Assembly: GCA_947487175.1 (NCBI GenBank)
Contig: CANKVM010000019.1
Location: forward strand, 1 to 37,091
DNA from: Flavobacteriales bacterium
GTDB taxonomy: Bacteria; Bacteroidota; Bacteroidia; NS11-12g; UBA955
Length of the DNA: 37,091 bases
Reading direction: 5' to 3'
The position numbers and the translations under genes are program-made. This document shows, piece by piece, positions 1 to 37,091 of the stretch; position 1 is the first letter of the stretch; each line of letters starts with the position of its first letter. The notes below the pieces were generated by a model. It ran no database searches, was not told the origin of the DNA, and saw nothing but the letters and a program-made list of their open reading frames with translations.

Positions 1-37
1 TTGCCATTTTGGGCAATTCCAATCAAATTTATTTGCG

Positions 38-45
38 TATCTTTG
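38..45 (+). promoter_or_regulatory. -7 promoter box (TAnnTTTG)
   Basis: TATCTTTG is a perfect match to the Bacteroidota sigma-A -7 box and ends 5 bases before the ATG at 51. No convincing -33 element is seen at normal spacing. It supports ATG 51 as the start of the E1 gene, because any start further upstream would lie ahead of the promoter. Confidence 0.6.
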
Positions 46-50
46 CAGTA

Positions 51-2459
51 ATGCAAGAGGTAGTAAAAAAACCAGAAGAACTAAGCAAAGATGCATTTAT
101 AAATCAAGTTCTTGACGATTATCGCATTGCCTTTGAAAGTAGACAGACTTCACTTACAGGAAGAAAAGAAGTACTTACAGGCAAAGCAAAATTTGGAATA
201 TTCGGCGATGGCAAAGAAGTTGCCCAATTGGCAATGGCTAAAGTTTTTGAACTTGGCGATTGGCGCAGTGGCTATTACCGCGATCAAACTTTTATGTTTG
301 CAAAAGGTCTTTCCAATGTGCAACAATTTTTTGCACAACTCTATGCAGATCCATCCGTAGAAAAAGAACCAGCCAGCGGTGGTCGAAGTATGAACGGGCA
401 CTTTGCAACCCGTTTGCTCGATGACAAAGGCGAATGGCTTAGCCAATCTGACCGTTTCAACGTGAGTGCCGATATTTCTCCTACTGCAGGACAAATGCCG
501 AGATTACTTGGATTGGCAGTTGCTTCAAAACTATACAGAGAGAACAAAGACTTACATCAGTTTACTGATTTTTCGAATAAAGGAAATGAAATCGCTTTTG
601 GTACCATTGGAAACGCTTCAACTTCGGAAGGTGTTTTTTGGGAAGTATTGAACGCCGCTTGCGTAATGCAAGTTCCTATGCTTATGAGCGTTTGGGACGA
701 TGGATATGGAATTTCTGTTCCTGCAAAATATCAAACAACTAAAGAAAACATCTCTACCATTTTAAAAGGTTTTGAAACCGATAAAAATGGTACGGGTATG
801 GAAATATTTCATGCAAGGGGTTGGAACTACGCTGAACTCTGCAATGCTTATAAACAAGCTGCCGATGTTTGTAGAACCAAACACACTCCCGCTTTGGTAC
901 ACGTTACTGAAGTAACTCAACCTCAAGGACATTCAACTAGCGGAAGCCATGAGCGTTATAAATCCAAAGAACGTTTGCAATGGGAAATCGATTTCGATTG
1001 TATTACCCAGATGCGTAAATGGATTTTGGACAATCAATTTGCAAATGACGCTACCCTAGAAGAGTTAGAAAAAACTGCAACTGAATATGTGAAAAATGCG
1101 CAAAAAAGTGCTTGGTCAGATTTTTCAACTTCTATCAAAAGTGAAACTGCTGAATTTATTACCGTCATGAATACCATGATGGTGAACAACATTGAACGCG
1201 AAGCAATTGAACAAATCTCATTGGGCGTCCAAAATATCAAAGACCCTATTCGCCGCGATATTGGAAATGCACTTCATAAATGTTTGAGAATTACTGTTGG
1301 TTATAATCCTGCAGCCCGTCAACCGTTGCTAGATTACTTATTGAAATTTAACGAGTTAAATGGCAACCGTTATAGCTCTCACTTAACTAGTGAAAGCAAA
1401 CACAATGCACTTGACGTTCAAGAAATTCCTGCAACTTATTCTGATGAAATTGTTGATGGATACCAAGTGGTTCGTGCATGTTTTGAAGCAAACATGGACC
1501 GCAACCCTAGAATCTTTGCTTTTGGTGAAGACGTAGGTAAAATTGGTGATGTAAACCAAGGATTTTCAGGATTACAAGAAAAATTTGGCGAATTACGCGT
1601 CACCGACAAAGGGATTCGTGAATGGAGTATATTGGGTGAAGGAATTGGTGCCGCTATGCGTGGACTAAGACCAATTGCCGAAATTCAATACCTCGATTAT
1701 TTGTTATATGCCTTAGAACCAATGAGCGACGATTTGGCAACTTTGCAATACAGAACCAAAGGTGGACAAAAATCTCCAGTTATTGTGAGAACCAGAGGAC
1801 ATCGTTTGGAAGGTATTTGGCACAGTGGTTCTCCAATGGGAATGATTATCAATGCGGTAAGAGGAATGCACGTTTGTGTTCCACGTAACATGACCCAAGC
1901 TTCTGGTATGTATAATACCCTATTGAAGTCTGATGATCCAGCATTGGTTATTGAATGTTTGAACGGTTACCGTATCAAAGAAAAAATGCCTACGAACATT
2001 GCAGACTTTACTGTTCCTTTAGGAAAACCAGACACCCTTCGCTTTGGTGAAGATGTTACTTTGGTAACCTACGGTTCATGTTGCCGCATTGCAACGGAAG
2101 CAGCCGATATGCTTGCGGAAGTTGGTATTCGCTTAGAAATTATTGATGTACAAACCTTATTGCCTTTTGATATTAACCACTCAATTGTTGAAAGCATTAA
2201 ACATACAAATCGCGTTGTTTTCTTAGATGAAGACGTACCAGGTGGCGCTTCTGCTTTCATGATGCAACAAGTTTTAGAAAATCAAGAAGCTTATAAGTAT
2301 TTAGATAGCAAACCTTTAACAATTACAGCTAAAGCACATAGACCTGCTTATGGTAGTGATGGTGATTATTTTTCTAAACCGAGTGCCGACGAAGTTTTTG
2401 CCTCTGTGTATCAATTGATGCACGAATCAAATCCTACAAAATGGCCTACCCTATTTTAA
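51..2459 (+). CDS. 2-oxoacid dehydrogenase E1, fused alpha and beta subunits
   Basis: Thiamine-diphosphate-dependent E1 that decarboxylates a 2-oxoacid (pyruvate or a branched-chain oxoacid) and passes the acyl group to a lipoyl E2. It is 802 residues from ATG 51; the open frame runs further upstream, but the -7 box at 38-45 argues for this ATG. The alpha half covers about residues 20-400 and the beta half about 465-802, beginning near EIVDGYQVV and including the GEDVG segment. The usual GDG metal/ThDP motif of E1-alpha appears here as IGNASTSEG (residues 186-194), and the later half of the motif as WDDGYGIS (215-222). Fusion of both subunits in one chain is known in Bacteroidota. The substrate cannot be told from sequence, and no E2 or E3 gene is nearby. 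metH starts 6 bases downstream, so the two may share a transcript. Confidence 0.88.
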   Translation: MQEVVKKPEELSKDAFINQVLDDYRIAFESRQTSLTGRKEVLTGKAKFGIFGDGKEVAQLAMAKVFELGDWRSGYYRDQTFMFAKGLSNVQQFFAQLYADPSVEKEPASGGRSMNGHFATRLLDDKGEWLSQSDRFNVSADISPTAGQMPRLLGLAVASKLYRENKDLHQFTDFSNKGNEIAFGTIGNASTSEGVFWEVLNAACVMQVPMLMSVWDDGYGISVPAKYQTTKENISTILKGFETDKNGTGMEIFHARGWNYAELCNAYKQAADVCRTKHTPALVHVTEVTQPQGHSTSGSHERYKSKERLQWEIDFDCITQMRKWILDNQFANDATLEELEKTATEYVKNAQKSAWSDFSTSIKSETAEFITVMNTMMVNNIEREAIEQISLGVQNIKDPIRRDIGNALHKCLRITVGYNPAARQPLLDYLLKFNELNGNRYSSHLTSESKHNALDVQEIPATYSDEIVDGYQVVRACFEANMDRNPRIFAFGEDVGKIGDVNQGFSGLQEKFGELRVTDKGIREWSILGEGIGAAMRGLRPIAEIQYLDYLLYALEPMSDDLATLQYRTKGGQKSPVIVRTRGHRLEGIWHSGSPMGMIINAVRGMHVCVPRNMTQASGMYNTLLKSDDPALVIECLNGYRIKEKMPTNIADFTVPLGKPDTLRFGEDVTLVTYGSCCRIATEAADMLAEVGIRLEIIDVQTLLPFDINHSIVESIKHTNRVVFLDEDVPGGASAFMMQQVLENQEAYKYLDSKPLTITAKAHRPAYGSDGDYFSKPSADEVFASVYQLMHESNPTKWPTLF

Positions 2460-2465
2460 AATCAA

Positions 2466-5135
2466 GTGACAAAAACTGTTATACATCCTTATCTTAGATT
2501 AAGTGGTCTCGAACCATTTACATTAACTCCTGACATTAACTTTGTGAATATTGGTGAAAGAACCAATGTTACTGGAAGTAAAAAGTTTGCCAAACTTATT
2601 CTAAATGGCGACTATAATGCAGGGTTAGATATTGCGCGTCAACAAGTTGAAAATGGCGCTCAAATTATTGATATAAACATGGATGAAGGAATGTTAGATG
2701 GCGCTCAGGCCATGACAACATTCGTGAATTTAATTGCCTCTGAGCCAGATATATCTCGTGTACCTATCATGATAGATAGCAGTAAATGGGATGTGATTGT
2801 GGCGGGACTTAAGTGTTTGCAAGGGAAAGGTATTGTAAACTCAATATCCCTCAAAGACGGAGAAGAGGCCTTCTTGAAAAAAGCGTCTCTCGTGAAACGC
2901 TATGGTGCCGCAGTTGTGGTAATGGCCTTTGATGAAACTGGACAAGCCGATTCTTTTGAAAGAAAAATTGCTGTGTGCAAACGCTGTTATGATTTGTTGG
3001 TTGGTAAAGCAAACTTCAATCCCAACGACATCATTTTCGATCCAAATATATTAACCGTTGCAACCGGTATTGACGAACATAACAATTATGCCGTTGACTT
3101 TATCAATGCCACCCGTTGGATTAAGCAAAATCTTCCTGGGGCAAAAGTAAGTGGTGGTATTTCTAATATTTCTTTTTCTTTCAGAGGCAATGACCCTGTA
3201 AGAGAAGCCATGCACTCCGCTTTCCTTTACCATGCCATCCAAGCAGGATTGGATATGGGAATAGTAAACGCGGGAATGATTGAGGTTTACGAAGAAATTC
3301 CAAAAGACCTCCTTACCCATGTTGAAGACGTATTGTTAAATCGCAGAGACGATGCGACAGAACGACTAGTGACATTTGCAGAAACTGTAAAAGGTAAAAA
3401 AGTTGAAAAGATTGAAGAGCAAGAATGGAGAGGATTCACTGTTGAAGAACGCTTAAAACATAGCCTTGTAAGAGGAATTACTGAATTTATTGACCTAGAT
3501 ACCCAAGAAGCATTAGACAAACTTGATGATCCTTTGGGGGTTATTGAGGGACCTTTGATGGCTGGAATGAACTATGTGGGAGATCTTTTTGGCGCAGGTA
3601 AAATGTTTTTACCACAAGTGGTAAAATCTGCCCGTGTAATGAAAAAATCAGTTGCCTATTTGCAACCGTTTTTGGAAGCACAAAAATTAAACAATCCCAA
3701 CGCACGCGCACAAGGTAAAATCTTGTTGGCAACTGTAAAAGGTGATGTTCACGATATTGGAAAGAATATTGTAGGGGTTGTATTGGCCTGTAACAATTAC
3801 GATATTGAAGACATGGGTGTAATGGTTCCTGCCGATAAAATATTGGCGCGTGCCAAAGAATGGGGCGCCGACATTATTGGTCTTAGTGGATTAATTACTC
3901 CAAGTTTAGATGAAATGGTACACGTTGCATCTGAAATGCAGCGCTTGGGTATGAAACAGCCATTGCTCATTGGTGGTGCCACAACTTCTCGTGTGCATAC
4001 CGCTGTGAAAATTGCTCCGCAATATCAATACCCAATTATTCACGTTTTGGATGCAAGTCGTTCTGTACCAGTTGCTGGGCAATTGTTAAGCCCAGATACG
4101 TATCATATTTTCTCGGAAAAGCTTCGTCAAGAATATACTGAGTTGGCTGAATCGCATGCCAAACGCCAATTAAACAAAGACATTATTCCTTATGCCAATG
4201 CTTTGGCAAACCAAATGCCACATAACGGTATTGTTGCAAAACCAAAAAATGTTGGTTTCTTTCAATTGAAAGACATTGATTTAAAGGCTTTGAGGGAAAC
4301 AATTGACTGGACACCATTTTTTCAAACTTGGGAACTTGCAGGACGTTATCCAGATATTTTAACCGATGAAGTAGTTGGTGTTGAATCAACCAAACTTTTC
4401 CATGATGCACAGGAAATGTTAAATGATTGGGAAAATACCCAACCTATTTCTTGTGAAGCAACCTATTTTATATTGCCAGTAAAACGCACAAACGACGATG
4501 TTGTGGTTTTGAATGCAGAAGGAACTGAACAAATTAGCCAATTCCATTTCTTGCGCCAACAACGTAAAATGTCAATGGGTGTTCCAAATTTATCACTTGC
4601 CGATTTCCTTTCTCCAATTGAAATTGATTTTATGGGGGGATTTGCGGTTACTGCAGGTTTAAACCTTGACCCAATAGTAAAAGCATTTGAAGCAAATCTT
4701 GACGATTATAATAGCATCATGGCCAAATCATTGGCCGATAGATTGGCTGAGAGCTTGGCTGAATATTTACATGCAAGAGTAAGAACTGAGTTTTGGGGTT
4801 ATGCAACGAATGAAAACCTATCAAACGACGAACTCATTCACGAGAAGTATGTAGGAATTAGACCTGCACCAGGTTATCCTGCTTGTCCAGATCATACTGA
4901 AAAATCGACATTGTTCAACCTTTTTGATTCTGAGTTTAACTTGAATATTTCTCTTACCGAAAGTATGGCGATGATGCCAGCTGCAAGTGTAAGTGGATTC
5001 TATTTTGCCAATGAAAACTCCAAGTATTTTGGATTAGGTAAAATAGGAAAAGATCAGGTTGAAAATTATGCCGAGAGAAAAGGAATGACAGTAAAAGAAA
5101 TTGAGCGTTGGTTGAGCCCCGTTTTGGGATATTAA
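2466..5135 (+). CDS. metH: Cobalamin-dependent methionine synthase lacking the homocysteine domain
   Basis: Transfers methyl groups from methyltetrahydrofolate through cobalamin to homocysteine. The start is GTG at 2466, 6 bases after the E1 stop. The 889 residues comprise a pterin-binding domain ([13 protein letters not shown], 28-40), a B12 cap, the B12-binding domain with GDVHDIG (426-432, His429 the likely lower axial cobalt ligand) and IGGATTSR further on, and the C-terminal reactivation domain with [12 protein letters not shown] (799-810) for S-adenosylmethionine. Full-length MetH is about 1200 residues and begins with a zinc-binding homocysteine methyltransferase module, which is absent. 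In many Bacteroidota that module is a separate gene, which is not in this window. The gene ends directly against the convergent peroxidase gene, with no bases between the stop codons. Confidence 0.95.
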
Positions 5136-6275
5136 TTACTTCTTAAATGGATTGCTGTAGGCCGGGTTTGTAATTAACTTATTGTCGGTCATTGTCATTA
5201 AGTATGCCTTCAGATTTGCCTTTTGTTCTGTAGTTAAATTCAATTGAAATCCACCATGCGAACTAATCAATGTATGGATATTTGGCGAATTAAATTTCAT
5301 TTTATCTGAATAGTGCTCAATAACTTCATCAAGAGTGTTGAATCTGCCGTCATGCATGTAAGGAGCTGTCAAAGCAATGTTCAACAATGAAGGAGCTTTG
5401 AATGTTCCGTATTTTTTAGGATCATTAACAATTCCTCCATAACCCAAATCTGTGAGCACATCATCTAATCCATTATTGGCAAGACCACCCATATTGAAAT
5501 TCTGTTGTTGCACCAATTCTCCTCCATGGCAGTGAAAACAATCTGCTCCTGGTGTAAACTTTGTTACAGGATCGAAATGCACCAAACCATTAAAAACTTG
5601 GGCTCCCCTTAATTCAGACATATTGAATAGTTGAATACTATCACCGGGGAAAAACCTATTAAAGCGAGACCCATTACTTACAATGGTTAACATGAATTGC
5701 TCAATAGCTTTCGACATATCTACAAGGTTTGGTTCGTGCCCAAAAGCTTTGTTGAAATAATCGATATAGCGTGTTGCATTCTTTAATTTCCCTTCTAATT
5801 TTGGCAATGTCATTGCCATTTCATTATGGGCTTGAATGGGCTCAAAAACCAAATCTCGCAAATTATTCGCCCTTCCATCCCAAAAGAAATGCTTGCTGTA
5901 TGCCATGTTATACAAGGGTGGTGCATTGCGTTTTGTTTTTAATCCAAACGCTCCTGGAGAAAATGCTACAGGATCACTAAAGGCAAATTCTTGCTTATGA
6001 CAAGATGCACAGCTAATGCTGCTATCGTAAGATAAAATAGGATCGTAAAACAGCATCCTTCCCAAATAGACACCTTCAATAGTAAAAGGGTTATCAGATG
6101 GCAATGAAGGCATTCCCAATTCCGCTGGAAATATTGAAAATGGGTCTATTTTTGTGGGGATATATGTACCTTTAGAATTGTATTTTGCATTATCATCTTC
6201 CTTTTTGCATGAAGCAAAAAACAAGACAACAGCAAATAAAGATGTACATAAGATTTTTAATCTAACCCGCTTCAT
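5136..6275 (-). CDS. MbnH-like di-heme cytochrome c peroxidase family lipoprotein
   Basis: MauG/cytochrome c peroxidase family di-heme protein of 379 residues, exported as a lipoprotein (hydrophobic segment about 6-20, lipobox FASC with Cys23). There are two c-heme sites, CASCH at 89-93 and CFHCH at 246-250. YMHDGRF near the C-terminus is typical of the family. It is the last gene of an operon, 16 bases after an MbnP-like gene. In methanotrophs the MbnH/MbnP pair works together: MbnH oxidises a tryptophan of MbnP to kynurenine, creating a copper site. That makes MbnH a better guess than plain peroxide detoxification, but the assignment rests on context. Generic cytochrome c peroxidase is the alternative. 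Confidence 0.85.
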   Translation of the reverse strand: MKRVRLKILCTSLFAVVLFFASCKKEDDNAKYNSKGTYIPTKIDPFSIFPAELGMPSLPSDNPFTIEGVYLGRMLFYDPILSYDSSISCASCHKQEFAFSDPVAFSPGAFGLKTKRNAPPLYNMAYSKHFFWDGRANNLRDLVFEPIQAHNEMAMTLPKLEGKLKNATRYIDYFNKAFGHEPNLVDMSKAIEQFMLTIVSNGSRFNRFFPGDSIQLFNMSELRGAQVFNGLVHFDPVTKFTPGADCFHCHGGELVQQQNFNMGGLANNGLDDVLTDLGYGGIVNDPKKYGTFKAPSLLNIALTAPYMHDGRFNTLDEVIEHYSDKMKFNSPNIHTLISSHGGFQLNLTTEQKANLKAYLMTMTDNKLITNPAYSNPFKK

Positions 6276-6291
6276 GACCTTGATAAATAAT

Positions 6292-7074
6292 TTATTGAAC
6301 TTTGGTAATTTTGTATACGTTCTTAGCGTTTTCCAAAATAGCCTTCATTAGAATAATCTCGGCAGCGCTTTCGGAATGACTCACAGCAGTATTTTTTAAT
6401 ACAATTGGATTTGGAGATTCAAACATTTTTTCAACGGCACATTCAATGGTTGCAGTTTTAACAGTTTTATCAATTGTATAATTGAATGGCAAATTGAACA
6501 TGGTTTTCATCTGATCAGTTGCAGCATGGAAACTAAATCCATTGGTTGAAGAAGTAACAGAATCTTTGGCGTAATTTCCATCTAAAGCTTGGAAAATATA
6601 CCCACCAGACCAACCCCAATGCAATCCAGTTGTAAAAGCATTTAACGGGTGATTTGCAGGCCATTTGTTAGGATCACCATGGTTAATTAAAGAATCTAAA
6701 CCCAATAAAAAAGATATTGCTTTATAATTTCCTTCAGGAATATTCAAATATTTAAATGTAGTGCGTCCATCTGTAAAATTTACCCATTGATAACCATCCC
6801 CAAGTTGCACCGTGTCGCCATTTTCTTTAACCAATGCCAAATGAGAAACCAAAATCGACCAATTGGTTACCGAAAATAATTCACCACCAAATTTACCATG
6901 CATTTTTGTACTACTCGCCAAATTATTACCATTTATCAAACCAACAAAGTTCAGAACCACGCCATTTTTTGGGGTGGTATCAACTACTGGTGTTTTTTCA
7001 GTTTCGCAAGACACCATAAAAGTGCCAATTGCAATTACCGAAAGGAACAAAACCGATTTTAATACTTTAACCAT
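6292..7074 (-). CDS. MbnP-like lipoprotein (candidate copper-binding partner of the di-heme protein)
   Basis: 260-residue predicted lipoprotein (signal peptide about 1-22, lipobox MVSC, Cys23). The fold-defining segments resemble the MbnP family: an early beta strand (GVVLNFVGLING, 38-49), a SHLALV strand (77-82), an IPEGNYKAISF strand (112-122), and a tryptophan-rich LHWGWSGGYIF (151-161) after NHPLNAF. MbnP proteins bind copper after an MbnH-type di-heme enzyme converts a tryptophan to kynurenine, and such an enzyme is encoded immediately downstream. Its ATG lies inside the last codons of the M1 peptidase gene (16-base overlap), which suggests translational coupling. I did not align it to a reference, so which Trp would be modified is unknown. 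Confidence 0.78.
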   Translation of the reverse strand: MVKVLKSVLFLSVIAIGTFMVSCETEKTPVVDTTPKNGVVLNFVGLINGNNLASSTKMHGKFGGELFSVTNWSILVSHLALVKENGDTVQLGDGYQWVNFTDGRTTFKYLNIPEGNYKAISFLLGLDSLINHGDPNKWPANHPLNAFTTGLHWGWSGGYIFQALDGNYAKDSVTSSTNGFSFHAATDQMKTMFNLPFNYTIDKTVKTATIECAVEKMFESPNPIVLKNTAVSHSESAAEIILMKAILENAKNVYKITKVQ

Positions 7075-8981
7075 TTCTTCGAATATACTAAATTACCTGC
7101 ATAAATCCTAATGTTGTAGGTGCCTGTTGACCATTTTGAGGTGCTTAAATCAACAAATTTCTGCCCTTGATTTCCATAATCAACACTAAAGATATCTTGT
7201 CCTAAACTATTAAATACTTGAATTTTTGTCAAGTTCGAATTCCTGCAAAACACCGATGCTATATCCGTTCCAGGGTTAGGTGTAATTACAATTTCTTCAG
7301 GTTGAACAAGGTCTACATTTATACCCCCAACACTGGCTTTAGCAAGTACTGTCACATTTGGGTCAAATATTGCAGTATCGGCTGAAAATGGCAATTCAAC
7401 TTCATAATTCTCCTTCAAATTTTGAGGTTCCCAAACAAACAATTGGCTTTCCATTTTATTCTTAAACAAAATAGGAACTTTCACATACCAAATAGGAACC
7501 ATCATATTCGAAGGCGTTTGCTCCACCGAAACCGAAACCTTACTTCCCCGCTGTTTCCAATTGATTTTTAAATAAGGGAATCCTTCACCATAAAACCATC
7601 TCTGAAAATATACCGCCAAGTTCATTCCAGAAGCCTGTTCCATGTAATTTTTAAGCCCAATCGTATTCCCAAAACCATAAGCGTTTGCACCGCTTAAATA
7701 GTTCCTACATCCTGCAAAAAAGGCACTATCGCCGATGGTTTTTCTCAATTGATGCAATACCCAAGCACCTTTGTTATACGTTAATCTGCCATTGAAAAGA
7801 ACATTGACTTTTGATGTATCTGCAGGACAAACTGCCCCGTTTGGATCGCCTGTTATGTCATTTCTCATGCCACGCAATCTATCTTTTGCCGACTCAGGTC
7901 CCTTCAAATACTCAAACGCCAAACAAGTTAAATAGGTTGCGAATCCCTCATTAAGCCACAAATCTTGCCAGGTACCGCATGTAACCATGTCGCCAAACCA
8001 TTGGTGGGCCAATTCGTGGGCCATTAAATCAAAACTAAAATTCACCATGAAACTCATGGTTTGGTGTTCCATTCCACCACCCCAAGTAAACTGAGCATGA
8101 CCATACTTTTCCTTAACAAATGGATATCGTACAAACAAGCTGTCGAATAATCTCAGCATGGGCAATACCTGTTGAATTTCTTTATACGCCGATGCCGTAA
8201 ACTGTGGGAAAACATAATTCAAAACAGGTAATGAATCTGTTCTTCCAACCAAATGCGCATACTGGGTAAACTCGTCGTAGTTTGTTACAACCATTGCAAC
8301 CAAATAATTCACAATTGGATATCTATGTTTCCAATGGTAAATATGATTGGTATCCCCTTCCTGTATAGTTTCAACCAATAAACCATTCGAGCCTGCTTTT
8401 AAACTTTTATCGGTGTGAACATAAATGTCTATCGAATCAATTTTATCATGCAAAGTTTGTTTGCATGGCCACCACGACAAAGCGCCATAAGGCTCACTTA
8501 AGGTATGAATTACAGGTCCGGTTTTATGATTGTCGTATATGAACGCACCAAACCCGTTGTTGTTTGCTGGATATCCCTCATAATCAACTTCAAAAGAATC
8601 TTGTTCATTGGATAGCCAACCACCTGCTTTTTTAACATAAACAGCGTCGCCATCCCGGCTGTATGACATATTTGTTCCATGATAACTAATTGAATTGATT
8701 TTGAGCCCCGAAATCATATCAAACCCAAGCGAATCTTCATTGTCAACAACCCTAAATTGAAACAAAACCTTTCCTTTCAAATAGGCATTCTTTATTGGAT
8801 TTAAATACCAATGACAACGGTGATAATTAATTTCAAACCCATGATGGATAGTTGATATACCACGTTTTTGAATGCGATTGATAATTCTGTTTTTTTCCGC
8901 ACATATCAAGTCCTCATTTACTTGAGAGAGTAAATTTCCAAATTGCAGAAAACACAAAATCGCAATAATTTTCATTCGCAT
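7059..8981 (-). CDS. Secreted M1-family metallopeptidase with T9SS sorting domain
   Basis: Zinc aminopeptidase of the M1 family, probably secreted or surface attached. Numbered from an upstream ATG at 9011, the zinc motif HELAH is at 332-336, the third ligand Glu355 follows with the canonical 18-residue spacing (NEGFATY), and the substrate-binding motif GGMEH is at 312-316. I prefer ATG 8981 as the start: it puts the signal peptide (MRMKIIAILCFLQFG) at the N-terminus and sits 5 bases after a -7-like TACTTTG. The last 75 or so residues (VITPNPGTD, then IQVFNSLGQ, then STGTYNIRIY) form a type A C-terminal sorting domain, so export should use the type IX system. It heads an operon with the MbnP-like and MbnH-like genes. 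Confidence 0.92.
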   Translation of the reverse strand: MRMKIIAILCFLQFGNLLSQVNEDLICAEKNRIINRIQKRGISTIHHGFEINYHRCHWYLNPIKNAYLKGKVLFQFRVVDNEDSLGFDMISGLKINSISYHGTNMSYSRDGDAVYVKKAGGWLSNEQDSFEVDYEGYPANNNGFGAFIYDNHKTGPVIHTLSEPYGALSWWPCKQTLHDKIDSIDIYVHTDKSLKAGSNGLLVETIQEGDTNHIYHWKHRYPIVNYLVAMVVTNYDEFTQYAHLVGRTDSLPVLNYVFPQFTASAYKEIQQVLPMLRLFDSLFVRYPFVKEKYGHAQFTWGGGMEHQTMSFMVNFSFDLMAHELAHQWFGDMVTCGTWQDLWLNEGFATYLTCLAFEYLKGPESAKDRLRGMRNDITGDPNGAVCPADTSKVNVLFNGRLTYNKGAWVLHQLRKTIGDSAFFAGCRNYLSGANAYGFGNTIGLKNYMEQASGMNLAVYFQRWFYGEGFPYLKINWKQRGSKVSVSVEQTPSNMMVPIWYVKVPILFKNKMESQLFVWEPQNLKENYEVELPFSADTAIFDPNVTVLAKASVGGINVDLVQPEEIVITPNPGTDIASVFCRNSNLTKIQVFNSLGQDIFSVDYGNQGQKFVDLSTSKWSTGTYNIRIYAGNLVYSKKWLKY

Positions 8982-8983
8982 AG

Positions 8984-9047
8984 TTACAAAGTACGTAAAT
9001 TTTACGGACACATTTCAATGCGCCAATAAAAAGCGCTTACTTTGTAA
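8984..9047. promoter_or_regulatory. Symmetric divergent promoter region with 10-base inverted repeat
   Basis: TTACAAAGTA (8984-8993) and TACTTTGTAA (9038-9047) are exact reverse complements 44 bases apart. Each arm carries a -7-like TACTTTG pointing at its own gene: 5 bases from ATG 8981 (minus) and 4 bases from GTG 9049 (plus). The plus copy read as TTACTTTG differs from TAnnTTTG at one position. The symmetry could mean two similar promoters or a shared regulator site. Confidence 0.45.
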
Positions 9048-9048
9048 G

Positions 9049-9993
9049 GTGAAATATAAATGGTTGCCCGTTTTCTTAATTATTTTGTTAGGTTGTATTT
9101 GGGGTAGCTCATTTATCATGATCAAGAGAGGACTAGAAGCATTTAGCCCAATTCAAGTAGCAGGTTTGCGTTTGTCAATGGCTGGCGCATTTTTACTACC
9201 TTGGTTCTTGAAATACAGTGTTTTTAAACCTTATCACAAACCATTTATCAATGAACATTTACACCCCGATCAACATTCAAAAGTGTTGGTAGTTCAACCA
9301 AAAGATTACTTTTTCTTGTTTGTAAGTGGTGTAATTGGAAATGCAATTCCTGCCTATCTTTTTGCAATGGCGGGACAAAGAATTCCATCAGGATTAAGTG
9401 GTATTTTAAATGCATTTACGCCAATGTTTACGCTACTTTTGGGTATTTGGTTTTTCAAAGACAAACTCACAAAAAATGGCATTTGGGGCGTTGTTGCTGG
9501 TTTGGTTGGTGCATTTTTTCTATTTGGGCCTAGCCTTTTTAAGGGCGGATTTAAAATCGACCCAATTGGCGCATGTTTGCCATTAATGGCTGCACTTATG
9601 TATGGCTATAACATTAACATTATCAAGCATAAATTAAGTCATTTGCCCTCTATGGTCAAAACAGCCTATCCCTTTGTATTTATTGCGGTAATCTATATTT
9701 TTATCATTTGGAAATCAGACATTGCCAGTGTTTGGGTAAACAAACCAGAAATCGTTTGGTCGAGTTTTAAATATTTACTCATTTTGGGTTTTGTAGGAAG
9801 CGCTGTGAGCATGGTGCTCTTTAATTATCTCATATTGCATACTTCGGCATTGGTTGCCTCAACCAATACTTTTGTAATACCGGTAACCGCAGTTATGTGG
9901 GGATTGATGGACCAAGAAGTATTGTCGTGGAACATTTTTATTGGACTTGGATTTCTTTTGGGAGCAGTCTATTTGATCATGCGAAAAGAATAA
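9049..9993 (+). CDS. EamA/DMT-family transporter
   Basis: Inner-membrane protein of 314 residues with about ten hydrophobic segments, in the two-repeat arrangement of the drug/metabolite transporter superfamily. The first repeat opens with LGCIWGSSFIMIKRGLEAFSP, typical of EamA proteins. A hydrophilic insert of about 25 residues rich in His and Pro (roughly 60-85) lies between the second and third membrane segments. The start is GTG at 9049, the only good candidate before the first membrane helix, just 4 bases after a -7-like TACTTTG. Substrate is not predictable; relatives export amino acids or other metabolites. The ALDH7 gene follows after 55 bases with its own -7 box. Confidence 0.85.
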   Translation: MKYKWLPVFLIILLGCIWGSSFIMIKRGLEAFSPIQVAGLRLSMAGAFLLPWFLKYSVFKPYHKPFINEHLHPDQHSKVLVVQPKDYFFLFVSGVIGNAIPAYLFAMAGQRIPSGLSGILNAFTPMFTLLLGIWFFKDKLTKNGIWGVVAGLVGAFFLFGPSLFKGGFKIDPIGACLPLMAALMYGYNINIIKHKLSHLPSMVKTAYPFVFIAVIYIFIIWKSDIASVWVNKPEIVWSSFKYLLILGFVGSAVSMVLFNYLILHTSALVASTNTFVIPVTAVMWGLMDQEVLSWNIFIGLGFLLGAVYLIMRKE

Positions 9994-10033
9994 TAAATAA
10001 TTCTTTCATGATAAATTGTTAAAAGTGACAACC

Positions 10034-10041
10034 TATTTTTG
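10034..10041 (+). promoter_or_regulatory. -7 promoter box (TAnnTTTG)
   Basis: TATTTTTG ends 7 bases before the ATG at 10049. It argues against the longer reading frame beginning at 10016, whose start would lie upstream of the promoter. Confidence 0.6.
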
Positions 10042-10048
10042 TGTTGCC

Positions 10049-11584
10049 ATGACAAAACAATCATTTCTAACGCAATTACAAATTAACGAAACCATTCCGA
10101 GTGCAAGTACCGGATTGAATCATATAACCTGCAAGGATACCTCCACGTTTGTTGATTTTAGTCCCGTAGATAATCAAATCATTACGAATGTAACGGAATG
10201 TGATTTAGATACTTACAATGCGGTTGTTGCAAAAGCACTTGAGGCTCAAATAGTTTGGCGCCAGTGGCCGGCACCTAAGCGTGGAGAGGTTGTGCGTCAA
10301 ATTGGTGATGCACTTAGAAAAAATAAGGATGATTTGGGTTCGTTGGTGAGCTATGAAATGGGCAAAAGCCTTCAAGAAGGCTTGGGCGAGGTTCAAGAAA
10401 TGATTGACATTTGCGACTTTGCCGTGGGTATGAGTCGTCAGTTATATGGCTTAACCATGCACAGTGAACGTCCTAACCACAGAATGTACGAACAATGGCA
10501 TCCTGTGGGAATTGTGGGAATTATTTCTGCGTTCAACTTCCCTGTGGCAGTTTGGAGTTGGAACGCCATGATTGCGGCCATTTGTGGAAATGCTTCAATT
10601 TGGAAACCTAGCGAAAAAACACCTGCAACTGCGCAGGCAGTGCAGCATATTTTGGCTGATGTTTTAAAAGAAAATCAAATTCCTGAGGGATTATTTTGTG
10701 TTATCCAAGGTGGAAGTAAAGTTGGCGAATGGTTAACCAACGATCGTAATATTCCGTTGATTAGTGCTACGGGAAGCACCAGAATGGGCAAAAAAGTGGG
10801 TGAAATTGTTGGCGCAAGATTGGGTAAAACCATATTGGAATTGGGCGGTAACAATGCCATTATAGTTTCTGATCAAGCCAATTTAGATATTACCTTAATT
10901 GCGGTGTTGTTTGGCGCAGTGGGCACTGCAGGTCAGCGTTGTACCTCAACAAGAAGATTGATTATTCACGAATCTATATATGAGTCTTTCAAAGAAAAAT
11001 TGGTGAAAGCATATGGTCAATTGCGAATTGGAAATCCATTAGATTCCAATAATCACGTTGGTCCATTGATTGACAAAGATGCTGTATCAAACTATCTTAA
11101 TGCAATTGAGAAATTGCAAAATGAAGGTGGCAGCGTGTTATGTGGCAATAAAGTTTTTGAGGGACATGGGTTTGAGTCTGGATGTTACGTTGCTCCAACC
11201 ATTTGTGAGGGTCAACCTAATTATCAAATTATTCAGGACGAAACATTTGCCCCTATTTTATATTTGTTACAATATTCAACGCTAGAAGAAGCCATTGCCA
11301 TTCAAAACGGAGTAAAACAAGGTTTATCAAGTGCCATTTTCACAGACAACCTTCAAGAAGCAGAAACCTTTTTATCGGCAGTTGGATCAGACTGTGGAAT
11401 TGCCAATGTAAACATTGGTACATCGGGTGCTGAAATTGGCGGAGCTTTTGGTGGCGAAAAAGAAACAGGTGGCGGAAGAGAAAGCGGTTCCGATTCATGG
11501 AAAGCCTACATGCGACGTCAAACCAATACAATCAACTATGGAAAAACCTTGCCATTGGCACAGGGTATTAAATTTGATTTGTAA
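10049..11584 (+). CDS. ALDH7-type aldehyde dehydrogenase (probable L-aminoadipate-semialdehyde dehydrogenase)
   Basis: NAD(P)-dependent aldehyde dehydrogenase of 511 residues from ATG 10049. The active-site residues are present: Asn163 in [14 protein letters not shown], Lys186 in WKPSEK, Glu264 in LELGGNN, and nucleophile Cys298 in [12 protein letters not shown]. The [20 protein letters not shown] and [10 protein letters not shown] forms are characteristic of the ALDH7 (antiquitin) branch, which oxidises 2-aminoadipate 6-semialdehyde in lysine catabolism. No other lysine-degradation gene is adjacent, so the substrate is an inference from family. Transcription probably ends at the hairpin at 11605-11638. 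Confidence 0.9.
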
Positions 11585-11604
11585 ATCTTATCAAAAGTAT
11601 AAAC

Positions 11605-11638
11605 AAAAAATCCCTCAATAACTTTGAGGGATTTTTTT
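11605..11638. terminator. Bidirectional Rho-independent terminator built from an inverted TTGAGGGA pair
   Basis: AAAAAATCCCTCAA (11605-11618), a 5-base loop, and TTGAGGGATTTTTT (11624-11637) pair over 14 bases and are followed by T. The A-tract on one side and T-tract on the other make it work in both directions, and it lies between the convergent ALDH and bamA genes. The core of the stem is the octamer TCCCTCAA/TTGAGGGA that recurs across the window. Confidence 0.92.
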
Positions 11639-11658
11639 ATGATTAAAAATTATTCCTG

Positions 11659-14214
11659 TTAAAACTGTTGTCCAATAAAGAAGTGGACTTGAGTTGGTTG
11701 ACCGCTCTTAGGTACATCTCTATAATCGAAGCCCCAAGCGTAATCTAATCCAATAAGTCCAAACATTGGCATAAACAAACGAATACCAACACCGGCAGAA
11801 CGCTTCAATTGGAAAGGATTGTATTTTTGTATGCTAGACCATGCATCTCCTGCTTCAATGAAAGCCAAGGCATACACAGTTGCAGTTTGACCCGTTGTAA
11901 TTGCTTGACGCAACTCCATGGTAAATTTGTTAAAAATTGGAGCACCCGCAGAACCACCCATGGCAGTTTGTGAAATGGTGTAATTGTCGTACCCACGCTG
12001 TGAAATAATTTCAGTTGCTGCAATGTTGAAACCAAAAATACCTGCGCCACCTACTTGGAATCTTTCAAAGAAAGTAGGTCCAATTTTAGGATTGTAATAA
12101 CCTAAAAATCCGAATCTCGTTTTGCACATCAATACCAATTTCTTGTAAATTGGGGTATACCACTCCGCGTCAAACTTGAACTTATAAAACTCTGCCCATT
12201 TGTATTTTTCAGTCAATGCCATTTTGGTATAATCTTTATCATTAAAGAAACTTAATGGAGGAGTTGCTTGTATGGATGTGGTAAAATTACTTCCTGAAGT
12301 TGGATAAATTGGATCACTAACCGAGTTTCTAGATAATGTAATTTGCAATGATGGGTTATAAGAAATCCCCTGAAAACCAGTTGGAAAACCATAGTAAGCA
12401 CCATCCATATTTTGCATTCTATATTGTTGGAAACTCAACAAATATTGAATATTAAAGAAATCATCTGGCCATTTCAATCTTTTACCCAAACTCACATTCA
12501 TACCCGTATTGAAAAATGCTTTATGCAATGGATCAGATGTTTGACGATAATCGAAGCTATTTACTGTGTGGAATATAGAAACCGATAATGAATTTGGTTT
12601 ATGTCCACCCAACCAAGGTTCGGTAAATGAGAATGTATAACCTTGATAATTGGCACCGTTACTTTGCGCTCTTAAGGATAATTTTTGTCCATCACCAACT
12701 GGAACTGGGTTCCACAACTTAGGATGAAACAATTTTCTTGCGCTAAAGTTATTTAAAACAACACCGGCAGTTCCTATTAAAGTTGGTGTGGTACTATAAC
12801 CGTTTCCACCCCAACCACCAGACAATTCAATTTGATCTGAAGGTTTTTCTACCAATTTATAGGCAATATCAACCGTTCCATCAGAAGCATTTGGTTTTGG
12901 ATCTACTTTCATTTGTTCTGGATCGAATAAACCTATTGCAGCCAAATCTCGCATGGTACGTTGGATATCGGTTCTAGAGAAAGTATTTCCTGGTTTGGTT
13001 CGAAGCTCTCTTAAAATTACCCTGTCGGTAGTTTTTGTATTGCCAGACCATGTAACATGTCCAATTACCGCTTGAGGTCCCTCAGAAATACGAACTTCCA
13101 TGTCAATACTATCATTTGAAACACCCACTTCAACAGGCATCATGTTAAAAAACAAGTAACCTGCATCCATGTATAAACTTTGTATATCAAATCCACCTGG
13201 ATTGCTAAACAAACGCTCGTCTAGGAGGGATTGGTTGAAAATATCACCCCTTTTAATTCCAAGAAGGGTATCTAATAAAGTGGTTCTATACTTTAAGTTC
13301 CCTTTCCAAGAAATGTTTCTAAAGCGGTATAAATTTCCCTCAATTAATTTTATGTGAACAATAATTCTATCGCTGCGAAACATAGAAATGCTATCTGATA
13401 AAATTCTTGCGTCTCTATAACCTTTTGCATGATACTGTTGAATTAGGTTTGACTTTTCTTCTTCAAATTGCGACTCGGTAAATTTAGAACTTCCAAAAAT
13501 GTTCCATTTGAGGTACGAACGTTTAATTTTCTTGATAGAAGCGCGTAAATCTTTATCAGCTATGGCAAAATTTCCCTCAAAATCAAAATCATAAACCTTT
13601 ACTTTTGGTCCTTTGGTAATTTCAAAATCAAAGTTTTCAAAACCTAACATTGGCTTTCCATCTTTATTCTTTGCGGGCAAACGAACAACTTTTACACTTA
13701 TGTTGTAAAAACCTTTATCTTGATAGTACTTTTCGATTTTCTGAACTGATCGATTCACCAAATTAGGAGTAATATACATTCCCCTTTTTAAACCGATTTC
13801 ATCTTTCAAAGTTTTTGACTGGGCATTTGATATATTGTTAAATCGATGTCCATTCAAACGGGGCTGTTCTTGCACAATAAACTGCACAACCACATTGTTA
13901 CCGCCAACAATTTGAAAATACACTTGCACATCGCTAAAATAATCTTGACGCCAAATATTCTCAATTGCCTTTGAAATATCATTTCCAGGAACTTTAATTT
14001 CCTGACCAATTGACAAACCTGAGTATAAAATGACCATGGCTTTTTGAACTTGCTTGCCATTTACCTCAGCAACTTGAATATTTTTTATTTTATAAACTGC
14101 TGGCTCAATGAAATTATACTCAATAGAAGGCGCACTTTGGAAGGCACTATCATTTATTTGAGAATAACCCAAACCTGCAATACTTAAACACAATATTAAA
14201 AAGAATATTCTCAT
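11659..14214 (-). CDS. bamA: Outer membrane protein assembly factor BamA
   Basis: Central component of the outer-membrane beta-barrel insertion machine. 851 residues: signal peptide (about 1-19, ending YSQ), a series of periplasmic POTRA repeats over roughly residues 35-460 (for example GLKRGMYITPNLVNRSVQK and GRVILRELRTKPGNTFSRTDIQ-like stretches), and a C-terminal Omp85 barrel ending in Phe (FFIGQQF), as expected of a barrel substrate signal. The start is ATG 14214, 3 bases after the uppS stop, so the two are co-transcribed. In Porphyromonas and many relatives skp/ompH chaperone genes follow bamA; here the terminator and a convergent gene follow instead. Confidence 0.93.
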   Translation of the reverse strand: MRIFFLILCLSIAGLGYSQINDSAFQSAPSIEYNFIEPAVYKIKNIQVAEVNGKQVQKAMVILYSGLSIGQEIKVPGNDISKAIENIWRQDYFSDVQVYFQIVGGNNVVVQFIVQEQPRLNGHRFNNISNAQSKTLKDEIGLKRGMYITPNLVNRSVQKIEKYYQDKGFYNISVKVVRLPAKNKDGKPMLGFENFDFEITKGPKVKVYDFDFEGNFAIADKDLRASIKKIKRSYLKWNIFGSSKFTESQFEEEKSNLIQQYHAKGYRDARILSDSISMFRSDRIIVHIKLIEGNLYRFRNISWKGNLKYRTTLLDTLLGIKRGDIFNQSLLDERLFSNPGGFDIQSLYMDAGYLFFNMMPVEVGVSNDSIDMEVRISEGPQAVIGHVTWSGNTKTTDRVILRELRTKPGNTFSRTDIQRTMRDLAAIGLFDPEQMKVDPKPNASDGTVDIAYKLVEKPSDQIELSGGWGGNGYSTTPTLIGTAGVVLNNFSARKLFHPKLWNPVPVGDGQKLSLRAQSNGANYQGYTFSFTEPWLGGHKPNSLSVSIFHTVNSFDYRQTSDPLHKAFFNTGMNVSLGKRLKWPDDFFNIQYLLSFQQYRMQNMDGAYYGFPTGFQGISYNPSLQITLSRNSVSDPIYPTSGSNFTTSIQATPPLSFFNDKDYTKMALTEKYKWAEFYKFKFDAEWYTPIYKKLVLMCKTRFGFLGYYNPKIGPTFFERFQVGGAGIFGFNIAATEIISQRGYDNYTISQTAMGGSAGAPIFNKFTMELRQAITTGQTATVYALAFIEAGDAWSSIQKYNPFQLKRSAGVGIRLFMPMFGLIGLDYAWGFDYRDVPKSGQPTQVHFFIGQQF

Positions 14215-14217
14215 GAA

Positions 14218-14970
14218 TTATTTTGTAATTTGCTCAGTAGTTTTTCCAAATCGTCTTTCACGACTTTGATAATCTAAAATAGCGTCTAAAAAGTGATTTT
14301 TTGTAAAATCAGGCCAAAGCACATCTGTAAAATATACTTCAGAATATGCAATTTCCCAAAGTAAAAAGTTACTTATGCGTTGTTCGCCACTGGTACGAAT
14401 CAATAAATCTGGATCAGGATATTGTGCTGTATTTAAAGCAGCGCTCACAATAGTGTCATCTACCTCATTTGGCTGAATTTTCCCATCTTTTATGTCGTTG
14501 CCTATTTTTTTCATTGCTTCAATAATATCCCAACGACCACTATAGCTCAGAGCCAAAATCAAAGTAGTTTTTGCATTGTCTTTGGTTTTCTCTTCCGCCT
14601 TTTTTAATTGGTCTTTACAGTTAACTGGAAGCTCAGCAATATTGCCCAAGGTTTTCAATCGAACTCCATTCTTCATGAGAGCAGGTAGTTCTTTTTCAAT
14701 TGAATCTACCAACAATTGCATGAGTGCATTGACTTCTATGGCAGGTCTATTCCAATTCTCGGTAGAAAAAGCATACATGGTTACATACTCAATACCCACT
14801 TCTGCTGCAAATTCGATCGCTCCTCGCACTGCATCCACACCCCTTCTATGCCCAAAAATTCTCATTAAGCCTTGCTTTTTGGCCCATCGACCGTTGCCAT
14901 CCATAATAATAGCAACATGTTTAGGGATTCTATTGGCTTGAATTTGAGGGTAATTTGTAATCTGTTCCAC
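14218..14970 (-). CDS. uppS: Undecaprenyl diphosphate synthase (cis-prenyltransferase)
   Basis: Condenses isopentenyl diphosphate onto farnesyl diphosphate to make the C55 carrier lipid for peptidoglycan and other surface polymers. The 250 residues have the hallmark HVAIIMDGNGRWA (18-30, catalytic/metal Asp24), GHRRG (40-44), and the C-terminal RTSGEQRISNFLLW substrate/metal site followed by the YSEVYFTDVLWPDF segment. The length is usual for the family. It sits between PorG-like genes and bamA, the arrangement known from T9SS-bearing Bacteroidota. Confidence 0.95.
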   Translation of the reverse strand: MEQITNYPQIQANRIPKHVAIIMDGNGRWAKKQGLMRIFGHRRGVDAVRGAIEFAAEVGIEYVTMYAFSTENWNRPAIEVNALMQLLVDSIEKELPALMKNGVRLKTLGNIAELPVNCKDQLKKAEEKTKDNAKTTLILALSYSGRWDIIEAMKKIGNDIKDGKIQPNEVDDTIVSAALNTAQYPDPDLLIRTSGEQRISNFLLWEIAYSEVYFTDVLWPDFTKNHFLDAILDYQSRERRFGKTTEQITK

Positions 14971-14981
14971 TTAAATTGAAA

Positions 14982-15827
14982 TTATCTGCAAATAAAGGGT
15001 GTAAATCGGTAAGATAGGTTAAATCCATAGAAATAATACCAGTCTTTTAGATGAACGTCACCACGAAAGGTTCCCGCATTAAAAGCTTTACCTCCATTTA
15101 ACGTTTGTGCTTGGCTATACTGCGCATTCCCAATACCCTTATCATTTTTCATTTTACTATAATCTGGATAAACATCGTCAACATCGTCTAGAAAGTCAAT
15201 GAATGTTTTACGCCATATTGCCTCTACACCAAAAACCCAGGCCCCTTTATGTCTTCTCACAGAACTCATGGTTTTATAACCTATGCCAATTGGCACAGCC
15301 AATTGCAATGGGCTGTAAGTGGCAGATCGGTTTTCAGTATTCAAAACGCGTAAATCAATGTCGCTATTTTCTAGTCTTGAAGGATTAAAATAAAAGGCAG
15401 ACAAACCAATTACTGCATATGGGGTTTCGCTTCCATTTCTAATGTTGGTTCCAAATGAATGAAAATCTAACGAAAGCATACTTGCAAACTCATAAATATC
15501 AGATTTGAAATTTAAATTTTGTACTTGATAATTAATATTCCCTTCTGTAGTACCTGAAATTTTCAAATAGCTCAGTTGGTTCCTTAGTGAAAAATAGCTG
15601 CTCAAATTATAACGTTGATAGACTCCATATGACGGATGAAACTGTTTTAAGTTTTGTCCTTGAGATAAATCACCATAATAATTACTCACGCCATAAACTA
15701 CACCAAACTCATTTCTGCCAGAAAAATATTTTTGTCCGTAAACATGAAAATGCGCCACAAAAGCAGCGCACATTATCAAAAATCTTTTGGTAACAGGATT
15801 AAAATTGAAAACAAGTTTGCTTTCCAC
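14982..15827 (-). CDS. PorG/DUF6089-like outer membrane protein (second copy)
   Basis: 281-residue predicted outer-membrane beta-barrel or surface protein. A signal-like stretch (KRFLIMCAAFVAHFHVYGQ, about 14-32) precedes RNEFGVVYGVSNYYGDLS, which closely parallels the upstream neighbour, as do a QISG-like segment and the near-C-terminal FIDFLDDVDDVYPDY. Proteins of this type lie directly before uppS-bamA in Bacteroidota; PorG of Porphyromonas, a T9SS outer-membrane component, has that position. The start overlaps the upstream gene by 29 bases. ATG 15773 is possible but would remove the basic residues of the signal peptide. The protein ends in ICR rather than a terminal aromatic. Confidence 0.72.
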   Translation of the reverse strand: MESKLVFNFNPVTKRFLIMCAAFVAHFHVYGQKYFSGRNEFGVVYGVSNYYGDLSQGQNLKQFHPSYGVYQRYNLSSYFSLRNQLSYLKISGTTEGNINYQVQNLNFKSDIYEFASMLSLDFHSFGTNIRNGSETPYAVIGLSAFYFNPSRLENSDIDLRVLNTENRSATYSPLQLAVPIGIGYKTMSSVRRHKGAWVFGVEAIWRKTFIDFLDDVDDVYPDYSKMKNDKGIGNAQYSQAQTLNGGKAFNAGTFRGDVHLKDWYYFYGFNLSYRFTPFICR

Positions 15828-16743
15828 CCACTATCTTCCTTGTCAATGTAAAGTTAAAAAACATATACCAATCTTTATTTTGAGAGGCATCACCACGAGG
15901 AGCACCCAACGTTTCGTTGGTTCCTACATCGTTTATTCCCAAAGATGGATCTTGTAATTCAGGAGTTCTATCTGCAAAAGCTGAACTTAAGCCAGTATTT
16001 GCACCGGTTGTAATTTGAGCATCAACATAAGTTAAACTCACATCATCTAGGTAATCTGTAAATGTTTTACGCAAACCAAATTCAACACCCCAAGCCCAAA
16101 TTTCACTAAATTGTTTTTTGTACCCAACTCCAATTGGAATTGATACTTGAGTCAATGAATATCTTTTGCGGCTGTTATATTTGGTTGTTTCTTGACCTTC
16201 AGTGCTCAATGGTTGTAACTCAATCCATTTGCCATCGTACTTTGACAAATCTCCGTAATCTGCAGGGTCGTACAATCCAGGAATATATTTGAATTGCGCC
16301 ATTGGGTTAAATTTGAAAACACCAATTCCAGCAAACAAGAAAGGAGTACCAGGATTTGTTCTTTGTGTTTCGCCAAAACCAAAAATATTCCATTCTAAAG
16401 TTCCACTGAACTCCATGATATTGCTTTTAAAACTCAAATTTCTTTTGCGATATGCTGCATCGCTGCTGTAGTTTTGATCGTTTCCACTTATTTGACCAAA
16501 AACCGCATTACCACGCAAGGTTAAAAAGTCAGAATAATTAAAACGACAAATAATACCACCCATTGGATGGGATTCGTTCAATGCAACCAATGGGGTCAAG
16601 TCACCCATATAGTTAGAAGCACCTAGGGTAATTCCAACCTCAATAGGTTTGCCCCTAAAACGTTTCGGCTGGGCGTTCAACTTAAATGCGAACATCAAAG
16701 CGAACAATAATATGATCCCAGATTTAAAGGTTTTTGTCATCAT
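15799..16743 (-). CDS. PorG/DUF6089-like outer membrane protein (first copy)
   Basis: 314 residues from ATG 16743 (a second ATG follows at 16740). The open frame extends to 16824, but that extension has no signal peptide and lies upstream of a -7 box at 16753-16760. The N-terminus is a clear signal peptide (FKSGIILLFALMFAFKLNAQ), followed by EVGITLGASNYMGDLTPL, a many-stranded Tyr/Asn-rich body and a C-terminal Phe (FQF). TDYLDDVSLTYVD matches FLDDVDDVYPDY of the next gene, so the two are tandem paralogues. A role in type IX secretion by analogy with PorG is plausible but rests on similarity recalled from memory and on the uppS-bamA context. Confidence 0.74.
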   Translation of the reverse strand: MMTKTFKSGIILLFALMFAFKLNAQPKRFRGKPIEVGITLGASNYMGDLTPLVALNESHPMGGIICRFNYSDFLTLRGNAVFGQISGNDQNYSSDAAYRKRNLSFKSNIMEFSGTLEWNIFGFGETQRTNPGTPFLFAGIGVFKFNPMAQFKYIPGLYDPADYGDLSKYDGKWIELQPLSTEGQETTKYNSRKRYSLTQVSIPIGVGYKKQFSEIWAWGVEFGLRKTFTDYLDDVSLTYVDAQITTGANTGLSSAFADRTPELQDPSLGINDVGTNETLGAPRGDASQNKDWYMFFNFTLTRKIVGGKQTCFQF

Positions 16744-16752
16744 GGTATTAGG

Positions 16753-16760
16753 CAAATTTA
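16753..16760 (-). promoter_or_regulatory. -7 promoter box (TAnnTTTG)
   Basis: On the minus strand this reads TAAATTTG and ends 9 bases before ATG 16743. It probably drives the four-gene run of PorG-like 1, PorG-like 2, uppS and bamA. Confidence 0.55.
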
Positions 16761-16825
16761 ACGAATCGGTATTATTTTTCCTAACTTTATGCACAATAAC
16801 AATGTAAAAGTAAAAAAAAGGCAAT

Positions 16826-17617
16826 TTAACCCCTTACTAAATAATACATTCCCATAACCAAATAGTTACGTAAAAAAGGAATATTTGCAATGATATTCAG
16901 TTGTTTTCGCGGTTTAATTCCAAACTTATATTCATAAATTGGATTGAATAAATAACTCGATTTTTTTACCACAAAAAATTCTGAAACTTTACAAATTCGC
17001 TCAAATCTTTCAATAGAAATACCTGTATCACGAATTTCTTCCATGGTTTTTATTCCGCTTTCATTCACACCAAACATTTTCATAACTGACGGATATAACC
17101 CACCAGGGAGCAAATGATAATATGGCATTTTGCTAGCCAATTTACCTGGCAGCACTTGCTGGTGGCCACCATAAGGCATTTGCCAAGGTGGAAACGCAAA
17201 AAATACCACTCCCCCTTTATTCAAAAAACGATGTAATTGGGGCATAAACTTCTCTTGATTTGGAATATGCTCTATCACATCCTTCAAAATAATTAAATCA
17301 AATTTGGTACCCAAATCCACCTCAGGATTTACATCGTAAATATCTTTGTTTAGGAATTGAATTTTGCCATTTTCCAGTTCATCTTTCATGAATTCTCTGG
17401 CAAACTCCAATCGTGATTCTTCCAATTCAATGCCAGTACATTTGTATCCTAAATCTGTGAAAGCCTTCAAAACACCGGCTTCACCACAACCAATTTCCAA
17501 AACGCGCATTTCGCTAGGAAACTGATATTGCTCTTTAATAAATGGTATAATATGTCCCACCGTTACCTTGTGGGTCATGTCAAAATAATAACGCTTATCG
17601 CCGTGAAATTCGTACAT
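16826..17617 (-). CDS. Class I SAM-dependent methyltransferase
   Basis: 263 residues with a Rossmann-type methyltransferase domain: motif I VLEIGCGEAGVLKAF (39-53), an acidic strand end at TGIELEESR, and motif IV-like DLIILKDVIEHIPN. The second half (about 150-263) is rich in aromatic and basic residues, with a short hydrophobic C-terminus (IPFLRNYLVMGMYYLV). The acceptor is unknown. It starts 2 bases after the 3-hydroxyanthranilate dioxygenase stop, so the two share a transcript, but I know of no reason to place it in the kynurenine pathway. Confidence 0.85.
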   Translation of the reverse strand: MYEFHGDKRYYFDMTHKVTVGHIIPFIKEQYQFPSEMRVLEIGCGEAGVLKAFTDLGYKCTGIELEESRLEFAREFMKDELENGKIQFLNKDIYDVNPEVDLGTKFDLIILKDVIEHIPNQEKFMPQLHRFLNKGGVVFFAFPPWQMPYGGHQQVLPGKLASKMPYYHLLPGGLYPSVMKMFGVNESGIKTMEEIRDTGISIERFERICKVSEFFVVKKSSYLFNPIYEYKFGIKPRKQLNIIANIPFLRNYLVMGMYYLVRG

Positions 17618-17619
17618 AA

Positions 17620-18138
17620 TTAAGGTTTTTGCAAAACCTCTCCGCAGTTTTTACAAGTTCTCAAATGTTCGGAATCATAAAATTCATTGAAATGATTTAA
17701 GAAATCTGTTTCAATATTTTTTAGTTCAAAGTAGGCCTCATGCAATTTGTGATTACAGCTATCGCAAAACCACAACAGTCCATCTGTAAATCCTTTGCCT
17801 ACTCTCACCCTTTCAATAACCAAACCCACGCTTCCTGCTGTTCTTCCTGGAGAATGAGGCACTTTTGCTGGCAACAAATACATATCACCGGCCTTCATTT
17901 TCACGTCTTCCCTCATGCCATCTACTTGAATTTTGATGGTAATTTCACCTTCCAATTGATAAAACAATTCTTCGGTTTCATTATAGTGGTAATCTTTTCT
18001 AGCATTCGGGCCACCAACAACCATTACAATGTAATCTGATCCTTCCGGATAAATATTTTTATTGGCAACAGGTGGTTTCAAAAGATGCTTATTCTCTGAA
18101 ATCCACTCTTGTAAATTAAAAGGTTTTCTAATATTCAT
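17620..18138 (-). CDS. 3-Hydroxyanthranilate 3,4-dioxygenase
   Basis: Opens the ring of 3-hydroxyanthranilate to give 2-amino-3-carboxymuconate semialdehyde, on the route from tryptophan/kynurenine to quinolinate and NAD or to catabolism. The 172-residue cupin has the iron ligands His51, Glu57 and His95 and substrate-binding Arg47 and Arg99, at the same positions as in the characterised Cupriavidus enzyme. The bacterial C-terminal rubredoxin-like site is complete: CDSC at 125-128 and CKNC at 162-165. Other kynurenine-pathway genes (kynurenine monooxygenase, kynureninase, quinolinate phosphoribosyltransferase) are not in the window. A -7 box lies at 18164-18171. Confidence 0.95.
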   Translation of the reverse strand: MNIRKPFNLQEWISENKHLLKPPVANKNIYPEGSDYIVMVVGGPNARKDYHYNETEELFYQLEGEITIKIQVDGMREDVKMKAGDMYLLPAKVPHSPGRTAGSVGLVIERVRVGKGFTDGLLWFCDSCNHKLHEAYFELKNIETDFLNHFNEFYDSEHLRTCKNCGEVLQKP

Positions 18139-18163
18139 GACAACATTTTGGTTGGCTTTAATA

Positions 18164-18171
18164 CAAAAATA
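18164..18171 (-). promoter_or_regulatory. -7 promoter box (TAnnTTTG)
   Basis: The minus strand reads TATTTTTG, 25 bases before ATG 18138 of the dioxygenase gene. This is the longest leader among the promoters recognised here. It lies in the 106-base divergent intergenic region shared with purF. Confidence 0.5.
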
Positions 18172-18225
18172 ATCAATTTTATTGAATCTCTTTTTTTAGT
18201 ACTCACATTTTGAAAGTTTATATCG

Positions 18226-18233
18226 TAAATTTG
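18226..18233 (+). promoter_or_regulatory. -7 promoter box (TAnnTTTG)
   Basis: TAAATTTG ends 11 bases before the purF ATG at 18245. The rest of the intergenic region back to 18139 is AT-rich; I see no riboswitch or operator in it. Confidence 0.55.
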
Positions 18234-18244
18234 CACCATTATAC

Positions 18245-20137
18245 ATGAGTGACGCAATAAAGCACGAATGTGGGGTGGCATTCATTCGCTTGAAAAAACC
18301 CCTCGAGTACTATTACGAAAAGTACGGCACATATTGGTACGGCCTGCATAAATTGCAGTTTCTAATGACCAAACAACTCAATCGAGGCCAAGATGGTGCG
18401 GGTATTGGTGTGGTAAAACTTGACCCAGATTTCGGCGCACGTTACCTCGCTAGAAAAAGAAGTGCATCCAAAACTGCACTTTCCGATATTTTTGATGATG
18501 TTGCTTCCGCCCTCAAAGATATCCCTAAAGAAAAACAATTTGATGGCGATTTCTTAAGAAAAAACTATGCTTATGCAGGTGAATTATTACTAGGACATCT
18601 TCGTTATGGCACATATGGAGGGAATTCAATTGAAAATATTCATCCTTTCCTTCGTCAAAATAACTGGATGGCTAGAAATCTTATGTTGGCAGGTAATTAT
18701 AACATTACCAATACCGAACAATTATTTGAAAACCTGATTGAACTTGGTCAACAACCCAAAGAAAAAAGCGACAATGTGTTGATGCTTGAAAAAATTGGGC
18801 ACTTTATTGACGAAGAAAATCAACGTCTTTTCGGAATTCTAAAATCTCAAGGATTTAGCAATAAAGAAATTTCAGATAAAATTAAAGAAGAAATATCTAT
18901 CCCCAATATCTTAAAACGCAGTTTTAAAAATGTTGATGGGGGATATAATATGATTGGATTATTGGGTCATGGCGATGCTTTCATTATTCGCGATCCAGCC
19001 GGAATTCGCCCTTCTCACTATTACTCAGACGATGAAGTTGTGGTGGTTGCTTCCGAAAGAGCAGCAATCCAAACCGCATTTAACCTTTACCCAGAACAAA
19101 TTTCTGAACTTGGTCCAGGAAATGCACTGATCGTTAAAAAAGATGGTTCTCATTTTGAAACCAATATCAACGAACCCGTTGAAAGAAAAAGTTGCAGCTT
19201 CGAACGTATTTATTTTAGCCGTGGAAACGACCAAGAAATTTACGCAGAACGCAAAGAATTAGGTCGTTTACTCGCTACTCCAGTTATGGAAATGCTTGGA
19301 AATGATTTGGTAGACACCGTATTTAGCTACGTTCCAAATACCGCTTCTACCAGTTTTTACGGACTTATTGACGGTATCCATGAAATTCGTTTGAATATTC
19401 AAATTGATGCCCTTTCTCAAATTGATGCCAAAACCAATCCTGAAAAAGTAAAAGAAATTTTGAGCTGGCGCCCACGCCGCGAGAAAATTCTTGTGAAGGA
19501 TGTTAAAATGCGCACATTTATTACCAATGATACCGACAGGGAAGATTTGGTTGGGCATGTTTACGACATTACCTATGGCGTTGTGAAATCTTGGCAAGAT
19601 ACTTTGGTAATTATGGACGATAGCGTAGTTCGTGGAACTACGTTAAAAACAAGTATTTTAAGAATCCTAGATCGACTTGAACCAAAACGCATCATTTTGG
19701 TGAGTTCTGCGCCTCAAATTCGCTATCCCGATTGCTATGGAATTGACATGAGCAAAATGGGCGACTTTGCAGCATTCAGGGCAGCCGTTGATTTGTTGAA
19801 AGACAAAGGAATGGAATCACTCATGCAAGACCTTTATGTTAGGGCTGTGGCAGAATTGAAAAAACCTGCTACAGAACAAAAATGTATCGTTCAAGAATTA
19901 TACGAGCCACTAACCCAAGAAGAAATCTCTCAAAAAATTGCCGATATGGTAAAACCAGTTGGCTTGAGAGCAGAATTTAATATTCTTTTCCAAACCGTTG
20001 ACAAATTGCACCAAGCTTGCCCTAACGATTTAGGCGATTGGTATTTCACCGGAAATTACCCAACTCCTGGAGGAACAGAAGTAGCCAACCGCGCTTTTGT
20101 TTATTACATGGAGGGACGAAAAGAAAGAGCTTATTAA
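18245..20137 (+). CDS. purF: Amidophosphoribosyltransferase
   Basis: First committed step of purine synthesis: PRPP plus glutamine to phosphoribosylamine. 630 residues, longer than the roughly 500 of the E. coli enzyme but in line with a longer Bacteroidota form. The N-terminus MSDAIKHECGVAFIRL puts the presumed glutaminase nucleophile at Cys9 after a short propeptide. The class II glutaminase domain shows LNRGQDGAGIGV and GHLRYGTYGG. The PRPP-binding motif VIMDDSVVRGTT lies at 455-466. The Cys9 propeptide supports the chosen ATG, and a -7 box lies 11 bases upstream. frr follows after 41 bases with its own -7 box. Confidence 0.94.
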   Translation: MSDAIKHECGVAFIRLKKPLEYYYEKYGTYWYGLHKLQFLMTKQLNRGQDGAGIGVVKLDPDFGARYLARKRSASKTALSDIFDDVASALKDIPKEKQFDGDFLRKNYAYAGELLLGHLRYGTYGGNSIENIHPFLRQNNWMARNLMLAGNYNITNTEQLFENLIELGQQPKEKSDNVLMLEKIGHFIDEENQRLFGILKSQGFSNKEISDKIKEEISIPNILKRSFKNVDGGYNMIGLLGHGDAFIIRDPAGIRPSHYYSDDEVVVVASERAAIQTAFNLYPEQISELGPGNALIVKKDGSHFETNINEPVERKSCSFERIYFSRGNDQEIYAERKELGRLLATPVMEMLGNDLVDTVFSYVPNTASTSFYGLIDGIHEIRLNIQIDALSQIDAKTNPEKVKEILSWRPRREKILVKDVKMRTFITNDTDREDLVGHVYDITYGVVKSWQDTLVIMDDSVVRGTTLKTSILRILDRLEPKRIILVSSAPQIRYPDCYGIDMSKMGDFAAFRAAVDLLKDKGMESLMQDLYVRAVAELKKPATEQKCIVQELYEPLTQEEISQKIADMVKPVGLRAEFNILFQTVDKLHQACPNDLGDWYFTGNYPTPGGTEVANRAFVYYMEGRKERAY

Positions 20138-20156
20138 TATTTTCAAACAATTTCAA

Positions 20157-20164
20157 TAAATTTG
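20157..20164 (+). promoter_or_regulatory. -7 promoter box (TAnnTTTG)
   Basis: TAAATTTG ends 14 bases before ATG 20179. It lies between purF and frr and supports the short frr start over an in-frame extension that would run back into purF. Confidence 0.55.
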
Positions 20165-20178
20165 CATTAATTCGAATT

Positions 20179-20739
20179 ATGAGCACAGTTAAAGAAGTTA
20201 TCAGTAAACTACAAGAACAACTCGACAAAAACCTTTCACATACTTCTGTGGAATTCACAAGAATACGCGCCGGTAAAGCATCTCCAGATATGCTAGATGG
20301 TGTAATGGTTGAATATTATGGCGCTGCCACACCATTGTCGCAAGTTGCCAATGTAAATACACCAGATGCACGCACAATTAGCATTCAACCTTGGGAAAAA
20401 ACATTGATTCGCCCAATTGAAACAGCAATCATCAATGCAAACCTCGGTTTTGCACCTCAAAACGATGGTGAGTTTATTCGTATAAGCATTCCGCCAGTAA
20501 CTGAAGAACGTCGTAAAGAATTGGTGAAACGTGCAAAATCTGAATGTGAAAATTCTAAAGTAGGAATTAGAAATTTACGTAAAGATGCCAACGAAAGAAT
20601 CAAGAAATTGAAAAGCGATGGTACCAGCGAAGACGAGTGTGCAGCGGGTGAAGAAAGCGTTCAAAGAATAATTGATAATTATATCAAAAAAACTGACGAT
20701 TTATTCACTAACAAAGAGAAAGAAATTATGACGGTATAA
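20179..20739 (+). CDS. frr: Ribosome recycling factor
   Basis: Splits post-termination ribosomes together with EF-G. From ATG 20179 the product is 186 residues, the standard family length. The frame is open back to 20038, but that part overlaps purF and has no family match. Recognisable segments are FTRIRAGKASPDMLDG, VNTPDARTISIQPWEK, and PPVTEERRKELVKRAKSECEN in the triple-helix domain. The last 14 bases overlap the end of the convergent purK gene. Confidence 0.96.
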   Translation: MSTVKEVISKLQEQLDKNLSHTSVEFTRIRAGKASPDMLDGVMVEYYGAATPLSQVANVNTPDARTISIQPWEKTLIRPIETAIINANLGFAPQNDGEFIRISIPPVTEERRKELVKRAKSECENSKVGIRNLRKDANERIKKLKSDGTSEDECAAGEESVQRIIDNYIKKTDDLFTNKEKEIMTV

Positions 20740-21874
20740 TCGTCATATTTTCTTTTACATATTCTGCTCTTTCAATCAATTTTTCAAAAGTATCTGCAAT
20801 CACAGTAACGTGTCCTAATTTTCTATTGGGTCTGCTTTCTGTTTTTCCATACATGTGAATGAAAACATCTGTTTGTTGTTTCCACATGTCTTCATTTTCT
20901 AACTGATACCCACCTATAAGATTCTCAGGTCCTACAATATTCAACATTGCACTTGGTTGCTTTAGCGTTGAATTACCCAACTCTTGTCCTAGCAAAATAC
21001 GGTTTAATTGTGCAAACTGACTTGTAACACATCCCTCAATAGTATGATGACCGCTATTGTGTGGACGAGGTGCAATTTCATTCACCAAGATTTCTCCGCT
21101 GCGGGTTAAAAATAACTCAACTGCAAACAATCCTGGCGATTGAAAAGCCTGAATTACACTTTCAGCAATTTCACGCGCTTTGATTTCAACGTCAATTGCT
21201 ATTTGAGCGGGTGAATATAAAAACTCAACCAAATTGCTTTGGGCATTAAAATACATTTCTATTGATGGAAAAGAACTCTTATTGCCATGCTGATCAACTG
21301 CTACAATAACTGCAAGCTCTAATACATCTTCAACAAATTGTTCCAATAAAACAGAACCTTCAAAAGGGATAATGCCATTTTGAACATCAGATTTATTGCA
21401 AATACTCACACCCTTGCCATCATAACCGCCTGTTCTGGTTTTAACAACTATTTTATTTTGAGGGAATTTCGAAAAGTCAACCGCTGCCAGCATGGTTGAA
21501 TCAACCAATTCAAATGGTGCTGTTGGAATGTTATTCGCTTGAAAAAATAACTTTTGTGCGCCTTTGTCTTGGATCATTTTCAACACCAAAGGTTTGGGGA
21601 TTATGTTTTTTCCTTGTGCTTCTAATTGAATCAACGCATCAACATTGATATGTTCAATTTCCCAAGTTAACACATCAGATACCGCCGCCAATTGTTCAAT
21701 GGCATTTGCATCATTTAACGAACCAATAATTAAATTCTGACAATAAGGACTAGCAGGACAATCACTAGAAGATTCTAAAACTGTGTAAGACGCAATATCG
21801 AAATTTGCCTCTTGCAACATCATCATTCCCAACTGACCTCCCCCAATAATACCGACTTTAATTTTCGAATCCAT
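20726..21874 (-). CDS. purK: N5-carboxyaminoimidazole ribonucleotide synthase
   Basis: ATP-dependent carboxylation of aminoimidazole ribonucleotide in purine synthesis; the partner mutase PurE is not in the window. 382 residues: N-terminal VGIIGGGQLGMMML (7-20), an ATP-grasp central domain with KTRTGGYDGKGV and SVLLEQFVE, and metal-site VNEIAPRPHNSGHHTIE. ATG 21874 lies 5 bases after a perfect -7 box. The 3' end overlaps frr by 14 bases in a small inverted repeat. It is near purF, but on the opposite strand. Confidence 0.95.
   Translation of the reverse strand: MDSKIKVGIIGGGQLGMMMLQEANFDIASYTVLESSSDCPASPYCQNLIIGSLNDANAIEQLAAVSDVLTWEIEHINVDALIQLEAQGKNIIPKPLVLKMIQDKGAQKLFFQANNIPTAPFELVDSTMLAAVDFSKFPQNKIVVKTRTGGYDGKGVSICNKSDVQNGIIPFEGSVLLEQFVEDVLELAVIVAVDQHGNKSSFPSIEMYFNAQSNLVEFLYSPAQIAIDVEIKAREIAESVIQAFQSPGLFAVELFLTRSGEILVNEIAPRPHNSGHHTIEGCVTSQFAQLNRILLGQELGNSTLKQPSAMLNIVGPENLIGGYQLENEDMWKQQTDVFIHMYGKTESRPNRKLGHVTVIADTFEKLIERAEYVKENMTIIPS
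20728..20746. repeat. Inverted repeat at the frr/purK convergent overlap
   Basis: ATGACG (20728-20733) and CGTCAT (20741-20746) are exact reverse complements with a 7-base loop. The arms encode the near-terminal Met-Thr of both proteins. On the plus strand it is followed by ATTTTCTTTT, so it might act as a weak terminator. Confidence 0.5.
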
Positions 21875-21879
21875 TGTTG

Positions 21880-21887
21880 CAAAGTTA
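21880..21887 (-). promoter_or_regulatory. -7 promoter box (TAnnTTTG)
   Basis: The minus strand reads TAACTTTG, 5 bases before the purK ATG at 21874. Confidence 0.6.
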
Positions 21888-21966
21888 ATTTAGATTGTCG
21901 CAATATTTTTGAGATTCATCTAAATCTCATCAAAATATCATACAATTTATGTATATTCGAATAAAT

Positions 21967-23268
21967 ATGCCTGACCCCCTCTCGGTACAAATTTTACAAA
22001 CTCAGTTAGAGGCCCCTACTTTTTCAAGTTGGATTACTGTCTTAATTTGCCTTTTAACCATAGCTTTTTTCTCAGGAATGGAAATTGCTTTTATTTCTGC
22101 CAATAAACTTAGAATAGAATTACGCAGCAAACAAAATATTTTCGGCGCTAAGCATCTGGCAAGATATATCAAGCAACCAAGCGAATTTATTAGTACCGTT
22201 TTGGTAGCCACCAATTTAAGTTTGGTAATTTATGGTATTGCCATGGGCAATATTCTTGAATATTATTTAACTGCTTATATTCATTCAAATATTCTTAAAT
22301 ATGTATTTGTTACCTTAATAAGCACCATGTTGGTTCTTGTTACTGCCGAATTTATTCCAAAAACCATATTTAAAATGCAAGCTGATTCGCTCATTTTTGC
22401 GCTTGCTTTGCCCTTTAGAATGATGCATTTAATGCTTTGGCCTTTAATTGCATTCACCAAAGGTGCATCCTCTTTTTTACTTAAAATTTTTACCAAAACC
22501 CAAATCACAGAGCAAACTCCCGTTTTTTCAAAAGTTGATTTAGACAATTATATATCATCAATTGAAAATTCTAACTCATCTGAATCCCAAGAAATAGATA
22601 CCGAAGCTTTCCGGAATGCCCTCGATTTTAGCGATGTGGTTGTAAAAGATTTCATGGTTCCTAGAACAGAGTTGGTGGGTATTGATATTGATTCGAGTAT
22701 TGATGAATTGAAAGAAAAATTTATCGAATCTTCACTATCTAGAATCTTAATTTTTAGAGATACCATTGACAATATCATTGGATTTGTTCATCATAGCGAT
22801 CTGTTTCATAATCCCTCAAAAATTGAAAATATCTTACGACCTACGTTAATTGCAAACGAAAGTTTAGAAGCACACGATATGCTCAGAAATTTCATTCAAA
22901 ATAGAAAAAGTTTGGCTATTGTGGTAGATGAATTTGGAGGGACAGCGGGTATTGCCACAATTGAAGACGTAGTTGAAGAGATATTTGGCGAAATTGAAGA
23001 TGAATTTGATACCGAAGATTCCAATGAACACCTAATTGGTGAAAATCACTATCACTTTTCTTCCCGTTTAGAAATAGATTATTTAAACGAAAAGTACGAT
23101 TTTAATATTCCAGAAGGCGAATATAACACCCTTGGTGGATTCATCATTTATTGCTCAGAGAAAATACCATTTACTGGAGAAACCATTCGTTACCAACAAT
23201 TTGAGTTCCATATTAAAAAGATGGTTGGTGCTAAAATTGAAGAAGTTGAAATGAAAATTGCCCTTTAA
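21967..23268 (+). CDS. CNNM/CorC-type membrane protein with CBS domains (hemolysin family)
   Basis: 433 residues from ATG 21967; an in-frame ATG at 21949 precedes a near -7 box (TATATTCG, 21952-21959), so the later start is preferred. The N-terminal DUF21/CNNM membrane domain has about four hydrophobic segments over residues 20-170, including SSWITVLICLLTIAFFSGME and VTAEFIPKTIF. It is followed by a CBS pair (FMVPRTELVGIDID onward, and SLAIVVDEFGGTAGIATIEDVVEEIFG) and a C-terminal CorC/HlyC transporter-associated domain. Relatives are implicated in magnesium or other divalent cation efflux. GldE belongs to the same superfamily, but I see no reason to call this GldE. The stop codon overlaps that of the convergent DUF4249 gene. 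Confidence 0.88.
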   Translation: MPDPLSVQILQTQLEAPTFSSWITVLICLLTIAFFSGMEIAFISANKLRIELRSKQNIFGAKHLARYIKQPSEFISTVLVATNLSLVIYGIAMGNILEYYLTAYIHSNILKYVFVTLISTMLVLVTAEFIPKTIFKMQADSLIFALALPFRMMHLMLWPLIAFTKGASSFLLKIFTKTQITEQTPVFSKVDLDNYISSIENSNSSESQEIDTEAFRNALDFSDVVVKDFMVPRTELVGIDIDSSIDELKEKFIESSLSRILIFRDTIDNIIGFVHHSDLFHNPSKIENILRPTLIANESLEAHDMLRNFIQNRKSLAIVVDEFGGTAGIATIEDVVEEIFGEIEDEFDTEDSNEHLIGENHYHFSSRLEIDYLNEKYDFNIPEGEYNTLGGFIIYCSEKIPFTGETIRYQQFEFHIKKMVGAKIEEVEMKIAL

Positions 23269-24164
23269 TTTTTGAGTTTGATTTTTATTACATCATTGGT
23301 GTAACCACCAATCACCCCAAATCCATTCTTGATATTTCCTATAACATTTGTTGGAAGTTGTGTTATTGAATTCTGTTGCCAAATATGGGCATTCCTGGAA
23401 TTTAAATAATTAAAAATATTTACATCAATATTCTCCAAATAAATGTCAATCTGATACAATACAATCGAATTTGAAACAGACCTAGGCAATGTTTCATAAA
23501 ATTCTAATCTTGATTCTGTTCCGTTAATGATTTCATCGCTAAAAAGAATCTCCTTGGTTGTATAGTTGTTATAACTATTTCTCGAAAAGCAAACTTCCGT
23601 GCCGCCAATGGGCAATTTGTCTTCGTATAAAAAGCTATCAACCTTTCCCAAAACAGCGTCAATCGTATATTTCTTAAAATGTCTTACTCCGTAAATTCTA
23701 TAGTAATTGGTATTGTAAGCACTATCCTTGAAATAAATGCGGTAAGCCTTTGTTTTGCCCACATTCGAAATTAAGGTTGTCAAGGTATCTAAGCGTTTGA
23801 TGTATATTTTTGAGGGAATTTTAATAGGTACATTATCATTCAACAATGAATGTTTTACTTGAAACCACAAACTATCATTTGGCATGAAGTTTTGATTCAT
23901 ACTGTACTTGCCAATTCCGTTAGAATTGAATGTAAATAAACCTTTTGATCTAGAACGAATAGACAAATTAGCATCATTGATCCAGTTATATGCACTGGTT
24001 ATTTGAGACACTTCAGAAACTGTTGCATTTACAAAACTATCAGGATGAATAAAGCTATGTATAACCAACGTTTTAGGACTCGCACTAATCTGAACAATTG
24101 GCACCTCTTCTATGCAGCTTTGCAAGCAGATAAATAAAAAGCAATATTTCAGATACTTCAACAT
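23265..24164 (-). CDS. DUF4249-type lipoprotein paired with TonB receptor
   Basis: 299-residue predicted lipoprotein: short hydrophobic N-terminus and lipobox LQSC with Cys16. The body is beta-rich with a family-like opening (SPKTLVIHSFIHPDSFVNATVSEVSQ). DUF4249 proteins accompany TonB-dependent receptors in Bacteroidota and may act as extracellular partners, but their function is not established. The start ATG overlaps the receptor stop in TAATG, indicating translational coupling. The two 3'-ends at 23265-23268 share bases with the opposing membrane-protein gene. Confidence 0.8.
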   Translation of the reverse strand: MLKYLKYCFLFICLQSCIEEVPIVQISASPKTLVIHSFIHPDSFVNATVSEVSQITSAYNWINDANLSIRSRSKGLFTFNSNGIGKYSMNQNFMPNDSLWFQVKHSLLNDNVPIKIPSKIYIKRLDTLTTLISNVGKTKAYRIYFKDSAYNTNYYRIYGVRHFKKYTIDAVLGKVDSFLYEDKLPIGGTEVCFSRNSYNNYTTKEILFSDEIINGTESRLEFYETLPRSVSNSIVLYQIDIYLENIDVNIFNYLNSRNAHIWQQNSITQLPTNVIGNIKNGFGVIGGYTNDVIKIKLKN

Positions 24165-26797
24165 TAGAATGAAATTTGATAACTAGCAAAAGGAATAATT
24201 GGCAATAAACTCACTTGATATAATTTGCGAGAACCATCTGAATCCAAGCCTAGATTTAAAAAAAACGGATTATGTCTGTTGTATACATTATAAATGCCGA
24301 ACGAAAAATTACGCGGATATTTTGTAGTCTTAGAAGAAATGGTCATAGACAAATCTAACCTGTGGTTATCTTTTGCCCTATTGTTGTTCCGATCTCCGTA
24401 AATGTAAATATCTCTGTAAGGATCATTGTTTGTAGACGACGGATAAACCCCAATTGGCATGGTATAGGCAAAGCCAGAATTAAATACCCAAGTAGCGCTG
24501 ATATTGATTCGTTTTGATAATTTATACGAAGCCATAATATAAATATTATGCCTTCTATCATATCTTGAGGGGAAAGGATTTCCCTGATTCAATTGGTCAA
24601 ACTTCCTTATGCTTGTCATCCAAGTATAGGAAATCCAACCTGTAAGTTTGCCTTTTGTTTTTTCAGCCAAAACTTCAATTCCCTTTGTTAATCCACTTCC
24701 CGCACATACTGAATTTTCCCAATTCTGACCAGAAGTTACATAAACAGCATTGTTATTATATTCTAGAATATCATCAAAAACTTTTTGAAACATTTCAATA
24801 CTGAATTGAAAATTATCCAATTCTTTGGTTAAACCTATTGAACCTTGCGTTGCTTTTGCAGGTTTAAATATAGTATTCGAGGGCACCCATAAATCAGATG
24901 GCAAACCCATGGTTAAATTATTCAATTGATGGAAGAATTGACGGGTTTGTGATACGGCAACTTTTAACCACAAATTACCAGGTAACGCATATCGAATGCT
25001 TATACGAGGCTCCGGAAGAATATAATATTGCCCATAGCCCAATCCATAATAAACACCGCGAATACCAAAATCATAATATCCCCACTTCGGATTGTGATAT
25101 TCTAATGTCAAGTAACTAAAAATTTCCGGTGTGGTTAATAAGTTATCTTGATACACTATTTCTGTTTTTACACTGTCTGTCTCAGACGTTATTACCCTTT
25201 TATTTGGAATAAAGGTATGTAAAATATAACCCATACCAATTTTCGCGGCCAATTTATGTGTTAGCTGCTTTTTTAGGTGTGCAGAGTATTCAATGTCCCT
25301 CAAGCCATTCGAAATCACATAAAGTGATTTTTCTAATTTTTGATTTCCGAATAAATCAGTTTGCTTATTAGAGTACAAATGTGAATGAGAATATGTGTAA
25401 TTGGTAACATAAGCTTTAAGTGAAAAATTCGCACTTGGAGTCAACATATAATCCCATTTGATACTTGCCAATTGATTACCCCAAGACGAAACATCGTCTA
25501 GTTTTAAATCTTGGCTAATATTATTATTCTTATAGGTGATATTCCGATTTAGTAAACCAGCATAATCAATACCCAAATAGCCAGAAACCGACAATCTACT
25601 GCGTTCACTAAAACGATGGGTTATTTTAAAATTCACATCATAAAAATAATATCGATTGGCAAAATTTCCATTTTGATATTGTACCAAACTTGATAATGGT
25701 TGAACCAAATAATCAAACAAACTTCTTCTCAATGCCATTGAAAAGGATGTCTTTTTTTTGAATATAGGTCCGTTTAATGATAATCGGCTCGATAACAGTC
25801 CAATAGAAACAGATCCTCCAAATTTTTCAGCATTTCCTTCTTTGGTGGTAACATCAATTACGCTACTCAACCTGCCTCCTTTGTCGGCGGGAAAAACTCC
25901 CCTGTAAAACTTGGCATTTTTTACCACGTCGCTATTGAAAACGCCAAACATACCATAAAGGTGGTAGGCATTATAAACTGGTACTTCGTCTAATAATATC
26001 AAATTCTGGTCAGATGCACCACCCCTAACATACATTCCAAAAACTCCTTCGCTACCTGAAACAACACCGGGGTTAAGGCTCATCACCCTAAGAATATCTG
26101 GCTCTCCCATCAAATGAGGTATTTTATCGAGTTGGGCTCTATTAATGTTAAATTCATCCGATTTCCCAGAAACCACCTTCGGCGAATTTTTATTCCAATC
26201 GGCAGTTACCAGGGTAATTTCCATGCTTTCTGCAGTATCAGGAACCAATGGGATATCTATAAAATAATTTCGTTTTTCATCTTCAATGGTATCGTAAAAT
26301 GTTTCAAACCCCGGATAAGAAACTGCATAAATTAATTTCCCGCTTGAAGTTTTCAACTGGAATATGCCTTGGTCATTCGTGAATGTAGATTGATTCCTGC
26401 CCACAAGCGAAATCATAGCGTTTACCAATCTTTCTTTTGAATCTGCATGCCAAACTCTTCCTGAAATGACAAGTTCATCAATTGGGGCTTCCCATTGTTG
26501 AAGAACCAAAAAATTATCACCCAATAATATAAAATTCAATCCCAAACCCTGCAAAAAATCTCTTAAAGCAACTTTGGCAATTTCATTTTGGTAGTTAACT
26601 ACGAAACGCTTTTTCTTTGGCTTTAAAGCAGCATCATATTGAAAATAGCAATCCGTTTTCTGTTCGAAAATCTTTAATATTTTCTCGAAATCGTTGCCAC
26701 TATAAGAAATTGAAATACGAGAATTTAAAGAATTGGTTTGACCAAAAAGCACAGTAAATTGCGCAAACAAAATGATCAAAACTATCCTTAATTTCAT
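24164..26797 (-). CDS. TonB-dependent receptor with N-terminal STN domain
   Basis: 877-residue outer-membrane receptor. Order: signal peptide (1-20, ending LFGQ), secretin/TonB short N-terminal (STN) domain (about 28-100), carboxypeptidase-regulatory-like beta-sandwich (about 110-190, ISGRVWHADSKERLVNAMI), plug (about 215-330, with GMYVRGGASDQNLILLDEVPV at 254-274), and a C-terminal barrel ending in Phe. STN domains often signal to an anti-sigma factor, but no sigma/anti-sigma pair is in the window. The DUF4197 gene ends 18 bases upstream and the DUF4249 gene is coupled downstream. Substrate is unknown, and no SusD-like protein or degradative enzyme accompanies it. Confidence 0.92.
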   Translation of the reverse strand: MKLRIVLIILFAQFTVLFGQTNSLNSRISISYSGNDFEKILKIFEQKTDCYFQYDAALKPKKKRFVVNYQNEIAKVALRDFLQGLGLNFILLGDNFLVLQQWEAPIDELVISGRVWHADSKERLVNAMISLVGRNQSTFTNDQGIFQLKTSSGKLIYAVSYPGFETFYDTIEDEKRNYFIDIPLVPDTAESMEITLVTADWNKNSPKVVSGKSDEFNINRAQLDKIPHLMGEPDILRVMSLNPGVVSGSEGVFGMYVRGGASDQNLILLDEVPVYNAYHLYGMFGVFNSDVVKNAKFYRGVFPADKGGRLSSVIDVTTKEGNAEKFGGSVSIGLLSSRLSLNGPIFKKKTSFSMALRRSLFDYLVQPLSSLVQYQNGNFANRYYFYDVNFKITHRFSERSRLSVSGYLGIDYAGLLNRNITYKNNNISQDLKLDDVSSWGNQLASIKWDYMLTPSANFSLKAYVTNYTYSHSHLYSNKQTDLFGNQKLEKSLYVISNGLRDIEYSAHLKKQLTHKLAAKIGMGYILHTFIPNKRVITSETDSVKTEIVYQDNLLTTPEIFSYLTLEYHNPKWGYYDFGIRGVYYGLGYGQYYILPEPRISIRYALPGNLWLKVAVSQTRQFFHQLNNLTMGLPSDLWVPSNTIFKPAKATQGSIGLTKELDNFQFSIEMFQKVFDDILEYNNNAVYVTSGQNWENSVCAGSGLTKGIEVLAEKTKGKLTGWISYTWMTSIRKFDQLNQGNPFPSRYDRRHNIYIMASYKLSKRINISATWVFNSGFAYTMPIGVYPSSTNNDPYRDIYIYGDRNNNRAKDNHRLDLSMTISSKTTKYPRNFSFGIYNVYNRHNPFFLNLGLDSDGSRKLYQVSLLPIIPFASYQISF

Positions 26798-26815
26798 AAG
26801 GCAAATACGCTTTTT

Positions 26816-27592
26816 TTAGTGTTTATCAGCGTAATCAAATGCCTTCTTCAACAAATCAGAAGTTCTAGAAACAGGGTCTTTTCTAATTTTATTTTCTTCA
26901 GTTTCAATTTGAGTAAACAACGCTGCGGTCGCTTTTTCAGTTACATATAAATTCAAATCAGGTTGAATATCAGCAGTTAATCCCAATAATTTCTTGTTTT
27001 GATTGATTTTGGTAACCACAGGATTCCATGTTTTTGCCACGGCTACCTCGTCTAGCGCTTTTTTCACTTCTGGCATAAACAATTGTTGGAGTTCAGCTTG
27101 CGAAGAACTCTTCAAATAATTTGTTGCAGCACCTTGTCCACCTGTCAATATTTTCATTGCATCAGTAAAAGACATATTTGTAATTGCCTTTTTGAACACC
27201 GGCACAGCCAATTGCATTGATTTTTCAGCACCCGCATTCATTGCGTCGATGGTTTTGTCTAACTCTTTTCCAATTGCTGCATTCAACAAATAGTTGTCGC
27301 GAATTTTCTTTTCAATGTTTTGAATTTCAGCAGGTAATAATATTTTTATTGATGGATTGGCTGCAAACGCACCCACTTTGCCCAAAGTGCCCGTTCCATT
27401 AATAACTCCGTTGATTAATGCTTCTTTCAATCCTCCTGCGGCTTCATCGCCAGTTAATGAAGGAACAGCGGGTTTGCCATTCGCTACATTGCTTAAAGCC
27501 TCATTTGCTACGTTGGTTGCAGCAGATTTCAATACATCGCAAGCTGCAAAAATTACAGTTGCTGCTAAAGAGAAAATAACCAGTTTTTTCAT
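26816..27592 (-). CDS. DUF4197 domain lipoprotein
   Basis: 258-residue predicted lipoprotein (signal about 1-17, lipobox FAAC with Cys18). The rest is largely helical and fits the DUF4197 family: GLKEALINGVINGTGTLGK, ILLPAEIQNIEKKIR, FTDAMKILTGGQGAATNYL. The family has no established function. A perfect -7 box lies at 27607-27614. It is probably the first gene of a run with the TonB receptor and DUF4249, though the 18-base gap does not exclude a separate promoter. Confidence 0.85.
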   Translation of the reverse strand: MKKLVIFSLAATVIFAACDVLKSAATNVANEALSNVANGKPAVPSLTGDEAAGGLKEALINGVINGTGTLGKVGAFAANPSIKILLPAEIQNIEKKIRDNYLLNAAIGKELDKTIDAMNAGAEKSMQLAVPVFKKAITNMSFTDAMKILTGGQGAATNYLKSSSQAELQQLFMPEVKKALDEVAVAKTWNPVVTKINQNKKLLGLTADIQPDLNLYVTEKATAALFTQIETEENKIRKDPVSRTSDLLKKAFDYADKH

Positions 27593-27606
27593 GAATTCAA
27601 TTACTT

Positions 27607-27614
27607 CAAATATA
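27607..27614 (-). promoter_or_regulatory. -7 promoter box (TAnnTTTG)
   Basis: The minus strand reads TATATTTG, 14 bases before ATG 27592 of the DUF4197 gene. The other side of this 91-base divergent region has TAACTTCG (27670-27677), one mismatch from consensus, 6 bases before ATG 27684. Confidence 0.55.
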
Positions 27615-27683
27615 ATGCCTGAACCTCCAAAATCTTTAATAGTTCGATAAGAAGATGTAAAATAATTACTAACTTCGTATAAT

Positions 27684-28400
27684 ATGAAATTCAGATATTA
27701 TTCAACAGTGTTTTTGCTAACCATTTTAAGCCTTTTATCATGCAATTCAACCACAGCACAAGGCGTTAAAAACATTTCTACAGATGAATTTGTAGAAGCC
27801 TTGAAAAATTCAAACAAGAAAATCATATTAGATGTTCGCACACCCGAAGAATTTGCAAATAGCCACATTGACGGCTCTATAAATATGGATGTTCGTTCGG
27901 CGGAGTTTAACCAAAGAATTGCCAAATTAGATAAAGATCAACCCGTTTATGTGTATTGTCTTTCTGGGGGAAGAAGTGCAAACGCATCTAATATTTTAGC
28001 CGAAAATGGATTTAAAACTGTAAATAATATGCTTGGCGGCATTTCAAAATGGTCGGGCGAAAACAAACCCACCATCACTGCCGAAGGAGCAAGCGAAAGA
28101 GGCATGTCAGTTGAACAATTCAACGCACTTATCAATGCAAAAGACTCAGCAGTTTTTGTAGATTTCTTTGCGCCATGGTGTGCACCATGCAAAAAAATCA
28201 AAGATTATATTCCTGAGTTGCAAAATGAGTACAAAGGCAAATTGAAAGTAGTTTTAATTAATTACGACGAAAATCCCAAATTGGTAAAAGCACTTGGTGT
28301 TACTGGAATTCCGTATTTGAAAGTGATTACAGCAAAAGGTACTACGGTACTTCAGGATTTTCATACAAAAGAAGAAATACTGGCTGTATTAAACAAATAA
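27684..28400 (+). CDS. Rhodanese-thioredoxin fusion lipoprotein
   Basis: 238-residue exported protein (signal about 1-19, lipobox LLSC with Cys20). A rhodanese domain (about 28-128) carries VRTPEEF and the active loop YCLSGGRS with Cys92. A thioredoxin domain (about 140-238) carries WCAPC with Cys166/Cys169 and the cis-Pro loop GIPY (Pro210). Both active sites look intact. A periplasmic or surface thiol-disulfide or persulfide-handling role is plausible, since the rhodanese cysteine could exchange with the adjacent dithiol, but this is inference. The AlkD-like gene follows after 5 bases and is probably co-transcribed. Confidence 0.92.
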   Translation: MKFRYYSTVFLLTILSLLSCNSTTAQGVKNISTDEFVEALKNSNKKIILDVRTPEEFANSHIDGSINMDVRSAEFNQRIAKLDKDQPVYVYCLSGGRSANASNILAENGFKTVNNMLGGISKWSGENKPTITAEGASERGMSVEQFNALINAKDSAVFVDFFAPWCAPCKKIKDYIPELQNEYKGKLKVVLINYDENPKLVKALGVTGIPYLKVITAKGTTVLQDFHTKEEILAVLNK

Positions 28401-28405
28401 TACCC

Positions 28406-29083
28406 ATGCAATCTCAGTTCGAAGCGCTACACGCTTTGTTGCATTCCTATGCCGTTCCCTCAAAAAGGGAAGGAATGGAGAAATATATGAAAAACCTTTT
28501 TTCATATATTAGCGTCCCATCCCCAAATAGAAAAGAAGCCTTAGCCATTTTTAACAAAGCTTGGAAACCTGCAAATCACCAAGAACTCATCGATTGGATA
28601 ACCTTCCTTTGGAATTCTAATGAACGAGAATTTCAATATGTTGCCATGGAGCACTTTTATAAGTACCGCAAATTGTGGCTAGAATCAGACATCAATTTTA
28701 TTGAATGGATGGTGGCTACCAAAAGTTGGTGGGATACCGTAGATGCACTCGCGGCAACAATTGTAGGTGAATTTTTTAAAAAATTCCCTCAACAATTTGA
28801 ATCAAATATGTCAAAATGGATTGCAAGTGACAACATGTGGATCAACCGCACCGCCATCATTTGTCAATTGAAGTATGGTAAAAACACACAAACCAATTGG
28901 TTAGAAAAATCAATATTACCCCATACCAAATCCAAAGAATTCTTCCATCAAAAAGCCATTGGTTGGGCTTTGAGGCAATACGCCAGAACTGATTTAGATT
29001 GGGTTGTTGATTTTGTAAATTCAAACGAATTAAAGCCCCTTTCTCGACGCGAAGCTTTGAAACACCATAAGCACTTGTTATAA
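28406..29083 (+). CDS. AlkD-like DNA alkylation repair glycosylase
   Basis: 225-residue all-helical HEAT-repeat-like protein of the DNA alkylation repair family, which removes alkylated bases. The residues known from Bacillus cereus AlkD appear at the same numbers: Trp109 and Asp113 in SWWDTVDALA, and Trp187 in IGWALRQYA. This makes an active glycosylase likely. The start follows 5 bases after the rhodanese-thioredoxin stop, and there is no other promoter-like sequence. The last six bases (TTATAA) also encode the Leu-stop of the opposing reductase gene. Confidence 0.9.
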   Translation: MQSQFEALHALLHSYAVPSKREGMEKYMKNLFSYISVPSPNRKEALAIFNKAWKPANHQELIDWITFLWNSNEREFQYVAMEHFYKYRKLWLESDINFIEWMVATKSWWDTVDALAATIVGEFFKKFPQQFESNMSKWIASDNMWINRTAIICQLKYGKNTQTNWLEKSILPHTKSKEFFHQKAIGWALRQYARTDLDWVVDFVNSNELKPLSRREALKHHKHLL

Positions 29084-29989
29084 ATCGTTTCTGCCACCAA
29101 GCACAATTTGAATGCCTTCAGTTAAGCTATGCGGCGTGTATCCCAATTCTTTTCTCGCTTTGGTAATGTCTAATCCTGTAATTGGTGGACGTTTGGCAGG
29201 CTGATTCAACGTTGTACTACTCACCTTTTCAAGGTTGTCCATTGAGAAATTAAACATCCCCGCAACTTTTTCAACCAATTCATAGATATTTAAATAATCT
29301 TCACCGGCAACATTATAAATTCCTTGTGCTTTTTGACTTGCTGCCAAAAAACAACCTTGAGCCAAATCTTCAGCCAACGTTGGGGTTCTGAACTGATCAA
29401 AAACAACCTTTGCTACTTTTTTGTCTTTCAATGTGTTGTAAGCCCAAAGAATAATATTAGAACGGCTCATATCGGCAACTTGACCATACACCAAAACAGT
29501 TCTTAAAATTGACCAACTTTTGGCATGTTCAGTCACCATTTTTTCTGCCTCCAATTTACTCCAACCGTAATACGACAATGGATTTGCCTCATCGGTTTCG
29601 GTGTACATCGGTTTGGTTCCATCAAATATGAAATCGGTGCTTAAGTGCACCAAATGAAAATCCATTTCCGTTGACAATTGAGCCAATGTTTTAACAGCTT
29701 CAATATTCAACGATACACAGGCTTCCTTTTCAAATTCACAATCATCCACTTGCGTCATTGCCGCAGTATGAATTACAACATCTGGTTTATACATTTCTAA
29801 AACTTCGGCAACTTGTGCTTTGTTTTCTATGTCCATTTCTTGGTAAACATATCCTTCTTTTGAGGGATATCGGTTTGCGCCTCTGCCTGTGGCAATCAAT
29901 GTAATATCAGATTTTTGAAGATATAAATCTGTAAGTTTTTGGCCTAAAAGGCCATTACTTCCGGTTACCAATACAACTTGCGACGCCAT
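29078..29989 (-). CDS. RmlD-like NAD(P)-dependent sugar reductase (extended SDR)
   Basis: 303 residues in the dTDP-4-dehydrorhamnose reductase branch of extended SDRs: GSNGLLGQ nucleotide site (10-17), HTAAMTQVDDCE, LSTDFIFDG, and catalytic Tyr141-Lys145 in YGWSK. No other rmlABC genes are nearby, so the real substrate may not be a dTDP-sugar; many stand-alone Bacteroidota copies are annotated only as SDR or RmlD family. A near -7 box (GACATTTG on the minus strand, 30006-30013) lies 16 bases upstream. The 3' end overlaps the AlkD-like gene by 6 bases. Confidence 0.88.
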   Translation of the reverse strand: MASQVVLVTGSNGLLGQKLTDLYLQKSDITLIATGRGANRYPSKEGYVYQEMDIENKAQVAEVLEMYKPDVVIHTAAMTQVDDCEFEKEACVSLNIEAVKTLAQLSTEMDFHLVHLSTDFIFDGTKPMYTETDEANPLSYYGWSKLEAEKMVTEHAKSWSILRTVLVYGQVADMSRSNIILWAYNTLKDKKVAKVVFDQFRTPTLAEDLAQGCFLAASQKAQGIYNVAGEDYLNIYELVEKVAGMFNFSMDNLEKVSSTTLNQPAKRPPITGLDITKARKELGYTPHSLTEGIQIVLGGRNDL

Positions 29990-30070
29990 TTTTTATAATT
30001 CCCTTCAAATGTCTTATCGAATTTCTCATTCTGCAAATCGAGTTTTCCCCCAAAAGTTCAAACGATTGCG

Positions 30071-30078
30071 TATTTTTG
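30071..30078 (+). promoter_or_regulatory. -7 promoter box (TAnnTTTG)
   Basis: TATTTTTG ends 4 bases before ATG 30083. This is one of the shortest gaps in the window and implies a leaderless or nearly leaderless mRNA. Confidence 0.6.
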
Positions 30079-30082
30079 TGCC

Positions 30083-31090
30083 ATGAAATTTGTTACCTAC
30101 ATCAATCAACAAACTCCTGAAGTTGGAATTATTGTAAATGAAAAGATTTACCCTGTAAATAAAATTGACAATTCCATTCCATCTCAAATGTCTGATATTC
30201 TAAACGATTGGGATGCCAACATGGTAAAAGCGAAAGAAGTAGAAGCGCAAATTTTAACTGGAAATCACGAAACTTTATCAAGTTCTCTTGAAGGTTCTAA
30301 CCTATTGGCTCCAGTACCAAATCCTACCAGCTGCCGCGATGGTTATGCCTTCAGACAGCACGTAGCAGCAGCACGTAGAAACAGAAACGTCCCTATGATT
30401 GCTGAGTTCGATCAATATCCAATTTTCTATTTCACAAACCACAATGCCATTATGGGTCCTGGTGAAATACGTTGTATGCCCGATCATTTTCAAAAGTTAG
30501 ACTTTGAATTGGAAGTGGCTGTTGTTTTAGGTAAAAGAGGCAGAAATGTGAAAGCCGCTGATGCTGATCAATATATTGCTGGTTTCATGATCATGAACGA
30601 CATGAGTGCAAGAACCTTGCAAATGGAAGAGATGTTATTGAATCTTGGACCTGCAAAAGGAAAAGACTTCAGCACCGTAATTGGTCCTTGGTTGGTTACA
30701 CCTGATGAATTGGAATCATTTAAAGTCCCTGCAAAATCAGGACATATTGGAAATAGTTACGACCTTAAAATGAGTTGCCATGTAAATGGAATTCAAGTGA
30801 GTAGCGGTAGCGTTGGCGACATGGATTGGACATTTGCTGAAATCATTGAGCGATGTGCATACGGTGCCGATATTTTTCCTGGAGACGTTATTGGATCAGG
30901 TACTGTTGGAACAGGTTGCTTCCTAGAATTAAACGGTACAGGTTTATTAAACGATCCTAGCTTTAAGCCACAATGGTTGCAAGCTGGCGATGTTGTTACT
31001 ATGGATATTACAGCTTTGGGTCACTTGAGCAATACCATTGTAAAAGAGGATAGTGAGATGTCGCTATTGGCTCTCAAAAAAATGAACTAA
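30083..31090 (+). CDS. Fumarylacetoacetate hydrolase family protein
   Basis: 335-residue FAH-superfamily enzyme. The metal ligands are evident: Glu142 and Glu144 in FELEVAVVLG, and Asp173 in MNDMSARTLQ, with NHNAIMGPGE ahead of them. The N-terminal part has SCRDGYAFRQHV. Family members cleave C-C bonds of acylpyruvates such as fumarylacetoacetate in tyrosine and homogentisate degradation, but the superfamily is broad and no other aromatic-catabolism gene is adjacent. It converges on the AIM24 gene, with a hairpin at the junction. Confidence 0.9.
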   Translation: MKFVTYINQQTPEVGIIVNEKIYPVNKIDNSIPSQMSDILNDWDANMVKAKEVEAQILTGNHETLSSSLEGSNLLAPVPNPTSCRDGYAFRQHVAAARRNRNVPMIAEFDQYPIFYFTNHNAIMGPGEIRCMPDHFQKLDFELEVAVVLGKRGRNVKAADADQYIAGFMIMNDMSARTLQMEEMLLNLGPAKGKDFSTVIGPWLVTPDELESFKVPAKSGHIGNSYDLKMSCHVNGIQVSSGSVGDMDWTFAEIIERCAYGADIFPGDVIGSGTVGTGCFLELNGTGLLNDPSFKPQWLQAGDVVTMDITALGHLSNTIVKEDSEMSLLALKKMN

Positions 31091-31096
31091 TTTTAA

Positions 31097-31132
31097 TTTG
31101 ATGGAGTTGGATTAAAACCCATCTCCATCAAA
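31097..31132. terminator. Hairpin between convergent FAH and AIM24 genes
   Basis: TTTGATGGAG (31097-31106) and CTCCATCAAA (31123-31132) are exact reverse complements, and the stem can extend inward past one mismatch. The right arm is coding, covering the FDGDG end of the AIM24 protein. There is no clear T-tract, so termination is only suspected. Confidence 0.55.
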
Positions 31133-31912
31133 CATATTTCCGAGTCCACCTAAAATACTTCCTTCTTCTTTTCTACCGCCCATTGGTTGTCCGTAGCTTA
31201 AAATCCTACTTGCCAAACGGCTAACAGGCAAACTTTGTAACCAAACTTTTCCTGGGCCGGAAAGGGTAGCAAAAAACAATCCCTCACCACCAAAAATCGC
31301 ATTTTTAATTCCTTTTACCATTTGAATGTCGTAGTTTACAGTAGATGTAAATGCTACAATACAACCCGTATCAACTTTCAATTGTTCTCCTGGAGCCAAA
31401 TCGCGTTCCAAAATAAATCCACCTGCATGAACAAAGGCCATTCCATCACCTTCAAGCTTTTCCATGATAAAACCTTCACCACCGAATAGGCCTGTTCCAA
31501 GTTTTCGTTGAAATTCAATACCCACACTAACGCCTTTGGCTGCGCATAGAAATGCATCTTTTTGACAAATGATTTTATTTCCCAATCGAGATAAATCAAG
31601 GGCGACAATTTTACCTGCATAAGGTGCAGCAAAAGCTACTTTCTGCTTGTTGTAAACGTTATTGGTAAAAGCGGTCATGAACAAACTTTCACCCACCAAT
31701 AATCGTTTTCCGGCGCCCATCAATTTGTCGAAAAAGCCACCTGAATTTTGCTGGCTTCCATCGCCAAAAATGGTCTGCATTTCAATGCCATTATCCATAA
31801 ACATAAAACTGCCACTTTCTGCAATTACCGTTTCTTGAGGATCTAACTCAATTTCTACACACTGCATTTCTTCGCCGTGTATGTAATAATCAATTTCGTG
31901 ATTGCTCATCAT
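31112..31912 (-). CDS. AIM24/TIGR00266 family protein
   Basis: 266-residue beta-rich protein of the AIM24 family (TRAP-like fold). Typical segments are [47 protein letters not shown] and [22 protein letters not shown]. There is no signal peptide and no membrane helix. Bacterial members have no settled function; yeast AIM24 is mitochondrial. Start at ATG 31912 or the adjacent ATG 31909. A 16-base perfect palindrome lies 3 bases upstream. Confidence 0.85.
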
Positions 31913-31915
31913 ATA

Positions 31916-31931
31916 TCTTCAAATTTGAAGA
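31916..31931. repeat. Perfect 16-base palindrome upstream of the AIM24 gene
   Basis: TCTTCAAATTTGAAGA is its own reverse complement and ends 3 bases before ATG 31912. It lies where the leader or promoter should be and might be an operator or a small leader hairpin. No good TAnnTTTG box is seen here. The remainder of the 71-base gap is plain AT-rich sequence. Confidence 0.5.
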
Positions 31932-31983
31932 AAAAATTTGAAAATTAAAAAGACAATCGTCAAATGATAAAAATATTCGATAA

Positions 31984-34284
31984 TTAAAACCAGTAAACCA
32001 GTTTTGCAGCAATGCTTCTGCCTTGTGCCATCCAAGATTCGGTGAGTGCATTTGGTGTCAATGCAAATTGTTTCCAATTTTGAGAGAATACAATAAAGAT
32101 ATCACTCATTGGTCTATAACGCCATTGGAATCTTAAGTTCATATTCATAAGCTCTTTTTGAGCATTCAATTGCCAATAACCAGTAACATACATTGTGGTA
32201 TTTAAGCTGTGCTCAATTTTCAATCCAACCAAATCAATATTGTACAAACCACTGTCCCTCAAATCAATTCTAATTCTTTGGAAATTCGATGAAATAAACC
32301 ACTTAGGTAATTTCTTTTTCCCAATTCCAGGAACACGGTAATTCAATGTGGCATTAAATTCATTTTTATAACCAATAAAATATTTACCAGTTGTAAATTC
32401 AACGGAAGCTGTGATTGGCTTTCTACTATTCGTTGTAAACTCAGTATGCCAGTTAAGCCAATTAAATTGGCCAGTAAAATAACCACCCCCTGGCAAGTCT
32501 ACTGGTGCAAAAGGCAAAAATAGTCTATAATATTCGTGATCCAAACTCGTATGTATCACTGCGCTATTTTGAAAATTAAAGTCAAAACCTATTTCTGAAT
32601 TTGACTCTGTAGGATCAAACATACTATCGTAATAACTTGAATTATATACCACCACAGAAATATTATTGATGGTTTTATTGTTACGGGGATAATAGGTGTA
32701 TTTAACTTCAGGTTCCAATCGCCAATAATCAAGCTTTTTGATTTTGTTTGTTGAGGGATCATAATTATCGACCCTAGGAACAAATCCACTCCTTGCTTTA
32801 AAATGTTTGCTCACGTATTCATGATTCCACATGAACATCCAATTTAGCGATTTACGAAGAAGCCAGGTTGCATGAGAATATCCCATTGCATTTGATAGCC
32901 CTGGATAAAAAGACTTCATTACAAAACCCTTACCTGCCCATGTGTTGCCCTTAGTAAGTAAATTATACTCTAAACCTAAAATGCTGTTATAATCAGACTT
33001 CTGGCTCAGCTTGCCAGAATCGGCAAATTTCTTTCCTAGAATAACATCATTCACGAAAATCATTCCAATATTTGAAGAATTAAATACCTTCTTCTGAAAT
33101 GCCAAGACGGTGTAATTTGAACGATTAATGGGTGTATTGTGTTTGCCAACAACTTCATCGGTGGTTAAATTCATTGCACCCAGTCTCAAACCATTTCCAT
33201 ATTTCCCAGAAATGCGTAAACCATACAATATTGGAATATTGCCATCATATTGATCATTTAATCCAATCCGCCTGGAGAAAAACGGTCTAATTTGCCTGAA
33301 ACCAAAGTTGGCAAATAGATCACTATTTTCAATAAAGAACTGACGGCGTTCAGGAAAATATAAACTATACCTTGTTAGATTTAATTGCTGCACATCGACA
33401 TCTACGTTTGCAAAGTCGGGATTCACCGTTATATCCAAATTCAAACTCGATGTAACACTAATTTTGGCATCCATTCCAATTTTCGGTGAATTTGTAAATC
33501 TGGCTCCAGGTCCAGTGGAAAGAAAATTACCACTAACATAAGGAATAAGTACAAACTTCTTCGTTTTTACTTGCAACGGTTTACTCCAAATCAAAGAATC
33601 TGAAAATACCAATGAACTGATATTGAAATTCCTTGGAACACGCACATAGCTGCTAATTTCATTGTTTCTGTAATCTATTCTTGAAACATTAAAGCTCCAA
33701 ACTTTTGAGCCTGTTGTAAACCTGATACTCGAAAAGGGAATGGCCATTTCGGCAATCCAAAAACTATCAGAAATTTTAGTTTCACTAAACCAAACCTGGT
33801 CCCATGCAGTTGTAACGCCCATGGTACCACCGTTCTCAATGGCTCCTTCTCTTTGAGCATTATGCGGAGTCACCCCAAAAGAAAACCCATTCTGACCATC
33901 TAAAAAGGGAGAAATAGTTAAAATGACTGCATCGTTTGTCATTACACTAAAATCTCGCTTTAAACTCTGAACTACAAATGGTTTATGGCTATTTTTATTC
34001 TCGCAGATGAAAGCAGCGTAAATGAACTTATCATCATATGCCAATTCGAAATTTGTTTGCGTTTGTGATACAGAAGTATCATATGGGTAATGCTGTATAA
34101 AACGATGATTACCCGTTCTTGTTTTCAAGCCATTCCAAATGGTTTCATTTAAAACACCATCAACCTTAATTTGCTCTTGAATAAAATGAACTTGAAGTGG
34201 TTTGGATTTTTGATTGTCAGAATACTGAGCTTTTAACCCACAGAAAAAGAATATAACAAAGATAAAAAAAACAAACTTTTTCAT
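31984..34284 (-). CDS. DUF5916 outer membrane protein with CBM9-like N-terminal domain
   Basis: 766 residues: signal peptide (about 1-19), an N-terminal carbohydrate-binding family 9-like domain (about 25-200; DGVLNETIWNGL, LAYDDKFIYAAFICEN), and a long beta-barrel-like C-terminal region with SLNLDITVNPDFANVDVD, FPERRQFFIENSDLF and a C-terminal Trp-Phe. This architecture matches the DUF5916 family of Bacteroidota, whose role is unknown; ligand binding or surface glycan handling is only a guess. The ATG overlaps the stop of the upstream transglycosylase-like gene in TAATG, so the products are probably made together. Confidence 0.87.
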   Translation of the reverse strand: MKKFVFFIFVIFFFCGLKAQYSDNQKSKPLQVHFIQEQIKVDGVLNETIWNGLKTRTGNHRFIQHYPYDTSVSQTQTNFELAYDDKFIYAAFICENKNSHKPFVVQSLKRDFSVMTNDAVILTISPFLDGQNGFSFGVTPHNAQREGAIENGGTMGVTTAWDQVWFSETKISDSFWIAEMAIPFSSIRFTTGSKVWSFNVSRIDYRNNEISSYVRVPRNFNISSLVFSDSLIWSKPLQVKTKKFVLIPYVSGNFLSTGPGARFTNSPKIGMDAKISVTSSLNLDITVNPDFANVDVDVQQLNLTRYSLYFPERRQFFIENSDLFANFGFRQIRPFFSRRIGLNDQYDGNIPILYGLRISGKYGNGLRLGAMNLTTDEVVGKHNTPINRSNYTVLAFQKKVFNSSNIGMIFVNDVILGKKFADSGKLSQKSDYNSILGLEYNLLTKGNTWAGKGFVMKSFYPGLSNAMGYSHATWLLRKSLNWMFMWNHEYVSKHFKARSGFVPRVDNYDPSTNKIKKLDYWRLEPEVKYTYYPRNNKTINNISVVVYNSSYYDSMFDPTESNSEIGFDFNFQNSAVIHTSLDHEYYRLFLPFAPVDLPGGGYFTGQFNWLNWHTEFTTNSRKPITASVEFTTGKYFIGYKNEFNATLNYRVPGIGKKKLPKWFISSNFQRIRIDLRDSGLYNIDLVGLKIEHSLNTTMYVTGYWQLNAQKELMNMNLRFQWRYRPMSDIFIVFSQNWKQFALTPNALTESWMAQGRSIAAKLVYWF

Positions 34285-35534
34285 TAATCCTGTTCGGCAA
34301 TATTTCGCTTTTCTAAAATAGTTAAACTATTCAAATTCGTGTAAAAAGCCTTTTTGCTGGCATACACATAAAATTTAAGCGAACGGCCCAAAGTCAATTC
34401 GTTTCCACGAATTCTGTTCCAAGAGCGCAGTTGCGTTGGCGTACAGTCAAAAATATCAGTCAATGTAAATAGGCCATCGCCCTTTTTCACTGAATAATAA
34501 ACCCAAATTTTTCGGTCTGCTAGCGGTTTTGGTATTACTGTACTTTCAACATCATGAGGTTCCTCTGATGTTTTCAAAATTGTAACAGTGTCATTGTTTT
34601 CCAAAATCTCAACCATGGTATCATATTCAATAGGTTTTACCGGTTTAACTATTAACCAATAATTAATTGAATCTTTTTTAGCCCTGAATTTAGAGACCAT
34701 TTTTTTCGGCATTCTAAAAACAAAAGCTTTTCCCATATAAGGCACATAGTCTGTTTTCAATGAGGGATTTAAATTTCTCAAATCATTTACAGAAACATCA
34801 AAATGCTCTTGGATTACGGTAAAAGGCAATATTTGAGTTACAGAAGAAACTGTGTCTGAAACAATTTGCTTAAATTCAGTTTCTCTAATTTCACCTTCTT
34901 CAATGCAATAATTTAAGGCAACCATAGCCGAATAAAATTGTATTACAGGAATTCTTTCTTGAGGTTCTAACAACAAATAAATTTTATTAAAATCTAAAGA
35001 ACCCGCAGTATGAATAACTTGATTTAATCGTGCAGGTCCAATTTTGAAAGCGGTAATGACTTTAAGCCAATCGCCATAAATCGTATATAAGTCTTTTAAA
35101 TAGCGGCAAGCGGCAACATCGGCGGCATTTGGATCTCTGCGTTCATCGTATAACGCCATTTGCACCAAGCCATATTTTTTTGCAATCAAATACGACAAAG
35201 GCCACATTCCTGAAAAACCAGATTCATCTTTGTATCTTGTTTCAAAACCAGTATTTCCCGCGGGAATCATTGCTACAAACCAAGGCAAATCGTATTTTCT
35301 GCGAACTGCATCAATGTGTGTGCTGTAATATTTATATCTACCCAAAACAATGGAAGTTCCACCGTTTTCATTCATTAACCAGTCTTTGGTGGTTTGTTCA
35401 ATTTCTTGATTGTAGAAAAAAGGAACTCCCCTGCTTTCTAGTTTTTTGATTTCCTTTTCAACTTTTACAGATTGCGCACCCAATGCGCTCCACAAAAGAG
35501 AAGCCAATAATAAAAACTTAAATCCTTGCTTCAT
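34284..35534 (-). CDS. Lytic transglycosylase-like LysM protein with altered catalytic site
   Basis: 416 residues from ATG 35534, which overlaps the gatA stop as TAATG; an alternative GTG at 35543 adds three residues. A signal peptide (about 1-20, ending LGAQ) precedes an SLT/MltD-like domain (about 65-180) with the family landmarks SGMWPLSYLIAKKYGL, YDERRDPNAADVAACRYLKDL and AFKIGPARLNQVI. A C-terminal LysM follows (about 346-390, VKKGDGLFTLTDIFD), with a weaker LysM-like stretch near 240-277. The catalytic Glu expected in a PxxESxF-type motif is Asn94 here (PAGNTGF), and the AYNxG loop reads AFKIG. It may be a non-catalytic peptidoglycan-binding scaffold. The Asn codon AAT is unambiguous on the minus strand. 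Confidence 0.82.
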   Translation of the reverse strand: MKQGFKFLLLASLLWSALGAQSVKVEKEIKKLESRGVPFFYNQEIEQTTKDWLMNENGGTSIVLGRYKYYSTHIDAVRRKYDLPWFVAMIPAGNTGFETRYKDESGFSGMWPLSYLIAKKYGLVQMALYDERRDPNAADVAACRYLKDLYTIYGDWLKVITAFKIGPARLNQVIHTAGSLDFNKIYLLLEPQERIPVIQFYSAMVALNYCIEEGEIRETEFKQIVSDTVSSVTQILPFTVIQEHFDVSVNDLRNLNPSLKTDYVPYMGKAFVFRMPKKMVSKFRAKKDSINYWLIVKPVKPIEYDTMVEILENNDTVTILKTSEEPHDVESTVIPKPLADRKIWVYYSVKKGDGLFTLTDIFDCTPTQLRSWNRIRGNELTLGRSLKFYVYASKKAFYTNLNSLTILEKRNIAEQD

Positions 35535-36958
35535 TAATTGCACGTTTCAATCAATAATTGAGACAAATTAAATAATTCTTGCTCTTTGAAAGATTTACCC
35601 ATCAATTGAATTCCCATTGGCAAACCAGCTTCAGTTTCAAATAACGGAAGTGATATTGCAGGATTACCAGCTAAATTTGCTTGAACTGTAAATAAATCAG
35701 CCAAATACATGGCAATAGGATCTTTACTTTTTTCGCCAAATTTAAATGCAGGTGTACTTGTAGTTGGTATTAAAATAGCATCTACATTTTCCAAAACTGA
35801 ATTCGTTTGGTCTTGAATTACACGTCTCACTTTTTGCGCTTTGCTATAATAAGCATCATAATGATCGCTAGATAAAACAAAGGTACCCAACATAATTCTG
35901 CGTTTTACCTCAGGACCAAAACCTTCAGTTCTACTCAATGTATAAGTTGATTCTAAATCGTGGGCATTTTCACTTCTTTTGCCATACAACATTCCTGTGT
36001 ATCTCGACAAATTGCTACTTGCTTCTGCCGTTGTTAAAACGTAATAAGCAGGAACCAATTGTTCTAATAGAGGGAAATCGAAATAGGTAATTTCGTGACC
36101 CGCATTTTCTAAATTCTTTATTAATATTTTGAAGGAAGATTTCACTTCTTCGGCAACGCCTGGATGGTGAATAGCTTCATTCATTACTGCAAACTTGGCC
36201 TTTTTAGGCGCCACAGCAGTGGTATATTTATCGGCAGGTTGTTGACGCATTGTTGCGTCGTGCTGATCAAATCCCGCCATGATTTCGGTTAGAAGCATAT
36301 TGTCTTCCAAACTTTTTGTCATTGGTCCAATTTGATCAAAACTTGAAGCATATGCCAACAATCCGAAGCGTGAAATCAAACCATAGGTAGGTTTAAATCC
36401 AAACGATCCTGTAAAAGCACTTGGTTGACGAATTGAACCTCCAGTATCTGAACCTAAGGCGCAATGACACATGTTGGCTTGCACCGCAACAGCGCTTCCT
36501 CCAGAAGAACCTCCTGGAACACGACTTTCGTCGGCTGCGTTTTTTACTGGTCCATAAGCGCTATTTTCATTCGAAGCACCCATTGCAAATTCATCGCAAT
36601 TGGTTCTGCCAATAAAAATTGCATCTTCGTCAAATAGTCGTTGAACAACGGTAGCAGAATATAACGACTCGAATCCCTCCAAAATTTTCGAAGAAGACCC
36701 TACTTTGTGATTTTTATAAGCGAGTACATCTTTCAGGGCAACAACTACACCAGCCAAGCGCCCAGCGGTACCTAGCTTTATCTTTTCATCGATCAAAGTT
36801 GCACGTGACAAAGCTTCATCGGCCCACACTTCTAAAAAAGCATTTAGATGCTTTTTATCTTCAATGTTTTGAAGATAGTGATTCACAAGTTGGACACATG
36901 AAACCGCACCCGAATTTAAGTCTGACCGAACTTCGGAAATGCGATTGTATGTTTTCAA
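35534..36958 (-). CDS. gatA: Asp-tRNA(Asn)/Glu-tRNA(Gln) amidotransferase subunit A
   Basis: Amidase subunit that releases ammonia from glutamine to convert Glu-tRNA(Gln) or Asp-tRNA(Asn). The 474-residue amidase-signature protein has the catalytic triad Lys76 (ALKDV), Ser151 (PGGSSGGSA) and Ser175 (GSDTGGSIRQP), spaced as in characterised GatA. The start is TTG at 36958: a TAA lies immediately upstream in frame, and the Met-equivalent precedes a standard GatA N-terminus (KTYNRISEVRSDLNSG). The TTG overlaps the tatA stop (TTGA). gatB and gatC are not in the window. Confidence 0.95.
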   Translation of the reverse strand: MKTYNRISEVRSDLNSGAVSCVQLVNHYLQNIEDKKHLNAFLEVWADEALSRATLIDEKIKLGTAGRLAGVVVALKDVLAYKNHKVGSSSKILEGFESLYSATVVQRLFDEDAIFIGRTNCDEFAMGASNENSAYGPVKNAADESRVPGGSSGGSAVAVQANMCHCALGSDTGGSIRQPSAFTGSFGFKPTYGLISRFGLLAYASSFDQIGPMTKSLEDNMLLTEIMAGFDQHDATMRQQPADKYTTAVAPKKAKFAVMNEAIHHPGVAEEVKSSFKILIKNLENAGHEITYFDFPLLEQLVPAYYVLTTAEASSNLSRYTGMLYGKRSENAHDLESTYTLSRTEGFGPEVKRRIMLGTFVLSSDHYDAYYSKAQKVRRVIQDQTNSVLENVDAILIPTTSTPAFKFGEKSKDPIAMYLADLFTVQANLAGNPAISLPLFETEAGLPMGIQLMGKSFKEQELFNLSQLLIETCN

Positions 36959-37091
36959 TTATTTGAATCTGGGTTTTTCTCTTCGTTCATTCCTTTTTGA
37001 ATCTCACTCTTAATGCCTGATTTCGCGTCATTAAATTCACGAACTCCACGGCCAAGGCCACGCATTAGTTCTGGAATTTTTTTGCCACCAA
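36955..37091 (-). CDS. tatA: Sec-independent translocase subunit TatA (3' end only)
   Basis: The last 44 or so codons of a gene that continues beyond the window edge. Translation of the minus strand gives GGKKIPELMRGLGRGVREF followed by NDAKSG and a charged tail ending PDSNN. This is the amphipathic helix and acidic/basic tail of TatA/TatE; the membrane helix lies outside the window. TatA forms the variable-size pore for folded proteins with twin-arginine signals. The stop TGA overlaps the TTG start of gatA, so the two are coupled. Confidence 0.88.
   Translation of the reverse strand, partial: GGKKIPELMRGLGRGVREFNDAKSGIKSEIQKGMNEEKNPDSNN

Follow-up and report, generated by a model that had tools for sequence, protein, structure and literature searches.

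To our knowledge, uptake sequences are known in the Neisseriaceae and the Pasteurellaceae only. Neisseriaceae genomes with DUS dialects hold inverted DUS pairs 'in high numbers', and a CTG core is common to all of the dialects, according to the available portion of PMC3630211. In the accessible text of PMC2397512, DUS are reported to be much better conserved than the sequence around them, and most of those in Neisseria to be intergenic. The Pasteurellaceae USS has intragenic copies in both orientations and an apparently random distribution, as stated in the available part of PMC2346458. A literature search on the octamer described here and on uptake words in Bacteroidetes returned nothing on point save PMC7965970, the accessible part of which reports that Riemerella columbina prefers its own DNA and gives only A/T-rich sequences as top words.

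The window analysed here (the whole stretch of 37,091 nucleotides) contains 18 copies of the octamer TTGAGGGA, against 1.09 expected, and two of these face each other as the arms of a hairpin between convergent genes (Table 1). Taken overall, the hairpin is probably an ordinary bidirectional terminator whose arms are two facing octamers kept by a clade-wide, DNA-level process, the likeliest being biased DNA uptake. The terminator alone is ordinary, and two claims are kept apart below: that the word is abundant and conserved, and that it is used at transcription ends.

Table 1. Coordinates of the terminator, its flanking genes and the octamer copies in the window.
Feature	Position	Strand	Basis or detail
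Aldehyde dehydrogenase family gene, running into the terminator	10016..11584	+	ORF; PF00171 (Aldedh), E 4.9e-133
Predicted bidirectional intrinsic terminator	11605..11638	.	14-bp stem (11605-11637), 5-nt loop, A and T tracts
Left arm, octamer copy TCCCTCAA	11611-11618	- (TTGAGGGA when read on -)	Sequence
Right arm, octamer copy TTGAGGGA	11624-11631	+	Sequence
BamA-like outer-membrane assembly gene, entering the terminator from the opposite side	11659..14214	-	ORF; PF07244, E 3.7e-40
Other copies of TTGAGGGA (16)	2847..32758	both	2847-, 3544+, 4290+, 11157+, 13336-, 13573-, 21032-, 21458+, 22812-, 23810+, 25296-, 28456-, 28785-, 29860+, 32255-, 32751+

The stretch 11605-11637 reads AAAAAATCCCTCAA-TAACT-TTGAGGGATTTTTT and is followed by one further T. 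TAACT forms the loop, a run of six A precedes and a run of seven T comes after. Folded as RNA, the hairpin forms the 14-bp stem on both strands, with energies of -17.7 kcal/mol (plus strand; z = -6.5) and -17.3 kcal/mol (minus strand; z = -5.9), and none of 200 shuffles per strand folded equally well. The site has a hairpin with a GC core and a T tract directly after it, and lies outside coding sequence. It resembles known intrinsic bidirectional terminators in its GC-core stem, its A and T tracts and its position between convergent genes, and differs from them in arm sequence only. By its sequence and predicted fold it is an ordinary Rho-independent terminator, which would end transcription in the cell from both directions. 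A search of 11000-12300 against Rfam gave no family above its gathering score. The gene entering from the right is called BamA-like from its POTRA repeats (PF07244), which occur in four stretches of the ORF. The initial annotation had described a terminator stem built from an inverted octamer pair, made bidirectional by A and T tracts and placed between convergent genes, and the arms, the tracts, the folds on both strands and the flanking ORFs bear this out. It had also called this the only strong terminator. A stricter scan of the window retains this site as its sole terminator outside ORFs; two looser scans together list 40 terminator-like sites (27 against 15.4 in shuffles for the first, 13 against 12.6 for the second), among which this one has the most base pairs (14).

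The octamer is abundant throughout the source genome (G000; 2,417,704 bp in 156 contigs), with 760 copies compared to 35 of the reversed word. In a 420-kb sample of this genome, 132 of 143 copies lie inside ORFs (simple ORF calls, made without a gene finder) and 11 outside, against 8.3 expected. Within ORFs, 59 copies are on the gene strand and 73 on the opposite strand. Spacing is random (CV 1.01). The flanks of 142 sites in the sample are T-rich upstream, and not-G, A and T downstream. The Pasteurellaceae USS likewise prefers an AT-rich flank. Codon use was considered as a source of the word and ruled out by its near-even division between gene strands and its use of every stop-free frame. 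Neighbouring copies in the source genome are slightly more often in opposite orientation (same orientation in 48 of 133, p = 0.002); the corresponding counts in G007 (59 of 130), G011 (39 of 84) and G006 (24 of 60) are not significant.

Comparison between congeners, in the sampled overlap of each pair and by tests that are not independent of one another, points to conservation of the word itself. From G007 to G011 (85% identity, 182 kb) the octamer is intact at 53 of 63 sites, compared to 35% for scrambled words (1827 sites; p = 5e-15). The source genome retains it in G006 (75% identity) at 9 of 23 sites against 13% for scrambled words (p = 0.002), and in G007 at 14 of 18 (p = 0.006). Four further comparisons were not significant: G000 to G011 (13 of 19, p = 0.24), G009 to G007 (7 of 8, p = 0.07), G007 to G006 (2 of 4, p = 0.08) and G006 to G007 (2 of 5, p = 0.11). 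None of nine octamers of the source genome is intact in G013 (scrambled words 9%), where the octamer is weakly enriched.

Enrichment is limited to part of the genus. The octamer is enriched in six of 14 genomes (G000, G004, G006, G007, G009 and G011; 477 to 889 copies, with 558 in G006 and 494 in G004), and G013 is intermediate with 171 copies against 33 of the reversed word. In the 43 genomes of other genera the octamer never exceeds the reversed word by more than a factor of 2.3. In a tree of the protein encoded beside the terminator, the six octamer-rich genomes fall on one side of a branch with support 92/96, a clade that rests on this one protein, with a partial sequence for G004 and with G008 and G012, which gave no match to the neighbouring gene, left out. 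G013 instead carries 462 copies of a variant, TTGGGGGA, against 24 reversed. Ten of the 35 copies in a 260-kb sample of that genome lie opposite the gene strand and five lie outside ORFs; TTGGGGGA was therefore accepted with moderate confidence as the variant word of G013, a possible dialect of the octamer. As a dialect in the source genome (196 copies), the same word was rejected as largely a coding effect, since 26 of 27 copies in ORFs are on the gene strand. Another word, CGGGGGAA, shows a weaker excess in G005 (220 against 60) and G010 (145 against 26), and no dialect is claimed for it.

An uptake role is the most likely one for a word with this pattern, which is abundant, acts at the DNA level, has no preferred orientation, is conserved, is limited to a clade and has a variant in a relative. 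In the mechanism we propose, the approximately 760 copies would be maintained by a DNA-level process confined to one clade of the genus. The likeliest such process would be sequence-biased DNA uptake followed by recombination, which would make the octamer uptake-sequence-like.

The same pattern invites other explanations. Conservation, dispersal, clade specificity and a preference for AT-rich surroundings would also suit recognition of the word by a protein of the clade that organises the chromosome or acts as a regulator. Binding sites for such proteins tend, however, to be oriented, clustered or located upstream of genes, whereas the octamer is randomly spaced, is found overwhelmingly within ORFs and shows no replication-strand bias in G007, so that we consider a protein-binding role unlikely. 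Less likely still is a Chi-like role, in which the octamer would be the site for a RecBCD/AddAB-type nuclease and its pairing in the terminator a coincidence. Like Chi, it is a G-rich octamer, conserved, present in hundreds of copies and located in genes. In other species Chi is found preferentially on the leading strand, but divided by GC skew the octamer shows no such bias: the G-rich strand holds 56 of 114 copies on contig C1 of G007 (56 against 58, compared to 2670 against 1574 for scrambled words made of the same letters), 46 of 78 on contig C1 of G011 (46 against 32) and 79 of 143 in the sample of the source genome (79 against 64). Enrichment in only part of one genus, the variant word in another congener and the T-rich flank preference also argue against a nuclease site.

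The terminator itself has a history within the genus. A like hairpin is present in the source genome and five congeners. The octamer occupies both arms in G000, G007, G009 and G011, with differing loops, while G006 and G004, which are also octamer-rich, keep the core ATCCCTC/GAGGGAT at the same place with different inner pairs. The protein tree described above splits the six genomes into four and two, exactly matching the two stem forms. No such stem was found in approximately the first 120 bases in G013, G001, G003, G010, G005 or G002, and G008 and G012 are absent from the comparison for want of a match to the neighbouring gene. In G002, the stretch following the BamA-like gene is a run of short repeats rich in GGTACC, without a visible terminator. 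The consensus fold of the six hairpins has 14 pairs, of which 12 are invariant and one is changed on both sides in two genomes. Because 12 of the 14 pairs never vary, support from covariation is weak (36 of 500 shuffles scored as high), although the pairing itself is nearly perfect, with 98.8% of alignment cells paired. The conserved terminator core, TCCCTC/GAGGGA, is within two base pairs of the octamer. Among the six octamer-rich genomes, four have inner stem pairs that complete the octamer, and the other two keep the core and differ inside. The need for pairing in the stem and the pressure for the octamer would jointly maintain both arms. Either the octamer stem or the core-only stem may be the older form.

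Inverted octamer pairs are not in excess, since their counts match random expectation at each level examined. In the source genome, two inward pairs with gaps of 0 to 30 were found against 1.85 expected from random placement of 380 copies per strand; there is one outward pair, for which the expectation is equal (1.85), and the reversed-word control gives one inward pair. The initial annotation had looked to further inverted pairs in the genome, and the one other that exists (C10:27409-27441) lies inside a 441-aa ORF in a total at chance level. The six octamer-rich genomes together hold nine inward pairs against approximately 8.9 expected from rounded genome sizes, and exact search found none in the octamer-rich G006 or in the eight other genomes of the genus. 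As the octamer searches were exact, mismatched pairs are visible solely through a search of the source genome with the hexamer core, which gave seven pairs against 8.8 expected and three for the reversed control.

Where the pairs fall is another matter. Five of the nine inward pairs have gaps of 5 to 8 together with A and T tracts and are terminator-shaped: the orthologous site in G000, G007, G009 and G011, and an independent site in G004. The other four have gaps of 17 to 26 and lie within long open frames, three of them at apparently the same gene. All five close pairs (gap of at most 10 nt), from two independent loci, are therefore terminator-shaped, whereas chance favours gene interiors. 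With approximately 3.2 pairs with gaps of 0 to 10 expected by chance in the six genomes, close pairs are not clearly in excess, but their placement stands out. The pair beside the BamA-like gene counts as one event, being orthologous in four genomes. Among the seven hexamer pairs, at least three (the present site, C9:23733 and C98:6783) are placed where convergent genes end and the C10 pair lies in an ORF, this count of context covering four of the seven and leaving C15, C55 and C98:823 outside it. That all five close pairs are terminator-shaped, and that three of seven hexamer pairs are at convergent ends, indicates some attraction of pairs to terminators; it implies that a required hairpin can acquire two copies of the word, though rarely. 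Convergent placement of the close pairs was read in G000 and G004. The G004 site (C342:16589-16612) is an independent, octamer-armed and terminator-shaped site with convergent ORFs on either side, one of which, named by eye, resembles secreted proteins that carry a C-terminal sorting tail.

The octamer is no general component of terminators, nor are terminators its chief location. In the 420-kb sample (of 2.42 Mb), the source genome has 28 strong terminators outside ORFs, 16 of them bidirectional, and the present site alone has octamer or GAGGGA arms. The other 27 have unrelated stems, and in 10 of the 28 GGC or GCC comes after a run of A. One of 32 terminators in G007 (460 kb sampled) and one of 14 in G011 (280 kb) are octamer-armed, each being the orthologue of the present site, and there were none among 15 in the sampled stretches of G006 (240 kb) or 10 in those of G013 (260 kb). 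The exact-pair terminator thus holds two of the 760 octamers of the source genome. The initial annotation had tied the octamer to transcription ends as well as gene interiors and had raised the possibility that terminators generally use other stems; the unrelated stems in this sample, the chance-level pairs and the bare enrichment of the octamer outside ORFs all speak against that tie. The least likely explanation, that the octamer is a Neisseria-like uptake sequence whose inverted pairs regularly serve as terminators, can cite the present pair, the independent G004 site between convergent ORFs, the terminator shape of every close pair and the hexamer pairs C9 and C98:6783 at convergent gene ends, but is largely refuted by the pair counts and is further weakened by the two copies in 760 and by the 27 unrelated stems.

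Biased uptake, our preferred explanation for the abundance of the word, can now be set beside the known systems. Like the DUS, the octamer is a short word with hundreds of copies in both orientations, conserved beyond its surroundings and with variant words in relatives, and here a pair forms a terminator stem between convergent genes. It differs in that its pairs are at chance level, compared to the high numbers given for DUS in the available portion of PMC3630211, and in that its copies are mostly in ORFs, where those of the DUS are mostly intergenic in the accessible text of PMC2397512. Moreover, neither TTGAGGGA nor its complement TCCCTCAA contains CTG or CAG, and the hosts belong to another phylum and have no pilus ATPase over the cut-off. 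The CTG core and the numerous pairs are both absent, so the octamer cannot be classed as a Neisseria DUS. The likeness to Neisseria that had been drawn in the initial annotation holds for the uptake-like behaviour of the word but fails for a general tie to transcription ends. The USS shares with the octamer an abundant core word, intragenic copies in both orientations and an apparently random spread (as described in the available part of PMC2346458). It is unlike the octamer in sequence, and the hosts of the octamer have no pilus ATPase over the cut-off.

Genes for competence are present in the source genome, with matches to ComEC (E = 1.4e-54) and DprA (E = 1.4e-72). ComEC was found in 12 of the 14 genomes, including all six that are octamer-rich, and DprA in 11, including four of the six (the source genome among them). 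The octamer-rich but incomplete G004 and G009 gave no match to DprA. As both genes are also present in congeners without the octamer, neither tracks it. The pilus ATPase family PF00437 was over the cut-off in none of the 14 genomes, with weaker matches below it in seven, making a Neisseria-type ComP reader unlikely.

The sole outward octamer pair of the source genome, TTGAGGGAAGATGAAATTCCCTCAA (C68:3856-3880), spans the first ATG in the dprA frame. The start of dprA can fold as a hairpin in all 11 genomes fetched, including the source genome, with differing arm sequences; the stretches were chosen by eye and give z between -2.2 and -5.8 relative to simple shuffles. G000, G007 and G011 have the octamer as their arms, and in G006 one arm is TTGGGGGA. 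This suggests that dprA, a transformation gene, has a leader hairpin that is conserved and that may have a role in its regulation. Such a leader would repeat the logic of the terminator, in that a hairpin kept for its own reasons appears to have acquired the word in its arms.

We tentatively propose, in a broader form of the uptake hypothesis that is somewhat more open to doubt, that a clade of uncultured Bacteroidota evolved its own uptake sequence (TTGAGGGA, with TTGGGGGA as a variant in a further congener), whose reader is not a type IV pilus, and that the word captured the terminator and dprA leader hairpins. Should the uptake role hold, the octamer would extend uptake sequences beyond the Neisseriaceae and Pasteurellaceae to a lineage without a pilus ATPase over the cut-off, and would point to another type of reader. 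The word and its use in terminators are coupled in Neisseria and uncoupled here, suggesting that paired-word terminators arise as a by-product when the intergenic load of the word is large, and that an uptake-sequence system does not need them.

Other abundant words were seen in the course of the analysis. A distant Bacteroidota locus (JAKOVW010000030.1) contains AACTTGCA 21 times in 18.4 kb against 1.3 expected, which is either a repeat array or another abundant word. Within 60 kb of G007, CTTCTGGAC, GACGGGGAC and similar words each have 13 to 16 copies, which looks like a repeated protein or a tandem array.
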